This document shows positions 1 through 64,000 of a stretch of DNA of 64,000 nucleotides, in pieces (positions within the stretch are counted from its first letter, which is position 1; each line of letters opens with the position of its first letter). The DNA lies in NCBI RefSeq assembly GCF_018688315.1, contig NZ_CP061315.1, positions 744,001-808,000 on the forward strand, given 5' to 3'. Under the pieces are notes generated by a model. The model saw only the letters and a list, made by a program, of their open reading frames with translations. It was not told where the DNA came from and made no database searches. This DNA comes from Polynucleobacter sp. AP-Kolm-20A-A1. GTDB lineage: Bacteria > Pseudomonadota > Gammaproteobacteria > Burkholderiales > Burkholderiaceae. Both the position numbers and the translations under genes were made by a program.

Positions 1-286
<286 letters not shown>

Positions 287-349
287 TTAATGAAAACTTT
301 TCTATTATCCATTCAAGTGTATGGACTTTCGCTTTACACTGTCAATGAT

Positions 350-363
350 GTCTTATATAAGAC
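350..363. promoter_or_regulatory. 14-bp perfect palindrome, probable GntR operator
   Basis: GTCTTATATAAGAC is a perfect palindrome in the divergent mdh/gntR intergenic region, about 44 bases upstream of the regulator's start. GntR/HutC-family proteins bind short AT-centred palindromes, usually near their own gene. That this is the operator of the adjacent regulator, acting on both mdh and itself, is inference. I saw no second copy near sdhC or gltA. Confidence 0.5.
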
Positions 364-406
364 TTAGAATTGCTGTAGATTTTATCCAATTGATGTCCCC
401 CGTGGA

Positions 407-1150
407 GTGAATTTGTCAGATCTAACATTGCCTATAGCCTCATTTAGCCCTCTGTACGAGCAGATTAAGGCCATGATTTTGGCCAGCTTACAAGCCTCGG
501 AATGGCTTCCAGGAGAGGCTATTCCCAGTGAAATGGAGCTTGCAGCCAGATATGCGGTCAGCCAAGGTACGGTTCGCAAGGCGATTGACGAGCTAGCAGC
601 CCAAAACCTTTTGGTTCGCCGCCAAGGGAAGGGTACTTTTGTTGCCACCCATCAGGAAGATGACTGGCAATACCGGTTTTTGCGCCTGGCCCCGGATTCT
701 GGCGAGAAATTTCACCTGATTAACCAGTTTTTATCCTGTGAAAACACGAAGGCGAGCGCCTATGTGGCCAATTTGCTTAAATTAAAGGCAGGTGACCCCA
801 TTATTCACATTGACCGCGTGCAGAGTTTTGCAGGCAAACCCATTGTTTTTGAAGAGATTTTTCTCCCAGGAGCACGCTTTAAAGGTTTGGATCTAGAGGC
901 TTTGAATAATTGGCATGGCCCGGTTTACGCTTTTTATGAGAGTCAACACGCCACTCACATGGTGCGCGCAGAGGAAAAAATCAAGGCAGTAAGCGCTGAT
1001 GAAGCGCTAGCCAAGCACCTACATTTGGAGCCTGGCGCGCCACTGCTTTCAGTAGAGAGGGTAGCCTTTACCTACGGGAATAAACCAGTAGAAATTCGGC
1101 ACGCTAGGTACGACACTTCAGAGCAGCATTACGAGAACAAATTGAACTAA
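407..1150 (+). CDS. GntR/HutC-family transcriptional regulator with UTRA domain
   Basis: A 247-residue DNA-binding regulator. Residues about 15-80 form the GntR winged helix: the LYEQIKAMI start, then a helix-turn-helix around EMELAARYAVSQGTVRKAI, ending in the RQGKGTFVA wing. The remainder is a UTRA effector-binding domain of the HutC subfamily. The start is uncertain. GTG at 407 overlaps the only Shine-Dalgarno-like GGAG, while TTG at 413 sits 5 bases after that GGAG and may be the real start. It lies between divergent mdh and sdhC, so control of TCA genes in response to a carboxylate is likely (inference). A palindrome at 350-363 is the probable operator. Confidence 0.88.
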   Translation: MNLSDLTLPIASFSPLYEQIKAMILASLQASEWLPGEAIPSEMELAARYAVSQGTVRKAIDELAAQNLLVRRQGKGTFVATHQEDDWQYRFLRLAPDSGEKFHLINQFLSCENTKASAYVANLLKLKAGDPIIHIDRVQSFAGKPIVFEEIFLPGARFKGLDLEALNNWHGPVYAFYESQHATHMVRAEEKIKAVSADEALAKHLHLEPGAPLLSVERVAFTYGNKPVEIRHARYDTSEQHYENKLN

Positions 1151-1174
1151 GCAATTGAATTAATTTATCCGTTA

Positions 1175-1202
1175 AAACCCCTATTAAACCCCTATAAACC
1201 CG
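1175..1202 (+). repeat. Phased short tandem repeat upstream of sdhC
   Basis: Three successive imperfect copies of AAACCCCTAT (starting at 1175, 1186 and 1196) repeat with a 10-11 base period, about one DNA turn. They lie upstream of a good -10 element (TAGAAT, 1234-1239) that lacks a recognisable -35. The arrangement suggests an activator-dependent sdh promoter; this role is inference. Confidence 0.4.
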
Positions 1203-1294
1203 TAAAAATCCCCACTAGCCCTAAGGTTTCCAATAGAATATGTTGCGATACAACAAAACCACAACGAACCTCCACCTAAAGATAGAGATTACCC

Positions 1295-1714
1295 ATGGTT
1301 GATTCACAGCAAAACGTTAAAAAAGACAGACCGGTTTACCGAAATATTGGTCTAGCCCAACTGGTCAAATACCGCCTTCCTTGGGCTGGTAAAGTTTCCA
1401 TTCTTCATCGCATCAGTGGAGCAGCTTTGTTCCTCTTGTTGCCATTTATTTTGTATCTCTTCGATCAGAGCCTTGCTTCTGAGTTGAGTTATCAAAAATT
1501 CCAGGCGTTCACCGGCAATATCTTGGTGAAGATTATTTGCCTAGGCCTGATCTGGTCTTTCTTGCATCATTTCTGTGCTGGTATCCGTTACCTCTTGCTC
1601 GATTTAGAAATCGGCGTAGAGAAGTCTGAAGCGAATCGTTCCGCCATTGTTGTTTTGTTCCTTGGTTTAGCTTTGACTGCGGTAGTGGGTCTCAAATTAT
1701 TCGGCGTGTACTAA
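1295..1714 (+). CDS. sdhC: Succinate dehydrogenase cytochrome b556 subunit
   Basis: Membrane anchor subunit of succinate:ubiquinone oxidoreductase (complex II). The 139 residues contain three hydrophobic helices. The family signature SILHRISG is at residues 35-42 and the haem b ligand region FLHHFCAGIR has histidines at 91 and 92. The length matches the SdhC family. It is the first gene of sdhCDAB-sdhE, 24 bases ahead of sdhD. Together with SdhD it binds haem b and quinone and holds SdhAB on the inner membrane. Confidence 0.95.
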   Translation: MVDSQQNVKKDRPVYRNIGLAQLVKYRLPWAGKVSILHRISGAALFLLLPFILYLFDQSLASELSYQKFQAFTGNILVKIICLGLIWSFLHHFCAGIRYLLLDLEIGVEKSEANRSAIVVLFLGLALTAVVGLKLFGVY

Positions 1715-1738
1715 GCGCACATCATTTAAGGAAATTTC

Positions 1739-2104
1739 ATGCCTATTTATCAAATTGGACCAAAGCGCTTAGTTGTAGGCGCTCATTACGGCCTTAAAGA
1801 ATGGATCATTCAGCGCGTAACTGCGATTGTGATGGTGGTGTTTACGATTGTTTTGCTCGTTGACTATTGCGTTACTGGCAGTGCGACCTACGAAGGTTGG
1901 TCTGGCTTGTTCAGCGGCCAAGTTATGAAGCTCTTAACGCTCTTGGCATTCATTAGCTTGTTCTATCACGCCTGGATTGGCATACGTGACATCTGGATGG
2001 ATTACATCAAGCCCGTCAGCATTCGTTTAACACTGCAAGTGTTAACCGTTCTGTATCTCGTAGCCTGTGCGGCCTATGCCGTTCAAATTTTGTGGAAAGT
2101 GTAA
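1739..2104 (+). CDS. sdhD: Succinate dehydrogenase hydrophobic membrane anchor subunit
   Basis: The second membrane anchor of complex II, 121 residues with three transmembrane helices. The sequence WIIQRVTA near residue 25 and YHAWIGIRDIWMDYI around residues 76-90 are typical of proteobacterial SdhD and contribute the quinone site and haem contact. A Shine-Dalgarno-like AAGGAAA precedes the ATG. The stop lies only 4 bases ahead of the sdhA start, so translation is probably coupled. Confidence 0.94.
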   Translation: MPIYQIGPKRLVVGAHYGLKEWIIQRVTAIVMVVFTIVLLVDYCVTGSATYEGWSGLFSGQVMKLLTLLAFISLFYHAWIGIRDIWMDYIKPVSIRLTLQVLTVLYLVACAAYAVQILWKV

Positions 2105-2108
2105 TTCG

Positions 2109-3887
2109 ATGACTGCAATTAAAAAATCATTGCCACGCCGCCGTTTTGATGCGGTGATTATTGGAGCGGGTGGTTCAGGTATGCGCGCATCATTGCAGTT
2201 GGCTGAAGCCGGCTTGAATGTTGCTGTATTGACTAAAGTATTCCCAACACGTTCACATACTGTTGCTGCACAAGGTGGTATTGGTGCTTCATTAGGCAAC
2301 ATGAGTGAAGACAATTGGCACTATCACTTTTACGACACCATCAAAGGTTCCGACTGGTTAGGTGACCAAGACGTGATCGAGTTTATGTGTCGCGAAGCTC
2401 CAAAAGTTGTTTATGAGTTAGAGCACTTTGGTATGCCGTTTGACCGCAACCCAGATGGCACGATTTATCAGCGTCCATTCGGTGGTCATACTGCCAACTA
2501 CGGTGAGAAGCCAGTACAACGCGCTTGCGCTGCAGCTGACCGTACTGGTCATGCAATGTTGCACACTTTGTATCAGCGTAACGTGCGCGCTAAAACCAAC
2601 TTCTTTGTTGAGTGGTTAGCGCTTGATTTGATTCGTGATGACGCAGGTGATGTTGTTGGTGTAACTGCTCTCGAAATGGAAACAGGCCAGGTATACATCT
2701 TGGAAGCCAAGATTGTGATGCTGGCTACAGGTGGTGCTGGTCGTATTTGGGATGCATCTACAAACGCATTTATTAATACCGGCGACGGTATGGGCTTAGC
2801 AGCTCGCGCAGGCATTCCATTGGAAGATATGGAATTCTGGCAATTCCACCCAACTGGCGTAGCTGGTGCGGGCGTGTTGTTGACAGAAGGTTGCCGCGGT
2901 GAAGGCGGCATCTTGCGCAATAAAGATGGCGAGCGTTTCATGGAACGTTATGCGCCAACATTGAAAGATTTGGCTCCACGCGATTTCGTATCTCGTTCAA
3001 TGGACCAAGAAATTAAAGAAGGGCGCGGTTGCGGTCCTAACGGCGACTATGTGGTGCTCGATTTGACACACATTGGTGCCGATACGATCATGAAGCGTTT
3101 GCCTTCTGTATATGAGATTGGCATCAACTTTGCTAACGTTGACGTTACTAAAGAGCCAATTCCAGTTGTGCCAACCATTCACTATCAGATGGGCGGTATT
3201 CCTACGAACATCAACGGTCAAGTTGTTGTGCCTGCTAACGGCATTCACAACGAAATCGTGAATGGCTTGTATGCAATTGGTGAGTGTTCATGCGTTTCTG
3301 TGCACGGTGCTAACCGCTTGGGCACCAACTCGTTGCTCGACCTCTTGGTATTCGGTCGTGCAGCTGGTAACCACATTGTTGGCCTTGATCTCAAGAATCG
3401 CGAATTCAAGCCATTGCCTGCTAATGCTGGTGAGCAAACATTGGAGCGTATTGCGAAGTTGGATAACTCTACTTCTGGTGAGTATGCGCAAGACGTTGCA
3501 AACGACATTCGCAAGTGCATGCAGAAATATGCTGGCGTATTCCGCAATCAAGAGTTGATGGACGAAGGTGTTCGTCAAATGGCTAAATTGACAGAGCGCG
3601 CTAAGCACTTATGGGTAAAAGACAAATCAGAGATTTTCAATACAGCACGTATTGAAGCTTTGGAAGTGGCTAACTTGGTTGAGACTGCAAATGCAACCAT
3701 GATTTCTGCGGCAGCTCGTAAAGAAAGTCGCGGCGCTCACTCACATGATGACCATCCGCATCGTGATGATGAGAACTGGATGAAGCATACCCTTTGGTAC
3801 AGCGAGGGCAATAAGCTTACTTACAAACCAGTTATTTTGAAGCCTTTAACTGTTGAGTCCTTCCCTCCAAAAGAACGTACTTTCTAA
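2109..3887 (+). CDS. sdhA: Succinate dehydrogenase flavoprotein subunit
   Basis: Catalytic subunit of complex II, oxidising succinate to fumarate with covalently bound FAD; it sits on the cytoplasmic face of the inner membrane. The ATG at 2109 gives 592 residues, close to the usual 588. An upstream in-frame start at 2067 would run through the sdhD end and is rejected. Seen: the FAD dinucleotide motif GAGGSGM near residue 18, the flavinylated histidine in SHTVAAQGG near residue 49, and the active-site region GANRLGTNSLLDL. A His/Asp-rich loop (HSHDDHPHRDDE) near the C-terminus is normal for the family. Confidence 0.97.
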   Translation: MTAIKKSLPRRRFDAVIIGAGGSGMRASLQLAEAGLNVAVLTKVFPTRSHTVAAQGGIGASLGNMSEDNWHYHFYDTIKGSDWLGDQDVIEFMCREAPKVVYELEHFGMPFDRNPDGTIYQRPFGGHTANYGEKPVQRACAAADRTGHAMLHTLYQRNVRAKTNFFVEWLALDLIRDDAGDVVGVTALEMETGQVYILEAKIVMLATGGAGRIWDASTNAFINTGDGMGLAARAGIPLEDMEFWQFHPTGVAGAGVLLTEGCRGEGGILRNKDGERFMERYAPTLKDLAPRDFVSRSMDQEIKEGRGCGPNGDYVVLDLTHIGADTIMKRLPSVYEIGINFANVDVTKEPIPVVPTIHYQMGGIPTNINGQVVVPANGIHNEIVNGLYAIGECSCVSVHGANRLGTNSLLDLLVFGRAAGNHIVGLDLKNREFKPLPANAGEQTLERIAKLDNSTSGEYAQDVANDIRKCMQKYAGVFRNQELMDEGVRQMAKLTERAKHLWVKDKSEIFNTARIEALEVANLVETANATMISAAARKESRGAHSHDDHPHRDDENWMKHTLWYSEGNKLTYKPVILKPLTVESFPPKERTF

Positions 3888-3904
3888 GCGAAGAGAAATA
3901 GAAA

Positions 3905-4609
3905 ATGAGTGATATCCGTATATTCGAAATTTACCGCTACGATCCAGATGTCGATGCAGCTCCACGCATGGAACGCTATGAGTTAGAACTCACTGGTGAG
4001 CGTATGTTGTTGGATGCTTTGATTTCTTTGAAGAAGCAAGACGAAACAATTTCTTATCGTCGTTCATGCCGTGAAGGCGTGTGCGGTTCAGATGCAATGA
4101 ACATCAACGGTAAAAATGGTTTGGCTTGTTTGACCAATATGTTGACTTTGCCTAAGGTCATCACATTGCGCCCATTACCTGGCTTGCCAGTGGTGCGCGA
4201 TTTGATCGTCGATATGACTTTGTTCTTCAAACAATACTTGTCTATCAAGCCTTACTTGGTTAATGACAATCCACCTCCTGAAAAAGAGCGTCTCCAGAGT
4301 CCTGAAGAGCGTGAAGAGTTGAATGGTTTGTATGAGTGCATCTTGTGCGCATCATGCTCAACTTCATGCCCATCCTTCTGGTGGAATCCAGATAAGTTCG
4401 TTGGCCCAGCTGGTTTATTGCAGGCTTATCGCTTTATTGCCGATAGCCGTGATGAAGAAACTGCACAACGCCTGGATAACTTAGAAGATCCATACCGCTT
4501 GTTCCGTTGCCACACCATCATGAATTGCGTGGACGTATGTCCTAAGCACTTGAACCCAACGAAGGCAATTGGCAAGATCAAGGAGTTGATGGTTCGTAGG
4601 GCAGTATGA
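3905..4609 (+). CDS. sdhB: Succinate dehydrogenase iron-sulfur subunit
   Basis: Electron-transfer subunit of complex II carrying three Fe-S clusters. Seen: the 2Fe-2S binding [21 protein letters not shown] region from about residue 55, the 4Fe-4S motif [12 protein letters not shown] near residue 145, and the 3Fe-4S motif [12 protein letters not shown] near residue 201. The 234-residue length is normal. Its stop overlaps the sdhE start by 4 bases (ATGA), which suggests coupled translation of the flavinylation factor. Confidence 0.97.
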
Positions 4610-4875
4610 CCCTCGGCAATGCAGAGTTATATCGTCTAAAGAGTGATGCTCGCAGGGGCTTACTTGAGAACGATTTAATCCTGCAGCGTTTCTTTGAGCG
4701 CCATGGCGCTCAATTAAGTGTCGAAGATGGAAAAGTTTTAAGCCAGTTATTAGCTTTAGATGACAACGACTTAATGGATTTGTTAATTGGTCGTAAAGAT
4801 TCTGTCGCTAGCCTGGAGAAAGAGATGCAAACAGACTCTTTCAAGAAAGTTTTACAAAGACTGAGAGAGAAGTGA
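4606..4875 (+). CDS. sdhE: FAD assembly factor SdhE (YgfY/Sdh5 family)
   Basis: A small cytoplasmic protein (89 residues) that promotes covalent attachment of FAD to SdhA. The family's RGxxE flavinylation motif is present as RRGLLEND (about residues 16-23). The gene overlaps the sdhB stop codon by 4 bases, consistent with service to the same complex. It is the last gene of the sdh cluster; gltA follows after 82 bases. Confidence 0.92.
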
Positions 4876-4957
4876 TTCAGTCTTTTGGTGCAGTAGTAGC
4901 AAGAGCATGTGAACGAATAGTGTATTAATCATAATTTTGAATGACTAAGGATTAGAA

Positions 4958-6271
4958 ATGATTGAATCGGACATCAAGGCAAAACTCTCGTTTTCGGATG
5001 GAACACCAGATATTGATCTGCCAATTTACAAAGGGACAGTAGGTCCTGACGTAATCGACATTCGTAAGCTCTACGGTCAGACCGGTAAGTTCACTTACGA
5101 TTCAGGCTTTCTATCTACTGCGTCATGCAATAGCAAAATTACCTACATCGATGGCGATAAGGGTGAATTGCTCTATCGCGGCTACCCAATTGAAGATTTG
5201 GCAAATAACTGCGACTTCTTGGAAGTTTGCTACCTCTTGATCAATGGCGAGTTGCCAAACGCGACAGAGAAAAAAGCATTTGATGAAATGGTTATGCACC
5301 ACACAATGGTTCATGAGCAAATGCAATTCTTCTTGCGCGGTTTCCGCCGTGATGCGCATCCAATGTCAGTATTGACTGGCTTGGTTGGTGCAATGGCTGC
5401 GTTCTACCATGACGAGATCGATTACAGCGACCCACATGCTCGCGAAGTAGCGCAGATTCGTTTGATCGCGAAGATGCCAACTTTGGTTGCGATGGCTTAC
5501 AAATATTCCGTAGGACAACCATTTATCTATCCAGATAACTCTTTGTCATACACCGCTAACTTTATGCGCATGATGTTTGCAACACCATGTGAAGAGTACA
5601 AAGTAAACCCAGTATTGGTGCGTGCTTTGGATCGCATCTTCACATTGCATGCAGACCATGAGCAAAACGCCTCTACATCTACTGTGCGTTTGTGCGGCTC
5701 TTCAGGCACAAATCCTTTTGCAGCAATCTCTGCTGGTATTGCTTGCCTCTGGGGCCCAGCGCACGGCGGTGCTAACGAAGCTTGCTTGCAGATGCTCAAT
5801 GAGATTCAAGCAAACGGTGGCGTAGACAAGATTCATGAATTCATTGCCCAAGTAAAAGACAAGAACTCTAGCGTTCGCTTGATGGGCTTTGGTCACCGCG
5901 TTTACAAAAACTTTGACCCACGCGCTAAATTGATGCGTGAAACTTGCTACGAAGTATTGAATGAATTGGGTCTTCAGGATGATCCATTGTTCAAGCTTGC
6001 AATGACACTCGAGAAGATTGCATTGGAGGATGACTACTTTGTAAGCCGTAAGCTCTATCCAAATGTAGACTTCTATTCAGGAATCGTTCAGCGTGCTCTC
6101 GGTATCCCAACAGAAATGTTCACCTGTATTTTTGCTTTGGCAAGAACAGTAGGTTGGATTGCTCAGTGGGAAGAGATGATCACTGATCCTGAGTACAAGA
6201 TTGGACGCCCACGTCAGTTGTATGTTGGTGAGACAACACGCAAGGTTCCAAACATCACAGTTCGTAAATAA
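4958..6271 (+). CDS. gltA: Citrate synthase (type II)
   Basis: Condenses acetyl-CoA with oxaloacetate to citrate, the entry step of the TCA cycle. The 437-residue length and the N-terminal beta-rich segment fit the hexameric, NADH-sensitive type II enzymes of Gram-negative bacteria. Active-site regions are visible: [20 protein letters not shown] (near residue 310) and the late Asp in the VDFYSG stretch. It lies 82 bases after sdhE and just 17 bases before leuC, linking the TCA cluster with the leucine cluster. Confidence 0.97.
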
Positions 6272-6288
6272 GGTTTTTAAGGTCTCTC

Positions 6289-7698
6289 ATGTCTCGTACG
6301 CTTTATGACAAATTGTGGGATGACCACGTTGTTTACTCTGAAGAGGATGGCACAGCCACGATTTATATTGATCGTCAGTTGCTTCATGAGGTAACCAGTC
6401 CTCAGGCATTTGAAGGTTTGAATTTGGCTGGTCGTCCTGTTTGGCGTATCTCCGCTAATTTGGCGGTATCTGATCACAACGTTCCAACGACAGATCGCTC
6501 AGAAGGCATTGCCGATCCAATCTCCAGGTTGCAAGTGGATACTTTGGATCAAAACTGCGATGCCTTTGGCATTACTCAATACAAGATGAACGACACCCGT
6601 CAGGGGATTGTTCACGTCATCGGACCAGAGCAGGGTGCAACTTTACCTGGCATGACCGTTGTTTGCGGTGACTCCCATACAAGTACGCATGGCGCATTTG
6701 GCGCATTAGCATTTGGTATTGGTACATCCGAAGTTGAGCATGTACTGGCTACTCAAACTTTGCTCATGAAAAAGAGCAAAAATATGTTGGTGCGTGTAGA
6801 TGGCCGTTTGCAGCCAGGCTCTACTGCTAAAGATATTGTGCTTGCTGTCATTGGCAAGATTGGCACTGCTGGCGGCACTGGATACACAATCGAGTTTGCT
6901 GGCGAAGCGATTCGCAATCTGTCGATGGAAGGTCGCATGACGGTCTGCAATATGGCGATTGAGGCTGGCGCACGTTCTGGCTTGGTTGCTGTAGATGAAA
7001 CGACGATCGAATACATCCAAGGTCGTCCATATGCACCTAAAGGCCCGGCCTTATTGCAAGCATTGCAGTATTGGAGAACCTTGCATTCCGATGCAGACGC
7101 TAAATTTGATGCAGTAGTGGAATTACGTGCAGAAGAAATTGCTCCACAAGTAACTTGGGGAACTTCACCAGAAATGGTGCTTGCGATTAGTGAGCGTGTT
7201 CCTGATCCAGAGAAAGAGCGTGATCCAAACAAGCGTTCAGCAATGGAGCGTGCATTGGAGTATATGAACCTCGTTCCAAATACACCGCTTAGCAGTATTT
7301 CTGTTGATAAGGTATTTATCGGTTCTTGTACCAATAGCCGCATTGAAGATATGCGTGCCGCTGCTAAGGTAGTGGACCGCCTCGGCAAGAAAGTTGCCGC
7401 CAATGTGAAGTTGGCGCTAGTTGTTCCTGGCTCTGGTTTGGTTAAAGCCCAGGCGGAGCGTGAAGGATTGGATCGCATTTTTAAGGCCGCAGGTTTTGAA
7501 TGGCGTGAGCCTGGTTGTTCTATGTGCTTGGCAATGAATGCCGATCGCTTGGAGCCGGGTGAGCGTTGCGCTTCAACTTCAAATCGCAACTTCGAAGGTC
7601 GCCAAGGTAACGGTGGCAGAACCCATTTAGTTAGCCCAGCAATGGCTGCGGCTGCTGCAATTGAAGGTCACTTTGTTGACGTTCGTAAGATTTCATAA
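6289..7698 (+). CDS. leuC: 3-isopropylmalate dehydratase large subunit
   Basis: With LeuD it isomerises 2-isopropylmalate to 3-isopropylmalate in leucine biosynthesis. It is an aconitase-family protein of 469 residues. The 4Fe-4S ligands are seen in GSCTNSR (Cys near 346) and GCSMCLAMN (two Cys near 409), and the substrate loop [14 protein letters not shown] is intact. It starts the leuC / lipoprotein / leuD / leuB run. Confidence 0.97.
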
Positions 7699-7711
7699 AG
7701 GTCATTAAAGA

Positions 7712-7915
7712 ATGAAATTTTCTTCAACATCCCTCATTACGAGATTAACTATTGTTGGTATTGCTGGCTTGCTGATTTCAGCTTGCAGCAGCACGATGGA
7801 AGGTTTCGGTAAAGATTTGCAGAACATGGGAACGTCCATGGGTGGCGGAAATTCTTCTCAGCAAAATCAATCACAAACCAAGGGTAAAGACGTTGTCGTT
7901 ACTCCTGTGAAGTAA
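7712..7915 (+). CDS. Small entericidin-like lipoprotein
   Basis: A 67-residue putative lipoprotein between leuC and leuD. A basic N-terminus and a hydrophobic stretch end in the lipobox LISAC, so Cys25 should be lipidated. The mature part (SSTMEGFGKDLQNMG) resembles the short entericidin A/B family. Entericidin B of E. coli is described as a bacteriolytic lipoprotein. A toxin or antidote role here would be pure inference. It is spaced 13 bases after leuC and 18 before leuD, so it is co-transcribed with leucine synthesis genes. Confidence 0.75.
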   Translation: MKFSSTSLITRLTIVGIAGLLISACSSTMEGFGKDLQNMGTSMGGGNSSQQNQSQTKGKDVVVTPVK

Positions 7916-7933
7916 TCAATTAGAGTCAGAATC

Positions 7934-8581
7934 ATGGATAAATTTACGGTATACAAAGGTTTAGTTGCTCCGCTTAATCGTGAGAACGTGGATACCGATG
8001 CCATCATTCCAAAGCAGTTTCTAAAATCCATTAAGAAGACTGGGTTTGGTCAAAACCTATTTGATGAGTGGCGTTATTTAGATCATGGCGAACCTGGTCA
8101 AGATTGCAGCACTCGTCCTCTCAATCCTGATTTCGTTCTGAATCAACCCCGTTATAAAGGTGCTGGCATTTTGCTAGCTCGCAAGAACTTTGGCTGCGGC
8201 AGCTCCCGTGAGCATGCACCATGGGCGTTGGATCAATATGGCTTTAGAGCGGTTATTGCTCCAAGTTTTGCAGATATCTTTTACAACAACTGCTTCAAAA
8301 ACGGCGTTTTACCCATTGTTTTGACTGAAATGCAGGTCGATCATTTATTCAATGAAACCCTCGCATTTAGCGGTTATCAGTTAACCATTGATCTAGAGGC
8401 CCAGCAGGTGATTGCCCCTGACGGCACAGCCTATAGCTTCGATGTAGCTCCTTTTAGGAAGTATTGCCTACTCAACGGCTTAGACGATATTGGCTTAACC
8501 CTGCAACATGCAGATAAAATCAAGGCTTATGAAGCCGAGCGCATTCTAAAAATGCCTTGGCTTGCTACACAATTGCCGTAA
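7934..8581 (+). CDS. leuD: 3-isopropylmalate dehydratase small subunit
   Basis: The swivel-domain subunit of isopropylmalate isomerase, 215 residues. Seen: the N-terminal [14 protein letters not shown] signature and the conserved substrate-binding loop [13 protein letters not shown] near residue 88. It partners LeuC, separated from it only by the small lipoprotein gene. Confidence 0.96.
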
Positions 8582-8604
8582 TTTCGTTGATTTAAAGGCC
8601 TTTC

Positions 8605-9675
8605 ATGAAAATTGCAGTTCTACCGGGCGATGGTATCGGCCCGGAAATCGTTGCTCAAGCCGTTCGAGTGCTCCAAGCGCTTGGTCCAAAGTTTGACTTA
8701 GAAGAAGCACCAGTTGGTGGGGCTGCTTATGACGTTGCCGGCCATCCTTTGCCACCAGCGACTTTAGAGTTGGCCAAAAAAGCAGATGCTATTTTGTTTG
8801 GCGCGGTAGGCGACTGGAAATACGACACGCTCGCACGCGAGTTGCGTCCAGAGCAAGCCATTTTGGGTTTGCGTAAACATCTTGAGTTGTTTGCCAACTT
8901 TAGACCAGCGATTTGCTATCCAGAACTCACTGCAGCATCTAGTCTGAAGCCCGAAATTATCGGCGGCTTAGATATTTTGATCGTCCGTGAGTTAAATGGC
9001 GACATCTATTTTGGTCAGCCACGCGGTATTCGTACTTCAGAGTTGCCGCTGTTCAAAGGTGCTCGCGAAGGTTTTGACACCATGCATTACAGCGAGCCAG
9101 AAGTAGAGCGCATTGCTCATGTTGCCTTTGAAGCAGCGCGCAAGCGTGGCAAAAAAGTATGCAGCGTTGATAAAGCGAACGTATTAGAAACTTCACAGCT
9201 CTGGCGTGAAGTGATGATTCGTGTATCAAAAGAATATCCAGATGTTGAGTTATCCCATATGTATGTGGATAACGCAGCGATGCAATTGGTTAAAGCGCCT
9301 AAGGCATTTGACGTTGTGGTTACTGGTAATTTATTTGGTGACATCCTGTCTGATGAGGCGGCGATGTTGACTGGTTCTATTGGTATGTTGCCATCAGCAT
9401 CTCTGGACAAGAACAATAAGGGCTTATATGAGCCAAGTCATGGTTCTGCACCAGATATCGCTGGCAAAGGCATTGCAAACCCATTGGCAACTATTTTGTC
9501 TGCCGCAATGATGTTGCGCTATTCCTTGGGAATGCCTGCTGAGGCAGACCGCATTGAAAAAGCAGTGCAAAAGGTATTGGCGCAAGGTTTACGTACTGCG
9601 GATATTTATACCGAGGGCACCAAAAAGGTATCTACCGTAGAAATGGGCGATGCTGTAGTTGCAGCGCTTGCTTAA
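8605..9675 (+). CDS. leuB: 3-isopropylmalate dehydrogenase
   Basis: NAD-dependent oxidative decarboxylation of 3-isopropylmalate to 2-oxoisocaproate in leucine synthesis. The 356 residues open with [14 protein letters not shown]. Other family features are the [10 protein letters not shown] region with the catalytic Tyr in [11 protein letters not shown], the metal-binding GDILSDEAA, and the NAD-binding [15 protein letters not shown] near residue 275. It follows leuD by 23 bases; asd follows after 64 bases. Confidence 0.97.
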
Positions 9676-9739
9676 GAGTCAGTAGAAGTAAATAAAAAAT
9701 CTCATTACAGAAATCAAATTCACTAGATAGTTAAACATC

Positions 9740-10897
9740 ATGGCAAATACAAAAACACCTTTGGTTGGTTTAGTTGGCTGGCGCGGTATGGTTGGTAGCG
9801 TACTCATGGAGCGCATGCTCGCAGAGAAAGACTTTGATCTGATTGAGCCGGTATTTTTTAGTACTAGCCAAGCGGGTGGAGAAGTGCCGCTCTTGAATGG
9901 TCAAAAAGTGACTAAGAGCGAAAGCACTTTGCAGGATGCGAATGATATTAAAGCGCTCTCACGTTGCGACATTATCTTGACTTGCCAAGGTGGCGATTAC
10001 ACCAATGACATTTTCCCTAAACTGCGTGCTGCTGGATGGAACGGCCACTGGATTGATGCTGCTAGTGCGTTGCGCATGAAAGATGATGCGGTATTGATTT
10101 TGGATCCAGTAAATCGTCCGGTGATTGATAAGGCTTTGGCTGCTGGCGGTAAGAACTGGATTGGCAGCAACTGTACTGTTAGTTTGATGATGATCGCCAT
10201 GGGTGGTTTGGTTAAGGCCGACATGGTTGAGTGGATCAGCGCCATGACTTACCAAGCAGCTTCTGGTGCTGGTGCACAGAACATGCGTGAGCTGTTGCTC
10301 CAAATGGGCGCATTGCGTGACAGCGTTGCTAGTGAATTGGCAGACCCATCTTCATGGATTTTGGATATTGATCGCAAAGTAACTGAAACATTGCGTTCTG
10401 CAGATTTTCCGAAAAAGAATTTCCGCAACACAGCTTTAGCAGGTAGCTTGATTCCTTGGATTGATGTTCCTGTTGAGAATGGTCAAACAAAAGAAGAGTG
10501 GAAGGGTGGCGCTGAGTTCAATAAGATCTTGGGTCGTCCTGCATTCCGTACGCCTGGCAGCATTCCAGTCGATGGCCTCTGTGTGCGTGTAGGCGCTATG
10601 CGTTGCCATTCACAAGGCTTAACAGTAAAACTCAAAAAAGATATTCCGCTAAAAGAGATTGAGGCGATTTTGGCTGCTGATAATCAGTGGGTAAAAGTTG
10701 TTCCGAATGATCGCGAAACTACAGAGCGCGATTTATCGCCTGCAGCAGTGAGTGGAACATTGACTGTGCCTATCGGTCGTTTGCATAAATTGGCTATGGG
10801 CCCTGAGTACTTAGGTGCTTTCACAGTTGGCGACCAATTGTTGTGGGGTGCTGCTGAGCCGCTGCGCCGCATGTTGCGCATCTTGCTTGAGAAGTAA
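9740..10897 (+). CDS. asd: Aspartate-semialdehyde dehydrogenase
   Basis: Reduces aspartyl phosphate to aspartate semialdehyde, the branch point to lysine, threonine, methionine and cell-wall diaminopimelate. The 385-residue length and the N-terminus [17 protein letters not shown] fit the Gram-negative Asd group. The catalytic cysteine lies in SNCTVSLMM near residue 144, and the late active-site histidine is in MRCHSQGLT. The downstream FimV-like gene begins 11 bases after the stop. Confidence 0.96.
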
Positions 10898-10907
10898 TTC
10901 TTTTCTT

Positions 10908-12320
10908 ATGTTTCGCATAAACCAGTTAAGTCTTGTAAAGCTACTTAGCTTTATCTTGCTTAGCTGGTCATCTTTGGCCGGCGCTGTTTCTCTAGGTGCT
11001 CCGCAATTACAGTCTCGTCCTGGCGAACCTCTTCGTGTAGAGATTCCGATTCGCGTTGGGGCTGACGAGCAGGGCGCCTTATCTAGTCTGAATGTGGCGA
11101 TGCCTAACAAGACGGCTTATGAACGTTTAGGTATCTCCCAGAAGATTCTCGATCTTAATCCGCAGGCGATGGTCTATCGTAATCGCCAAGAGCAGCTGAT
11201 GGTGTTGGTTGAGACGGTTAATTCTGTACCGATGACTGATGATCCGTTCTTAGATGTGTTGGTTAATCTCAATTGGTCCAGCGGTAGCCTAACCAAAACA
11301 TTCACCTTGTTATTGGGTGATGTGCAAAAGGTTACGGTTAAACCCGGACAAACCTTGTCAGAGATTGCTGCCATCATGGCGCCTCAATTAGATGGTGCAA
11401 CGCTAGATCAAACCATGATGGCTTTGTATAAAGCCAACCCAGATGCATTTGCCAGCGGCAGTATTAATCGTCTGGCTGCTGGTGCTGAGTTGGCAAAGCC
11501 TAGTCAGGCGCTATTACGCTCTATTAGCCCTGCAGAAGCAAACCAATTTGTAGCGGAGGCGAATGAGCAATGGCGCCAAGAGCGCGGCGAAAAAGGTAGC
11601 ACTTCCGCAGACTCAAAGGCCGCCAATGCCAAGGCTACTGAAGCTTCACCTAAAGATCGCCTTAAGATTGGTTCGAGTGCGGATGGTAATGAGCAAGAAC
11701 GTCGTTATACAGAGGAGTTGGTTGCCCAGGAGAAGATGCTTGAGCAAACTAAGGCCCGCGTAGCGGAGTTAGAAAAGAATATTGCTGATTTGCAAAAGCT
11801 TCTAGATAAGTCTAAAGAGAAGAAAGCGGTAGACAATAACTTTGGTTTAGGTGGATTTGGCCCGGCTATTTTGGCTATTGGTTTGATTGGCTTGACTGGC
11901 TTGTTGCTCTGGGGTCTAGCTCGCAATTCTCGTCGCTCAGAAACACCAAGCTTTCATTCGTCGGGCAGTCATGCCGCCAAAGAGCAACCTACGCACAAAG
12001 ATGCCGTTAGCGAACAGAAGCCTGCGTCTTCTACTTTTGAAATGCCGGCACGAGCCAAAGCCCTGTTCGAAGGCATTGATCTTGATCTGGCAAAACCTGC
12101 AAAAGAGGTGCCACCAGTAGTTGCTGCTCCAGTATCCAATCCGCTGGCAGACACTTTGCGCGTCAAACTCAATTTAGCGCGTGCTTACATCACGATTGAA
12201 GATTATTCTGCGGCTAAAAAGTCTTTGGATGAGGTGTTGCGTATTAGTAGCTCAATTGATCCAGCAATCACCATCGAAGCGCAGGGCTTGTTGGCAGAGA
12301 TCTCGCATCGCAATACCTAG
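10908..12320 (+). CDS. FimV-like inner membrane protein with C-terminal TPR-like domain
   Basis: A 470-residue protein related to FimV, the polar hub protein of type IV pili and twitching in Pseudomonas. I chose ATG 10908 because it gives a signal peptide and lies just after asd; a longer frame to 10815 would overlap asd. Layout: signal peptide to about residue 30, the FimV N-terminal beta domain (GAPQLQSRPGEPLRVEIPI), a LysM-like segment (VKPGQTLSEIAAIM), a coiled coil around 265-305, one membrane helix (FGPAILAIGLIGLTGLLLWG), and a C-terminal helical repeat (ARAYITIEDYSAAKKSLDEVL). It is shorter than Pseudomonas FimV. truA follows at 3 bases, as in other proteobacteria. Confidence 0.82.
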   Translation: MFRINQLSLVKLLSFILLSWSSLAGAVSLGAPQLQSRPGEPLRVEIPIRVGADEQGALSSLNVAMPNKTAYERLGISQKILDLNPQAMVYRNRQEQLMVLVETVNSVPMTDDPFLDVLVNLNWSSGSLTKTFTLLLGDVQKVTVKPGQTLSEIAAIMAPQLDGATLDQTMMALYKANPDAFASGSINRLAAGAELAKPSQALLRSISPAEANQFVAEANEQWRQERGEKGSTSADSKAANAKATEASPKDRLKIGSSADGNEQERRYTEELVAQEKMLEQTKARVAELEKNIADLQKLLDKSKEKKAVDNNFGLGGFGPAILAIGLIGLTGLLLWGLARNSRRSETPSFHSSGSHAAKEQPTHKDAVSEQKPASSTFEMPARAKALFEGIDLDLAKPAKEVPPVVAAPVSNPLADTLRVKLNLARAYITIEDYSAAKKSLDEVLRISSSIDPAITIEAQGLLAEISHRNT

Positions 12321-12323
12321 ATC

Positions 12324-13175
12324 ATGCGCATAGCCCTGGGCCTTCAATACGATGGCAGTCTGTACTCTGGTTGGCAAACACAGGTCAATCACAACACAGT
12401 ACAAGACGAATTAGAAAAGGCAATATCCGCTTTTGTCGGCGAGCAGGCTTGCGCAGAGCAGCCTATTCATACGATTACAGCCGGAAGAACTGACACTGGT
12501 GTACATGCACTAGGACAAGTCGTTCACTTTGATACCAATGTTGAGCGTGAAGATTTTTCATGGGTGAGGGGGGTGAACTCATTTTTGCCCCCATCGATTG
12601 TGGTGAATTGGGCAAAGCCCGTGAGTGAAGAATTTAGCGCGCGCTTCTCAGCATTTGAGCGTGAATATATTTACGCACTGCAAGCAGGCCCATGCCGATC
12701 TCCAATGTCGCATTCACGTGCTGGGTATTTAATGCTGCCGCCAAATCAGTGGCTAGACGTTGATGCTATGAAAAAATCAGCCGAATGCCTCATTGGCGAG
12801 CATGACTTTAGCTCCTTCCGCTCATCTGAATGTCAAAGCAAGACGCCAATCAAAACGATTTACTCTATTGAAATTATTTCAGAGCAGCCATGGGTCTATT
12901 TCAGAATTCGGGGAAATGCTTTTTTACATCACATGATTCGCAATGTCATTGGTTGTTTTTTGCAGATCGGTCAAGGTAGGCAGAAGCCGGAGTGGATGAC
13001 AGAAGTTTTGGCCGCCAAGAATAGGCAAATCGCTGCACCCACGTTTATGGCAGATGGGCTGTATTTGGCCAAAATAAGCTACCCAGAGGAATTCGCCATC
13101 CCGCAGCCTTGGCTTGAAAACTCTTGGCTACCCGCCAAAGTCCTTGGGCAACAAAAGAAAGAACAAAAGAAATAA
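12324..13175 (+). CDS. truA: tRNA pseudouridine(38-40) synthase
   Basis: Modifies uridines 38-40 in the anticodon arm of tRNAs. The 283 residues begin with the family's [17 protein letters not shown]. The catalytic aspartate is in [17 protein letters not shown], near residue 57, and the late FLHHMIRN motif is present. It starts 3 bases after the FimV-like gene, and trpF starts 26 bases downstream, the conserved fimV-truA-trpF order of beta- and gammaproteobacteria. Confidence 0.95.
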
Positions 13176-13201
13176 CAGGCCCTTGGCCTTATCATTCATT
13201 T

Positions 13202-13879
13202 ATGGGCTTATTGACACATTCTCCGGGCCGTACAAGGGTCAAAATCTGCGGTCTAAAGACGGCTGCCGATATCGATGCTGCTGTTTTGGCGGGGGTAGAT
13301 GCCGTAGGCTTTGTCTTTTACCCGCCAAGCGTGCGTGCCGTTAGCCCCAATATCGCTGCACAGCTCATTTCTAGGCTTCCAGCAGGGGTAGACGCCGTTG
13401 GACTGGTCGTAAATGCTACAGATGAGCAATTTGCGGCTATTCGGGCTGCTGCCTCGATTACCTTATGGCAATTTCATGGGGATGAGACCCCAGAACGCTG
13501 CGCACAGCTCGCTGCTGGCGAACCGTGGATGAAAGCGGCCCGTGTAGGAGCCGGCTTCGCATTTGATGAATTTTCCCTACAATACGGGGATGCAAACGCT
13601 TTTCTGCTGGATGCCCTCGTTGAGGGATATGGTGGCGGAGGCGTTCCTTTTGATTGGCAAGGAATTCCACAGACATGGGTAAGCGAAAACGCGCCTCGGG
13701 TCGTTTTGAGTGGTGGATTGAACACGCACAACGTGGGCGAGGCGATTGCTCGTCTGCATCCTTGCGCGGTTGACGTCAGTAGTGGCGTAGAAAGCAGCAG
13801 GGGTGTTAAAGATCCTGCGCTCATGACTGAGTTTGTCAAAGCAGTCCGTGCAGCAGATGCGAAAACATCATCCCAATAA
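13202..13879 (+). CDS. trpF: Phosphoribosylanthranilate isomerase
   Basis: Third enzyme step of tryptophan synthesis, a TIM-barrel isomerase. ATG at 13202 gives 225 residues and starts after truA ends; an earlier in-frame start would overlap truA. The signature RVKICGLK with its catalytic Cys, the VGFVFYPPSVRAV strand and the phosphate-binding LSGGL near residue 173 are visible. It heads trpFBA; trpB starts 30 bases on. Confidence 0.95.
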   Translation: MGLLTHSPGRTRVKICGLKTAADIDAAVLAGVDAVGFVFYPPSVRAVSPNIAAQLISRLPAGVDAVGLVVNATDEQFAAIRAAASITLWQFHGDETPERCAQLAAGEPWMKAARVGAGFAFDEFSLQYGDANAFLLDALVEGYGGGGVPFDWQGIPQTWVSENAPRVVLSGGLNTHNVGEAIARLHPCAVDVSSGVESSRGVKDPALMTEFVKAVRAADAKTSSQ

Positions 13880-13909
13880 TTTGCTGTAAACAAATCAAAA
13901 GAGGTAACT

Positions 13910-15103
13910 ATGTACGACAAGCCAGATGCACGAGGACACTTTGGTCCCTATGGTGGCGTATTTGTTTCTGAGACATTGATGTATGCATTAGATGAGCTCA
14001 AAGAGGCCTATGCAAAATATCAAAATGATCCAGAATTCATTGAAGAGTTTCATTACGAGTTAAAGCACTTTGTTGGCAGACCTTCCCCGGTCTATCACGC
14101 AAAGCGTTGGAGTGAAATGCTCGGTGGTGCGCAGATCTATCTCAAGCGTGAGGATTTAAATCACACTGGCGCTCACAAGATTAATAACGTGATTGGCCAA
14201 GCGATGCTGGCTAAGCGTATGGGCAAGCCCCGCATTATTGCCGAGACAGGCGCAGGCCAGCACGGCGTTGCAACTGCAACTATTTGTGCTCGTTTTGGTC
14301 TTGATTGCACGGTGTATCAGGGATCTGTTGACGTAGCTCGTCAGGCGCAAAACGTATTTCGCATGAAGTTGCTTGGTGCCAAAGTGGTTCCAGTGGAGTC
14401 AGGCACCAAAACTTTAAAAGATGCGCTGAATGAAGCGATGCGCGATTGGGTTACTAACGTTGATAACACTTTCTACATCATCGGCACTGTTGCTGGTCCG
14501 CATCCATATCCCATGATGGTGAGAGATTTCCAAAGTGTTATTGGCGAAGAGTGCAAAGTACAAATGCCAGAGATGACTGGCCGTCAGCCTGACTATGTAC
14601 TAGCTTGCGTTGGTGGTGGTTCAAATGCGATGGGCATTTTTTATCCCTACATTGATTTCCCAGAAGTGAAGTTGGTCGGAGTAGAGGCTGCAGGTCACGG
14701 ATTGGGAAGTGGTTTGCATTCTGCTGCTCTGTGCGTAGGTAAGCCTGGTGTATTGCACGGTAACCGCACATACCTTTTGCAAGATGAAAATGGCCAGATC
14801 TCCGAAACCCATTCTGTATCAGCTGGTATGGACTACCCAGGCGTAGGACCTGAGCACGCTTGGTTAAAAGACTCGGGTCGCGCTGACTATGTGGCGATTA
14901 CCGATGAAGAGGCTCTCAAAGCATTCCACGATTGCTGCCAGATTGAGGGCATCATTCCAGCGCTGGAGTCTTCTCATGCGATTGCCTATGCCTGCAAGCT
15001 AGCGAAGACATTACCTAAAGACAAAACTATCTTGGTAAATCTTTCTGGTCGTGGCGACAAGGATATGCATACTGTTGCTCAAGCAACAGGATCTGAAGGC
15101 TAA
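13910..15103 (+). CDS. trpB: Tryptophan synthase beta chain
   Basis: PLP enzyme condensing indole with serine to give tryptophan, working as an alpha2beta2 complex with TrpA. The 397-residue length is standard. The PLP lysine is in the motif HTGAHKINN (about residue 90), and the phosphate-binding glycine loop is [10 protein letters not shown]. The ATG follows a good Shine-Dalgarno (AAGAGGTAA). The gap to trpA is a peculiar 61-base A-rich tract. Confidence 0.97.
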
Positions 15104-15164
15104 AAAGAAAAAACAAAGAAAATAAGAATAAGAAAACAAAGAAAAAAAGAAGAACGAATTAGTT
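15104..15164 (+). other. A/AAG-rich trpB-trpA spacer
   Basis: A 61-base spacer that is almost entirely A with scattered G on the plus strand (runs such as AAAGAAAAAA and AAAAAAAGAAGAA). No stem-loop is visible, and it is far longer than the other gaps in this operon. It may be a slippage-grown tract or a low-structure ribosome-loading region for trpA; neither is shown. Confidence 0.5.
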
Positions 15165-15962
15165 ATGTCAAAAATTACTGCACTCTTTAAGGAGTTAAAA
15201 GCAACTGGTAAAAAAGGATTAATTCCTTTTATTACTGCGGGCGATCCAGATCCAAAGCAAACCGTTGAACTCATGCATGCATTAGTGCGTGGTGGTTCAA
15301 GCGTGATTGAATTAGGTGTGCCATTTTCAGATCCAATGGCTGATGGTCCTGTTATTCAAAGATCCTCCGAGCGTGCTTTAACTCACGGCGTCACTTTGCA
15401 TAGCTGCTTGGAGATGGTGAAAGAGTTTCGAAAAAAAGATGCCAATACTCCGGTTGTACTGATGGGCTATGCGAACCCAGTAGAGCAAATGGGGGCAGAG
15501 CGTTTTGCAACCGAAGCAAAAGCTGCTGGTGTGGATGGCGTACTAGTGGTGGACTACCCGCCAGAAGAGTGCGTGGATTTTGCAGCTCGCATGCGTGTTG
15601 CTGGAATTGACCCTATCTTCTTGTTGGCGCCTACTTCATCGCATGAGCGCATTAAAGAGGCCGCCAAAATAGCTTCTGGTTATATCTATTACGTATCGAT
15701 GCGGGGTGTTACAGGGGCTTCACACCTCAATACTCAGGATGTGGCCAGCATCATCCCTAAAATCCGCGAAGAAACCGATATTCCGATTGCCGTAGGCTTT
15801 GGCATCAGCGATGCAGCCAGCGCCAAGGCTGTATCAGCCAGCGCCGACGCGGTGGTGATTGGTAGTCGTATTATTCGCCTTTTAGAGGATGCGCCCCCTG
15901 GGCAGGCGGTACAATCACTGGAAACCTTCATTCGTGAGATTCGCGACGCATTGGATAGTTAA
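15165..15962 (+). CDS. trpA: Tryptophan synthase alpha chain
   Basis: Cleaves indole-3-glycerol phosphate to indole, which is channelled to TrpB. It has 265 residues in a TIM barrel. The catalytic Glu is in [15 protein letters not shown] (near residue 49), the catalytic Asp in VVDYPPEE (near 130), and the phosphate-binding VGFGISDA is near 205. accD begins 6 bases after the stop, so the two genes are probably co-transcribed, as in many Burkholderiales. Confidence 0.97.
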
Positions 15963-15968
15963 AAACTA

Positions 15969-16856
15969 ATGAGCTGGATAGATAAATTACTCCCACCCCA
16001 AATTCAACACACTGATCCTGCGAATCGCAAATCAGTGCCAGAAGGACTGTGGGTAAAGTGCCCAAGTTGCGAAACTGTTCTTTACAGTACCGACATTGAA
16101 GCCAATCTTTCTGTTTGTCCAAAATGTAGTCATCACATGCGCATCGGAGCGCGTCTGCGTTTAGATAGCTTGCTAGATGAAAAGGGTCGCTATGAAATTG
16201 GCGCCGACATCTATCCAACCGATCCACTGAAATTCAAAGACTCTAAAAAATATCCAGACCGCATTAAAGAGGCAAATGATGCTTCTGGCGAATCTGAAGC
16301 CCTCATTGTGATGGGTGGCAAGATTGAAACGATTCCAGTAGTAGCTGCTTGTTTTGAATTCCAATACATGGGCGGCTCAATGGGTTCTGTAGTGGGCGAG
16401 CGATTTGCTCGTGGCGTACAAGAAGCTATTAACAAGAAATGCGCCTTCATTTGCGTTACCGCTACAGGCGGCGCGCGTATGCAAGAGAGTTTGTTATCCC
16501 TCTTTCAAATGGCCAAGACCAACTCCATGTTGACCTTGTTGGCTAAAAAAGGCTTGCCTTACATTAGCGTACTTACCGATCCGACCATGGGCGGCATTTC
16601 TGCAAGCTTTGCCTTTATGGGCGACGTAGTGATGGCCGAGCCAAAAGCATTGATTGGTTTTGCTGGTCCGCGTGTGATCGAGCAAACCGTTCGTGAAAAG
16701 TTACCAGAAGGTTTTCAGCGTTCTGAGTTCCTCATGCAAAAGGGCGGTATTGACATGATTGTTGATCGTCGTCAGATGCGTGGTGAGATTGCGCGATTGT
16801 TGGCTTTGTTGCAAAAACTGCCAGAGCCTGCGATTGCGGGTAGCGCAGCCGTTTAA
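15969..16856 (+). CDS. accD: Acetyl-CoA carboxylase carboxyltransferase subunit beta
   Basis: With AccA it transfers carboxyl from biotin to acetyl-CoA to make malonyl-CoA. The 295 residues contain an N-terminal four-cysteine zinc ribbon (CPSC at about 33-36 and CPKC near 52-55), then the crotonase-like carboxyltransferase fold with [12 protein letters not shown] and [10 protein letters not shown]. It lies between trpA and folC, the usual trpA-accD-folC order. Confidence 0.97.
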
Positions 16857-16860
16857 GCGC

Positions 16861-18186
16861 TTGAGCACAGCACACCAAGCCCCCATATTATTTCCTAGCC
16901 TAGAGGCTTGGCTCAGCCACCTCGAAACTGCTCATCCTGTCGGTATCGATATGGGTCTTGAGCGAATCAATCGCGTGAAGGCGGCGCTCGATCTTCATTT
17001 TGATTGTCCAGTGATCACTGTTGCCGGTACCAATGGCAAAGGCTCTACTTGTGCATATTTAGAAAGCATCTTGCTTGCATCAGGCTATCGGGTGGGTTGC
17101 CATACTTCACCACACTTGCTGAAATTTAACGAGCGTGCACGTGTGAATGGCGAAGATGTGAATGACAGCGTCTTGCTCGGGCATTTCGCGGCGGTAGAAA
17201 AAGCGCGCGTGAGTTTGGTAGATGCGCCGACCTTGACGTATTTCGAGTTCACTACTTTGGCAATCATGCATTTGTTTGCTAAGTCGAATTTGGATGCTGT
17301 TGTTTTAGAAGTGGGTATGGGCGGTCGTCTTGATGCTGTCAATATCGTGGATGCAGACTGTGCGATCGTCACCAGTATTGATATTGATCACGCTGATTTC
17401 TTAGGTGGAACAAGAGAAGCAATTGGCTTGGAAAAAGCAGGCATCTTCCGCCCGGGCCATATCGCAATTTGCGGAGATCCGGTCCCGCCACAATCATTAA
17501 TTGACCATGCTGAAAAGCTAGGCTGTGACCTTTGGCTTCAGGGCCGAGATTACAACTTTCAGGGTGATAAACAGCAATGGGGTTGGGCAGGTCGCAATAA
17601 GCGCTTTAGCGGCTTAGGTTACCCAGCCTTAAGAGGCGCCAATCAGATTCTCAACGCATCCGCTGTCATAGCTGCTTTGATGGCATTGCACCAGCGCCTG
17701 CCTGTCAGCGCCCAAGATATACGTAATGGCTTTGCCTTAGTCGAGCTTCCAGGGCGCTTCCAGGTCCTGCCTGGTCAGCCTACAGTCGTTCTTGACGTAG
17801 CCCACAACCCTCATGCGGCTGCAACCTTGGGGCAGGGGCTAGATAAGATGGGCTACCACCCCTATACCTATGCCATTTTTGGGGCTATGGCAGATAAGGA
17901 TATTGAGGGGGTGATTAAACCTCTTTTAGGAATCATTGATTTCTGGTTTTGCACGGATTTGCCTACCCCTAGGGCAGCTAGCGCTAAGGCCTTGGCCGAG
18001 AAGCTTGAGGCCATGGGCGTAAAGCCTAAAAATGGGGCAGATGGGGGGATCGAAATCTTCGAAAATCCTGCTGCAGCGTATCAAAAAGCGCTATCTCAGG
18101 CTGGTGAGGGTGATAGAATTGTGACCTTCGGATCCTTCTATACCGTTGCAGGCGTAATGACTTACCGAAACAACCAGGCCCACTGA
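16861..18186 (+). CDS. folC: Dihydrofolate synthase / folylpolyglutamate synthase
   Basis: Adds glutamate to dihydropteroate and to reduced folates. The reading frame is open far upstream into accD, but the first plausible start outside accD is TTG at 16861, 5 bases after the accD stop, giving 441 residues (family about 420-440). No strong Shine-Dalgarno is visible, so coupled translation is likely. Seen: the ATP loop GTNGKGST, the Mur-ligase-type HTSPHLLKFNERARVNG region, and the C-terminal LDVAHNPHAA. Confidence 0.93.
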   Translation: MSTAHQAPILFPSLEAWLSHLETAHPVGIDMGLERINRVKAALDLHFDCPVITVAGTNGKGSTCAYLESILLASGYRVGCHTSPHLLKFNERARVNGEDVNDSVLLGHFAAVEKARVSLVDAPTLTYFEFTTLAIMHLFAKSNLDAVVLEVGMGGRLDAVNIVDADCAIVTSIDIDHADFLGGTREAIGLEKAGIFRPGHIAICGDPVPPQSLIDHAEKLGCDLWLQGRDYNFQGDKQQWGWAGRNKRFSGLGYPALRGANQILNASAVIAALMALHQRLPVSAQDIRNGFALVELPGRFQVLPGQPTVVLDVAHNPHAAATLGQGLDKMGYHPYTYAIFGAMADKDIEGVIKPLLGIIDFWFCTDLPTPRAASAKALAEKLEAMGVKPKNGADGGIEIFENPAAAYQKALSQAGEGDRIVTFGSFYTVAGVMTYRNNQAH

Positions 18187-18189
18187 TCC

Positions 18190-19005
18190 ATGATTCGTTT
18201 ACCAAGCTTTTTTAAGCGAAAAACCCAGTCTGAGGACCTTGAATTAGATTCAAGGGGTAGTCGCACCACTAAACGAGCTGCTCCGCGTAGTTTTCAGCGT
18301 GCAGCAGAGGCTGAAGAGTTAGCTCTTACCGAAGATCCAGAACAACAAAGAGCGCGCCATCGATTAATTGGCGCTGCGGTTCTTGTGCTCATCGCCGTTG
18401 TTGGCCTTCCACGCATTTTGGATAACAAGCCTAAATCAGCTCCAAATGATATTGCTGTCAATATTGTGACTAGCTTGCCTATTCCGGGTTCTGATCCAAA
18501 ACCAGAAGAAAAGCCAAAAACTGAAGCTCCTGTTGAGATCGCTAAAGAAACGCCTAAAGCTGCTCCAGTGGCAGAAGCAAAACCAGAGCCCAAGCCTGAA
18601 CCAAAGGCAGAGGCAAAAGTAGAAACAAAAGCAGAAGCTAAGCCAGCGACCCCGCCAGCAAATAAATCTGCGGCTATGGGCTTAGCCGCCGGAGAAGAAG
18701 TGGTTGCCGCTTCAGGTGCAAAACCTAAAACAGAAGAAACAAAGCCTAGCGCCTCAAGCGGCTCCGGTAAGTACGTAATTCAAATTGGCGCATTTGCTTC
18801 TGAAGATCGTGCCAAAGGTTGGATTGCAAAACTAAAAGATCAAAAAATTCCGAACTATGTCTTAAACAAGACAGGTGCTGATGGTGGCAAGTTGTATGTC
18901 TTGCGAGCAGGCCCGTTTACGGATAAGGATGCTGCAGAGGCTGCAGAGAAGAAAATTAAAGCGATGGGTCTTTCTCCAAGACTCGTCGAATCCGGTAAGC
19001 AGTAA
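18190..19005 (+). CDS. SPOR-domain membrane protein (DedD-like)
   Basis: A 271-residue bitopic protein: a short cytoplasmic tail, one membrane helix at about residues 57-75 (IGAAVLVLIAVVGLP), a long Pro/Lys/Glu-rich periplasmic linker, and a C-terminal SPOR domain from about residue 195 (GKYVIQIGAFASEDRAKGWI). SPOR domains bind denuded septal peptidoglycan, and DedD with this layout acts in cell division. The folC-dedD-cvpA-purF order, also known from E. coli, supports the call. The stop overlaps the next start by one base. Confidence 0.85.
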   Translation: MIRLPSFFKRKTQSEDLELDSRGSRTTKRAAPRSFQRAAEAEELALTEDPEQQRARHRLIGAAVLVLIAVVGLPRILDNKPKSAPNDIAVNIVTSLPIPGSDPKPEEKPKTEAPVEIAKETPKAAPVAEAKPEPKPEPKAEAKVETKAEAKPATPPANKSAAMGLAAGEEVVAASGAKPKTEETKPSASSGSGKYVIQIGAFASEDRAKGWIAKLKDQKIPNYVLNKTGADGGKLYVLRAGPFTDKDAAEAAEKKIKAMGLSPRLVESGKQ

Positions 19006-19571
19006 TGGAATACTTATCCACCCTCAAGCTAACATCGGTGGATTATTTCACCCTAGTTGTGCTCCTGATTTCGGCTTTAGTCGGTATCTCACGTGGATTA
19101 TTTAAAGAGGTGCTCGCACTGGCTTCTTGGTTTGCTGCAGCTTGGGTTGCTTATCACTACAGCAACTACCTCTCTACCGAATGGTTATCTACATTCCACT
19201 TGGATGAATTGCTTAGCCTTGGTCTTAGCTTCTTAATTCTCTTTGTATTAACTCTGATTATTTGTGGCTTGTTTGGTGGAGTGGTGCAAAAAATTATTTT
19301 GTCCGCCGGCCTAAGTTTGACGGATCGTTTTTTGGGTCTCGTGTTTGGCGTTATGCGCGGTGGGTTAATTGTGGTGGTGCTTGCAACTCTTGCAGCATTG
19401 ACGCCTATACCGCAAAGCATGGCTTGGAAAAATGCAATCACCAGACCGGCAATTGATATGGCAACCGGTTTAATTAAAGGTTGGCTGCCAGCTGACTGGG
19501 CTAAGCAATTGGGTGAAGCAATGCCCAAAGTAACACCTACCATTACTCCTAAATTAACAATAGGAATCTAG
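19005..19571 (+). CDS. cvpA: CvpA family membrane protein
   Basis: A 188-residue inner-membrane protein with four predicted helices. In E. coli CvpA is needed for colicin V production and has been linked to envelope stress. The start YFTLVVLLISALVGISRGLFKEVLALASW is typical of the family. It overlaps the SPOR gene by one base (TAATG) and ends 4 bases before purF, the conserved cvpA-purF pairing. Confidence 0.92.
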   Translation: MEYLSTLKLTSVDYFTLVVLLISALVGISRGLFKEVLALASWFAAAWVAYHYSNYLSTEWLSTFHLDELLSLGLSFLILFVLTLIICGLFGGVVQKIILSAGLSLTDRFLGLVFGVMRGGLIVVVLATLAALTPIPQSMAWKNAITRPAIDMATGLIKGWLPADWAKQLGEAMPKVTPTITPKLTIGI

Positions 19572-19575
19572 AGAT

Positions 19576-21114
19576 ATGTGCGGCGTCGTCGGAACTGTTT
19601 CCCACTCACCAGTAAATCAACTTCTCTATGATGCGTTGTTGCTCTTGCAGCACCGCGGTCAGGACGCTGCAGGTATTGCAACCATGAACGGCAATTCGTT
19701 CACGATGCATAAAGCCAACGGCTTGGTACGAGATGTCTTTAGAACTCGCAATATGCGCAGCTTGGTTGGCAATGCTGGTATTGGTCAAGTACGTTATCCA
19801 ACTGCAGGTTCAGCCAGCAGCGAAGAAGAGGCGCAACCATTTTATGTAAGCGCACCGTACGGAATTATCTTGGCACACAACGGCAACCTCACCAACGCAC
19901 CGAGTTTGCGTGTAGAGATGGCTTATCGTGATCGCCGCCACATCAATACGAGCTCCGATACCGAAGTATTGCTCAACGTATTGGCTGATGAGCTTCAAAA
20001 AGAAACGAATAGTGCAGCGCTTGATGAGGGCGCGATGTTTAATGCGGTTACCGGAGTAACGAATCGCGTGAAAGGTTCTTACGCCGTGGTCTCATTGATC
20101 GCTGGTTATGGTTTATTGGCCTTCCGTGATCAATACGGTATTCGTCCTTTATGTATTGGACGTATTGATACGCCGCAAGGTCCTGAGTGGATGATTGCAT
20201 CTGAATCTGTTGCGCTTGAAGGCTTGGGCTTTACATTCGTACGCGACGTTCATCCAGGCGAAGCAATTTATATCGACTTAGATGGTAATTTCTATTCACG
20301 TCAGTGTGTGCCGAACGCCGTTCTAACGCCTTGTATCTTTGAGTACGTCTACATGGCTCGTCCAGACTCCACCATTGATGGTGTGACTGTCTATAACGTG
20401 CGCATGCGTATGGGTGACTACCTGGCTGAGAAGATTCGCAAAGAGACCAATGTTGACGAGATCGATGTCGTCATGCCGATTCCGGACTCTAGTCGTCCTG
20501 CAGCGATGCAGGTAGCTAAGAACCTCGGCGTAGACTATCGCGAAGGATTCTTCAAGAACCGCTACATTGGCCGTACCTTCATCATGCCAGGCCAGGCCGT
20601 TCGCAAGAAATCAGTGCGCCAAAAACTCAATGCTATGCGCATTGAGTTCAAAGATAAGACTGTATTAATTGTGGATGACTCCATCGTTCGTGGAACAACA
20701 TCTTTTGAGATCGTGCAAATGGCACGCGAGTCGGGCGCTAAGAAAGTGATCTTTGCATCCGCTGCACCGCCAGTACGTTTCCCGAATGTGTATGGCATTG
20801 ATATGCCAACCCGCAGCGAATTGGTTGCCTATGGCCGTACCGATGAAGAGATCAATAAGATGATTGGCGCTGATCAACTCATCTATCAAAGTGTAGAAGA
20901 TATGAAGCAGGCGGTACGGGATATCAATCCTGATATTAAGAACTTTGAGGCCTCTTGTTTTGATGGTTTCTACATTACTGGCGATATTACCGAGTCCTAT
21001 CTCGATGCTTTAGAGGCAGCCAGAAATACCTCTGCTGCTAAAGCGGATCGTCAGAAAGACTCTAGCGACTTTGCCCGCTCGCAGCTCCACCTGCATTTGG
21101 CTACCGAAGACTAA
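19576..21114 (+). CDS. purF: Amidophosphoribosyltransferase
   Basis: First committed step of purine synthesis, making phosphoribosylamine from PRPP and glutamine. It has 512 residues. Cys2 after the initiator Met (MCGVVG) is the N-terminal nucleophile of the glutaminase domain. The PRPP-binding loop IVDDSIVRGTTS is near residue 365. There is no long propeptide ahead of the Cys. It is last in the folC-SPOR-cvpA-purF run. Confidence 0.97.
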   Translation: MCGVVGTVSHSPVNQLLYDALLLLQHRGQDAAGIATMNGNSFTMHKANGLVRDVFRTRNMRSLVGNAGIGQVRYPTAGSASSEEEAQPFYVSAPYGIILAHNGNLTNAPSLRVEMAYRDRRHINTSSDTEVLLNVLADELQKETNSAALDEGAMFNAVTGVTNRVKGSYAVVSLIAGYGLLAFRDQYGIRPLCIGRIDTPQGPEWMIASESVALEGLGFTFVRDVHPGEAIYIDLDGNFYSRQCVPNAVLTPCIFEYVYMARPDSTIDGVTVYNVRMRMGDYLAEKIRKETNVDEIDVVMPIPDSSRPAAMQVAKNLGVDYREGFFKNRYIGRTFIMPGQAVRKKSVRQKLNAMRIEFKDKTVLIVDDSIVRGTTSFEIVQMARESGAKKVIFASAAPPVRFPNVYGIDMPTRSELVAYGRTDEEINKMIGADQLIYQSVEDMKQAVRDINPDIKNFEASCFDGFYITGDITESYLDALEAARNTSAAKADRQKDSSDFARSQLHLHLATED

Positions 21115-21124
21115 AAAGCGACAG

Positions 21125-21150
21125 GAATTTGCCTCACTCGAGGCAAATCC
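21125..21150 (+). terminator. Stem-loop after purF
   Basis: ATTTGCCT (21127-21134) pairs with AGGCAAAT (21141-21148) across a 6-base loop, between purF and metZ. No T-run follows, so this is a weak candidate for termination or an RNA processing site. Confidence 0.35.
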
Positions 21151-21174
21151 TCAATTCGGTGTCAAAATAGCAGT

Positions 21175-22383
21175 ATGAAGAGCAAAACCACACGCAAAAA
21201 ACCCGATTTTTCTAAGCTGGCGCTGGAGACCTTGGCTGTCCGCGCGGGCACTCGTCGCACCGCTGAATACCAAGAGCATTCAGAAGCAATGTTCCTAACA
21301 TCTAGCTTTTGTTTTGATAGTGCAGAGTTGGCTGCAGATGGTTTCGCACACGCAGATCAAGGTTTTATTTATTCTCGTTTCACCAATCCAACCGTTAGCA
21401 TGTTCCAGGATCGCTTGGCTGCCTTAGAAGGTGGTGAGGCATGTATTGCTACAGCATCAGGCATGTCAGCCATTTTGACAATGGCGATGGCTCATCTACA
21501 AGCAGGTGACCATGTTGTTTGTTCGCGCTCCGTATTTGGTGCAACGATTCAGTTGTTTAGCAATATCTTGGGTCGCTTTGGCATTACCACTACCTATGTT
21601 GATTTGGCTGATGCCAAATCATGGCAAGCTGCTGTCCAGCCAAATACCAAACTCTTTTATCTAGAGACGCCTTCCAATCCCTTAACTGAAATTGCCGATA
21701 TCAAAGCAATTTCAAAGATTGCCAAGAAGGCAAAAGCACTGTTTGCAGTAGATAACTGTTTTTGTACGCCGGCCTTACAAAAACCATTGGCGCTTGGCGC
21801 TGATGTCGTGATTCATTCTGCCACTAAGTATCTCGATGGCCAGGGTAGGGTAGTGGGCGGTGCAATTGTAGGCAGTAAAGATTTCATCATGGGTAAAGTA
21901 TTCCCGTACGTGCGTACCGCGGGCCCAACACTCTCAGCGTTTAATGCTTGGGTGTTCTTGAAGGGCTTGGAGACTTTAGAGCTTCGCATGAAGCAACAGA
22001 GTCAGAACGCTCTCGCCTTAGCGCAATGGCTTGAGAAGCAGTCAGGAGTGGAGCGTGTTTATCATCCAGGCCTCAAATCTCATCCTCAACATGCGTTGGC
22101 AAAACGTCAGCAAAAAGAGGGCGGCGCAATTCTGTCATTCACACTCAAGGGTGGCAAGAAGGCTGCATTCAAATTGATTAATCAAACTAAGCTTTGCTCG
22201 ATTACTGCAAATTTGGGCGATACCCGCACGACTATTACGCATCCAGCTACAACGACACATTGCCGTGTTAGCCCTGAGGCTCGTAAAGCTGCAGGCATCT
22301 CTGATGGCCTGGTACGTATTGCGGTGGGATTAGAAAACATCAACGATTTAAAGAATGACCTCGTTGGTGGACTCAAAAAATAA
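21175..22383 (+). CDS. metZ: O-succinylhomoserine sulfhydrylase
   Basis: A PLP enzyme of the Cys/Met metabolism family that makes homocysteine from O-succinylhomoserine and sulfide. The 402-residue sequence has the PLP lysine in SATKYLDGQGR (about residue 217), SGMSAI near 96, and the FSRFTNPT-type motif as YSRFTNPTV. The MetZ assignment over MetB or MetC rests on overall similarity and the purF-metZ neighbourhood. Direct sulfide incorporation fits the sulfur genes that follow. Confidence 0.9.
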   Translation: MKSKTTRKKPDFSKLALETLAVRAGTRRTAEYQEHSEAMFLTSSFCFDSAELAADGFAHADQGFIYSRFTNPTVSMFQDRLAALEGGEACIATASGMSAILTMAMAHLQAGDHVVCSRSVFGATIQLFSNILGRFGITTTYVDLADAKSWQAAVQPNTKLFYLETPSNPLTEIADIKAISKIAKKAKALFAVDNCFCTPALQKPLALGADVVIHSATKYLDGQGRVVGGAIVGSKDFIMGKVFPYVRTAGPTLSAFNAWVFLKGLETLELRMKQQSQNALALAQWLEKQSGVERVYHPGLKSHPQHALAKRQQKEGGAILSFTLKGGKKAAFKLINQTKLCSITANLGDTRTTITHPATTTHCRVSPEARKAAGISDGLVRIAVGLENINDLKNDLVGGLKK

Positions 22384-22405
22384 TCAAGTACACCAAGATA
22401 AACCT

Positions 22406-23023
22406 ATGGGATTTTCTGATGCTACGCAATTTTGGAATGAACGCTTTGATAAAGAAGAGTTCATTTTCGGCAAAGATCCCAATGAGTATTTGGTTGAAAA
22501 AGCGAAGCAATACCTAAAGCCCAAAGATAAGGTTTTATGTATTGCTGACGGCGAGGGTCGCAATGGCGTCTGGCTTGCTAAACAAGGTATGCAAGTAGTT
22601 GGCTTTGATGCGTCTGATATTGCTCTGGCCAAGGCAAAGCAGTTTGCCAAAGACAATCAAGTGGAGGTTGAGTATTCATTCTCGGATACTGATAGCTATG
22701 CATGGCCCGAGAATACTTATGATGCAGTCATTGGTATCTTTATCCAGTTTGCCGATCCAGCAATGCGCGCCAGAATCTTCCAGCAAGCATATAGGGCGAC
22801 CAAGCAAGGCGGACTCTTTATTTTGCAGGGCTATACACCTAAGCAGCTGGATTACAAGACTGGTGGACCATCCTTAATAGAGCATCTGTACACAGAAGAG
22901 TTGATCAGAGATCTTGCGAAAGAGTTTCAGATCCTGGAGCTCGTTAGCTACGAGAAAGAGCTCTCTGAAGGTCCAAGACATACTGGTATGTCGGCCATTC
23001 TAGGTTTGGTTGCGCGCAAATAA
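22406..23023 (+). CDS. Class I SAM-dependent methyltransferase (TehB-like)
   Basis: ATG at 22406 gives 205 residues; the frame is open back into metZ, but that overlap is unlikely to be coding. A TehB-like N-terminus (FWNERFDKEEFIFGKDPNEYL) precedes a Rossmann SAM site (VLCIADGEGRNGVWLAKQG, about residues 45-63) and the acidic VVGFDASD. Such proteins methylate small thiol, tellurite or selenium compounds, or have unknown substrates; the substrate here cannot be read from sequence. It is the first gene of the accessory sulfur region. Confidence 0.82.
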   Translation: MGFSDATQFWNERFDKEEFIFGKDPNEYLVEKAKQYLKPKDKVLCIADGEGRNGVWLAKQGMQVVGFDASDIALAKAKQFAKDNQVEVEYSFSDTDSYAWPENTYDAVIGIFIQFADPAMRARIFQQAYRATKQGGLFILQGYTPKQLDYKTGGPSLIEHLYTEELIRDLAKEFQILELVSYEKELSEGPRHTGMSAILGLVARK

Positions 23024-23048
23024 ATCAATATACTGATACTCTAGTGTT

Positions 23049-23765
23049 GTGAAGATAATAGAAATTAAAAATGCATGGCAGGGTAATAGCGATTGCAACG
23101 CATGCTCCATTCGAAGTTCGGCGCTCTTCGCTGAATTGAATGAGGAGGATTTCTCTAAGATTCATTCGCCCATTGATGATATGAGGTTTGAGTCTAATGC
23201 CAGTCTTTATACTCAAGGCGATGAAGCGGAATATCTGTATACCCTGCGTGAAGGGTACATCAAGTTGTTACATATCAATTCTGACGGCTCAAATAGAATA
23301 GTACGCTTGGTAATGCCTGGTGATTTATTTGGTATGGAGGCTTTGCTCGGTCAGACTTACTCCCATTCAGCTGCCGCTTTATCTAATGTGCATCTCTGCC
23401 GTATTCCTAAAGCAATTATCTCTAGCTTGGGGGAAGAGTCGCCACGCTTGCATAGGCAAATCGTCAAGAAATGGGGTGAGGCTTTAGCTCAATCAGAGTC
23501 CTGGTTCTCTGAAATCAATACTGGCAGAATTGAAATTCGCTTAGCTAGATTTTTCTTACGTATAGCCAAAGTTTCTGGCGATATGGCAGTTGCACCACTC
23601 TTTAAAAGAGAGGATATGGGCTTAATGATGGACGTCAAGTTTGAAACCATCAGTAGAGCGCTAGCTTCTATGGCTGAGCAGGGTTTAATTTCCAATATCG
23701 GAAAGTTAAGTATTCAAATTCCGAGTATAAAAAAGCTTGAAAGCTTTTCTCAAGCTGGTACTTAA
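23049..23765 (+). CDS. Crp/Fnr-family transcriptional regulator, FNR-like with three cluster-type cysteines
   Basis: A 238-residue regulator. GTG 23049 is the only usable start, since an in-frame stop lies at 23034. A cyclic-nucleotide-type sensor barrel spans residues 30-130 and a winged helix-turn-helix lies around 170-225. The recognition helix ETISRALASMAEQG keeps the E..SR pattern of FNR, which reads TTGAT-type half sites. Cys16, Cys19 and Cys117 align with FNR Cys20, Cys23 and Cys122, but the position of FNR Cys29 is Ala25. A redox or Fe-S sensing role is therefore possible but not assured. An FNR-like box sits at 24993-25006 ahead of the YeeE operon. Confidence 0.87.
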   Translation: MKIIEIKNAWQGNSDCNACSIRSSALFAELNEEDFSKIHSPIDDMRFESNASLYTQGDEAEYLYTLREGYIKLLHINSDGSNRIVRLVMPGDLFGMEALLGQTYSHSAAALSNVHLCRIPKAIISSLGEESPRLHRQIVKKWGEALAQSESWFSEINTGRIEIRLARFFLRIAKVSGDMAVAPLFKREDMGLMMDVKFETISRALASMAEQGLISNIGKLSIQIPSIKKLESFSQAGT

Positions 23766-23768
23766 AAA

Positions 23769-23799
23769 TAAAAAAGACTGCCTTGGCAGTCTTTTTTAT
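23769..23799. terminator. Bidirectional rho-independent terminator
   Basis: GACTGC and GCAGTC form a stem (23776-23791 core) flanked by an A-run on the left and a T-run on the right. It sits between the convergent regulator gene and the HiPIP gene and can serve both. Confidence 0.85.
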
Positions 23800-23835
23800 T
23801 TATCGAAATGATTCGACTAAAACTAAATTGCTAAC

Positions 23836-24144
23836 TTAAGCCTTCTTGGCGTAAGCAGAGCACCAACCTTTACCTGCAACCTTCTTTGTTCCAAATAATG
23901 AACAGCCACCAGTTGCATCGCCTGCTTTACCTTGGAACAATGCACAGTTATCGCACTCTTGGCCGGCAGCGTATTTTGCATACTTTGCTTTATCAACGGT
24001 TGTTGCGTTAGCCTTATAACCCAATGCAGCGGCTTGTGGATCAGTTTCTGCAACCATAGCTTGAGCTTGAACTTTACCGTTCAATGCAAGGGTGCAAGCA
24101 CCAGCAGCAGACAAAATCATAAATTGGCGACGACTATTTTTCAT
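23836..24144 (-). CDS. High-potential iron-sulfur protein (HiPIP)
   Basis: A small periplasmic 4Fe-4S electron carrier. ATG at 24144 gives 102 residues with a Tat signal (NSRRQFMILSAAGA), as expected because the cluster is inserted before export. The four cluster cysteines are at 64, 67, 81 and 95, in the family spacing C-x2-C-x13-C-x13-C with the conserved GWC near the end. HiPIPs donate electrons to terminal oxidases or reaction centres. Its position next to sulfur genes suggests it takes electrons from sulfur oxidation. Confidence 0.93.
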   Translation of the reverse strand: MKNSRRQFMILSAAGACTLALNGKVQAQAMVAETDPQAAALGYKANATTVDKAKYAKYAAGQECDNCALFQGKAGDATGGCSLFGTKKVAGKGWCSAYAKKA

Positions 24145-24269
24145 AAGAGTTTCCAGTGTTTGGGTAAATAAAAAGTCTAAATAACTAGCTATACGGCATA
24201 TTAAAGGGGATAACTCCACCATCAATAGGGGTTTCTCAGTATTAAGTTTAGCCAGACTTGGGCTCACAC

Positions 24270-24293
24270 TACGCAAATATGCATAAATGCGTA
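24270..24293. promoter_or_regulatory. 24-bp nested dyad between HiPIP and rhodanese genes
   Basis: Outer arms TACGCA (24270-24275) and TGCGTA (24288-24293) are perfectly inverted around a central palindrome TATGCATA (24278-24285), all sharing one centre. It lies 44 bases upstream of the rhodanese start in the divergent region and looks like a dimeric-regulator operator. It shares the string ATGCGTATA with the dyad in front of the sox ArsR gene (31449-31474). Confidence 0.55.
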
Positions 24294-24336
24294 TAGAAGC
24301 ATTTAAAACAGGTGTTTATCCAAATTAAGGGTTTTT

Positions 24337-24921
24337 ATGAAAAAGTTTCTTTCTTTTGGCCTGATGTTGTTTTCAGGTCTCGCCGCAGCGCAAACCAGTG
24401 CGCCCGCCAATCCAGAGTTGCTGCAAATTATTGATAAGTCCACCAACTTTGTAGTCAAAACGGCCAAAGGCCCAGTAGAAATCACACGCGTAATGACACC
24501 TTGTGCAAAAAATAAAGGTTGGCTACAGCCCTTAATTCCAATTAAGGGTGTTGTGCCGGTTGATGAGATTGATGTTCTTAATGCATTAAATGACAAGGAT
24601 TCGTTAGTAGTCGATATGCGAGTGGTTGATGACCGAGTCAAAGGAACTATTCCTGGCTCTATTGGTATTCCTTATACCGAAGTCGCTATGCGTATGGATG
24701 AATTGGGTTGTAAAAAGCCTGCAGCAGGCTCTACTAAATGGGACTGCTCTAAGGCTAAGAAGGTTTATGCATTCTGTAATGGCCCAGTTTGCCCACAAAG
24801 TCCAATGGCGATGGCTGCTATGACTCGTGATGGATTTCCTGCAACCAAGATCTACTACTACCGTGGTGGTATGTTGGACTGGGATGCATTGGGCCTAACC
24901 ACCATTAAAGGTGAGTTTTAA
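24337..24921 (+). CDS. Periplasmic rhodanese-like protein
   Basis: A 194-residue secreted protein with signal peptide MKKFLSFGLMLFSGLAAAQ and a single rhodanese domain from about residue 85. The active-site loop begins with Cys147 (FCNGPVCPQS) and carries a second Cys at 152, which could form a disulfide or polysulfide intermediate. Rhodaneses carry sulfane sulfur as a cysteine persulfide. The gene is divergent from HiPIP and ends in a strong terminator, so it is probably monocistronic. Confidence 0.86.
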   Translation: MKKFLSFGLMLFSGLAAAQTSAPANPELLQIIDKSTNFVVKTAKGPVEITRVMTPCAKNKGWLQPLIPIKGVVPVDEIDVLNALNDKDSLVVDMRVVDDRVKGTIPGSIGIPYTEVAMRMDELGCKKPAAGSTKWDCSKAKKVYAFCNGPVCPQSPMAMAAMTRDGFPATKIYYYRGGMLDWDALGLTTIKGEF

Positions 24922-24950
24922 ACTAAGCTTTATTGATATTGATGCGAACA

Positions 24951-24973
24951 GGGGGCCTAGGCCCCCTTTTTAT
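24951..24973 (+). terminator. Rho-independent terminator after rhodanese
   Basis: GGGGGCC/GGCCCCC hairpin (24951-24966) followed by five T and TATT. A strong terminator isolating the rhodanese gene from the YeeE operon. Confidence 0.9.
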
Positions 24974-24992
24974 TGCCCTTAAGCTGAATTTC

Positions 24993-25006
24993 ATGATGTA
25001 GATCAA
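24993..25006. promoter_or_regulatory. FNR-type box upstream of YeeE operon
   Basis: ATGATGTAGATCAA matches the FNR consensus TTGAT-N4-ATCAA at nine of ten positions. Its centre is about 70 bases before the start site expected from the promoter at 25035-25062, a class I activator distance. The FNR-like regulator at 23049 is a candidate ligand (inference). Confidence 0.5.
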
Positions 25007-25034
25007 AAAATGCTTACTAATTTATTACCTTGTC

Positions 25035-25062
25035 TTGACATTGCATGCTATTTATATAATAT
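25035..25062 (+). promoter_or_regulatory. Sigma-70-like promoter of the YeeE/persulfide operon
   Basis: TTGACA at 25035-25040 and TAATAT at 25057-25062 with 16 bases between. A perfect TATAAT at 25055 would be only 14 bases from the -35. It is followed and overlapped by an AT-rich inverted repeat (25056-25079). Confidence 0.5.
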
Positions 25063-25079
25063 ACAAATATATATATTAT
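25056..25079. promoter_or_regulatory. AT-rich inverted repeat, possible ArsR operator
   Basis: ATAATATA and TATATTAT are inverted around 8 bases, covering the -10 region. SqrR/BigR-type ArsR repressors bind AT-rich dyads over promoters, and such a regulator is encoded in this operon at 28090. Low sequence complexity limits confidence. Confidence 0.4.
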
Positions 25080-25105
25080 TAAATATTTAAATGAAATGAG
25101 AAAAT

Positions 25106-25633
25106 ATGGTTAATAAGGTGGAGCGGGCTAAACCGGTGCCGTATATGAACTCACTTTTAGCGGGAATCCTTCTTGGAATGGTTCTATTGGCAACTTTTGT
25201 TGTCACTGGGCATGGGCTAGGTGCTACAGGATTTACTACTCGCTTAACAGCCTGGGTTGGAATGTATGTTGCTCCAGTTGCAACAAATGCAAACGATTAC
25301 CTGGGTGGGATGGTTGAAGATGGCAAGCCATTAAATGCATGGATTACATGGCAGGTAATTGGCGTAGCCATAGGAGCATTGCTATCAGCGTTCCTGGCGA
25401 AAAGAATTCAATTCAAGATGGACGGAGCAAAGTTTTTAGGTGGATCTAAGCGTCCATGGACAGCCCTTTGTGGGGGCGTGCTTGCAGGCTTTGGTGCAAG
25501 GATTGCGGCTGGCTGTACTAGCGGCCTTGGTTTGTCCGGTGCAGCAGTACTGAGTCTGGCCGGCTTTACCTTCCTGGGGGCATTTTTTGCCGTAGGTTTG
25601 TTGGCAAGCCGTTTCTTGAAAGAGGAGAAATAA
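25106..25633 (+). CDS. YeeE/YedE-family sulfur-compound transporter, half module A
   Basis: A 175-residue inner-membrane protein with about four helices. It carries the YeeE/YedE signature GARIAAGCTSGLGLSG with Cys137, the kind of buried cysteine that relays thiosulfate in TsuA. It pairs with the next gene, which starts 1 base after this stop; the two halves together correspond to one full YeeE fold (SoxT/PmpAB-like). Uptake or efflux of thiosulfate or another sulfur ion is inferred from family and context. Confidence 0.85.
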   Translation: MVNKVERAKPVPYMNSLLAGILLGMVLLATFVVTGHGLGATGFTTRLTAWVGMYVAPVATNANDYLGGMVEDGKPLNAWITWQVIGVAIGALLSAFLAKRIQFKMDGAKFLGGSKRPWTALCGGVLAGFGARIAAGCTSGLGLSGAAVLSLAGFTFLGAFFAVGLLASRFLKEEK

Positions 25634-25634
25634 G

Positions 25635-26201
25635 ATGAGTGAAATTCTCTCGGGGCTTTTATTGGGCGGCGCTTTTGGCTATGTCTTGGAACGCGCAGGA
25701 TTCGGTAATCCTAATAAGTTGACTGGCCAATTTCGCTTAACCGATTGGTCTGTATTTAAAGTGATGTTCACCGCCATTGTGTTTGCTGCTGTTGGCCTCT
25801 TAATTTTGGAAAAGACGGGATTTGTAGATGCTGGTAATTTATTTGTACCACCTGCATTTTTAGGCGCTGCCGCTCTTGGTGGGGCATTTGTTGGTGCAGG
25901 CTTTGCAATTGGTGGATATTGCCCTGGAACCTCAGTCGTCGGTTTGATGTCTGGACGCATTGATGCGGCCATATTTTTGCTTGGCTTATTGTTAGGGACC
26001 GTATTGTTTGCTGGTATCTATCCAGGCATCGAGTTCTTGACGACTTTGGGTGAATATGCAAAAGCAGATTCATTGCCTGACGCATTCCACATATCGGGTA
26101 TATCAATCGATGTTGGCTTGATTATTGCGGCCGTCGGAGTATTTATCTTGGGTTCTTGGATGGAGAGGAAGTCCAAAGGCCCGGTTAGTTCCCAGGTTTA
26201 A
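25635..26201 (+). CDS. YeeE/YedE-family (DUF6691-like) sulfur-compound transporter, half module B
   Basis: A 188-residue membrane protein with five or so helices and the matching half-signature GFAIGGYCPGTSVVG, with Cys96 in the pore-type motif. It starts 1 base after the preceding half, which implies equal expression and a heterodimeric transporter. The sulfur genes on both sides support thiosulfate or sulfane sulfur transport (inference). Confidence 0.85.
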   Translation: MSEILSGLLLGGAFGYVLERAGFGNPNKLTGQFRLTDWSVFKVMFTAIVFAAVGLLILEKTGFVDAGNLFVPPAFLGAAALGGAFVGAGFAIGGYCPGTSVVGLMSGRIDAAIFLLGLLLGTVLFAGIYPGIEFLTTLGEYAKADSLPDAFHISGISIDVGLIIAAVGVFILGSWMERKSKGPVSSQV

Positions 26202-26219
26202 TCAATTAAAAGGAAAGTT

Positions 26220-26453
26220 ATGTCTAAGAAATCAACAGTAGCTGCGTTGGCAATGGCTTTAGCTGGTTTGGCGGCTGCGCCATTGGCATATTCAGCAGAT
26301 GCCCCTGCTAATCCATCAGGCGCAGAGCAGAAGAACCCCTGCGGTCCTAAAAAAGAGTCGGCAAATCCATGCGGCCCTGCCAAGAAAAAAGCAGCTAACC
26401 CATGTGGCCCTGCAAATCCTTGCGGCCCTAAAAAGCGTAAAGCTGCAGAGTAA
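26220..26453 (+). CDS. Small exported protein with four NPCGP motifs
   Basis: I do not recognise a named family. The 77 residues have a signal peptide with likely cleavage after Ala26, then a mature part of about 50 residues made of NPCGP motifs (cysteines at 41, 51, 62 and 68) separated by Lys/Ala spacers. It is very basic and has no predicted fold. A strong Shine-Dalgarno (AAAAGGAAAG) precedes the ATG. Four exposed periplasmic cysteines in a sulfur-transport operon suggest a sulfane-sulfur acceptor or metal-binding peptide; this is inference. Confidence 0.75.
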   Translation: MSKKSTVAALAMALAGLAAAPLAYSADAPANPSGAEQKNPCGPKKESANPCGPAKKKAANPCGPANPCGPKKRKAAE

Positions 26454-26463
26454 TTAAATATAT

Positions 26464-27090
26464 ATGCTTACTCAATCTAATCTCTGGTTGGCCGCACAAG
26501 CGCTAGCAAATATTCAGATGCGATATGCCGAAACTGGGCGCACCTTGAATGAAGCTGCTTTATGTGGCGCCAAGGATTTTATTGAGTGGCAGCACTATCC
26601 AAGCAATGACCTTGTGGATGAGCAAAGTGGTTATGAGTTCTACTACCATGCGCATTCTGCAGATGAAATGCCTAATGGTGAGCATGGTCATTTTCATGTG
26701 ATTAAGCGTGATGAGAAGAGCTTTCATCACCTTATTGGTATTTCTTTAGACCAGAAGGGTTTGCCAGTTCGCTTATTTACCACTAATCAGTGGGTTACCG
26801 GCGAAGAGATGGCTAATTCGGACATTGTCATCAAACTCACTAAAGAGTTTCAAGTGACCACAAAAGGTCGAATGGCTCCAGTAAGCAATTGGATTAGCGC
26901 TTTAATTCAGTTATTTGCCGTAGAGATTGAGGCCCTAATTTTGGAGCGAGATCAAAAGATTGCTCGACTAGTGGAAGAGCAGGGCAATCGTGAGCTGGTA
27001 TTGAACTCAAAAAAGCATCATGTTTTAACAGAATGCAAGATTGATTTGATGGGTCGTCTTTCAGACAATTTGTTGGTTGTAAATTCATAA
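26464..27090 (+). CDS. Uncharacterised 208-residue protein with His-rich centre
   Basis: Function unknown to me; it may belong to a domain of unknown function. There is no signal peptide or membrane helix, so it is probably cytoplasmic. A central stretch at about residues 56-82 is rich in His, Tyr and Glu (YEFYYHAHSADE, GEHGHFHVI) and could bind metal or a cofactor. The C-terminal third (residues 150-185) is helical with charged heptads. It follows the NPCGP gene by 10 bases without a clear Shine-Dalgarno and precedes a tandem rhodanese by 10 bases, so it is part of the same operon. Confidence 0.75.
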   Translation: MLTQSNLWLAAQALANIQMRYAETGRTLNEAALCGAKDFIEWQHYPSNDLVDEQSGYEFYYHAHSADEMPNGEHGHFHVIKRDEKSFHHLIGISLDQKGLPVRLFTTNQWVTGEEMANSDIVIKLTKEFQVTTKGRMAPVSNWISALIQLFAVEIEALILERDQKIARLVEEQGNRELVLNSKKHHVLTECKIDLMGRLSDNLLVVNS

Positions 27091-27100
27091 GGGAGTAGAG

Positions 27101-28078
27101 ATGAAAAAAATTAAATTGCTTTTAGCATTTGCCCTAACCGGCTTGGTGAGCCTAGTTCAGGCAATTACTTTGCCTGGTCCTGTAGTCAGCGCCGATTGGT
27201 TGTCCAATAATCTATCTGATGTTCAGGTAATTGAAGTAAGAACGGATTTAGCAAGCTACCTCAGAAACCCTGAATTTGATACCGACAAAAAGACTGGTAA
27301 GAAATTCCTAGTAGAAGTAGGTGGCCATATTGCTAATTCAACACTCCTAGATTTTAAGAAAGTACGTGTTGAGCGCTCAGTGGATGGTAAGAAGATTAAG
27401 TTTCTAATTCCTGAAAAAGCAGATTTTGAGAAGTTGGTTCAATCTTTAGGTGTCAACTCTGATAAGCCGATTGTGCTCGTGCCCATTGGGCAGGATATGT
27501 CCGATATCGACGAGGCGTTAAGAACCTATTGGTCATTTAAGGTGTATGGCGAAGATCAAGTAGCTGTGTTGGATGGCGGTATTGCTGGGTGGCTTGGTGA
27601 GGGGCGTGAATATGTAACTACCAATGCTCAAAAAGCGACTGGCAATTGGTCTGCAAAAGCATATCGCAAAGAATTAATTGCCAGTTCAGATGATGTAGCT
27701 GCTTCGTCCAAAGCAGGTAAGCCACAATTATTGGATGCGCGTCAGCCTGCCCAATACTTAGGTCTTGCAAAACGTCCAGATGTGCTGACCTTTGGCCATA
27801 TTGCGGGCTCAAAAGAGTTGGCGCCTGAATTGTTAGCAAAGCCAAGCAATGGCGCATTGTATTTCTGGCAGAAAAATACTTATGACGCATTAATGGCAGC
27901 CAATGGTTTAAGTGTGAAAGGGCCAACAATTGCCTATTGCAATACTGGCCACTTAGCAGCTGGTGGTTGGTTTGTAATGTCAGAGCTAGTGGGCAATAAA
28001 TCTACTAAGTTATACGATGGCTCTTTGTATCTTTGGACTCTTGAAGGCCGCCCATTAGTCGGCGTTCCACTGAACTAA
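27101..28078 (+). CDS. Periplasmic tandem-rhodanese sulfurtransferase
   Basis: A 325-residue exported protein (signal MKKIKLLLAFALTGLVSLVQA) with two rhodanese domains. The N-terminal domain (about 28-165) lacks the catalytic cysteine and is structural. The C-terminal domain (about 195-320) has the active-site loop YCNTGHLAAG with Cys280. Thiosulfate or 3-mercaptopyruvate sulfurtransferase activity is expected from the family. A Shine-Dalgarno (GGGAGTAGAG) precedes the start. Confidence 0.87.
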   Translation: MKKIKLLLAFALTGLVSLVQAITLPGPVVSADWLSNNLSDVQVIEVRTDLASYLRNPEFDTDKKTGKKFLVEVGGHIANSTLLDFKKVRVERSVDGKKIKFLIPEKADFEKLVQSLGVNSDKPIVLVPIGQDMSDIDEALRTYWSFKVYGEDQVAVLDGGIAGWLGEGREYVTTNAQKATGNWSAKAYRKELIASSDDVAASSKAGKPQLLDARQPAQYLGLAKRPDVLTFGHIAGSKELAPELLAKPSNGALYFWQKNTYDALMAANGLSVKGPTIAYCNTGHLAAGGWFVMSELVGNKSTKLYDGSLYLWTLEGRPLVGVPLN

Positions 28079-28089
28079 GAGCGCCCATC

Positions 28090-28407
28090 ATGTCAGCACT
28101 TAGGGACAGTATCAATCTAGAGAAGATGCAGTCATCAGCAGACGATGCTTGTCGCTTGATGAAAGTGCTCTCGAATAGAGATCGTATGTTGTTGCTATGC
28201 CAGATAAGTCAGGGAGAGCTGTGCGTTGGCGAGCTCGAGGAATGTCTTGATATTCATCAGCCCACCTTATCCCAGCAGCTCACTGTTCTGAGAAATGAAG
28301 AACTGGTCCAAACCAGAAGAGATGGTAAGCAAATTTATTATTCACTTTCTAATCAGATTGCTTTGGAAGTGATGAATGTGCTTTATCAAAATTACTGCAG
28401 TAAATAA
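28090..28407 (+). CDS. ArsR-family regulator of the SqrR/BigR persulfide-sensing type
   Basis: A 105-residue winged-helix repressor. Cys37 (LLLCQI) and Cys103 (NYCSK at the end) are 66 residues apart, exactly the spacing of the sensing pair in SqrR (41/107) and BigR (42/108), where persulfides produce a tetrasulfide bridge and release DNA. Extra cysteines at 21, 45 and 52 are unusual. The DNA-reading helix is around HQPTLSQQLTVLRN. It sits inside the sulfur-transport operon, so derepression by sulfane sulfur is likely. Confidence 0.9.
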   Translation: MSALRDSINLEKMQSSADDACRLMKVLSNRDRMLLLCQISQGELCVGELEECLDIHQPTLSQQLTVLRNEELVQTRRDGKQIYYSLSNQIALEVMNVLYQNYCSK

Positions 28408-28424
28408 CCAAAAGGGGTCTTAAT

Positions 28425-28643
28425 ATGAAATGCAATGTCGGTGGTGTTGATCGTATGTTACGTATGGTGGTTGGCTTAGCGTTAATTGGTCTAGCCGTAA
28501 CCGGAACTGTTGGCGTATGGGGTTGGATTGGTGTTGTGCCTCTCACAACAGGCTTATTTAGATTTTGCCCGGCGTACCCACTCCTAGGAATCAATACTTG
28601 CGGTACTGACTCTTCATGTGGTGGCGGCGGTTGCTGTAAATAA
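28425..28643 (+). CDS. Small DUF2892 inner-membrane protein
   Basis: A 72-residue protein of the DUF2892 (YgaP-like membrane part) type. It starts MKCNVGGVDRMLRMVVGLALIG, has two membrane helices, and contains the conserved FCPAYPLLGINTC. The tail is Cys/Gly rich (CGTDSSCGGGGCCK), giving seven cysteines overall. In E. coli YgaP the same membrane region is fused to a rhodanese; here the rhodanese is a separate gene in the same operon. It is the last gene before a strong terminator. Confidence 0.85.
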   Translation: MKCNVGGVDRMLRMVVGLALIGLAVTGTVGVWGWIGVVPLTTGLFRFCPAYPLLGINTCGTDSSCGGGGCCK

Positions 28644-28654
28644 GTTGACTATAT

Positions 28655-28685
28655 AAAAAAGGGCAACCTCAGTTGCCCTTTTTTA
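28655..28685. terminator. Bidirectional rho-independent terminator
   Basis: GGGCAAC CTCA GTTGCCC stem-loop (28661-28677) flanked by A-run and T-run, between the convergent DUF2892 and prenyltransferase genes. Confidence 0.9.
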
Positions 28686-28698
28686 TGCCCAAATTTAA

Positions 28699-29598
28699 TT
28701 ACCGCCACAGTAGTCCAATGAGTAATAGAAGGGAATGCAGATGTATCGCCACTAAATTATTCAAAATAAGTTTCTTAATTCCATCTTTTCGAACCATTGC
28801 CCTTGATATTTGATTGGCGCAAAATATAAATACTGGAAGTGCAGATAAGGTAATCAACGTTTGAATTGGAATCCCATAAAAATAAATTCCAATTATTTGA
28901 AGGGTATAAGCTGCAATTGATATGCCCGTATACCAGGCACGCAATTCATGAGGGCTACTCTTGGCAGCAAGAGTTAACTTTTGTGCAAGCCGATCCGCCT
29001 CAATATCTGGGATCTGATTTATTAGTAGGATATTGGAAGCCATTAATCCATATGCAAGTCCAATCGGGATTGTCTGGTAAGCATTATTGGTTGTTTGCAT
29101 AAAGGCGAATCCGATAACCACAAGCGACCACGCAATAGCTATAGATAACTCTCCGAGAACCCCCCTAGACATCAGCTGCAGTGGTGGTGCGGAGTATGTC
29201 CATGCGGCAGTTACTCCAATGAACCCCAGCGGTATCAAGAGCCATGTAGTTTGCGAACAAATATATAAGCCAATGAAGACGCTAAGTGTGATTAGCGCAA
29301 AACCAAGCTGATATATTTCGATTGGCTTTATTAAATGGTTTTGTATAAAGCGGCTGCCGCCAGTAAATGGTGAAATTCGATTGCGATTATTTTCATCGCT
29401 ACCATTGAGGTGATCAAAGTAATCATTTATTAAATTAGCTCCAGCATGTATGCAGAGGGTCAAAGTTACAGCAAGCAGGTTGATTGCCATAGACTCTTTT
29501 CTAGAGCTTGGAATCGAAAGCCCAATAAGGCAGCCTAAAAGGGTAATTGTGAGAAATGCGGGCCGAGTTGCTAGAAATAACTTGAGGACCATACTCAT
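28699..29598 (-). CDS. UbiA-superfamily prenyltransferase (MenA-like)
   Basis: A 299-residue integral membrane protein with about eight to nine helices. The first Asp-rich motif is NLINDYFDHLNGSDEN (about residues 56-71) and the second is QIPDIEADRLAQK (about 194-206). The NLINDYFD form, the TGGSR loop and the start ATRPAFLTIT resemble MenA (dihydroxynaphthoate octaprenyltransferase) more than UbiA. No other menaquinone gene is in the window, and the group normally uses ubiquinone, so the product is unclear. It sits at the end of the modBC strand, 21 bases after modC. Confidence 0.82.
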   Translation of the reverse strand: MSMVLKLFLATRPAFLTITLLGCLIGLSIPSSRKESMAINLLAVTLTLCIHAGANLINDYFDHLNGSDENNRNRISPFTGGSRFIQNHLIKPIEIYQLGFALITLSVFIGLYICSQTTWLLIPLGFIGVTAAWTYSAPPLQLMSRGVLGELSIAIAWSLVVIGFAFMQTTNNAYQTIPIGLAYGLMASNILLINQIPDIEADRLAQKLTLAAKSSPHELRAWYTGISIAAYTLQIIGIYFYGIPIQTLITLSALPVFIFCANQISRAMVRKDGIKKLILNNLVAIHLHSLLLLIGLLWR

Positions 29599-29619
29599 GG
29601 CGATTTAGAACTATGCAGA

Positions 29620-30729
29620 TTAGTGACCAACAAATCGCCTAGGATCATTGATTGGTCGCAACGGCATGATGTGAATTTGATTGCCATCTAATTCAACATG
29701 CATTTGACTGCCAACTTCCATATTTAGTCTTTTCACTTCAGATGCGGATGCAACCCATTCAATTTTATGTGCGCTATTTTGAATTTGTAGTTGAATCACC
29801 GCAATTTGACCCAAGACACTAATCTCTACGGCAATGGCAGGAGTGCTGGTCGGGGTTGGTGCGTTATGGACACTTAAACCATCTTGCGGAATCACCCAAG
29901 CTACTTGAGCATTTGGAGGAATTTTGCCTTTATCGGTCACGGTAAAGGTTTTATCGCAGCCATCCCAAGTGAGATTGCCTGCATTAAATATTCCATGAAA
30001 TAAATTACTGATACCAACCAACTCGGCTACACGCGAGTTTCTGGGTCTTTGAAATAGCACTTGGGGTGCAGCCGTTTGCAAGCTGATGCCGTTATCAATC
30101 ACGGTAATGCGGTCGGCAAGTAAGTCGGCTTCACGTAAATCATGTGTAACCAACACTATCGGAATGTTTAAATCCTTGCGTAAATCGGCAAGAGTTTTAT
30201 ATAGACCTTGTCGCGTTGGCGCATCGACAGCGGAAAATGGTTCGTCTAACAACAAGATCTTCGGCTGTCGTGCCAATGCGCGAGCGAGTGCTACGCGTTG
30301 CTGTTGTCCGCCTGAGAGTTGGTGTGGAAAACGATGGGCAAGTTCAGCAATCCCCATGCGACCTAGCCAGTCCTTAGCAATGGCTTTACGCTCAGCCACC
30401 TTATGTGCAGAATTCTGCAAAGGGATGAGGACATTCTCAAGCGCCGATAAATGCGGGAAAAGGGCGTATTGCTGAAATAAAAATCCGCAAGAACGTTGTG
30501 CGGGAGACAGGTTTTGTATTTCTCCTGCAAGTTCGTTAGCCTCAAACCAGGTTTCACCATTGCATTCAATTTTTCCAGTCTTCGCTTGGCTGAGGCCGGC
30601 AATTGCTCTCAGGGTGCTGGTTTTGCCGCTACCAGACGGTCCTACAAGGGCATGCAATTGACCGGCTGCACATTCCAGAATGATCTGAAGTGGGTTGGGA
30701 AGGGCTTGGCTTATTTTGAGCTTAAGCAT
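29620..30729 (-). CDS. modC: Molybdate ABC transporter ATP-binding protein
   Basis: A 369-residue ABC ATPase. Walker [10 protein letters not shown] is near residue 33, the signature [15 protein letters not shown] near 142, Walker [11 protein letters not shown] near 163, and a C-terminal TOBE-type domain covers about 290-360, typical of ModC. The start overlaps the ModB stop by one base (TGATG). Sulfate or tungstate specificity cannot be excluded from sequence alone, but SoxC next door needs molybdenum. Confidence 0.87.
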
Positions 30730-31382
30730 CAGCCTCTCCGTTGACTCTGTTGGGAGACGCTTTTGCCAAAAACACCATATGAAAGGGCAATTGCAATCAG
30801 GGATATGCCAAGTAGCAATAAGGCAAGCGCGCCGGCGCCTGAGGTATCAAAACTTTGCACTTTGTCGTAGATCGCAATCGATACCGTTTTGGTTTCCCCG
30901 GGGATCGCACCCCCAACCATGAGGATGACCCCAAATTCACCTAGGGTATGAGCAAAGGTTAGTACTGCGGCACTGGTAATACCTCTCCATGCTAGTGGAA
31001 GTTCAATTAAGCGAAAAATTTGCCAATTGGATAGGCCGCTGACTTGGGCAGCCTCAATAATTTCTGGGTTGATAGCTTCAAATGCACGCTGAATCGGCTG
31101 TATTGCAAAAGGCAGGTTGACTATGAGGGAGGCAATGAGGATTCCGGCAAAGGAAAACACCAGTGGAATGCCTAAAAAAGTCTTGCCGCCCAAGCCAACC
31201 AAAAGGTAATAGCCCAAAACTGTGGGGGGTAAAACGAGTGGCAGGGCTAGGGCAGCCTCCACCCAGGGCTTGCTTCTATTAAGGCCTAAGAGGCTATGGG
31301 CAACCCAAACTCCAAATGGAAGGATGAGGACCAGGGTCCACAGCGCAAGCTTTAGCGAAAGAAGTATTGCTTCCATATCCAT
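30729..31382 (-). CDS. modB: Molybdate ABC transporter permease
   Basis: A 217-residue permease with five membrane helices and the EAA loop QVSGLSNWQIFRLIELPLAWRGI near residues 112-134. LVLPPTVLGYYLLVGLG is a ModB hallmark. A second in-frame ATG (codon 3) is an alternative start. No modA gene for the binding protein is found beside it, and it is divergent from the sox regulator. The genes probably feed molybdenum cofactor synthesis for SoxC. Confidence 0.88.
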   Translation of the reverse strand: MDMEAILLSLKLALWTLVLILPFGVWVAHSLLGLNRSKPWVEAALALPLVLPPTVLGYYLLVGLGGKTFLGIPLVFSFAGILIASLIVNLPFAIQPIQRAFEAINPEIIEAAQVSGLSNWQIFRLIELPLAWRGITSAAVLTFAHTLGEFGVILMVGGAIPGETKTVSIAIYDKVQSFDTSGAGALALLLLGISLIAIALSYGVFGKSVSQQSQRRG

Positions 31383-31392
31383 GGTTTGATTG

Positions 31393-31426
31393 TATTGCTA
31401 AGCAATATAGGGTATCTCACTATACC
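31393..31426. promoter_or_regulatory. Two dyads in the modB/arsR divergent promoter
   Basis: TATTGCT-A-AGCAATA (31393-31407) is a perfect odd palindrome. GGTAT-N6-ATACC (31411-31426) is a second inverted repeat. They lie 10 to 45 bases ahead of modB and upstream of the ArsR gene. Candidates are a ModE-like or other regulator site; neither dyad matches the ModE consensus well. Confidence 0.4.
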
Positions 31427-31448
31427 GATTTACCTACTTAAAGGGTCA

Positions 31449-31474
31449 AATATATGCGTATACATGCATATATT
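31449..31474. promoter_or_regulatory. 9-bp inverted repeat over the ArsR start, probable autoregulatory operator
   Basis: AATATATGC (31449-31457) and GCATATATT (31466-31474) are perfectly inverted around 8 bases. The repeat covers the first candidate start codon (31454) of the ArsR gene. ArsR-family proteins bind such AT-rich dyads in their own promoters. Confidence 0.6.
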
Positions 31475-31825
31475 AAAAGGCTGATGGAATTGAAAGCAAG
31501 GGTTCAAAAGGCGACAAAAAACTTATCTCCAAAACAGATGGAGAAGGTCTTTTCTCAAGTGGCGGCCTATTTCAATGTCCTATCTGAGCCGGCACGCTTA
31601 CGCATTATGTATGCGGTCTGTAGCGGTGAAAAATCTGTTTCTGAAGTTGTTGAGATGTGTGGCACGAGTCAGGCCAATGTTTCGAGACATTTATTGGCGC
31701 TTCATAAAGCTGGAATTTTAATGAGGCGAAAAGAGGGTGTAACGGTTTATTACTCGATTGCGGATAACGCAACGGTGGAGATGTGTCAAACAGTCTGTGC
31801 AAAGATTGCAGAAGGCATTCATTAA
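31454..31825 (+). CDS. ArsR-family regulator of the sox cluster (SoxR-like)
   Basis: A winged-helix repressor of 123 residues from ATG 31454, or 113 from ATG 31484. The first has the better spaced Shine-Dalgarno (AAGGG, 8 bases), but its codons lie inside a perfect dyad. Helix-turn-helix: VVEMCGTSQANVSRHLLALHKAG (about 65-87). Cysteines are at 56, 69, 111 and 115; Cys56 matches the first SqrR sensing position, while the second would fall at 122 (Ile), so sensing chemistry may differ. It lies 35 bases ahead of soxC, consistent with thiosulfate-responsive repression of sox. Confidence 0.86.
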   Translation: MRIHAYIKRLMELKARVQKATKNLSPKQMEKVFSQVAAYFNVLSEPARLRIMYAVCSGEKSVSEVVEMCGTSQANVSRHLLALHKAGILMRRKEGVTVYYSIADNATVEMCQTVCAKIAEGIH

Positions 31826-31860
31826 GTTTTGCAGTAAATCACTTTTTAAGTAGAGGTCAA

Positions 31861-33261
31861 ATGACTAAGAAGCAAATTGAATTAAGTGCCGAGGATATCT
31901 CGGCAGTTGAAAAGCCGGCAAATAGAGCCCGCTTAGTTAAAGCGCCAGAGCACTTTATTTCTCAGGAGTTAATTGCTGACATCAACGCCAATGGCCTTGA
32001 TGAAAAACGCCGCGGCTTCTTGCGCAAAGGATTCATGTCTGCAGTTGGTGGTGCGGCAGCAGGCTTGGCTGCGCCTCTGGCCTTTGCTGCAGGTGAGGGT
32101 GACCCAGCAATTCTAGAAAAACAAGAATGGCAAACAACGCTTGGTAAGAACGTTGCCACCATGCCTTATGGCGTGCCTTCAATTTACGAGGCTAATTTAA
32201 TTCGTCGTGAGTCACCAGGTTTGACGCGTGTATCAGCAGCATCGGTTGCCTTTACACCCTTGCAAGGCTTATTTGGAACAATTACGCCAAACGGTTTGCA
32301 CTTTGAACGTCATCACCAAGGTTGGTACAACTTAAATCCTGAGACTCATCGTTTGATGGTGAACGGTATGGTGAAAAATGCTCGCGTCTTTACGATGAAC
32401 GACTTGATGCGTTTGCCTTCAGTTTCTCGTACTCACTTTATTGAGTGTGGTGCTAACACTGGTTTAGAGTGGGGCAACGTTGCCGTACCTACAGTGCAGT
32501 ACACGCATGGCATGTTATCTTGCTGCGAATTCACAGGCGTACCACTTAAAGTATTGCTTGAAGAATGCGGCGCTGACTTGAAAAAAGGTAAGTTCTTGCT
32601 TGCTGAGGGTGGTGATGGTTCCGGCATGACTCGCACCATCAACCTAGAAAGCTGCTTAGATGACACCATCGTAGCTTGGAGTATGAATGGTGAAATGCTT
32701 CGCCCCGAAAATGGATTCCCATTGCGCTTGGTAGTCCCTGGAGTGCAAGGTGTCAGCTGGGTTAAGTGGTTGCGTCGTCTTGAGGTTGGTGATATGCCTT
32801 GGAATACAAAAGATGAGGCGGTTCACTATATTGAACTGATGCCAGATGGCATGCATCGTCAATACGCATCTATTCAAGAATGTAAATCTGTGATTACCAC
32901 CCCTTCTGGCGGCCAGCAATTGCTAGATAAAGGTTTCTATAACGTCAGTGGTATGGCTTGGTCGGGTCGAGGCAAGATTAGGCGTGTAGATGTCTCATTT
33001 GATGGCGGCAACAACTGGCGTCAGGCGCGCCTGGAGACCCCGGTTCTTACTAAGTCCATTACACGTTTCAATATTGATTGGGTGTGGGATGGCTCACCTG
33101 CAATATTGCAATCTAGAGCTGTAGATGACACTGGCTATATTCAGCCTTCAATAAAAGTATTGCGTGATTTACGTGGTAATCGTTCCATTTATCACAACAA
33201 TGCAATTCAATCTTGGAAATTAGATTCAAATGGTGAGGTGAGCAATGTTCAAGTCGGTTAA
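31861..33261 (+). CDS. soxC: Sulfane dehydrogenase molybdenum subunit SoxC
   Basis: The molybdenum-cofactor subunit of Sox(CD)2, which oxidises the sulfane sulfur on SoxY in the periplasm. ATG 31861 gives 466 residues. A Tat signal (KRRGFLRKGFM, twin Arg at 50-51) is preceded by an unusually long 49-residue N-region. The molybdenum-ligating cysteine is Cys196 in HFIECGANTG. The oxidoreductase molybdopterin domain and C-terminal Mo-co dimerisation domain (SGMAWSGRGKIRRVDVSFDGG) are present. It overlaps soxD by 17 bases. Confidence 0.95.
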   Translation: MTKKQIELSAEDISAVEKPANRARLVKAPEHFISQELIADINANGLDEKRRGFLRKGFMSAVGGAAAGLAAPLAFAAGEGDPAILEKQEWQTTLGKNVATMPYGVPSIYEANLIRRESPGLTRVSAASVAFTPLQGLFGTITPNGLHFERHHQGWYNLNPETHRLMVNGMVKNARVFTMNDLMRLPSVSRTHFIECGANTGLEWGNVAVPTVQYTHGMLSCCEFTGVPLKVLLEECGADLKKGKFLLAEGGDGSGMTRTINLESCLDDTIVAWSMNGEMLRPENGFPLRLVVPGVQGVSWVKWLRRLEVGDMPWNTKDEAVHYIELMPDGMHRQYASIQECKSVITTPSGGQQLLDKGFYNVSGMAWSGRGKIRRVDVSFDGGNNWRQARLETPVLTKSITRFNIDWVWDGSPAILQSRAVDDTGYIQPSIKVLRDLRGNRSIYHNNAIQSWKLDSNGEVSNVQVG

Positions 33262-34336
33262 TTCTATTGCTCGTTTGAGTCTGCTCAGTCTTGCAGTATT
33301 GACTACCCAGATTTCATTTGCACAAAGCACGCAGGGATCTGCCAAGTTTCCAGGTATTGGTCGTAATGCCACTCCTGCAGAAGTAATGGCTTGGGATATT
33401 GACGTGCGTCCGGACTTCAAAGGTCTACCAAAGGGGTCTGGCTCTGTAGAGCAGGGTCAAGCAATTTGGGAGTCCAAATGCGCTAGCTGTCACGGTGTTT
33501 TTGGTGAATCCAATGAGATCTTTACACCGATTGCCGGCGGAACAACTACTGAAGATGTGAAGACAGGAAGAGTAGCCTCTTTGGCTGATCGTAAGCAACC
33601 TCAACGCACTACTTTGATGAAGGTTCCAACTGTTTCTACTTTGTGGGATTACATCTATCGTGCAATGCCTTGGAATGCACCAAGATCACTTACGCCGGAC
33701 AATACTTATGCGCTAGTGGCATATATTCTTAGTTTGGGTGAGATAGTCCCGGATGATTTTGTGCTTAGCGATGCAAACATTGCAGAAGTCCAGAAAAAGA
33801 TGCCAAACCGCAATGGCATGACGCGTAATCATGGCTTTTGGAGTGTTAATGGCAAGCCGGATGTTAATGGCTCTTCTTGCATGAATAACTGCGTCAAGTT
33901 TGTACAAATTGGCTCAACACTTCCAGATTTCGCAAGAAATGCACACGGCAATATTGCTGAGCAAAATCGTCAATATGGTCCATATCGTGGGTCAGATTCA
34001 ACCAAGCCACCAATTGCCAAGTTACCCGGATCAAGTGGCGAGGGATTGGCACATGCTGCAGATACCCATTCCTCTAATGCAAAAGGCCCCGCTGCTTTAT
34101 TTAAGAATGAGAACTGTTCGGCTTGTCATGCGCCAAATGCTAAGCTGGTCGGTCCTTCAATTGCTGATATTGCTGCCAAATATCAAGGGCAGAGTGGTGC
34201 TCTAGATAAATTGATGGCCAAGGTTAAAAATGGCGGCTCTGGTGTATGGGGCTCAATTCCGATGCCACCACAAGCGCAATTGTCAGATGCAGATCGTAAG
34301 GCACTAGTTGAATGGGTGCTTTCAGGGGGTAAATAA
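33245..34336 (+). CDS. soxD: Sulfane dehydrogenase dihaem cytochrome c subunit SoxD
   Basis: Periplasmic electron-accepting partner of SoxC. The 363 residues have a Sec signal (ISFAQ end) and two c-haem sites, CASCH at Cys79 and CSACH at Cys291. The N-terminal domain resembles SoxD proteins of chemolithotrophs. Its start lies inside the 3-prime end of soxC, suggesting coupled translation. Presence of SoxCD implies complete oxidation of thiosulfate to sulfate without sulfur globules. Confidence 0.95.
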   Translation: MFKSVNSIARLSLLSLAVLTTQISFAQSTQGSAKFPGIGRNATPAEVMAWDIDVRPDFKGLPKGSGSVEQGQAIWESKCASCHGVFGESNEIFTPIAGGTTTEDVKTGRVASLADRKQPQRTTLMKVPTVSTLWDYIYRAMPWNAPRSLTPDNTYALVAYILSLGEIVPDDFVLSDANIAEVQKKMPNRNGMTRNHGFWSVNGKPDVNGSSCMNNCVKFVQIGSTLPDFARNAHGNIAEQNRQYGPYRGSDSTKPPIAKLPGSSGEGLAHAADTHSSNAKGPAALFKNENCSACHAPNAKLVGPSIADIAAKYQGQSGALDKLMAKVKNGGSGVWGSIPMPPQAQLSDADRKALVEWVLSGGK

Positions 34337-34417
34337 GGGCTGCTTAGGTAATAACCAGTATGGTTTATTAGAAAGCAGATAATATATTCACAGTATGAGA
34401 TTAATAAAGGAGTTTTT

Positions 34418-34870
34418 ATGAATCAGCAGCGACGCAGTTTATTGAAATATTCAGCCGTATTTGGCTTGATGGCTTCTGCGGGTCTTATTAGCGTAGCCCA
34501 GGCTCAAGAGTGGAATAAAGCCGCTTTTGAAGGCAAGAGCCTTGACGATGTATTTAAGATCTTGGGTGCAGGCAGCCCAGAGAAGTCTGGTGCAGTTACT
34601 TTGAATGCCCCTGACATCGCCGAAAATGGTGCAGTTGTGCCGGTCGGCATTACAACCACCCTTAAAGCAGAGCAAATGGCCATCTTGGTTGAGAAAAACC
34701 CAAGCGCCTTAGCTGCTCAATTCTTCATTCCTGCTGGCACTGAGCCATTTGTTACTACACGTATCAAGATGGGTCAGACCTCCAATGTATACGCCTTGGT
34801 AAAAGCTGATGGCAAATGGAGTATGTCTGTTAAGGAAGTGAAAGTAACTTTGGGTGGTTGCGGCGGTTAA
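34418..34870 (+). CDS. soxY: Sulfur carrier protein SoxY
   Basis: The covalent carrier of Sox intermediates. It has 150 residues with a Tat signal (NQQRRSLLKYSAVFG) and the diagnostic C-terminal swinging arm VTLGGCGG, whose Cys148 binds the sulfur substrate. A good Shine-Dalgarno (AAAGGAG) precedes the ATG. It is exported folded with SoxZ. The 81-base gap after soxD could hold an internal promoter. Confidence 0.96.
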   Translation: MNQQRRSLLKYSAVFGLMASAGLISVAQAQEWNKAAFEGKSLDDVFKILGAGSPEKSGAVTLNAPDIAENGAVVPVGITTTLKAEQMAILVEKNPSALAAQFFIPAGTEPFVTTRIKMGQTSNVYALVKADGKWSMSVKEVKVTLGGCGG

Positions 34871-34926
34871 TCGCTGTTAATCAAAACCAATACTGTTAAT
34901 TAATTACTAGATTAAAAGAGGAAAAA

Positions 34927-35235
34927 ATGGCTGATCCGATGCGCGTTAGAGCTGCTGAGAGCGGTGGAGTAGTGGATGTAAAAATTTTGATGAAGCATGA
35001 TATGGAGTCTGGTCAGCGTAAAGACGCTTCAGGCAAAGTTATTCCAGCATGGTTTATTAGCACTATCAACGTCAAAGCTAATGGCAAAGATGTATTGAAT
35101 GGTCAGTTTGGTCCAGCAGTTTCAAAGGATCCATTCTTGAACTTCAAATACAAAGGCGCTAAGGGCGACAAGATTGTTGTTAGCTGGGTAGATAGCAAAG
35201 GCGACAAACGTACTGATGAAGCTACTGCTTCTTAA
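34927..35235 (+). CDS. soxZ: Sulfur carrier partner SoxZ
   Basis: Forms the heterodimeric carrier with SoxY. The 102 residues have an Ig-like beta fold and no signal peptide of their own, consistent with piggy-back Tat export on SoxY. Family sequence features include the MRVRA start, KHDMESG and the FGPAVSKDPFLNFKYKG region. The 56-base gap to soxY contains a Shine-Dalgarno (AAAGAGG). Confidence 0.94.
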   Translation: MADPMRVRAAESGGVVDVKILMKHDMESGQRKDASGKVIPAWFISTINVKANGKDVLNGQFGPAVSKDPFLNFKYKGAKGDKIVVSWVDSKGDKRTDEATAS

Positions 35236-35272
35236 TATCAATACGCATAATTAAAACTATAAAAGGGTTACC

Positions 35273-36115
35273 ATGAAAGCACGCATTTTATATGGCGTTA
35301 TTATTGGCTTATTTGCAGTGTTGCAGGGCTGTTCAAGTCCAGCAAAAAATGAGGCTTCTACAGCAGCACCTCCAACAGGAGGTGCTCCAACTGACGAAAT
35401 TGAAAAATATCGTGCAATGATTGCCGATGGTAACCCTGCTGACTTGTATGAAGCAGCGGGTGAGGATATTTGGAAAAAGCCAATGGGCCCAAAAAATGTC
35501 TCACTTGAAAAATGCGATTTGGGTATGGGTCCTGGCGTTGTTAAGGGTGCCTATACTCAATTGCCAAAATACTTTAAAGATACAAACAAAGTTCAAGATT
35601 TGGAGTCTCGTTTAGTAACTTGTATGGAAAAGTTACAGGGTTACAACAGTCAAGAAATTATTAAGGCTGGCTTTGAAAAGGGCAAGCGTAAGGATGTTGA
35701 GGCAGTGGTTGCCTATGTTGTTGCTGAATCCAAAGGCATGAAAATCAACACTGTTGCTAAGCATCCTAAAGAAAAAGAAATGTATGACCTCGGCAAGAAG
35801 TCTTTCTTCTACCAAGGTGGTCCAATGGACTTCTCATGTGCATCGTGCCATAGCGAGAACGGTAAGCGTATTCGTTTGCAAGACTTGCCAAATATTACTG
35901 AGCAAAAAGGTGCCGCCCTTGGTTGGGGTTACTGGCCAGCTTACCGTGTTTCAAGTGGAAACTTCTGGACAATGCAACGTCGTCTAAACGACTGCTATCG
36001 TCAACAACGTTTCCCTGAGCCGATTTACATTTCTGACGACACTATCGCTGTTTCCCTCTACATGGCAATTAATGCCAAGGGCGGAACAATGAATGCACCT
36101 GGACTGAAGCGTTAA
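35273..36115 (+). CDS. soxA: L-cysteine S-thiosulfotransferase haem subunit SoxA
   Basis: With SoxX it oxidatively couples thiosulfate to SoxY. The 280-residue sequence begins with a lipoprotein-like signal (VLQGCSS, lipobox LQGC). It has a single c-haem motif CASCH at Cys189 and the catalytic haem-ligand cysteine in RRLNDCYRQQR (Cys241). The first-domain haem of dihaem SoxA proteins is not seen, so this is the monohaem form. Confidence 0.93.
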   Translation: MKARILYGVIIGLFAVLQGCSSPAKNEASTAAPPTGGAPTDEIEKYRAMIADGNPADLYEAAGEDIWKKPMGPKNVSLEKCDLGMGPGVVKGAYTQLPKYFKDTNKVQDLESRLVTCMEKLQGYNSQEIIKAGFEKGKRKDVEAVVAYVVAESKGMKINTVAKHPKEKEMYDLGKKSFFYQGGPMDFSCASCHSENGKRIRLQDLPNITEQKGAALGWGYWPAYRVSSGNFWTMQRRLNDCYRQQRFPEPIYISDDTIAVSLYMAINAKGGTMNAPGLKR

Positions 36116-36133
36116 TCGCTGGAGATAAATAAC

Positions 36134-36739
36134 ATGAAAAATAAATTATCCTTATTAGCACTTGCGCTTACTTTATCAATCGGTGCTGCACATGCTGCAA
36201 CTCCATTTGAAAAGATGATGTACTCTAGTTTTGAAGCTAAAGGTCAGGCTGGACTCGATCGTCTCGACCAAGATGCTGCCCAAAAGTTTTGCTCCAACCA
36301 GGCTAATTTAACTGGTGGTGGTGATGCAAAGTTGCGCGAAAAAATCCAGAACGACAATATGGCAACCATCAAGCAGCCTTCTGATGGTAAATATATTGGC
36401 GACTGGAAGAGCGGTGAAAAGATCGCTCAAAGTGGTCGTGGCGCTACTTGGTCTGATAAAGCGGGGAGCGAAAACGGTGGCTCTTGCTACAACTGTCACC
36501 AGATCAACATCAAAGAAGTTTCCTATGGAAACATCGGCCCATCTCTTTGGAACTACGGAAAATTACGTGGCTATTCTAAAGAAGTGGTTCAGTACACTTG
36601 GAACCGCATTAATAATGCAAAGGCATATAACGTGTGTAGCAATATGCCTCGTTTCGGGCACTTCAAACTCTTAAATGAAAAGCAAATGCAGGATGTCATG
36701 GCATTGCTCTTAGATCCAGAGTCGCCTGTTAATAAGTAA
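36134..36739 (+). CDS. soxX: L-cysteine S-thiosulfotransferase cytochrome subunit SoxX
   Basis: A periplasmic monohaem cytochrome c of 201 residues with a Sec signal ending in AHAA and the haem site CYNCH at Cys118. A late methionine in CSNMPRFG is the likely axial ligand. It receives electrons from SoxA during thiosulfate coupling. It follows soxA by 18 bases and is followed by a terminator-like hairpin before soxB. Confidence 0.94.
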   Translation: MKNKLSLLALALTLSIGAAHAATPFEKMMYSSFEAKGQAGLDRLDQDAAQKFCSNQANLTGGGDAKLREKIQNDNMATIKQPSDGKYIGDWKSGEKIAQSGRGATWSDKAGSENGGSCYNCHQINIKEVSYGNIGPSLWNYGKLRGYSKEVVQYTWNRINNAKAYNVCSNMPRFGHFKLLNEKQMQDVMALLLDPESPVNK

Positions 36740-36747
36740 TAAAAATA

Positions 36748-36773
36748 AACAGGCCGAAAGGCCTGTTTTCTTT
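36748..36773 (+). terminator. Intercistronic hairpin between soxX and soxB
   Basis: AACAGGCC-GAAA-GGCCTGTT (36748-36767) with a stable GAAA loop and a following TTTTCTTT. It has the form of a rho-independent terminator yet lies inside the sox cluster, 17 bases ahead of soxB. Confidence 0.75.
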
Positions 36774-36784
36774 AGGAAAATACT

Positions 36785-38515
36785 ATGTCTTTAAATCGTC
36801 GTGAGTTTTTGCAAGCATTAGCTATCGCCTCTGCAGGCGGTATGAGTTTGCAATCTAATTTTGCTAGCGCGCAAACCACTGCGCAAAAATTCTATGATTT
36901 GCCTAAGTTCGGTAATGTGCATTTCCTGCACTTCACCGACTGCCATGCGCAACTTCTCCCAATCTATTTCCGCGAGCCTAATGTCAATCTTGGTATTGGT
37001 GCTCAGGAAGGCAAAACACCTCACTTGGTAGGCGAATATTTCTTAAAGGCAAATGGTATTAAGCCTGGTACACGTGATGCTCATGCCTTTACATATCTTG
37101 ATTACGTTGCGGCAGCACAGAACTACGGCAAGATGGGTGGATTCGCCCATATGGCTACATTGGTTAAGCAAATGAAAGCAAATCGTCCGGGCGCTTTATT
37201 GCTTGATGGTGGCGATACATGGCAGGGTTCCGGTACGGCTCTTTGGACCAATGGTCAAGATATGGTCGATGCTGCTCTTGCGCTGGGCGTGGATGTAATG
37301 ACACCTCACTGGGAGATGACTTTAGGTGAGAAGCGCGTGATGGAAATCGTGAATGGCGATTTCAAAGGTAAAGTCAATTTTGTTGCGCAAAATATTAAAA
37401 CAGCCGACTTTGGTGATTCCGTATTTAATCCTTATGTCATGAAAGTGCAGAACGGTATTCAGGTTGCCATTATTGGTCAGGCCTTTCCGTATACACCAAT
37501 TGCCAACCCACGTTACTTCACGCCAGATTGGACTTTTGGTATTCAAGAAGAAAATCTCCAGAAGACCATTAATGAAGTGAAGTCTAAGGGAGCCAAGGTT
37601 GTGATTCTGCTTTCCCATAATGGTATGGACGTGGATTTGAAGATGGCTTCTCGCGTAAGCGGTCTAGATGCCATTATGGGCGGACATACGCACGATGGTG
37701 TCCCCATTCCTGTCAAGGTTAAGAATTCCGGTGGTGTCACTCTGGTTACCAATGCTGGATCTAATAGCAAGTTCTTGGGTGTGCTCGATTTTGATGTGAA
37801 GGGCGGCAAGGCAGTTGATTTCCGTTATAAGCTATTCCCAATCTTCTCGAACATGATTCCTGCTGATCCAACAATGAACAAGTTGATTGCAAAAATCAGA
37901 GCGCCGTTTGAAACAAAGTTAAATGAGAAATTGGCAACCACTGAAGGCCTCTTGTATCGTCGCGGCAACTTCAACGGCAGCTTCGACCAGCTAATCTTGG
38001 ATGGTTTGATGGCACAGAAGAATGCTGAGATTGCTTTCTCCCCAGGCTTCCGTTGGGGAACTAGTTTATTGCCAGGTCAGGCCATCACTCGCGAGAATCT
38101 TTTGGATCAAACGGCGATTACCTATCCGTACACCACAGTTACCAATATGAGCGGTGAAACCATCAAGACTATTCTTGAGGATGTGGCAGACAACTTATTT
38201 AATCCAGATCCGTATTACCAGCAAGGTGGCGATATGGTGCGCGTTGGCGGCATGCAATACACCATTGACCCTGCGCAAACAGCTGGTAAGCGTATTACAG
38301 ATATGCGCTTAAACGGCAAGCCAATTGAGGCAAGCAAGACTTATAAAGTTGCAGGCTGGGCACCCGTGAGCGAAGAAGCAAAGAATGCTGGCGGCGAGCC
38401 AATCTGGGATGTGATTGAGCGTCACCTGCGTGATGTCAAGGTAGTTAAAGCAGTTAAGCTGAATGAGCCAATCATTAAGGGTGTTGCAAACAACCCTGGT
38501 ATGGTTTCGATCTAA
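36785..38515 (+). CDS. soxB: Thiosulfohydrolase SoxB
   Basis: A dimanganese enzyme that hydrolyses sulfate from the SoxY-bound intermediate. It has 576 residues with a Tat signal (NRREFLQALAIASAGG). Metal-binding motifs of the 5-nucleotidase superfamily are seen: HFTDCHAQL (about 50-58), DGGDTWQGSG (about 142), the SoxB signature region HWEMTLGE, and GGHTHDG (about 300). The Shine-Dalgarno is weak and lies in the preceding hairpin's T-rich tail (TTTAGGAAAA). Confidence 0.95.
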   Translation: MSLNRREFLQALAIASAGGMSLQSNFASAQTTAQKFYDLPKFGNVHFLHFTDCHAQLLPIYFREPNVNLGIGAQEGKTPHLVGEYFLKANGIKPGTRDAHAFTYLDYVAAAQNYGKMGGFAHMATLVKQMKANRPGALLLDGGDTWQGSGTALWTNGQDMVDAALALGVDVMTPHWEMTLGEKRVMEIVNGDFKGKVNFVAQNIKTADFGDSVFNPYVMKVQNGIQVAIIGQAFPYTPIANPRYFTPDWTFGIQEENLQKTINEVKSKGAKVVILLSHNGMDVDLKMASRVSGLDAIMGGHTHDGVPIPVKVKNSGGVTLVTNAGSNSKFLGVLDFDVKGGKAVDFRYKLFPIFSNMIPADPTMNKLIAKIRAPFETKLNEKLATTEGLLYRRGNFNGSFDQLILDGLMAQKNAEIAFSPGFRWGTSLLPGQAITRENLLDQTAITYPYTTVTNMSGETIKTILEDVADNLFNPDPYYQQGGDMVRVGGMQYTIDPAQTAGKRITDMRLNGKPIEASKTYKVAGWAPVSEEAKNAGGEPIWDVIERHLRDVKVVKAVKLNEPIIKGVANNPGMVSI

Positions 38516-38535
38516 TTTAAGTCATGGGACGTGAA

Positions 38536-38973
38536 ATGAAAAAACTACTTTCTATCATTACAGCAACAGCTCTTGCTTTTGGTTTCTGCTCCATGACCTC
38601 AGCTCAATCGGCTGGAAATACCAAAGTGGTTTATCACATCGATGATGCTGAGTCTCAAGGTTTAAAAGGCTTACGTAATATTCGTAATCACTTGGATGTA
38701 TCTCCACAAACCACCATTATTGTGGTGACCCATGCAAATGGTGTCGACATCATGATGGAAGGGGCTAAGGATAAGAAAAATAATGTCGAGTACGCACCTT
38801 TGGTTGGCGCTTTAAAGTCTCGTGGTGTGAAGTTTGAGGTTTGCGAGATTACTTTAAAGAATCGTAACTTGAAAAAAGATCAGTTCACTTTAGATGCTGA
38901 TTTCACGCCATCGGGTGTAGTTCGTGTTGCAGATCTGCAATATAAAGATGGTTTTGCTTACATCAAACCTTAG
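38536..38973 (+). CDS. Periplasmic DsrE/DsrF-like protein
   Basis: A 145-residue protein from ATG 38536, which gives a clean signal peptide (MKKLLSIITATALAFGFCSM); an in-frame ATG at 38524 is the alternative. The mature part has the DsrE/F-like fold (KVVYHIDD, TTIIVVTHANGVDIMMEG). One mature cysteine (VCEITL) could carry persulfide. Such genes often follow soxB in sox clusters, with a sulfur-carrier role proposed rather than proven. Confidence 0.82.
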   Translation: MKKLLSIITATALAFGFCSMTSAQSAGNTKVVYHIDDAESQGLKGLRNIRNHLDVSPQTTIIVVTHANGVDIMMEGAKDKKNNVEYAPLVGALKSRGVKFEVCEITLKNRNLKKDQFTLDADFTPSGVVRVADLQYKDGFAYIKP

Positions 38974-38981
38974 AAAGTTAG

Positions 38982-39959
38982 ATGAACCTCGTATCTGCTG
39001 CGTGTAAGTATCTAAAAATAGCATTATTAGTTAATGCTATTTTTTTTACTGCTATCTATGCCCGGGTGGTATCTGCACAAGGTGATCCCGCTGGTGTGTT
39101 GCTTAAGCCGGTAAAGGTTGCTCCTAATACCTATTTTGTACAGGGTCGTGCAGAAATGGGTAGTAGCGCCAATCAAAACTTTATCTCTAATGCTGGGTTT
39201 GTAGTTACGCCACAAGGGGTTGTAGTTATCGACGCCTTAGGCTCTCCTGTTCTTGCGCAAAAGTTAATAGCTGAAATCAAAAAAGTAAGCAATCAGAAAA
39301 TCGTAGCCGTGATCGTGACTCATTATCACGCCGATCATGTATATGGGTTGCAAGAATTTAAAAAGGTCGGCGCAAAAATTTATGCACAAGGCGAAGGTAG
39401 GAATTACCTTTCTTCGGAAACTGCTAAACAACGTCTGATTGCATCTCGAGTTGACTTTGCGCCTTGGGTGAATGACAGCACAAGACTACTTCCAGCAGAT
39501 ATTTGGATTGATCAAAAGACTAAACTAACTATTGGCGGTGTAGATTTTTTTATTAGTAGGGTGGGTCCCGCCCATGCGCCTGAGGATCTAATAATTTACA
39601 TACCATCTGAAAAAGTTCTTTTTGCTGGGGACTTGGTTTTTAGAGGGCGAATTCCTTTTGTAGGTAATGCAGACAGCAAGGGCTGGTTGATTGCTTTAGA
39701 TGAGATTGAAAAATTGAACCCCAATATTGTTATACCGGGGCATGGCAATTACTCGGTAAAGCCTGCTGAAGATATAGTCTTTACCCGTAATTACCTTAAA
39801 TATTTGCGGGAATCCATGGCTAATGCGGCTGTCAATATGGATCCTTTCGAGGATGCCTATAAACAGGCCGATTGGTCTGAATACGAGGGAATGCCTCTGT
39901 TTAGGGCCGCCAACCGCATGAATGCCTATAACGTCTATCTGTCGATTCAGGCCGAGTAG
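38982..39959 (+). CDS. Periplasmic metallo-beta-lactamase-fold hydrolase (SoxH-like)
   Basis: A 325-residue exported protein with the zinc-binding motif THYHADHVYG (about residue 112), a second ligand His in GPAHAPEDL, the bridging Asp in LFAGDLVF and a late His in IPGHGNYS. SoxH proteins of sox clusters share this layout, and their function is still uncertain. It starts 8 bases after the DsrE-like gene and continues the sox transcript. Confidence 0.88.
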   Translation: MNLVSAACKYLKIALLVNAIFFTAIYARVVSAQGDPAGVLLKPVKVAPNTYFVQGRAEMGSSANQNFISNAGFVVTPQGVVVIDALGSPVLAQKLIAEIKKVSNQKIVAVIVTHYHADHVYGLQEFKKVGAKIYAQGEGRNYLSSETAKQRLIASRVDFAPWVNDSTRLLPADIWIDQKTKLTIGGVDFFISRVGPAHAPEDLIIYIPSEKVLFAGDLVFRGRIPFVGNADSKGWLIALDEIEKLNPNIVIPGHGNYSVKPAEDIVFTRNYLKYLRESMANAAVNMDPFEDAYKQADWSEYEGMPLFRAANRMNAYNVYLSIQAE

Positions 39960-40017
39960 GGCAAATTAAGTCATTGGGCCTTAAAATAGAGGATTAATGC
40001 TAAATCCTTGATTTGTA

Positions 40018-40335
40018 ATGAAATTGACTTTTCTCCGATCTATCTCAGCAATCGCATTCAGTGCGCTTATTGGCACTCCAGCGCTTGCCGCCCCAGACTT
40101 GGCTAATGGCAAGGCCATAGACCAGCAAAAGTGCTACGCGTGTCATGCCAAGAAAACTGGTTTTGGTAATGGCGACATGATTTATACCCGCTCTGACAGC
40201 AAAGTGAAGTCGCTGGCTGACTTGAAAAAGATGGTTGGCCTATGCAATACCGAGCTACGGCTTGATCTGTTCCCAGAGGATGAAGCGGATGTCACCGCTT
40301 TCCTCAACAAACAGTTTTACAAATTTAAACCTTAA
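40018..40335 (+). CDS. Small periplasmic monohaem cytochrome c
   Basis: A 105-residue cytochrome with a signal peptide to about Ala25 and one haem site, CYACH at Cys39. The second axial ligand is not obvious: candidate Met residues are in GDMIYTR and KKMVGLC. An extra Cys lies in VGLCNTELRL, which may form a disulfide. It is probably an electron acceptor for the Sox enzymes, inferred from its position after the SoxH-like gene. Confidence 0.86.
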   Translation: MKLTFLRSISAIAFSALIGTPALAAPDLANGKAIDQQKCYACHAKKTGFGNGDMIYTRSDSKVKSLADLKKMVGLCNTELRLDLFPEDEADVTAFLNKQFYKFKP

Positions 40336-40356
40336 TTTTTTCAAGATTTGATCGCT

Positions 40357-41478
40357 ATGGATGTAGTAGATATTAGCTCTTTAAGTAAGTCCGTTCTCTG
40401 GGCAACTTTTGCCATTACCTTTTTTCTGGGTGCTGTTATGCAGAAAACTGGGTTTTGCAGCATGGGCGCAGTTTCTGACATTTTCATCATGTCTAGCTGG
40501 GGCCGTTTAAAGCAATGGTTTTTGGCTATCGGTGTTGCCATTATTGGTTTTACCTTGATGTCTTACCTTGGCTTGGTTGATCCGCTGAAAAGTTTTTATA
40601 CCGGCAATAAATTTTTATGGCTTTCCACAATCGTTGGAAGTGTTTTATTTGGCTTGGGTATGGTTTTAGCGTCTGGGTGCGGCAGCAAAACCTTGATCCG
40701 TATCGGTGGCGGTAACTTAAAGTCCATCGTGGTGTTTATGGTCCTCGGATTGACGGCCTATATGACCATGCGCGGTTTCCTGGGCGTAGTACGCATCAAT
40801 ACTTTGGATACATTTTTTATCGCCTTTAATACCCCACAAGATTTACCTAGTCTTTTAAGTGCACCTCTTGGCATTGCGCGTCCTCAACTTCATCTGGCCC
40901 TAGGCTTGATCATTGGTGCAGCATTCATTGCTTATGCCTTAGCTAGCAAAGCATTTTGGACCGCTGAAAATCTATTTGCTGGCATTGCCGTAGGATTGGC
41001 AATCTGTGCGGTGTGGTGGGTATCAGGTAACTTGGGATATGTGGCTGAAGATCCAAATACTTTAGAAGAAGTATTTTTGGTAACGAATTCAGGTCGCATG
41101 GAGAGCTTATCTTTTGTTGCCCCATACGCTTATTCTTTGGATTGGTTAATGATGTATAGCGATACATCTAAAGTGGTCACTATAGGAATTGCCGCTGTTG
41201 CGGGAATGATTTTAGGTTCTACTGCGGTTTCCATTGCAACCAAATCATTTCGTTGGGAATCCTTCCGCAATACTGAAGATACTGCCAATCACTTGGTCGG
41301 TGCTGCGCTGATGGGCTTTGGTGGTGTGACAGCCTTAGGTTGCACAGTAGGGCAGGGTTTAAGTGGAATCTCAACACTTGCCCTTGGTTCATTGCTGGCT
41401 TTACCTGGATTCATTTTTGGGGCTTATTTAGGTTTACGATATCTGCAAATACGCCTTGCTCCTAACCCTTGTAGTTAA
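40357..41478 (+). CDS. YeeE/YedE-family thiosulfate transporter, full length (TsuA-like)
   Basis: A 373-residue membrane protein with about ten helices. I chose ATG 40357; an in-frame TTG 9 bases upstream is less likely. Three conserved cysteine motifs are present: TGFCSMG (Cys34), SGCGSKT (Cys108) and GCTVGQGLSG (Cys329). This is the three-cysteine pattern of TsuA, which passes thiosulfate along the cysteines by S-H-S contacts. It probably takes up thiosulfate; SoxT is an alternative name used for such genes in sox clusters. Confidence 0.87.
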   Translation: MDVVDISSLSKSVLWATFAITFFLGAVMQKTGFCSMGAVSDIFIMSSWGRLKQWFLAIGVAIIGFTLMSYLGLVDPLKSFYTGNKFLWLSTIVGSVLFGLGMVLASGCGSKTLIRIGGGNLKSIVVFMVLGLTAYMTMRGFLGVVRINTLDTFFIAFNTPQDLPSLLSAPLGIARPQLHLALGLIIGAAFIAYALASKAFWTAENLFAGIAVGLAICAVWWVSGNLGYVAEDPNTLEEVFLVTNSGRMESLSFVAPYAYSLDWLMMYSDTSKVVTIGIAAVAGMILGSTAVSIATKSFRWESFRNTEDTANHLVGAALMGFGGVTALGCTVGQGLSGISTLALGSLLALPGFIFGAYLGLRYLQIRLAPNPCS

Positions 41479-41501
41479 TTTCACAGAAAACAAAATAAAT
41501 A

Positions 41502-41939
41502 ATGCAAATTGATTGGATGTCTTTTACACCCATTCCTTCCTTATTAGGCGGGATGATTCTGGGAGTTGCAGCGGCCTTATATGTTTTATTGCATGGCCGA
41601 ATTTTGGGTATCAGCGGAATTGTTTCTGGCTTGCTGCACCCTAAATTGACTGATTCAGCATGGCGTGTTGCTCTGGTGCTGGGCTTGGTAACCGCACCTT
41701 TTCTGGCAGCGTTATTTTTTGGCATATTCCCAGTGGTGGAAATTGAAGCGGATTGGATCGCGATTGTGATTGCTGGTCTTCTAGTAGGCTTTGGTGCTCA
41801 ATACGGATCGGGCTGCACCAGTGGTCATGGCATCTGTGGACTTTCACGTTTATCGCCGCGTTCATTAGTAGCCACGCTTTCTTTTATGAGCGCAGGCTTT
41901 ATTACTGTTTATGTACTTCGTCACTTGATTGGGGTTTGA
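41502..41939 (+). CDS. YeeE/YedE-family half module A
   Basis: A 145-residue membrane protein with four helices and the signature GAQYGSGCTSGHGICG near residue 100. It corresponds to the GCTSG half of a split YeeE transporter, like the gene at 25106, and has an extra Cys in GHGICG. It is separated by a single base from the matching half downstream. Confidence 0.87.
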   Translation: MQIDWMSFTPIPSLLGGMILGVAAALYVLLHGRILGISGIVSGLLHPKLTDSAWRVALVLGLVTAPFLAALFFGIFPVVEIEADWIAIVIAGLLVGFGAQYGSGCTSGHGICGLSRLSPRSLVATLSFMSAGFITVYVLRHLIGV

Positions 41940-41940
41940 G

Positions 41941-42384
41941 ATGAGAAAACATTTCAGCCTCCTTGGTCAGTATGCAATTGGAGTTCTTTTCGGTTGGGGA
42001 TTAATCATCTCCGGTATGAGTAATCCTCAGAAGGTCTTGGGGTTTTTAGATCTAGCTGGCAATTGGGATCCATCATTAATGTTCGTAATGATGGGGGCCG
42101 TGATTGTAGGGCTAGGCGCGTTCTATCTTGTTAGCAAAAGAACTCAAGCATTTTTCGGTGGGGCTCTCCACATTCCCACGCGTAGAGATATCACTAAGCC
42201 ATTGATTATTGGCAGCTTAATTTTTGGTGCCGGATGGGGAATTGCGGGATTTTGCCCTGGTCCAGCGCTGGTTGCTTTGGGTGCTGGACACCTTAAAGCC
42301 CTGGTATTTGTGGTTGCCATGCTAGTCGGCATGGAAATCTGTGAGCGCTTCTTTACCGCTCATAAAAACAAGCCAAGCCTCTGA
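41941..42384 (+). CDS. YeeE/YedE-family (DUF6691-like) half module B
   Basis: A 147-residue membrane protein. ATG 41941 follows the preceding stop by one base. It carries GVLFGWGLIISGMSNPQKVLGFLDLAG near the start and the pore motif GIAGFCPGPALVALG near residue 105. It pairs with the gene at 41502. Together with 40357 this makes two YeeE-type transporters side by side. Confidence 0.87.
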   Translation: MRKHFSLLGQYAIGVLFGWGLIISGMSNPQKVLGFLDLAGNWDPSLMFVMMGAVIVGLGAFYLVSKRTQAFFGGALHIPTRRDITKPLIIGSLIFGAGWGIAGFCPGPALVALGAGHLKALVFVVAMLVGMEICERFFTAHKNKPSL

Positions 42385-42441
42385 GTCAACCCTGCTTTAA
42401 AATCAACCCTATTGCATAATTTACTAAATGTAGAGGGTTTT

Positions 42442-42786
42442 ATGAGTCTTCCTATTTCTTGCCATAACGCTCAGTTTGGCACTCTCGGTCAGATCGACCC
42501 AAGCCATTTGGCTGAAATTGCCAAACAAGGCTATAAGAGCGTCATTAATAACCGTCCTGACGGTGAGGGTGGCCCAAGCCAACCTTTGAACGCTGTAATT
42601 CAAGCGGAAGCCGAAAAGCTCGGCTTAAATTATGTGTACTTGCCGGTAGTATCTGGTGCATTTACCCAAGCTCAAGTGCAGGAAATGGCTCGTCTCTTAA
42701 AAACTTTGCCTGGACCGGTTCTCGCTTTCTGTCGCTCTGGCGCACGCTCTACTAATTTGTACCAACTTGCTTTGCAGCTTGGTTAA
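42442..42786 (+). CDS. DUF442 / tyrosine-phosphatase-like protein (TIGR01244 type)
   Basis: A 114-residue protein from ATG 42442, which has a good Shine-Dalgarno (AGAGGG). It has a Cx5R phosphatase loop FCRSGARS near residue 100 and the start GQIDPSHLAEIAKQGYKSVINNRPDGE. This domain is found fused ahead of a persulfide dioxygenase in Blh proteins controlled by BigR. Here it is a free-standing gene among sulfur genes, so a role in sulfur handling rather than phosphotyrosine signalling is plausible. Confidence 0.85.
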   Translation: MSLPISCHNAQFGTLGQIDPSHLAEIAKQGYKSVINNRPDGEGGPSQPLNAVIQAEAEKLGLNYVYLPVVSGAFTQAQVQEMARLLKTLPGPVLAFCRSGARSTNLYQLALQLG

Positions 42787-42808
42787 GCTAAAGAGCACCC
42801 GCTAAACC

Positions 42809-43228
42809 ATGCGCATAGTCATTCCCGAAGAGCGCAAGCTAGTTCATGAAATGATCATGCCCATTCGTTGGGGCGATATGGATGCGTATGGGCACGTGAA
42901 CAATACTATTTACTTTCGCTACATGGAGCAAGCCCGTTGCGAGTGGATTACGGCCATGGGGTATGAGGTTGCTCCCGGTCGTGAATCTATGTTGATGCTC
43001 AACGGTTTTTGTAACTTTTATCAACAACTCTCGTTCCCGGGTGAGTTGATATTAAAGACCTCCATAGGCGCCATCGGCAGAACCAGTTTGGATGTCTATA
43101 CCAGCATGGCTTTAACTACATCGCCTGAGGTTGAAGCGGCTATTGGTGGTGCGACTATGGTGTGGGTAGACCTCACGACTAATAAGTCGGCCCCTTGGCC
43201 TGAGCATATTTTGCAAAAGTTGCGCTAG
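42809..43228 (+). CDS. Acyl-CoA thioesterase, 4HBT hotdog fold
   Basis: A 139-residue protein with the 4-hydroxybenzoyl-CoA thioesterase motif IRWGDMDAYGHVNNTIYFRYMEQAR (key Asp near residue 23, then GHVNN), typical of YbgC/FadM-like thioesterases. Substrate unknown. It lies 22 bases after the DUF442 gene and 6 before mnmH, so the three may form a small operon. Confidence 0.88.
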   Translation: MRIVIPEERKLVHEMIMPIRWGDMDAYGHVNNTIYFRYMEQARCEWITAMGYEVAPGRESMLMLNGFCNFYQQLSFPGELILKTSIGAIGRTSLDVYTSMALTTSPEVEAAIGGATMVWVDLTTNKSAPWPEHILQKLR

Positions 43229-43234
43229 TCTATC

Positions 43235-44311
43235 GTGCAACCCGGCAATCCGCACATCTTAAGAGTTGATCAATTTTTATCTGAGCTAGATCAGTTTGAT
43301 CTCGTTATTGATGTGAGATCTCCTGCCGAGTTTGCTCTAGATCACATCCCTGGCGCAGTTAATTACCCCGTTCTTGATAATGAAGAGCGCGCCAAAATAG
43401 GAACGCTTTATAAACAAGAGTCTCCATTCGCAGCCAAAAAGCTGGGCGCAGCGTTGGTCTCCAAAAACATTGCCACTCATCTTGAAAATCACTTTCTAGA
43501 ATTGCCTCGTGAATGGCGTCCATTGATTTATTGCTGGCGTGGTGGTGAACGCAGTGGCGCCTTTACTCACATTCTCAATCGGATTGGTTGGAAAGCTAAA
43601 CAGCTAGAAGGTGGTTACCAGAGTTTTCGTCGCACAGTGATTGACGGGCTAGACCAAGCAGCTGGTCAATTTTCATTTCAGGTTATTTGCGGAATGACGG
43701 GCAGCGGCAAAACACGAGTGCTTCAAGAGATTGGCGCTCTAGGGGCTCAGATCCTTGATTTAGAGGGCCTAGCAGTTCATCGTGGCTCGGTGCTTGGTAA
43801 TGAGCCCAATGAAGACCAGCCATCGCAAAAAGGCTTTGAGACTGCGTTATGGAATGCCTTACGTTCGCTTGACCCAGCTAAGCCGGTATTTGTGGAGTCC
43901 GAAAGCAAGAAGGTAGGGGGATTACACGTACCTGATGCCTTGATGGAAAAAATTCGTAATGGTGCCTGTATTGAGTTGAGATCGAGCACGCAAACACGAG
44001 TGTCTTGGCTTATTCGTGAGTACCATCACTTCTTAATCGACACGGATAACTTCAAGCGTAAGTTAGCGTTACTAACAGCGCATTATGGAAAAGTGCAAAT
44101 TGCCAAATGGAATGACGCAATTGATGCAGGCAATTTTCCGGATCTCGTTGAAGAGTTATTGGTAAAGCATTACGACCCTTCTTATCAATCATCAATTGTG
44201 CGTAACTTTCCTCAGTACAAGGTGGAGAATTTCGTGCAGCTTGAAAGCGATAGTGATCACGCTTTTAAGGCATCAGCTAAAGAGATTCTCATCAAAACCA
44301 ACGGACACTAA
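43235..44311 (+). CDS. mnmH: tRNA 2-selenouridine / geranyl-2-thiouridine synthase
   Basis: Replaces sulfur by selenium at the wobble 2-thiouridine of certain tRNAs, and geranylates it. The GTG start gives 358 residues. An N-terminal rhodanese domain has the active-site loop YCWRGGERSG (Cys100), followed by a P-loop GMTGSGKTR near 153-161 in the C-terminal half. No selD lies in the window. It is convergent with trxC and overlaps its stop by 4 bases. Confidence 0.92.
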   Translation: MQPGNPHILRVDQFLSELDQFDLVIDVRSPAEFALDHIPGAVNYPVLDNEERAKIGTLYKQESPFAAKKLGAALVSKNIATHLENHFLELPREWRPLIYCWRGGERSGAFTHILNRIGWKAKQLEGGYQSFRRTVIDGLDQAAGQFSFQVICGMTGSGKTRVLQEIGALGAQILDLEGLAVHRGSVLGNEPNEDQPSQKGFETALWNALRSLDPAKPVFVESESKKVGGLHVPDALMEKIRNGACIELRSSTQTRVSWLIREYHHFLIDTDNFKRKLALLTAHYGKVQIAKWNDAIDAGNFPDLVEELLVKHYDPSYQSSIVRNFPQYKVENFVQLESDSDHAFKASAKEILIKTNGH

Positions 44312-44730
44312 ATAGCAAGGCCCTTCACAAATTGTTCGAGCTGAGCTGGTGGCAAGGCTCCGCTGATACGCTTTAACTCAACCCCATTTTTGAAGCCTGC
44401 CAATGTTGGTATTGATCTGATTGAAAACTCCTGCCCAATGCCTGGGTTTGCTTCTGTATCCAATTTAATATGCAGAACCTGCTCACCGTTTTTTGCAGCA
44501 CTAGCCTGAAAGGTTGGGGCAAACATTTTGCAAGGGCCGCACCATGGTGCCCAAAAATCCACTATTACAGGTAGTTTGCTATGACTGAGAATCTCTTTAA
44601 AGCTTGCTTGATCGGCATCGATGGGGCCTAAGAGTAGGCTGGCCTTGCATACTCCGCATATTGGTTTTTGGTTAACTCGATCAAGGGGTAGACGGTTGAA
44701 CTTGTTGCAGCTTGGGCATTTAATTAGCAT
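44308..44730 (-). CDS. trxC: Thioredoxin 2 with N-terminal zinc ribbon
   Basis: A 140-residue thioredoxin of the TrxC type. An N-terminal CPSC (5 and 8) and CGVC (25 and 28) bind zinc, and a thioredoxin fold carries the redox site WCGPC (64 and 67). It is a cytoplasmic disulfide reductase, often linked to oxidative stress. Its start is about 110 bases from a divergent rhodanese-OsmC pair. Confidence 0.94.
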   Translation of the reverse strand: MLIKCPSCNKFNRLPLDRVNQKPICGVCKASLLLGPIDADQASFKEILSHSKLPVIVDFWAPWCGPCKMFAPTFQASAAKNGEQVLHIKLDTEANPGIGQEFSIRSIPTLAGFKNGVELKRISGALPPAQLEQFVKGLAI

Positions 44731-44790
44731 ATGTATTGAATTCCTTATGGTGTTGATTCAAGACGCAAAATTTTACTTTTATTTCTAAAA

Positions 44791-44812
44791 CATTATATAA
44801 TAAAATATAATG
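44791..44812. promoter_or_regulatory. AT-rich inverted repeat in trxC/rhodanese intergenic region
   Basis: CATTATAT and ATATAATG are perfectly inverted around 6 bases, 27 bases ahead of the rhodanese start at 44839. It resembles the dyad at 25056-25079 in composition and could be a site for the SqrR-type regulator (inference). Confidence 0.45.
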
Positions 44813-44838
44813 AAAGAACATTAATAAAAGGAATGTAT

Positions 44839-45219
44839 ATGAAAACTGCCCATGACTTAGTTGCAATAGCCAAATCTTCAATTAAAGAGGTTGCTCTTGC
44901 AGATGCAGCTCAAGCAATTCAAGGTGCCGATCTGTTATTAGATGTTCGCGAGGCGGATGAATATGCAAATGGGCATATTCCTGGAGCAATTCATATGTCT
45001 CGAGGTTTGCTTGAATTCAAATTAAGCAACGATCCTAATTTAAGTTCCCGGGATTTAAAAATAGTGCTGTACTGTAAAAACAGCGGTAGAGCAGCATTAG
45101 CCTCAAAGTCGTTGCATGAAATGGGTTATATGCATGTTCAATCGATTGCAGGCGGATTCGATGCATGGGCGCAGGCAGGCAATCCTATTGCTAGGCCAGA
45201 GCCAATCGTGTTTGAGTAA
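44839..45219 (+). CDS. Cytoplasmic single-domain rhodanese
   Basis: A 126-residue sulfurtransferase without signal peptide. ATG 44839 is preferred to 44833 because AAAAGGA lies at the right distance. Visible: LLLDVREADEYANGHIPGAIHMSRG and the active-site loop YCKNSGRAA. It is co-oriented with the OsmC gene 32 bases downstream. An AT-rich dyad in the promoter suggests control by a sulfur-sensing repressor. Confidence 0.9.
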   Translation: MKTAHDLVAIAKSSIKEVALADAAQAIQGADLLLDVREADEYANGHIPGAIHMSRGLLEFKLSNDPNLSSRDLKIVLYCKNSGRAALASKSLHEMGYMHVQSIAGGFDAWAQAGNPIARPEPIVFE

Positions 45220-45251
45220 GTTCATTACTAAATAGACAATAGGGGTTCAGT

Positions 45252-45698
45252 ATGAGTGGAAATCCAACCGTAAGACTGAAACAGCAAGCCGATTATCAGT
45301 TTGCGATTTATTACAACGAAGAAAAACCTCCGATCATGGGGGATGAGCCACCGCCACTGGGTAAGTCTGAAGGTGCAACTCCATCGCAATTATTAATTGC
45401 GGCTGTAGCTAATTGCTTATCAGATTCATTACTTTTTGCTTTAAGAAAATTCAAGCAAAATCCAGACCCAATAGAGACCATAGCTACATGCGAGATAGGT
45501 CGTAACGAGCAAAATCGGCTCCGCATCTTGTCTATACGAGTTGAGATACATATTGGCGTATCTGGAGAATCTTTGGAAAACCTAGATAGAGTCTTGGCTC
45601 AATTTCAGGAATTCTGCACGGTTTCATCAAGTGTCAGTGCAGGCATTCCAGTTAATGTGTTCGTAATCGACAGTTTAAAAAACCAGCTCTATCCATAA
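45252..45698 (+). CDS. OsmC/Ohr-family protein
   Basis: A 148-residue protein with an OsmC-like fold. The first conserved cysteine is in AVANCLSDSLLFALRKF (about residue 57) and the second in FCTVSSSVSAGIPV (about 125). These proteins are thiol peroxidases or hydrolases, and the FCTVS form is seen in OsmC subgroups other than classical Ohr. Pairing with a rhodanese suggests handling of organic or sulfur-derived peroxides or persulfides (inference). Confidence 0.87.
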   Translation: MSGNPTVRLKQQADYQFAIYYNEEKPPIMGDEPPPLGKSEGATPSQLLIAAVANCLSDSLLFALRKFKQNPDPIETIATCEIGRNEQNRLRILSIRVEIHIGVSGESLENLDRVLAQFQEFCTVSSSVSAGIPVNVFVIDSLKNQLYP

Positions 45699-45732
45699 AA
45701 AAAGCCCTTGAGTATTTATTCAAGGGCTTTTG
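45697..45732. terminator. Bidirectional rho-independent terminator
   Basis: AAAAGCCCTTGA and TCAAGGGCTTTT form a 12-bp stem around an 8-base loop, with A-run and T-run on either side. It is shared by the convergent OsmC and gcdH genes. Confidence 0.9.
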
Positions 45733-45751
45733 TAATACCTAGCTTTTGTAT

Positions 45752-46936
45752 TTAGCTAAATGCTTGGATTCCTGTTTGCGCACGACCTAGAATGAGGGCG
45801 TGAATATCGTGAGTGCCTTCGTAGGTGTTAACGACTTCCAAGTTCAGCATGTGACGCACGACGCCATACTCATCTGAAATGCCGTTACCACCATGCATAT
45901 CACGCGCCATGCGCGCAATTTCTAAAGACTTGCCGCAAGAGTTACGTTTCATGATGGAGGTGATTTCTGGAGCGGCAATGCCTTCGTCTTTCATGCGGCC
46001 CAAGCGCAAGCACCCTTGGAGGCCTAAAGCAATTTCAGTTTGCATATCAGCCAATTTTTTCTGAATCAATTGATTGGCTGCTAGCGGCTTACCAAACTGC
46101 TTGCGATCCATGGTGTACTGGCGAGCTGCATACCAGCACCATTCAGCCGCCCCGAGTGCGCCCCAGGCAATGCCATAGCGTGCGGAGTTTAGGCAAGTGA
46201 AGGGGCCTTTGAGGCCTTCAATTTCTGGGAATTCATTTTCAGCAGGTACGAACACTTCGTCCATGACGATTTCACCGGTGATGGAGGCGCGTAGACCCAT
46301 CTTGCCGCTGATCTTTGGAGCACTTAAACCCTTCATGCCTTTTTCTAAGATGTAACCACGGATGATGCCTTCATCGTTCTTAGCCCACACTACAAATACG
46401 TCAGCGATAGGAGAGTTAGAAATCCACATCTTTGAACCAGTGAGAGAGAATCCGCCAGGAACTTTCTTGGCGCGAGTAATCATGCCGCCTGCATCTGAAC
46501 CATAGTTTGGTTCAGTTAAACCAAAGCAACCAATCCATTCACCGCTAGCCAATTTAGGTAGGTACTTTTGCTTTTGTGCTTCGCTACCAAATTCATTAAT
46601 GGGAACCATCACTAAAGAAGATTGCACACTCATCATTGAGCGGTAGCCGGAATCAACCCGTTCAATTTCACGGGCAATTAAACCGTAAGAGACATAGTTC
46701 AAATTTGCTCCGCCGTATTGTTCTGGGATCGTAATGCCCAGGAGGCCAAGCTCTCCCATTTCACGGAAGATGGCAGGGTCGGTTGTTTCATTGCGATAAG
46801 CTTCATGAATACGAGGCATCAGGCGACCTTGAGCATATTCTGCGGCTGCATCGCGCACCATGCGCTCCTCTTCTGTGAGTTGGGTATCGAGAAGAAGGGG
46901 GTCTGCCCAATTAAAGCTGGCCTTACTTGTACTCAT
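45752..46936 (-). CDS. gcdH: Glutaryl-CoA dehydrogenase
   Basis: FAD-dependent acyl-CoA dehydrogenase converting glutaryl-CoA to crotonyl-CoA in lysine and aromatic degradation. The 394-residue sequence has the acyl-CoA dehydrogenase signature [16 protein letters not shown] near residue 130 and the catalytic Glu in [15 protein letters not shown] near 375, the GCDH-type ending. Electrons would pass through ETF to the ETF-ubiquinone oxidoreductase at 51394. Confidence 0.93.
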
Positions 46937-47041
46937 TGCTTTGTCATCCTATATGCGGTTTTGTCATCACTTTTGGCCTGCTCCCTGCGAATTTTCAGGA
47001 ATGCAGATATTCTTGTTTCTATTATCCATTTTTCTGGACTT

Positions 47042-47752
47042 ATGGACTCGCCTCGACGCCACCACCGCTATTACGACCTCATTCTGGCTGCCTTTGTAGT
47101 CGTTTTGTTGTGCTCAAACTTTATTGGCGCTGGGAAGGCGGCAGTCGTTGATCTTCCGTATTTTGGAACCGTGCCATTTGGCGGTGGAATCTTGTTTTTC
47201 CCAATAGCCTATTTCTTTGGCGACATCCTGACTGAGGTGTACGGGTATGCCTATGATCGAAGGGCGGTGTGGGCTGGTTTTGCTGCGCTCGCATTTGCCG
47301 CAGTGATGGCTCAGATTGTCATCGCTTTGCCAGTAGCTCCCGGTGACTATATGGCCAATTACCAACATGGCTTGGAAACTGTGTTTGGAAACTCTTGGCG
47401 AATCGCCATGGCTTCGATGTTCTCATTCTGGTGCGGCAGTCTAACTAACAGCTATGTTCTAGCAAAGATGAAAATCTGGACGCAGGGGCGCTTTTTGTGG
47501 ATGCGCACGATTGGTTCAACTGGCGTGGGGGAGTTGGTCGACTCCTCATTCTTTTATATGCTGGCTTTTTATGGCATTTGGCCAACCCATGAAGTGATTC
47601 AGGTGACCCTGGCTCAGTATGTCCTCAAGACCTCCTGGGAAATCCTGGCTACCCCCATGACCTATTGGGTTGTGAACTTCCTCAAGCGCAAGGAAAACGA
47701 GGATTTTTACGATATTCATACGAATTTCACCCCATTTAGGGTCAAAGTCTAA
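47042..47752 (+). CDS. yhhQ: Queuosine precursor transporter (YhhQ/QueT-type vitamin transporter)
   Basis: A 236-residue membrane protein with six or so helices, family VUT_1 (YhhQ), importing 7-cyano/aminomethyl-deazaguanine for queuosine synthesis. Typical features are FFPIAYFFGDILTEVYGY (about residues 57-74) and RTIGSTGVGELVDSSFF. The frame is open much further upstream into the antisense of gcdH; ATG 47042 fits the family length. It is divergent from gcdH. Confidence 0.9.
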   Translation: MDSPRRHHRYYDLILAAFVVVLLCSNFIGAGKAAVVDLPYFGTVPFGGGILFFPIAYFFGDILTEVYGYAYDRRAVWAGFAALAFAAVMAQIVIALPVAPGDYMANYQHGLETVFGNSWRIAMASMFSFWCGSLTNSYVLAKMKIWTQGRFLWMRTIGSTGVGELVDSSFFYMLAFYGIWPTHEVIQVTLAQYVLKTSWEILATPMTYWVVNFLKRKENEDFYDIHTNFTPFRVKV

Positions 47753-47858
47753 GCAAGACCACGGGCTTCCTGCCAACAAAGACCTACAAGCCGTTAAAAT
47801 GATGGTCTTTGCCCCCATTCGGGGTAACTATTGAATTTCAGAAAGCTAGAAAACATCC

Positions 47859-49466
47859 GTGCTGTCAGCATCTAATATCACTATGCAGTTTGGGGCAAAG
47901 CCTCTGTTTGAAAACATTTCCGTGAAGTTTGGCGGCGGTAACCGTTACGGTCTCATCGGCGCAAACGGTTGCGGTAAATCTACCTTCATGAAAATTTTGG
48001 GTGGCGAGCTCGAGCCAACCAGCGGTAACGTGAGCTTGGATCCTGGAATTCGTTTGGGTAAATTGCGTCAAGATCAATTCGCCTACGAAGATGTACGCGT
48101 ACTCGACGTAGTGATGATGGGTCATGAAGAAATGTGGAAAGCTGCTGCAGAGCGCGATGCTATCTACGCGAACCCAGATGCTACTGATGAAGACTACATG
48201 AAGGCTGCTGAGCTCGAAGGTAAGTATGCCGAATACGGTGGCTATACCGCAGAAGCTAAAGCAGGCGAACTATTGCTGGGCATTGGTATTCCAATCGAGC
48301 AACATGAAGGCTTGATGAGCAACGTTGCTCCAGGCTGGAAGTTGCGCGTATTGCTTGCGCAAGCTTTGTTCTCTGATCCAGATGTGCTGTTGCTTGATGA
48401 GCCAACCAATAACTTGGATATTCACTCCATTCATTGGCTTGAAGACATCCTCAATCAAATTAAGAGCACCATCGTCATCATTTCCCATGATCGTCACTTC
48501 TTAAATGAAGTCTGTACGCACATGGCCGATATGGACTATGGAACGCTGAAGGTTTATCCGGGCAACTATGACTCCTACATGCTTGCTTCGGTGCAGGCGC
48601 GCACTCAGCAGCTAAGCAATAACGTAAAAGCCAAAGAAAAAATTGCTGAATTAGCAGCTTTCGTGGCTCGCTTCTCTGCAAATGCTTCTAAGGCACGTCA
48701 AGCGACTTCACGTCAAAGACAGTTAGAGAAAATTGAGATTGTTGAAGTAAAGCCTTCTTCACGTCAAAACCCATTTATTCGTTTTGATACCGAGAAAAAA
48801 CTTCACAATATGGCGGTTGAGTGCAATGCACTGACTAAAGCCTACGACCGCACTATCTTCAAAAACTTTAAGCTTGGTGTTCGCGCTGGTGAAAAGATTG
48901 CCATTATTGGTCAAAACGGTGCAGGTAAGACAACGCTACTCAAGACCATCTTGAGCAAGCGCTTTGATGGTATTGCAGCAGACAGTGGTGATGTGAAGTG
49001 GGCCGAGAACGCTAACGTTGGTGTCATGCCCCAAGACAACACCGAGATGTTTGCTAAAGACGAGTTGCTCATGGATTGGATGAACAACTGGCGCAATACA
49101 GGCGACGACGATCAGGTCATTCGTGGCACATTAGGTCGCCTCTTGTTCTCTGGTGATGATATTGGCAAGTCCGTTAAGGTTCTCTCTGGTGGTGAAAAGG
49201 GCAGAATGATTTGGGGCAAACTCATGCTCCAAAAATATAACGTCCTAGCAATGGATGAGCCAACCAACCACATGGACATGGAGTCCATTGAGAGCTTACA
49301 AATTGCGCTCGAGAAATTCGATGGCACATTGATATTTGTTTCTCATGACCGCGAGTTTGTTTCTGCTCTAGCCAATCGCATCTTAGAAGTGAAGATGGAT
49401 GGTACGGTTACTGATTACTCTGGAACCTACGAAGAGTATTTGCGTAGCCAAGCTCTAGAGGGCTAA
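47859..49466 (+). CDS. ABC-F family ATPase (YbiT-like)
   Basis: A soluble ATPase of 535 residues with two ABC domains and no membrane part, from the ribosome-associated ABC-F group. Walker A motifs are GANGCGKST (near 36) and GQNGAGKTT (near 352). The first signature is degenerate ([16 protein letters not shown]), the second is LSGGEKGRM, and Walker [12 protein letters not shown] and [11 protein letters not shown] are clear. The GTG start gives [12 protein letters not shown], matching the family. YbiT is closest by length; EttA and Uup are alternatives. Confidence 0.92.
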
Positions 49467-49487
49467 GCTTAATTCTTAGTAATCAAA

Positions 49488-49516
49488 AAATAAGCCCTTA
49501 ATCGGGCTTATTTTCT
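49488..49516. terminator. Bidirectional terminator overlapping DUF1289 stop
   Basis: AAATAAGCCC and GGGCTTATTT (49488-49513) pair around TTAATC, followed by a T-run on both strands. The stop codon of the minus-strand DUF1289 gene lies in the loop. Confidence 0.85.
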
Positions 49517-49761
49517 TTGGCTTGCCGCTGAAAGCGTGTTGCTGTTCCTTCGGCGCGAATACGGTTCCATACAGATGTTTTTTCTTCGTCGGAAAAGAAC
49601 ACCCAATTGCTGACTTCATTGAGTGTGCGCCCACAGCCCTGACAAATCTCATCGTAAAGCGTGGTGCATACCCCGATGCAGGGGGAATCCGATTCATTAT
49701 CCCCGGTTGAGAGGGAGTGCGAGCCATCCTGCAGGTTCGGTTTGGTGTCTTCGGAATTCAT
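49498..49761 (-). CDS. DUF1289 small cysteine-rich protein
   Basis: An 87-residue protein. The DUF1289 core has four cysteines in SPCIGVCTTLYDEICQGCGRT (about residues 27-46), a pattern that suggests zinc or Fe-S binding, followed by the conserved W..F..EEK region. Function is not established for the family. It overlaps the upstream GNAT-like gene by 4 bases, so the pair is translationally coupled. Confidence 0.87.
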   Translation of the reverse strand: MNSEDTKPNLQDGSHSLSTGDNESDSPCIGVCTTLYDEICQGCGRTLNEVSNWVFFSDEEKTSVWNRIRAEGTATRFQRQAKENKPD

Positions 49762-50930
49762 GGCTGTACTTTAGACGATTTCAGAGGACTGTGCTCGGCA
49801 AGCTCATCCACATAAGCTCCAATACCCTGGTGTTCGCGATTCAGGAAATGTTGAACTGCTTTGGCAAACTGAGGATCGGCAATGAAATGGGCGGACTGAA
49901 TGGTGGTTGGTAAAAATCCTCGAGCCATCTTATGTTCCCCTTGAGCGCCTCCCTCAAAGGTTTGAATATTCTTCGCAATACAGTACTCAATTGCCTGGTA
50001 GTAGGCGGTTTCAAAGTGCAAGCAGGGCACATGCTCTAATGCGCCCCAATATCTTCCATAGGCTTTCGAGGTTATGGGGTTAACAACAAGCAAAGAGGCT
50101 GCAATTGGATTTCCACTACGCTCTGCGATGATGAGGTGCAAGTTTTCAGGCATGCGCTGCGCCCATAACTTAAAGAACGCTTCACTAAGGTAGGGACTGG
50201 ATTGATGCTCTACATAAGTGTTTTCATAACAGCGATAAAAGAACTCCCAATCGGCATTACTTGAAGACCCTCCTGGGACATGTCTAAAGTTGATCAGTTC
50301 TCGGGCCACTTGCTCGCGCTCACGTCGAATGTTTTTTCGACGCTTCATTGTCAACGCCGCTAAAAATTGTTCGAAATGCTCAAAGCCCTGGTTATGCCAA
50401 TGAAACTGCACTGAGTCCCGCAGCATGAAGCCTTGCTCCTGAAAGCCCTTTGCCTCCGAGGCCGTTGGAAACAAGATGTGCGCCGAGGAAAGATTGTTTT
50501 GGGTAACTAAAGTCTTTAAGCCCGCAATTAACTTCTTCTGAACTGCCTCAAGATCCACAGTTTTATCGCTAAGGATTCGTGGGCCTTGCACTGGTGTAAA
50601 TGGAATAGCGCAAAGTGCTTTTGGAAAATACTCCATGCCTTGCTGCTCATATGCCTGTGCCCAAGACCAATCAAATACAAACTCGCCGTAAGAATGTTGC
50701 TTGAGATATAGAGGCATAGCCCCAATCAATTGTGCGCCATCCTTGAGGGTGAGGTGGGCGACTTGCCATCCAGTATTACCGCCTACGCAAGAGGTCTCTT
50801 CTAGTGCGCTAAGGAATTCATGGCGAAGAAAAGGACCCGCATCTTTCGCGAGTAGTGCATTCCATTGATTGGCCGGGATATCGCTTAGGCGATCTACTAT
50901 CTCTAATTGAAATGAATCGGGCTTTGCCAC
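49758..50930 (-). CDS. GNAT-superfamily protein (DUF482 / peptidogalycan biosynthesis-like)
   Basis: A 390-residue cytoplasmic protein of the DUF482 family, related to GNAT acyltransferases with two domains like FemAB. Characteristic pieces are MKRRKNIRREREQV (about residue 200), FFRCYENTYVEHQSSPYL, YWGALEHVPCLHFETAYYQAIEYCI and FEGGAQGEHKMARGF. The biochemical role is unknown. It starts 2 bases after gloA on the same strand. Confidence 0.87.
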   Translation of the reverse strand: MAKPDSFQLEIVDRLSDIPANQWNALLAKDAGPFLRHEFLSALEETSCVGGNTGWQVAHLTLKDGAQLIGAMPLYLKQHSYGEFVFDWSWAQAYEQQGMEYFPKALCAIPFTPVQGPRILSDKTVDLEAVQKKLIAGLKTLVTQNNLSSAHILFPTASEAKGFQEQGFMLRDSVQFHWHNQGFEHFEQFLAALTMKRRKNIRREREQVARELINFRHVPGGSSSNADWEFFYRCYENTYVEHQSSPYLSEAFFKLWAQRMPENLHLIIAERSGNPIAASLLVVNPITSKAYGRYWGALEHVPCLHFETAYYQAIEYCIAKNIQTFEGGAQGEHKMARGFLPTTIQSAHFIADPQFAKAVQHFLNREHQGIGAYVDELAEHSPLKSSKVQP

Positions 50931-50932
50931 GA

Positions 50933-51319
50933 TTAGCGCTGAACAAGCTCTATTTTGTAGCCATCTGGATCGGTGACAAAAGCGATGATGGTGTCGCCGC
51001 CAGCTACAGGACCGGCTTCACGAGTAACATTTCCGCCGGCAGCCTTAATCTTGGCGCATGCAGAATAAGCGTCTGGAACACCAATGGCGATATGGCCATA
51101 GGCTGTTCCCATGTCATAGCTAGAAACTCCATGGTTATACGTTAGCTCAATCTCAGCTTGACCATCTGCATTACCTTTGCCATAGCCAACAAAAGCAAGT
51201 GAATATTTTTGCTCAGGGCGTTCAGTGGTCCGCAGTACATTCATACCCAATATGTTTGTGTAGAAATTAATGGAGCGATTCAAGTCGCCAACGCGAAGCA
51301 TAGTGTGCAGGATCATCAT
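50933..51319 (-). CDS. gloA: Lactoylglutathione lyase (glyoxalase I)
   Basis: Converts the glutathione hemithioacetal of methylglyoxal to S-lactoylglutathione. The 128 residues match the short bacterial GloA form. Metal ligands: His in [11 protein letters not shown] (near 5), Glu in IELTYNHG (near 57), His in YGHIAIGV (near 74) and Glu in YKIELVQ (near 125). It is first in a three-gene minus-strand run with the GNAT-like and DUF1289 genes. Confidence 0.94.
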
Positions 51320-51359
51320 AGGATAAATATAACGCTATTTATTGAATCGTGTTTCGAAT

Positions 51360-51386
51360 GAAAAACCCCGACATGAAGTCGGGGTT
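51360..51386 (-). terminator. Rho-independent terminator of the ETF-QO gene
   Basis: ACCCCGAC and GTCGGGGT (51365-51385) form an 8-bp GC-rich stem. On the minus strand it is followed by a T-run, directly after the ETF-QO stop. Confidence 0.88.
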
Positions 51387-51393
51387 GGGTTTA

Positions 51394-53064
51394 TTACATT
51401 GCTGCGTAGTTTGGTCCGCCTCCACCTTCTGGTGTGATCCAGATGATGTTTTGGGTAGGGTCTTTAATGTCGCAGGTTTTGCAATGGACGCAATTCTGTG
51501 AATTAATTTGTAAGCGCGGCTTGCCATCGGTCTCTACATACTCATAGACACCAGCAGGGCAGTAACGCTGCTCTGGGCCCGCATAGGTTTTGAGATTGAT
51601 ATCAACTGGAACGGAATCATTCTTCAGGGTTAAGTGAATGGGCTGATTCTCAGCGTGGTTCGTATTGGAAATAAATACTGAGGAGAGGCGGTCAAAAGTA
51701 ATCTTGCCATCCGGCTTAGGATAATCAATGGGCTTGTGTTGCGCTGCTGGCTCTAGGCATTCATGATCAGCATGTTTTAAATGCACAGTCCACGGCATGT
51801 TGCCACCCAATAACTTTTGCTCAAGACCAACCATGATCGTGCCAAGGTAGAGGCCTTTTGACATCCATGGTTTGAAGTTGCGCGCTTGATTCAGTTCAGT
51901 ATGCAACCAGCTATTTTGGAACGCAGCCGGATAGGCGGAAAGAACATCTTCAGAGCGGTTTTCATTAATTGCCGCAACTGCAGCTTCTGCGGCAAGCATG
52001 CCGGTCTTAATTGCAGCATGGCTACCTTTAATGCGTGAAGCATTTAAAAAGCCAGCATCACAACCAATCAGAGCACCGCCAGGGAATACGGTTTTTGGAA
52101 GGCTATTTAATCCGCCCGCAGTCAATGCGCGCGCACCATAAGCAATGCGTTTGCCACCTTCAAAGGTTTCACGAATCTTCGGATGTAATTTGTAGCGTTG
52201 GAACTCTTCAAATGGAGAGAGGTATGGGTTCTTATAAGAGAGTCCGACCACCAGGCCAACGGCAACCTTGTTATCGCCAAGGTGATACAGGAATGAACCT
52301 CCATAGGTATCGCTCTCTAAAGGCCAGCCGGCGGTATGAACTACTAGCCCTGGCTTGCTCTTAGAGGGTTCCACTTCCCACAGCTCTTTAATGCCTATGC
52401 CATAGCTTTGAGGGTCTGCATCTTTATCAAGAGCAAATTTAGTAATGAGTTGTTTGCCAAGGTGGCCGCGTGCGCCTTCAGCGAAGAGGGTGTACTTACC
52501 ACGCAATTCCATACCCAGCTGAAATTGATCAGTAGGATTTCCTTCTTTATCTAAACCCATTGAGCCGGTAATAACACCGCTAACTGCACCTTGTTCGTTA
52601 TAAAGAATTTCTGCAGCCGGAAAGCCTGGGAAAATTTCAACACCAAGATTCTCGGCTTGTTGTCCAAGCCAGCGAGTCACGTTCGCAAGGCTAACAATGT
52701 AGTTACCTTCATTCTTAAAGCAGTGGGGTAGCAACCAGTTTGGAACTTGGTAGGATTTGTCGTCAGTGAGAAATAAAAATTGATCTTCTGTTACCGGGGT
52801 ATCGAGTGGGGCACCCAATTCTTTCCAGTCGGGAAAGAGTTCTGTAAGTGCCTTGGGATCCATTACTGCTCCCGAGAGAATGTGAGCGCCAATCTCAGAG
52901 CCTTTTTCCAAGACGCAGACACTGATCTCTTTGCCAGAAGCATTGGCCAATTGTTTGGCTTTAATAGCCGCAGATAGACCAGCAGGGCCACCGCCAACAA
53001 CGACTAGGTCATAGTCCATGGACTCTCTAGGCCCAAATTGTTCTAGCAGTTCTACAGCATTCAT
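51394..53064 (-). CDS. Electron transfer flavoprotein-ubiquinone oxidoreductase
   Basis: Passes electrons from ETF, and so from acyl-CoA dehydrogenases such as GcdH, to ubiquinone at the inner membrane. The 556 residues include an FAD motif VVGGGPAGLSAAI (about 20-33), the second FAD region (VGLVVGLSYKNPYLSPFEE), and a C-terminal 4Fe-4S site with Cys in RYCPAG, NCVHCKTC and the GGGGPNY end. It is divergent from the scoAB pair. Confidence 0.94.
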   Translation of the reverse strand: MNAVELLEQFGPRESMDYDLVVVGGGPAGLSAAIKAKQLANASGKEISVCVLEKGSEIGAHILSGAVMDPKALTELFPDWKELGAPLDTPVTEDQFLFLTDDKSYQVPNWLLPHCFKNEGNYIVSLANVTRWLGQQAENLGVEIFPGFPAAEILYNEQGAVSGVITGSMGLDKEGNPTDQFQLGMELRGKYTLFAEGARGHLGKQLITKFALDKDADPQSYGIGIKELWEVEPSKSKPGLVVHTAGWPLESDTYGGSFLYHLGDNKVAVGLVVGLSYKNPYLSPFEEFQRYKLHPKIRETFEGGKRIAYGARALTAGGLNSLPKTVFPGGALIGCDAGFLNASRIKGSHAAIKTGMLAAEAAVAAINENRSEDVLSAYPAAFQNSWLHTELNQARNFKPWMSKGLYLGTIMVGLEQKLLGGNMPWTVHLKHADHECLEPAAQHKPIDYPKPDGKITFDRLSSVFISNTNHAENQPIHLTLKNDSVPVDINLKTYAGPEQRYCPAGVYEYVETDGKPRLQINSQNCVHCKTCDIKDPTQNIIWITPEGGGGPNYAAM

Positions 53065-53122
53065 TCAGTTTCTCCGAGGTATCTCAAAATAGGGTATTTA
53101 GCCCCAATAGTTTAGTTCTAAC

Positions 53123-53202
53123 TGCCAAAATCCCTTTTAGTGCCAAACCCACCTAGGCTGGGGGTCTAAAGCGTTATGATTGCTTTTTTACCCATTTTGG
53201 CA
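53123..53202. promoter_or_regulatory. TGCCAAAAT elements in ETF-QO/scoA divergent promoter
   Basis: TGCCAAAAT (53123-53131) and its exact inverse ATTTTGGCA (53194-53202) flank the divergent promoter region, with a third partial copy TGCCAAA at 53141-53147. Possibly half-sites for a regulator of fatty or branched acid catabolism; not matched to a known consensus. Confidence 0.35.
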
Positions 53203-53219
53203 ATATTAGGACAAAAGTT

Positions 53220-53921
53220 ATGAATAAAACTTACCCATCGGCTGTTGACGCCCTACGGGATATCTTAAAAGACGGACAAAAATTAGCTGTGGGCGGTTTT
53301 GGTCTTTGCGGAATTCCTGAAGCTTTGATTCAAGCAGTAAAGGATTTGGGTGCTCAGAATTTGACCGCCATTGCCAATAACGCCGGTGTAGATGGTTTCG
53401 GTTTGGGTTTATTGCTCAATTCCCGTCAAGTCAAAAAAATGGTTGCCTCTTATGTGGGCGAAAACAAGGAATTCGAACGTCAATATTTAGCAGGCGAGCT
53501 TGAGTTGGAATTTACCCCACAAGGTACTCTGGCTGAAAAATTGCGCGCAGGTGGTTGCGGTATTCCTGCTTTCTATACCAAAACAGGTGTTGGTACATTG
53601 GTTGCCGATGGTAAAGAAGAGAAAACATTTGATGGTGAGAAATACATCATGGAGCGTTCTATCGTTTCCGACATCTCTTTAGTGAAAGCTTGGAAAGCAG
53701 ACAAATCAGGAAACTTGGTTTATCGCTACACAGCGCGTAACTTCAATCCTGTTGTTGCAATGGCTGGCAAGATCACGGTTGCAGAAGTAGAAGAGATCGT
53801 AGAGAACGGTCAGTTGCATCCAGACGAGATTCATACCCCGGGCATCTACGTGCACCGCTTGGTACTTCATAAGACTCCAGAAAAGCGAATTGAGCAACGT
53901 ACTTTGACAGCAAAAGCTTAA
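53220..53921 (+). CDS. scoA: 3-oxoacid CoA-transferase subunit A
   Basis: Transfers CoA from succinyl-CoA to acetoacetate or similar 3-oxoacids. The 233-residue family I subunit has the CoA-binding glycine loop [12 protein letters not shown] (about 23-34) and [22 protein letters not shown]. It forms a complex with subunit B, encoded 56 bases downstream. Confidence 0.93.
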
Positions 53922-53977
53922 TTCCCCGAACAATAGCCATAAAACAGCAATAGAACAAAATACTTAGGAAGATCGAA

Positions 53978-54628
53978 ATGCCTTGGACAAGAGATGAGAT
54001 GGCAGCACGTGCTGCTAAAGAGTTAAAAGACGGTTACTACGTAAACTTGGGCATTGGTATGCCTACCCTGGTAGCAAACCATGTGCCAAAGAACATGGAA
54101 GTGTGGCTCCAGTCCGAGAATGGACTTTTGGGTATTGGCCCATTTCCAACCGAAGAAACAATTGATGCAGATTTGATTAACGCTGGCAAGCAAACGATTA
54201 CCACTTTGCCTGGCTCATCTATTTTCTCTTCTGCAGATTCTTTTGGAATGATTCGCGGCGGCAAAATCAATATTGCGATTTTGGGTGCGATGCAGGTGAG
54301 TGAGCATGGCGATTTAGCCAACTGGATGATTCCAGGAAAAATGGTTAAAGGTATGGGCGGCGCAATGGACTTGGTTGCAGGCGTAAAGCACGTTGTAGTG
54401 CTGATGGAACACGTCGCCAAAAAGAAAGATGGCACAGAAGAACTCAAAATTTTGCCTAAGTGCACCCTGCCATTGACTGGTGTAGGCGTCATTAGCCAGA
54501 TCATCACTGATCTTTGTGTTCTTGACATTACGCCTAAGGGTTTGAAGTTGACTGAATTAGCTCCAGGTGTAACAAAGGAAGAAGTGATTGCTAAGACTGG
54601 TGCCCCTGTTGACACAACGGGTTTTTAA
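53978..54628 (+). CDS. scoB: 3-oxoacid CoA-transferase subunit B
   Basis: The catalytic partner of ScoA, 216 residues. The active-site glutamate is in [12 protein letters not shown] (about residue 49), with [12 protein letters not shown] near the start and the oxyanion-side [19 protein letters not shown]. The gene pair supports ketone body or aromatic acid catabolism, in line with neighbouring gcdH and ETF-QO. Confidence 0.93.
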
Positions 54629-54664
54629 GCAATTTATCCGGATGAATGAAATAATGGGATCACT

Positions 54665-56539
54665 ATGTCGGGATCCCATTTTTCTTCCTCAAAACCTCCA
54701 GCGTCTCAGATGAACTCTGGAGTTGATCCCTCACTGCATGCCCACAAGAAGGGTGATGCCAAGCACACTCATAGCAAGCAAGTATCTAATCAAAATTTAC
54801 TATTAATTGCCCTAGTCCTAACCTTGGGATTTTCAGGTGTTGAGGGAGCGGCTGCCTATTTTGCTAATTCTTTGGCGTTAATCTCTGATGCCGGTCATAT
54901 GGTGACCGATGCAGCAGCTCTAGGTCTTGCCTTATTGGCACAAATTATTTCTCGCCGTCCGCCATCACCTAAGCATTCTTTTGGCTTTGGACGTGCCGAA
55001 GCTCTGGCGGCATTCGTCAATAGCATAGTGATGCTCGCATTGGTAGTTTGGATCGTAGTCGAAGCGGTAAGTCGCTTCTACGATCCACATAAAGTAGACG
55101 GCCTCACAGTCACTGTCGTTGCAGCAATTGGTTTGCTGATGAACATTGTGGTTGCATGGGTGTTGTCTCGCGATAAGAAGAGTGTGAACACTCGCGCTGC
55201 GCTAGTGCACGTCATGGGCGATTTATTGGGTTCTATCGCCGCCTTGATTGCTGGTGTTGTTATTCAACTAACGGGCTGGATGCCTATCGATGCGATTCTT
55301 TCGATATTGGTATCACTCCTGATCCTCAAATCCACTATATCTATTCTTCATGAGTCCTATCACTTCCTGATGGAGGGTGTGCCTCTTCATATAGATTATT
55401 TACAAGTTGGTACTGACTTAAAGAGTGTGCCCGGAGTTTTGGCTGTGCATGATCTGCACGTCTGGGAAATGACTCCAAGCTTTCCAGCACTCATTGGCCA
55501 TATCGAAATTGCTGATATGCGAGAGTGGCCTGCGATTATGTCCCGTATTAACACGATGCTTTTGGATAAGCACGGCATTGATCACGTCACTTTGCAGCCT
55601 GAGGAAGTAAGTGAAGATCACGACCATGGGCATGATCACATGAGCCATGAAATCCATAATGCAGCTCAGGCGGCAAACGTCTTTCATGACGGCGAAACTT
55701 TTTATGTGGATTGCTCTAGTGGCGATGAAAAACACCGCATGGCCTATCACGCGTGGGGTAATCCAAGTAACAAGGTCTTACTCTGCGTTCATGGCTTAAC
55801 AAGACGCGGTAGTGACTTTAAGACACTCGCGCAGGCCATGTGCAAAGACTATTACGTTGTTTGTCCTGATGTGGTCGGTAGGGGTGATTCAGACCGCCTC
55901 GCCAACCCAATGCTCTATGCCGTACCGCAGTATGTTTCGGATATGGCTACGCTGTTAAAAAAACTCGGCGTCACTCAGGTGGACTGGTTTGGTACATCAA
56001 TGGGCGGACTTATTGGCATGGTGTATGCCGCTATGCCAAATTCACCAATACGTCGCATGCTAATTAATGATGTGGGTCCACGTATTGAGCCTGATGCAAT
56101 TAAGCGCCTGGGTTCCTACGTAGGCCAACCATTTGCTTTTGCTAATCGTGCTGATGCACTGACTCGTTTAAATGAGATCTGCGCCAGCTTTGGTGAGCAC
56201 ACCGCTCAAGAGTGGGAAATTTATAACGGCCCGATGTTGATTCAAAAGGAAGGTAAATGGATCATGCATTACGACCCAGCTATTTCTGTACCATTTGCAT
56301 CCGTCAATCCTATTATGGCTAAAGCTGGCGAGATGGCGATGTGGCATGCTTTTAAGCAAATTCATATTCCGATGCTCATCGTGCGTGGCGGCAATTCAGA
56401 CTTGCTTTCAGCGGCTACAGTTGCAGAAATGTGCAAAGTCAATCCTTATGCGCGCAGTATCGAGATTCCGAATGTTGGTCATGCGCCAGCATTTGTGAAG
56501 CAAGAGCAAGTTGCTTTAGCAAAAGAGTTCTTTAGTTAA
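54665..56539 (+). CDS. Fusion of CDF metal transporter and alpha/beta hydrolase
   Basis: One uninterrupted 624-residue frame. Residues about 45-315 form a cation diffusion facilitator: six membrane helices, the metal-site SDAGHMVTDAAALG (about 78-91), RPPSPKHSFGFGRAEALAA, and a C-terminal ferredoxin-like domain ending at HVTLQPEE. A His/Asp-rich linker (EDHDHGHDHMSHEIH, about 319-333) joins it to an alpha/beta hydrolase. The triad there is Ser445 in GTSMGG, Asp579 in GGNSDLL and His606 in VGHAP. A Met inside the linker could give a separate hydrolase. Zn/Co/Cd efflux is expected for the first half; the hydrolase substrate is unknown. Confidence 0.9.
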   Translation: MSGSHFSSSKPPASQMNSGVDPSLHAHKKGDAKHTHSKQVSNQNLLLIALVLTLGFSGVEGAAAYFANSLALISDAGHMVTDAAALGLALLAQIISRRPPSPKHSFGFGRAEALAAFVNSIVMLALVVWIVVEAVSRFYDPHKVDGLTVTVVAAIGLLMNIVVAWVLSRDKKSVNTRAALVHVMGDLLGSIAALIAGVVIQLTGWMPIDAILSILVSLLILKSTISILHESYHFLMEGVPLHIDYLQVGTDLKSVPGVLAVHDLHVWEMTPSFPALIGHIEIADMREWPAIMSRINTMLLDKHGIDHVTLQPEEVSEDHDHGHDHMSHEIHNAAQAANVFHDGETFYVDCSSGDEKHRMAYHAWGNPSNKVLLCVHGLTRRGSDFKTLAQAMCKDYYVVCPDVVGRGDSDRLANPMLYAVPQYVSDMATLLKKLGVTQVDWFGTSMGGLIGMVYAAMPNSPIRRMLINDVGPRIEPDAIKRLGSYVGQPFAFANRADALTRLNEICASFGEHTAQEWEIYNGPMLIQKEGKWIMHYDPAISVPFASVNPIMAKAGEMAMWHAFKQIHIPMLIVRGGNSDLLSAATVAEMCKVNPYARSIEIPNVGHAPAFVKQEQVALAKEFFS

Positions 56540-56555
56540 TTACTTCTAGTTGCCA

Positions 56556-58589
56556 ATGGCAAATGCCCCTAGCAAATCGATCGGCGCACCAATAATCATT
56601 GATGCTTGGTATGGCGAGCCAGCAGAACTTCATGCTGCTGGTGTCTTGCAAATCTTGCAGTCACTCAATTTAGATGAAGCGACTTTAACTGCCGCAAGCA
56701 ATATCGCTCGTACTCACGGCAAAGAGGCACTTATTAAGCTCATTGGCGAGGAGCCTGCCAAGCTATTAATTGGTTACCGCGGCTTGCGTCAAGCGCAGGC
56801 AAAGTTAGTCCGCGACGATGGCGGTTTAAGTGTTGCTGGCCAAGAAGAGATGTTGCGCAAGATGCTGTTGGCTTTTGGTGATGACTTGCGCGTAGTTTTG
56901 ATCTACTTGGCATCTCGTTTGCAAACTTTACGCTGGGTAACACAAGAGAAGATGCAAATGCCTGCCGCGTGGGCACAAGAGATTCTCAATATTGATGCTT
57001 CATTGGCTAATCGTTTAGGTATTTGGCAAATGAAGTGGGAGATGGAGGATCTCGCATTTAGAGCTTTATCGCCAGAGATTTATCGCGACATTGCCAAGAT
57101 GCTGGATGCTAAACGAATTGAGCGCCAATCATTCATCGATCAAATTGTTTTGCAATTACAAGAAGAGTTGAAAGCTGCTCATATCGATGGCGAGGTTCTT
57201 GGGCGGCCCAAGCATATCTACAGCATTTGGAAAAAGATGGAGGGCAAGTCTTTAGACTTTGCCAATCTTTACGATGTCAGGGCATTTCGTGTTTTGGTTG
57301 CTGATGTGAAATCTTGTTATGCCGTACTAGGTATCGTGCATAACGTCTGGCAGCCAGTGCCAAGAGAGTTTGATGACTACATAGCAAGACCGAAGCCTAA
57401 CGGATATCAATCTTTGCATACCGTAGTCATGAATGAAGATGGCACTGCATTTGAGATTCAGGTGCGCACACAAGAAATGCATCAGCAGGCAGAGTATGGC
57501 TTGGCTGCCCATTGGCGCTACAAAGAGGGTGCATATGCAGGCATGGCGACGCCACCAAGCCCTCAAAAAATCAACAAGCCTACCGCCAACCATCAGCAAG
57601 GTACGCATAGCGCTGAAGTTGCGTATGAAAGACAGATCGCCTGGGCACGTCAACTGATCTCATGGAAAGAGGATGCATGGGAGCAACTTAAGCACCATGA
57701 GATTGATGATCACATTTACGTTCTCACTCCTTTGGGGAAAGTGATTTCCTTGGAGAAGGGTTCAACGCCAATTGACTTTGCTTATGCTGTGCACACTAAT
57801 CTTGGGCATCGTTGTCGTGGTGCGCGCGTTGATGGTGCGATGGTGCCGCTAGAAACTGCATTAAAGAACGGCCAAACCATCGAGATCATTGCAGTGAAAC
57901 ATGGCGGTCCATCAAGAGACTGGATTAGTCCTGATAAAAACTATGTACGCTCACAAAGAGCGCGTCAACGCGTACGCGCTTGGTTTAATGCGCTCGATGA
58001 TGAGGAGGCTGGTAATACCGGAAAAACTACCGAGAGTAAAGCTGATGTAGCTGCAGAAGTAAAAGTGGTTGCAACCCCTCCTGAAATCATTCTTCGTAAC
58101 AGCACCCATAAGACAGGACGCGGCGGTGATGTGTTGGTAGTCGGGGTCGATTCATTGCTAACTCAGTTGGCACGTTGCTGTCGACCTGTGCCGCCTGATG
58201 CCATTGCAGGATTTGTCACGCAAGGCAGAGGGGTGTCTATTCATCGACGTTCCTGTAAGACCTTCAGAGGTTTGCTAGAGAGGGCGCCAGAGCGGGTCAT
58301 TCAAACAGCTTGGACTGCTTCAGCCGCCGATCCAATAGTCAGTCAGGATCAAAAACGGGTTTTCCCAGCGGATTTGGTTGTGACTGGGGTGGATCGCCCC
58401 GAGTTGATGCGAGAGCTCTTTGAGATTCTCACCAGACAAGGCGTTCATGTCATCGATCTGCGTAAATCGGCCAAAAAAGGTCTGGCACAGATCCTTTTGA
58501 CTGTGGAGGTAAAGGATTCGGAGGTCTTACGCCTGGTTCAAAACAGCCTAGAAGAGGTCAAAGGGGTCACCCAAGTGCGCCGCCGGTGA
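56556..58589 (+). CDS. relA: GTP pyrophosphokinase (RelA-type)
   Basis: Makes (p)ppGpp from GTP and ATP on amino acid starvation. ATG 56556 gives 677 residues; an in-frame TTG 6 bases earlier is an alternative. The N-terminal region corresponds to a hydrolase domain that has lost its HD metal motif, as in RelA rather than SpoT. The synthetase core includes GRPKHIYSIWKKM, LYDVRAFRVLV and FDDYIARPKPNGYQSLHTV. A TGS domain (DHIYVLTPLGKVISLEKG) starts near residue 380, and a C-terminal ACT domain follows. Confidence 0.92.
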   Translation: MANAPSKSIGAPIIIDAWYGEPAELHAAGVLQILQSLNLDEATLTAASNIARTHGKEALIKLIGEEPAKLLIGYRGLRQAQAKLVRDDGGLSVAGQEEMLRKMLLAFGDDLRVVLIYLASRLQTLRWVTQEKMQMPAAWAQEILNIDASLANRLGIWQMKWEMEDLAFRALSPEIYRDIAKMLDAKRIERQSFIDQIVLQLQEELKAAHIDGEVLGRPKHIYSIWKKMEGKSLDFANLYDVRAFRVLVADVKSCYAVLGIVHNVWQPVPREFDDYIARPKPNGYQSLHTVVMNEDGTAFEIQVRTQEMHQQAEYGLAAHWRYKEGAYAGMATPPSPQKINKPTANHQQGTHSAEVAYERQIAWARQLISWKEDAWEQLKHHEIDDHIYVLTPLGKVISLEKGSTPIDFAYAVHTNLGHRCRGARVDGAMVPLETALKNGQTIEIIAVKHGGPSRDWISPDKNYVRSQRARQRVRAWFNALDDEEAGNTGKTTESKADVAAEVKVVATPPEIILRNSTHKTGRGGDVLVVGVDSLLTQLARCCRPVPPDAIAGFVTQGRGVSIHRRSCKTFRGLLERAPERVIQTAWTASAADPIVSQDQKRVFPADLVVTGVDRPELMRELFEILTRQGVHVIDLRKSAKKGLAQILLTVEVKDSEVLRLVQNSLEEVKGVTQVRRR

Positions 58590-58607
58590 TAAACTCTATG
58601 GCTGTAT

Positions 58608-58684
58608 AGGCTCGTAGCTCAGCTGGTTAGAGCACCACCTTGACATGGTGGGGGTCGTTGGTTCGAGTCCAATCGAGCCTACCA
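58608..58684 (+). tRNA. tRNA-Val (anticodon GAC)
   Basis: A 77-base cloverleaf. Acceptor stem AGGCTCG pairs with CGAGCCT, the D arm starts AGCTCAGC, the anticodon stem CCACC/GGTGG encloses TTGACAT, the T arm contains GGTTCGAGTCC, and the CCA end is encoded. The GAC anticodon reads GUC and GUU valine codons. It sits between relA and thrS and is followed by a terminator. Confidence 0.95.
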
Positions 58685-58697
58685 ACGAATAGGACCC

Positions 58698-58736
58698 AAA
58701 GCGCGGTTGCCCAAAAGCTGCCGCGCTTTATTTTTA
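58698..58736 (+). terminator. Rho-independent terminator after tRNA-Val
   Basis: AAAGCGCGG (58698-58706) pairs with CCGCGCTTT (58721-58729) around 14 bases, followed by ATTTTT. Confidence 0.8.
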
Positions 58737-58782
58737 GGTCATCGAAGTACAACGGAAGTTCAGTAAATAAGATGGAGTCGTC

Positions 58783-60705
58783 ATGCTTGTAGTTACTCTA
58801 CCCGATGGATCAAAACGTGAGTTTGAGGCCCCAGTTCGCGTCGCTGATATTGCGCAAAGTATTGGCAGTGGTCTTGCAAAAGCTGCTTTAGGTGGCATCG
58901 TCGATGGCAAGATGGTCGACACCAGTTTTGTGATCGATAAAGATAGTCAGCTAGCCATCATCACCGACAAGAGCCCAGAAGCGTTAGAGATTGTTCGTCA
59001 CTCCACAGCGCACTTATTAGCTTACGCTGTAAAAGAATTATTTCCCGATGCTCAAGTAACCATCGGTCCAGTGATCGAGAATGGTTTTTACTACGACTTC
59101 TCATATCACCGCCCCTTTACTCCAGATGACTTAGTTGCTCTAGAAAAGAAAATGACTGAGCTCGCTAAAAAAGATGAGCCAGTAACACGCACCGTCATGC
59201 CGCGTGATGAAGCGGTTGAGTTTTTCAAGAAGCAGGGCGAGAACTACAAAGCAGAACTGATCGCGAGTATTCCGCAAGGCGAAGATGTTTCTTTGTATGC
59301 CGAAGGTAAGTTCACTGATTTGTGCCGTGGCCCACACGTGCCTTCAACAGGAAAGCTCAAAGTATTTAAGCTGATGAAGCTTGCTGGTGCTTACTGGCGT
59401 GGCGATAGCAAGAATGAGATGTTGCAACGTATTTACGGTACTGCCTGGTTGCGCAAGGAAGATCAAGACGCTTATTTGCACATGCTGGAAGAGTCCGAGA
59501 AGCGCGATCATCGCCGCCTTGGCAAACAACTTGATTTGTTTCATTTCCAAGAAGAGGCGCCTGGTTTAATTTTCTGGCATCCAAAAGGTTGGTCGATTTG
59601 GCAAGAGGTTGAGCAATACATGCGTCGCGTGTATCAGCAAGAAGGCTACCAAGAAGTTAAAGCGCCACAAATTTTGGATCGCGGTCTTTGGGAAAAATCT
59701 GGCCACTGGGAAAACTACAAAGAAAATATGTTCACGACCGAGTCGGAGAATCGTGCTTATGCATTAAAGCCGATGAACTGTCCTGGTCACGTGCAAATTT
59801 ATAACTCTGGTTTGCATAGTTACCGCGAGTTGCCATTGCGCTTCGGTGAGTTTGGTCAGTGCCATCGCAATGAGCCATCAGGTGCTTTGCATGGTTTGAT
59901 GCGAGTGCGTGGTTTCACGCAAGATGACGGCCATATTTTCTGTACCGAAGATCAAATTCAATCTGAGGTTGCTGCATTCGATAAAGCGGTTCGCGCTGTT
60001 TACCAAGATTTTGGCTTTACAGAGGTTGCTGTGAAGTTGGCTTTACGTCCGGCTAAGCGAGTTGGTGACGACGCAATCTGGGATAAAGCTGAAGAAGCCT
60101 TGCGCGGCGCTTTAAAGGCCTCCGGTCAAGAGTGGGAAGAATTGCCAGGCGAGGGTGCTTTTTATGGTCCAAAGATTGAATATCACCTCAAGGACTCCAT
60201 TGGGCGTACATGGCAGTGCGGCACGATTCAGGTGGATTTCTCGATGCCAGCCCGTTTAGGAGCTGAATACGTCGCTGAAGACAATAGCCGTAAGACTCCA
60301 GTCATGCTCCACAGGGCAATTGTGGGCTCTTTAGAGCGTTTTATCGGCATTTTGATCGAAAATCACGCCGGAAACATGCCGGTTTGGCTGGCTCCGACCC
60401 AGGCTGTAGTCCTCAATATTTCAGGAAATTCTGCTGCATATGCACAAAAAGTGCAGCAATTGCTGAAAAAACAAGGGTTTAGAGTTGAATCCGATTTGCG
60501 GAACGAGAAAATTACGTATAAAATACGCGAGCACGCATTACAGAAGATCCCATTTTTGCTCGTTGTAGGGGATAAGGAATCAGAAAGTAATACGGTGGCC
60601 GTTCGTGCCCGTGGCGGAGTGGATTTAGGTGTAATGCCTCTTGATGCCTTCGTTGCCCGACTCCAGCAGGATATATCCCAGAAAGTCGGACCCGAGCCTA
60701 GCTAG
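58783..60705 (+). CDS. thrS: Threonyl-tRNA synthetase
   Basis: Charges tRNA-Thr. The 640 residues have an N-terminal TGS domain ([16 protein letters not shown]), an editing domain with [14 protein letters not shown] (about residue 73), the class II core with MNCPGH and [33 protein letters not shown] (zinc and active site), and a C-terminal anticodon-binding domain. It is first gene of the thrS-infC-rpmI-rplT-pheS-pheT operon. Confidence 0.97.
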
Positions 60706-60747
60706 GGTTAGAACGGTTTTTATTGTTTTTTTAGAGGAATTAAGAAG

Positions 60748-61272
60748 ATCGCTACTGAAAAATTGCAGCGCATTAACCGGGAAATTACTGCTCCTGAAGT
60801 GCGTTTGATTGGAATTGATGGAGAGCCCATCGGTGTAGTTAGTTTGAGTGAAGCCTTGGCTGCAGCAGAAGAGAAAGAGACCGATCTGGTTGAAATTGCT
60901 CCTACGGCTGTTCCACCTGTAGTCCGCATCATGGACTTCGGCAAATTCAAATACCAAGAAGCTAAGCGGATGCATGAAGCAAAGCTGAAGCAAAAAGTTA
61001 TTCAGGTGAAGGAAGTTAAATTCCGCCCTGGTACTGATGATGGTGACTACGGTGTGAAGCTACGCAATCTAATCCGCTTTTTGGAAGATGGCGATAAGAC
61101 AAAGATTACGCTGCGGTTTCGGGGTCGTGAAATGGCCCACCAAGAAATCGGAGTCAGAATGTTGGAACGTTTGAAGTTGGACCTCGTTGAGTACGGCCAA
61201 GTCGAACAGTTTCCAAAGATGGAAGGCCGCCAGATGGTGATGGTATTGGCCCCCATTCGTAAGGCTAAGTAA
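60748..61272 (+). CDS. infC: Translation initiation factor IF-3, ATC start
   Basis: Binds the 30S subunit and rejects wrong start codons. No ATG or GTG exists at the expected place. ATC at 60748, 9 bases after the Shine-Dalgarno GAGGA, gives the 174-residue protein starting (M)[12 protein letters not shown], the beta-proteobacterial form. An in-frame ATT at 60739 touches the Shine-Dalgarno and is unlikely. The rare start is the known basis of IF-3 autoregulation in E. coli (there AUU). Confidence 0.93.
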
Positions 61273-61410
61273 AAAGGCAATTCGCAGGAATTATCTTTTT
61301 CTTATGTAGGGAGGCGCTGAAAGGCGCCGGTAGTTTGAAGTGCTTCTGGGTACAGGAAGAGTAACCGTCGGTTACCACCTATGTTGCACAAGTAATTGAA
61401 GGGGTGCTTT
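61273..61410 (+). promoter_or_regulatory. infC-rpmI leader with hairpins
   Basis: The 138-base gap holds GGCGC-N6-GCGCC (about 61312-61327) and GTAAC-CGTCG-GTTAC (about 61361-61375). It may be the L20-responsive leader that controls rpmI-rplT in other bacteria, or an RNA processing region. No T-run follows either hairpin. Confidence 0.4.
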
Positions 61411-61608
61411 ATGCCCAAGATGAAGAGCAAGAGTAGCGCTAAAAAGCGCTTCACGGTTCGCGCAGGCGGAACGATTAAACGAGGTCAGGCTTTCAAACGC
61501 CACATCCTCACCAAGAAGACCACAAAGAATAAGCGTCACCTCCGTGGTTCCACAGAAGTTGCGAAAGCTGACGTTAAGTCAATTCGCTCTATGCTTCCAT
61601 ACGCTTAA
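61411..61608 (+). CDS. rpmI: Ribosomal protein L35
   Basis: A 65-residue basic protein ([20 protein letters not shown]) of the 50S subunit. ATG 61411 follows GAAGGGG at good distance. The conserved [17 protein letters not shown] is present. It precedes rplT by 25 bases. Confidence 0.96.
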
Positions 61609-61633
61609 CCTCAGACTAGATTAGGAGAATTAA

Positions 61634-61999
61634 ATGCCAAGAGTCAAACGTGGGGTTACAGCAAGAGCCCGTCATAAGAAAATTACCGATGCCGCAACAG
61701 GTTACCGCGGTCGTCGTAAAAACGTATTCCGTATTGCTAAGCAAGCGGTTATGCGTGCTGGTCAATATGCATATCGTGACCGTCGCAATAAGAAACGTGT
61801 ATTCCGCGCTTTGTGGATTGCTCGTATCAATGCGGCAGTTCGTCAGCATGACATGACCTATAGCGTATTCATGAATGGTATGAAGAAGGCTGCGATCGAA
61901 CTCGATCGCAAAGTGCTTTCTGATATGGCCATTGCTGACAAAGCGGCTTTTGCTGCTTTGGTTACTCGGATCAAATCCGTAGTAAACGCTGCAGCTTAA
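61634..61999 (+). CDS. rplT: Ribosomal protein L20
   Basis: A 121-residue 50S subunit protein beginning [17 protein letters not shown], with [11 protein letters not shown] and [16 protein letters not shown]20 is needed for early 50S assembly and represses its own operon in E. coli by binding the leader. pheS starts 25 bases downstream. Confidence 0.97.
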
Positions 62000-62024
62000 T
62001 CTTAGTTTTCTAAACTAAGCTGCA

Positions 62025-63071
62025 ATGGTTTCTCTCGACCACATTGTCGAGGATGCTAAACGTGATTTCCTCGGAGCTGCCGACGCGGCAGCTCTAGAGG
62101 ACGCGAAAGCCAAGTATCTCGGTAAGTCAGGTGTTCTCACTGAGCGTTTAAAAGCGCTTGGTGGAATGTCGCCTGAGGAGCGCAAGAGTGCTGGCGCCCA
62201 AATTAATCAAATCAAAACTCAAGTAGAAGCTGCACTACAAGAGCGTCGCCAAGCTTTGGCTGATGCCGTCCTCATGCAACGTCTTGCGGCGGAGTCTATT
62301 GACGTTTCCTTGCCTGGCCGTGGTCAAGCGGTAGGTAGCTTGCATCCTGTGATGCGCACCTGGGAGCGTGTTGAAGAGATCTTCCGCTCCATTGGTTTTG
62401 ATGTAGCAGATGGCCCTGAAATTGAAAGCGATTGGTTTAATTTCACCGCCTTAAATAGCCCTGAGAATCATCCTGCACGCTCAATGCAGGATACGTTTTA
62501 TATTGATGGCAAAGATTCCAACGAGAAGCCTTTGCTATTGCGCACGCATACCAGTCCTATTCAGGTTCGTTATGCGAGCGAGCACGTAAAGAAATACGCT
62601 CACGCTGATGTCATGCCGCCAATCAAAGTGATTGCGCCAGGCAGAACCTATCGTGTTGATAGCGACGCAACGCATTCACCAATGTTTCATCAGGTTGAAG
62701 GTTTATGGATTGCCGAGAGTGTTTCATTTGCAGATCTTAAGGGTGTCTATACCGATTTCTTAAGAACCTTCTTTGAAACGAATGAGTTACAAGTTCGCTT
62801 CCGTCCATCGTATTTCCCATTCACAGAGCCTTCTGCAGAAATTGATATGGCCTTTGGTAGCGGCAAGCTTGCCGGCCGTTGGTTGGAAATCTCTGGAGCA
62901 GGGCAGGTTCATCCAAACGTTCTCCGTAATATGGGTATTGACCCAGAGCGCTATACCGGATTTGCCTTTGGGTCTGGTTTGGAGCGTTTAACCATGTTGC
63001 GTTACGGCGTAGATGATTTACGTCTCTTCTTTGAAAACGATTTACGTTTCTTAGCGCAGTTTCCTGCATAA
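62025..63071 (+). CDS. pheS: Phenylalanyl-tRNA synthetase alpha subunit
   Basis: The catalytic subunit of the alpha2beta2 enzyme, 348 residues. A coiled N-terminal arm is followed by the class II core with [27 protein letters not shown] (motif 2 region) and [14 protein letters not shown] (motif 3). Its start overlaps no neighbour, and pheT follows after 34 bases. Confidence 0.97.
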
Positions 63072-63105
63072 CAAATTATTTATTAAGAAATCTTAGATCG
63101 CGCTA

Positions 63106-64000
63106 TGCAATTTTCTGAATCTTGGCTCCGTCAGTATGTAAACCCATCGCTCGATAGCGATGCGCTTGGTCATGCAATGACAATGGCTGGCTTAGAAGTT
63201 GAAGAGCAGCATTCAGTTGCACCTGCATTTACCAAGATTGTGATTGCGCAGATTCTATCTGCAGAGCAACATCCTGATGCAGACCGTTTGCGTGTTTGTA
63301 AAGTAGACGCCGGTACAGGACAAGAATTGCAAATCGTATGCGGTGCTCCAAATGCGCGTGCCGGCATTAAGATTCCTTGTGCCATGGTTGGTGCTGAATT
63401 ACCTCCTGCTGAAGCGGGTGGCAAGCCTTTCATGATCAAGGTTGGCAAGCTGCGTGGCGTCGAGAGCCAAGGCATGCTCTGCTCTGGTCGTGAACTCGGC
63501 CTGGGCGATGATCACGAGGGCATTCTAGAGTTGCCTGCTGATGCACCTGTCGGAAAAGACATCCGCGAGTATCTTGATTTAGATGACCAGATATTTGTCA
63601 TCAAGCTAACTCCCAATAAAGCTGATTGCCTCTCATTAATGGGTATGGCTAGAGAAGTTTCTGCGATTACTGGTGCTGCACTGTGTGCGCCTAAGTGGAT
63701 TCCTCCAGCAGTATCAATTGAAGATAAGCGCAAAGTTACTGTAGAAAACAAAGAGCTTTGTGGACGTTTTGCGGGTCGTGTGATTCGTGGCGTAAACCCA
63801 CAGGCTAAAACGCCTGAATGGATCGTGCAACGTTTAGCGCGTGCAGGCCAAAGAAGTATTTCAGCAATGGTGGATCTTTCTAATTATGTGATGTTAGAAA
63901 TGGGTCAGCCTACTCACGTATTTGATATTGATAAGTTAAATGGCGATATCGCTGTTCGCTGGGCTAAAGCAGGTGAGACGCTTGAATTATTAAACGGTCA
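63106..64000 (+). CDS. pheT: Phenylalanyl-tRNA synthetase beta subunit, N-terminal part (cut by window end)
   Basis: The first 298 residues of the roughly 800-residue beta subunit; the gene runs off the right edge. Seen: [14 protein letters not shown], a tRNA-binding OB domain ([47 protein letters not shown]) and the start of the B3/B4 editing region ([27 protein letters not shown]). Confidence 0.96.

Follow-up and report, generated by a model that had tools for sequence, protein, structure and literature searches.

A run of seven genes in the freshwater bacterium Polynucleobacter sp. AP-Kolm-20A-A1 is best read as a self-regulated periplasmic module for the capture and import of sulfane sulfur, built on an undescribed pair of an exported cysteine-repeat peptide and a DUF6969 protein; we put the probability of this reading at about 0.5. 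The peptide-DUF6969 partnership itself is well supported and reaches far beyond Polynucleobacter. The genes lie at 25106-28643 of the window, by which we mean the whole 64,000-nucleotide stretch that was analysed. An ORF check verified the coordinates and the single strand behind the earlier note's description of a seven-gene run with gaps of 1-18 bases: seven ORFs follow one another on the same strand, separated by 1, 18, 10, 10, 11 and 17 bp, and are probably co-transcribed.

The first two genes encode adjacent proteins that a Pfam search assigned to the two halves of PF04143 (Sulf_transp), which agrees with the note's naming of two YeeE half-transporters. The PmpA-like protein (25106..25633, + strand) covers the C-terminal half of the profile (178-306) and the PmpB-like protein (25635..26201, +) the N-terminal half (2-155); they are 175 and 188 aa long, and the GCTSG and GYCPG cysteines are present in their sequences. 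A PDB sequence search with these halves gave no YeeE match. Judged from sequence, the pair may transport sulfane sulfur or thiosulfate; YedE1E2, relatives of PmpAB, are described as zero-valent sulfur importers (PMC10812762, partial text), and the TsuA thiosulfate importers belong to the YeeE family (PMC11582611, partial text). Further along the operon, a tandem rhodanese whose N-terminus looks signal-like (27101..28078, +) contains two PF00581 stretches and matches PDB rhodaneses at E 1e-20, with the catalytic-loop cysteine in the second domain only (CNTGHLA). It is followed by an ArsR/SmtB family regulator (28090..28407, +) whose C37 and C103 align with the SqrR/BigR cysteines (3pqj, 6o8k). 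Its best NCBIfam model is BigR at 110.7 bits, under the equivalog cut-off of 155, and we therefore file it as SqrR/BigR-like and not as BigR; the earlier SqrR/BigR-type label holds for both redox cysteines and not for the equivalog score. The last gene (28425..28643, +) encodes a YgaP-like membrane protein (DUF2892, YgaP-like_TM) with a Cys-rich tail.

Between transporter and rhodanese genes lie the two components of the pair. The peptide (26220..26453, +) has 77 aa, four NPCGP units and an N-terminus that looks signal-like by eye; it matched no Pfam family at E <= 1, DUF2282 included. It is probably exported, with signal peptides throughout judged by a hydropathy rule and not by SignalP. In the 45 longer of 55 peptide homologues, 156 of 160 cysteines stand in an xPC context, and across DUF6969 loci the repeat type varies (NPC, CAA, CGA, EGC, SPCSL). 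Several gamma-type peptides (L057, L058, L065, L067, L152) have only two cysteines, which is odd for a bulk carrier. Fusions also occur: there are NPC-cytochrome fusions, and L088 encodes a rhodanese domain joined in one protein to a PCGP/PCAP-repeat peptide, with PmpA/PmpB just upstream. The next gene (26464..27090, +), with no signal peptide by eye, had been called an unrecognised His-rich protein; this can be discarded, as its product matches DUF6969 (PF22308), a Pfam family of unknown function, at 178.4 bits against a cut-off of 27. The operon thus does contain at least two parts without known function, as the note had said, though one of them is a named family. DUF6969 was found in 20 of 398 genomes phylum-wide, in 26 of 321 genomes from the class to which the window belongs and in 74 of 337 from a second class, and was not mentioned in the literature searched. 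The invariant residues of DUF6969, H62, H64, G75, H76, H78, H89, G99, N108 and R162, suggest metal binding. Its structure models are confident (pLDDT 95.0 and 95.6); no solved structural relative was found with them and no enzyme fold was recognised.

The FNR-like box, AT-rich dyad and strong terminator previously described were all found in the sequences flanking the operon. The FNR/Anr-type box (ATGATGTAGATCAA, 24993..25006, +) has one mismatch to TTGATN4ATCAA; a box with at most one mismatch is present in 11 of 18 related Polynucleobacter promoters and in 29 of 950 shuffles, and a Crp/Fnr-family regulator gene is located at 23049-23765 in the window. A sigma-70-like promoter (TTGACA, 16 nt, TAATAT; 25035..25062, +; 10/12 positions) overlaps the dyad, in a region whose promoter-like sites are not commoner than chance (6 versus a shuffle mean of 8.0). 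The dyad (25057..25078) is a candidate operator for the ArsR-type regulator. Allowing two mismatches, it recurs in 13 of the 18 related promoters versus 1 of 950 shuffles, mostly about 50 bases 5' of the aligned PmpA start, and the 1.92 Mb genome contains the exact pattern a single time. In three genus members (L211, L213, L215) the dyad is kept with no close copy of the operon ArsR in the fetched 10 kb, the ArsR present being nearer to the sox ArsR, so the link between ArsR and dyad is tentative. Downstream, a terminator hairpin (28652..28687, +) reaches -20.7 kcal/mol (z -7.05), with none of 200 shuffles equally stable.

The grouping of YeeE/PmpAB, a Cys-repeat peptide, DUF6969 and a periplasmic tandem rhodanese is a recurrent cassette, seen in beta- and gammaproteobacteria and in some alphaproteobacteria. 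Of the six tandem rhodaneses (>=49% identity) in a 300-genome order draw, five lay within the cassette and the sixth was truncated where its contig ends. In Hyphomicrobiaceae the cassette encodes a fused YeeE of 404 aa, to which gamma cassettes align over 379-402 residues. Our 80 named loci are the best 80 of at least 549 confirmed, ranked by similarity to the DUF6969 of the YeeE-linked locus L053, and sulfur context is therefore over-represented in the 37 of 80 that have both YeeE and rhodanese no more than 3.5 kb away. (Some places appear in more than one set: L053=L056, L092=L203, L081=L192, L059=L157, L066=L153 and L130=L173.) Both were within 1.5 kb at 11 of 25 loci drawn from the window's own class. 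In a phylum-wide draw only 1 of 17 distant loci had YeeE plus rhodanese, and hence the DUF6969-peptide pair is not a sulfur device over most of its range. The co-conservation with YeeE pairs and rhodanese that the note had proposed to look for is thus seen in the biased and own-class samples, whereas the wider tie of DUF6969 is to the peptide; the alternative it had named as damaging, homologues mostly outside sulfur gene contexts, is what the phylum draw shows for DUF6969. On the DUF6969 tree, sulfur context changes 4 times versus 32.5 when shuffled. With ArsR within 3.5 kb at 5 and DUF2892 at 2 of the 80 named loci, the seven genes are ruled out as a single conserved unit; ArsR and DUF2892 are local additions to the cassette. 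What survives of the proposed sulfane-sulfur module is its conserved core of YeeE, peptide, DUF6969 and rhodanese, together with the regulator's cysteines and the conserved dyad; a general sulfur role for DUF6969 does not.

Within Polynucleobacter, exactly the same 19 of 61 genomes carry the peptide gene and the DUF6969 gene. Sox genes lie 3 kb downstream of the operon, and the names SoxD, SoxX and SoxZ are given from sequence or gene order. SoxB is present in 58 of the 61 genomes and the module in 19, so the module is not needed for Sox and is ruled out as a component of the Sox machinery itself.

By a fixed rule, an exported Cys-repeat ORF was found within 3 kb of DUF6969 at 57 of 76 named loci versus 2 of 90 control windows, L063, L072, L112 and L124 being left out for truncated upstream flanks; a stricter first rule gave 48 of 80 versus 3 of 48. 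A lenient reading by eye raised the count to 67 of 76 (46 of 47 in sulfur contexts) by accepting ten peptides missed by the rule, including the two-cysteine peptides of L057, L058, L065 and L067, taken on position and a common N-terminal motif; relaxed and whole-locus scans gave no peptide at the other nine. Of 58 positive loci, 48 have the peptide gene directly upstream of DUF6969 and in the same direction, with a median gap of 42 bp. In the phylum draw, an exported Cys-repeat ORF was within 3 kb of DUF6969 in 13 of 17 stretches of up to 6.6 kb versus 0 of 28 control stretches of 4.6 kb, and in the own-class draw a peptide lay within 1.5 kb at 17 of 25 loci by a rule without signal test. The second class is probably Alphaproteobacteria, because its member G147 groups with Sphingomonadales on the DUF6969 tree. 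There, 28 loci were counted among the best 30 matches from 74 positive genomes; the fixed rule found a peptide within 3 kb at 17 (one, L242, doubtful) and none in the fetched flanks of 11, one of which shows a peptide by eye, and 1.5 kb flanks without signal test gave 8 of 28 (one, L180, apparently spurious). Other DUF6969 neighbours include bufferin-type MNIO/DUF2063/DoxX, FGE-like proteins and cytochromes; the names ECF, zf-HC2 and TRAP are given from sequence or gene order. Across Pseudomonadota, the tie of DUF6969 to the peptide is stronger than its tie to sulfur.

We propose that DUF6969 would meet the peptide before the latter leaves the cytosol by Sec, and that there a metal site of its invariant histidines may mature or load the peptide cysteines. 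Once exported, the peptide would carry reactive thiols in the periplasm; the tandem rhodanese could move sulfane sulfur from thiosulfate or polysulfide onto them, and the PmpAB pair could pass that sulfur into the cytosol. The SqrR/BigR-like regulator, when persulfidated, would release the dyad, and an FNR-type factor might tune expression to oxygen. The biochemical steps, the export, the sulfur flow, the substrates and the co-transcription are all predicted. Extending this, we tentatively suggest, at less than even odds, that DUF6969 represents a novel type of peptide-maturation metalloenzyme with no relationship to MNIO, acting by modification or metal loading on a large and so far undescribed superfamily of Cys-repeat peptides exported by Sec; the sulfur operon would be a specialised branch, with the modified peptide as a periplasmic persulfide carrier feeding PmpAB.

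Several other explanations were weighed, not all of them exclusive of the sulfane-sulfur module, so that their odds need not sum to one. That peptide and DUF6969 are neutral neighbours with no functional link is very improbable: a block inherited together within one genus makes the genus counts alone weak proof, and 11 of 28 second-class loci had no peptide by the rule, but the pair recurs in several classes with differing other partners, against 0/28 and 2/90 in controls. A somewhat doubtful idea, overlapping our own and leaving the sulfur relay unchanged, makes DUF6969 a non-enzymatic holdase or secretion chaperone of the cytosol, needed to hold the peptide in its reduced form until it is exported by Sec. 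The constancy of DUF6969 while the repeat type varies is expected of a general handler, and the lack of a recognised enzyme fold fits as well; however, the invariant residues are mostly histidines rather than a hydrophobic groove. An assimilatory uptake operon for thiosulfate or sulfane sulfur that feeds cysteine synthesis is improbable. A gene at 21175-22383 that we take to be metZ-like and the place of TsuA importers within the YeeE family (PMC11582611, partial text) would suit it, whereas the seven genes hold no TusA/TsuB-like domain, and the exported rhodanese, persulfide-type regulator and nearby sox genes suggest dissimilatory or detoxifying use.

It is also unlikely, though less so, that the peptide buffers metal (copper) in the manner of a bufferin and is matured by DUF6969, with YeeE and rhodanese only supplying or detoxifying persulfide. 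MNIO/DUF2063/DoxX do occur at DUF6969-peptide loci, namely L054 and L106 (MNIO adjoining DUF6969 in both) and L046 (about 6-7 kb away), with MNIO alone matched in L139; relatives of a sigma gene that we take to be ECF-type, found beside L116, L131 and L134, point the same way. FGE-like neighbours at 16 of 28 second-class loci and the NPC-cytochrome fusions mirror what PMC12452194 (partial text) reports for bufferins, namely fusions with Cytochrom_C and FGE. Against this, no copper gene or MNIO is among the seven genes, the peptide matches no Pfam family, and YeeE and rhodanese are retained in the sulfur branch across a deep tree. None of the 19 Polynucleobacter genomes with DUF6969 has MNIO (PF05114), which rules out a plain bufferin; among 10 other genomes with a YeeE cassette, 9 do have it.

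For the unsettled problem of how bacteria hand sulfane sulfur across the periplasm and on into the cytosol, the cassette offers a carrier candidate together with a dedicated transporter and a rhodanese. A domain of unknown function gains a testable substrate, and the adjacency of peptide and DUF6969 in many unrelated bacteria suggests that Cys-rich carrier peptides are prepared by a route not yet described. If DUF6969 modifies cysteines, it would be a second enzyme class for exported RiPP-like peptides.

Parts of the operon resemble known systems. Like E. coli YgaV-YgaP, it combines a SqrR/BigR-type regulator, matched by the ygaV structure 3cuo, with a YgaP-like membrane domain; YgaP has a rhodanese domain of its own, whereas the operon rhodanese is a separate protein. 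SoxT and TsuA share the Pfam family of the operon halves and are full-length, as is a YeeE relative at 40348-41478 in the window, while the operon protein is split into two. The PmpAB/YedE1E2 operons of Serratia, Cupriavidus and Agrobacterium also pair half-length YeeE proteins with sulfur genes alongside (PMC10812762, PMC11582611; partial texts). Their halves are about 130 aa, each with a single functional cysteine, and their neighbour is a persulfide dioxygenase (PMC10812762, partial text), in contrast to 175 and 188 aa here and to the partners here, the Cys-repeat peptide, DUF6969 and the tandem rhodanese. Bufferins, which are MNIO-modified, resemble the operon peptide in being Cys-rich, in their signal-like N-terminus and in having a dedicated partner in the cytosol whose gene is adjacent, and DUF6969-peptide loci likewise have cytochrome and FGE links (PMC12452194, partial text). 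The main text of that paper does not name DUF6969 or PF22308, and no relation between DUF6969 and MNIO turned up. The operon peptide differs from bufferins in having no DUF2282, the Buf1 precursor signature, in a comparison that covered Pfam, and in its 19 host genomes DUF6969 stands where no MNIO is encoded.

The operon (25106-28643) comprises seven co-directional genes separated by gaps of 1-18 bp, as the earlier note had described. Pfam and NCBIfam identify two YeeE halves (one PmpA-like, one PmpB-like), a tandem rhodanese, a regulator of the ArsR/SmtB family with BigR as its closest model, and a membrane protein resembling YgaP, and leave the 77-aa Cys-repeat peptide (26220-26453) without a family; the gene at 26464-27090, previously called unrecognised, is in fact assigned by Pfam to DUF6969 (PF22308). 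By eye, the peptide and the rhodanese have signal-like N-termini and the DUF6969 protein has none. The strong terminator noted earlier is also present, as a hairpin of -20.7 kcal/mol (z -7.05).

Genome context supports a link between the peptide and DUF6969. Using a fixed rule, we found that DUF6969 has an exported Cys tandem-repeat ORF no more than 3 kb away in 13 of 17 loci from a phylum-wide draw (DUF6969 in 20/398 genomes), against 0/28 control stretches of 4.6 kb each. The named set, obtained by a genome scan with flanks of up to 10 kb, holds the best 80 of at least 549 loci and is biased toward YeeE context; in it, such an ORF occurred in 57/76 loci against 2/90 control windows. Reading by eye added ten (67/76 among these best 80 of at least 549), four of them with only two cysteines, giving 46/47 in sulfur contexts (YeeE/rhodanese neighbours) and 21/29 in other contexts; the YeeE-linked reference locus L053 was also positive by eye. 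The draw from the window's own class (DUF6969 positive in 26/321 genomes) gave the peptide within 1.5 kb in 17/25 loci, and by eye also in L152, L156 and L158. A second class, apparently Alphaproteobacteria, gave it within 3 kb in 17 of the 28 best-scoring loci, with L242 doubtful and L265 an extra case by eye. Some of these locus sets share members. Taken across the draws, these counts indicate that the link is strong, yet not universal. In 48 of 58 positive loci the peptide gene lies immediately upstream of DUF6969 and co-directional with it (median gap 42 bp); among these 48, the median number of cysteines per peptide is 4 for the 36 loci in sulfur contexts and 10 for the other 12.

The peptide repeats vary in type (NPCGP/NPCAP, NPCAAK, CGAK, CAA, EGC). 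One type, carried by gammaproteobacterial cassettes and one from Hyphomicrobiaceae, combines a hydrophobic helix at the N-terminus with an IDHTRHRLPEP-like motif and SPCSL-like units at the C-terminus; the motif after the helix and these units were seen in L056, L057, L058, L061, L065 (as IDHTEHKLPE), L067, L152, L156 and L158. Fusions were also found: a PCGP/PCAP-repeat leader joined to a rhodanese domain, adjoining PmpAB and DUF6969, in an Acetobacteraceae bin (L088), and Cys repeats joined to a SoxA/TsdA-type cytochrome c (L042, L044, L046, L047) or to cytochrome P460 (L107; the L039 match is below the cut-off). Four Rhodobacteraceae loci (L105, L111, L118, L123) have long ORFs whose Ala-Cys repeats hold 25-38 cysteines; they lie about 2.7 kb away from DUF6969 in divergent orientation.

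Across 100 DUF6969 sequences, H62, H64, G75, H76, H78, H89, G99, N108 and R162 (window numbering) are invariant, and 52 sequences led by a canonical member gave a matching set. Two confident models (pLDDT 95.0, pTM 0.91; pLDDT 95.6, pTM 0.92) share the same order of N-terminal helices, five-strand run and C-terminal helices, with the histidines on or beside the strands; no solved relative of DUF6969 was found. The invariant histidines suggest a putative metal site. Among the best 80 of at least 549 loci, the closest named relative of the window protein is from Polynucleobacter sp. JS-Polo-80-F4 (96% identical).

Within the genus, 19 of 61 Polynucleobacter genomes carry DUF6969, and exactly these also carry the peptide (lists matched by hand); the tandem rhodanese is in all 19 and in two more, where its gene sits at a contig edge. 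Eighteen of these 19 keep the gene order PmpA-PmpB-peptide-DUF6969-rhodanese unbroken; G004 has the rhodanese after PmpAB, with an OMPP1/FadL-type gene between it and the peptide-DUF6969 pair. SoxB is present in 58/61 genomes, so the module is accessory and outside the Sox core. The window's own sox cluster (31454-39959) starts 3 kb downstream of the operon and runs ArsR, SoxC, SoxD-like cytochrome, SoxY, SoxZ-like, SoxA, SoxX-like cytochrome, SoxB and a metallo-beta-lactamase with a signal-like N-terminus, several of these names being our assumption from domains and gene order. Next, at 40348-42384, come a YeeE of full length and another YeeE half-pair (second half DUF6691-like), which with the operon pair makes three separate YeeE transporters in the window.

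Beyond the genus, YeeE lies within 3.5 kb of DUF6969 in 42 of the best 80 of at least 549 loci and the tandem rhodanese in 44; 37 loci have both and 49 have at least one of the two. Hosts include Thiomonas, Tepidimonas, Ideonella, Hydrogenophaga, Rhodanobacter, Nevskia, Ectothiorhodospiraceae and Hyphomicrobiaceae. Loci L069, L070, L074, L089, L095, L112, L115, L119 and L132 have a SoxC relative within 6 kb. The co-conservation of DUF6969 with YeeE and rhodanese raised in the earlier note was seen in 11 of 25 non-window loci of the window's own class, which have both within 1.5 kb, and in only 1 of 17 distant phylum-draw loci, within the flanks covered. In an order-level draw (tandem rhodanese in 11/300 genomes), five of the six closest rhodaneses sat in the cassette and the sixth ran into a contig end; the five remote ones lay outside it. 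Mapped onto a 100-protein DUF6969 tree, sulfur context required 4 changes, compared with a mean of 32.5 after shuffling (0/500 as low), a difference to which near-copies contribute.

Both promoter elements proposed earlier recur in 18 related promoters (17 loci and L055): the FNR-like box TTGATN4ATCAA (up to 1 mismatch) in 11/18 against 29/950 shuffled sequences, and the AT-rich dyad TAATATAYAAN4ATATATTA (up to 2 mismatches) in 13/18 against 1/950, mostly 50 bases upstream of the aligned PmpA start. The exact dyad occurs once in the entire 1.92 Mb genome and overlaps a TTGACA/TAATAT promoter, an arrangement that could suit a repressor site. C37 and C103 of the operon regulator align with the SqrR/BigR cysteines. 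A simple reading in which this ArsR binds the dyad is disfavored by L211, L213 and L215, which retain the dyad with no close copy of the operon ArsR gene within 10 kb flanks and have an ArsR closer to that of the sox cluster; L202 and L216 also miss the operon ArsR, and their dyad is weaker (4 mismatches). Just upstream of the operon (23049-24921) are a Crp/Fnr-family regulator, a HiPIP and a single-domain rhodanese with a signal-like N-terminus, which stay together in several members of the genus.

We propose that DUF6969 probably targets the peptide while it is still cytosolic and that the peptide is then probably exported; the rhodanese would probably charge its thiols, PmpAB import the sulfur and the ArsR-type regulator sense persulfide. 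Published work describes YedE1E2, a PmpAB-type pair, as facilitating uptake of zero-valent sulfur (PMC10812762).

The peptide-DUF6969 pair invites comparison with bufferins. The bufferin set MNIO-DUF2063-DoxX accompanies DUF6969 in L054 and L106 and lies about 6-7 kb off in L046; an MNIO relative is also found in L139 and, at 6.3 kb, in L096. MNIO is missing from all 19 DUF6969-bearing Polynucleobacter genomes and present somewhere in 9 of 10 other YeeE-cassette genomes. FGE-like (FGE-sulfatase-like) genes adjoin DUF6969 in 16 of the 28 best-scoring second-class loci (L161-L188); the related L040, L041, L043, L130 and L135 presumably also carry a large TRAP-like permease, and what we take to be sigma-factor and anti-sigma-like genes adjoin L116, L131 and L134. 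The bufferin survey describes fusions to Cytochrom_C and to FGE as well as clusters that contain sigma-factor genes, and its main text does not include DUF6969 (PMC12452194). No description of the peptide-DUF6969 pair was found in the limited library of literature searched. The window's pair resembles bufferin systems in layout but was negative for both MNIO and DUF2282, and we therefore do not class it as a bufferin; the transporter-rhodanese-regulator portion represents a variation on known sulfane-sulfur operons.
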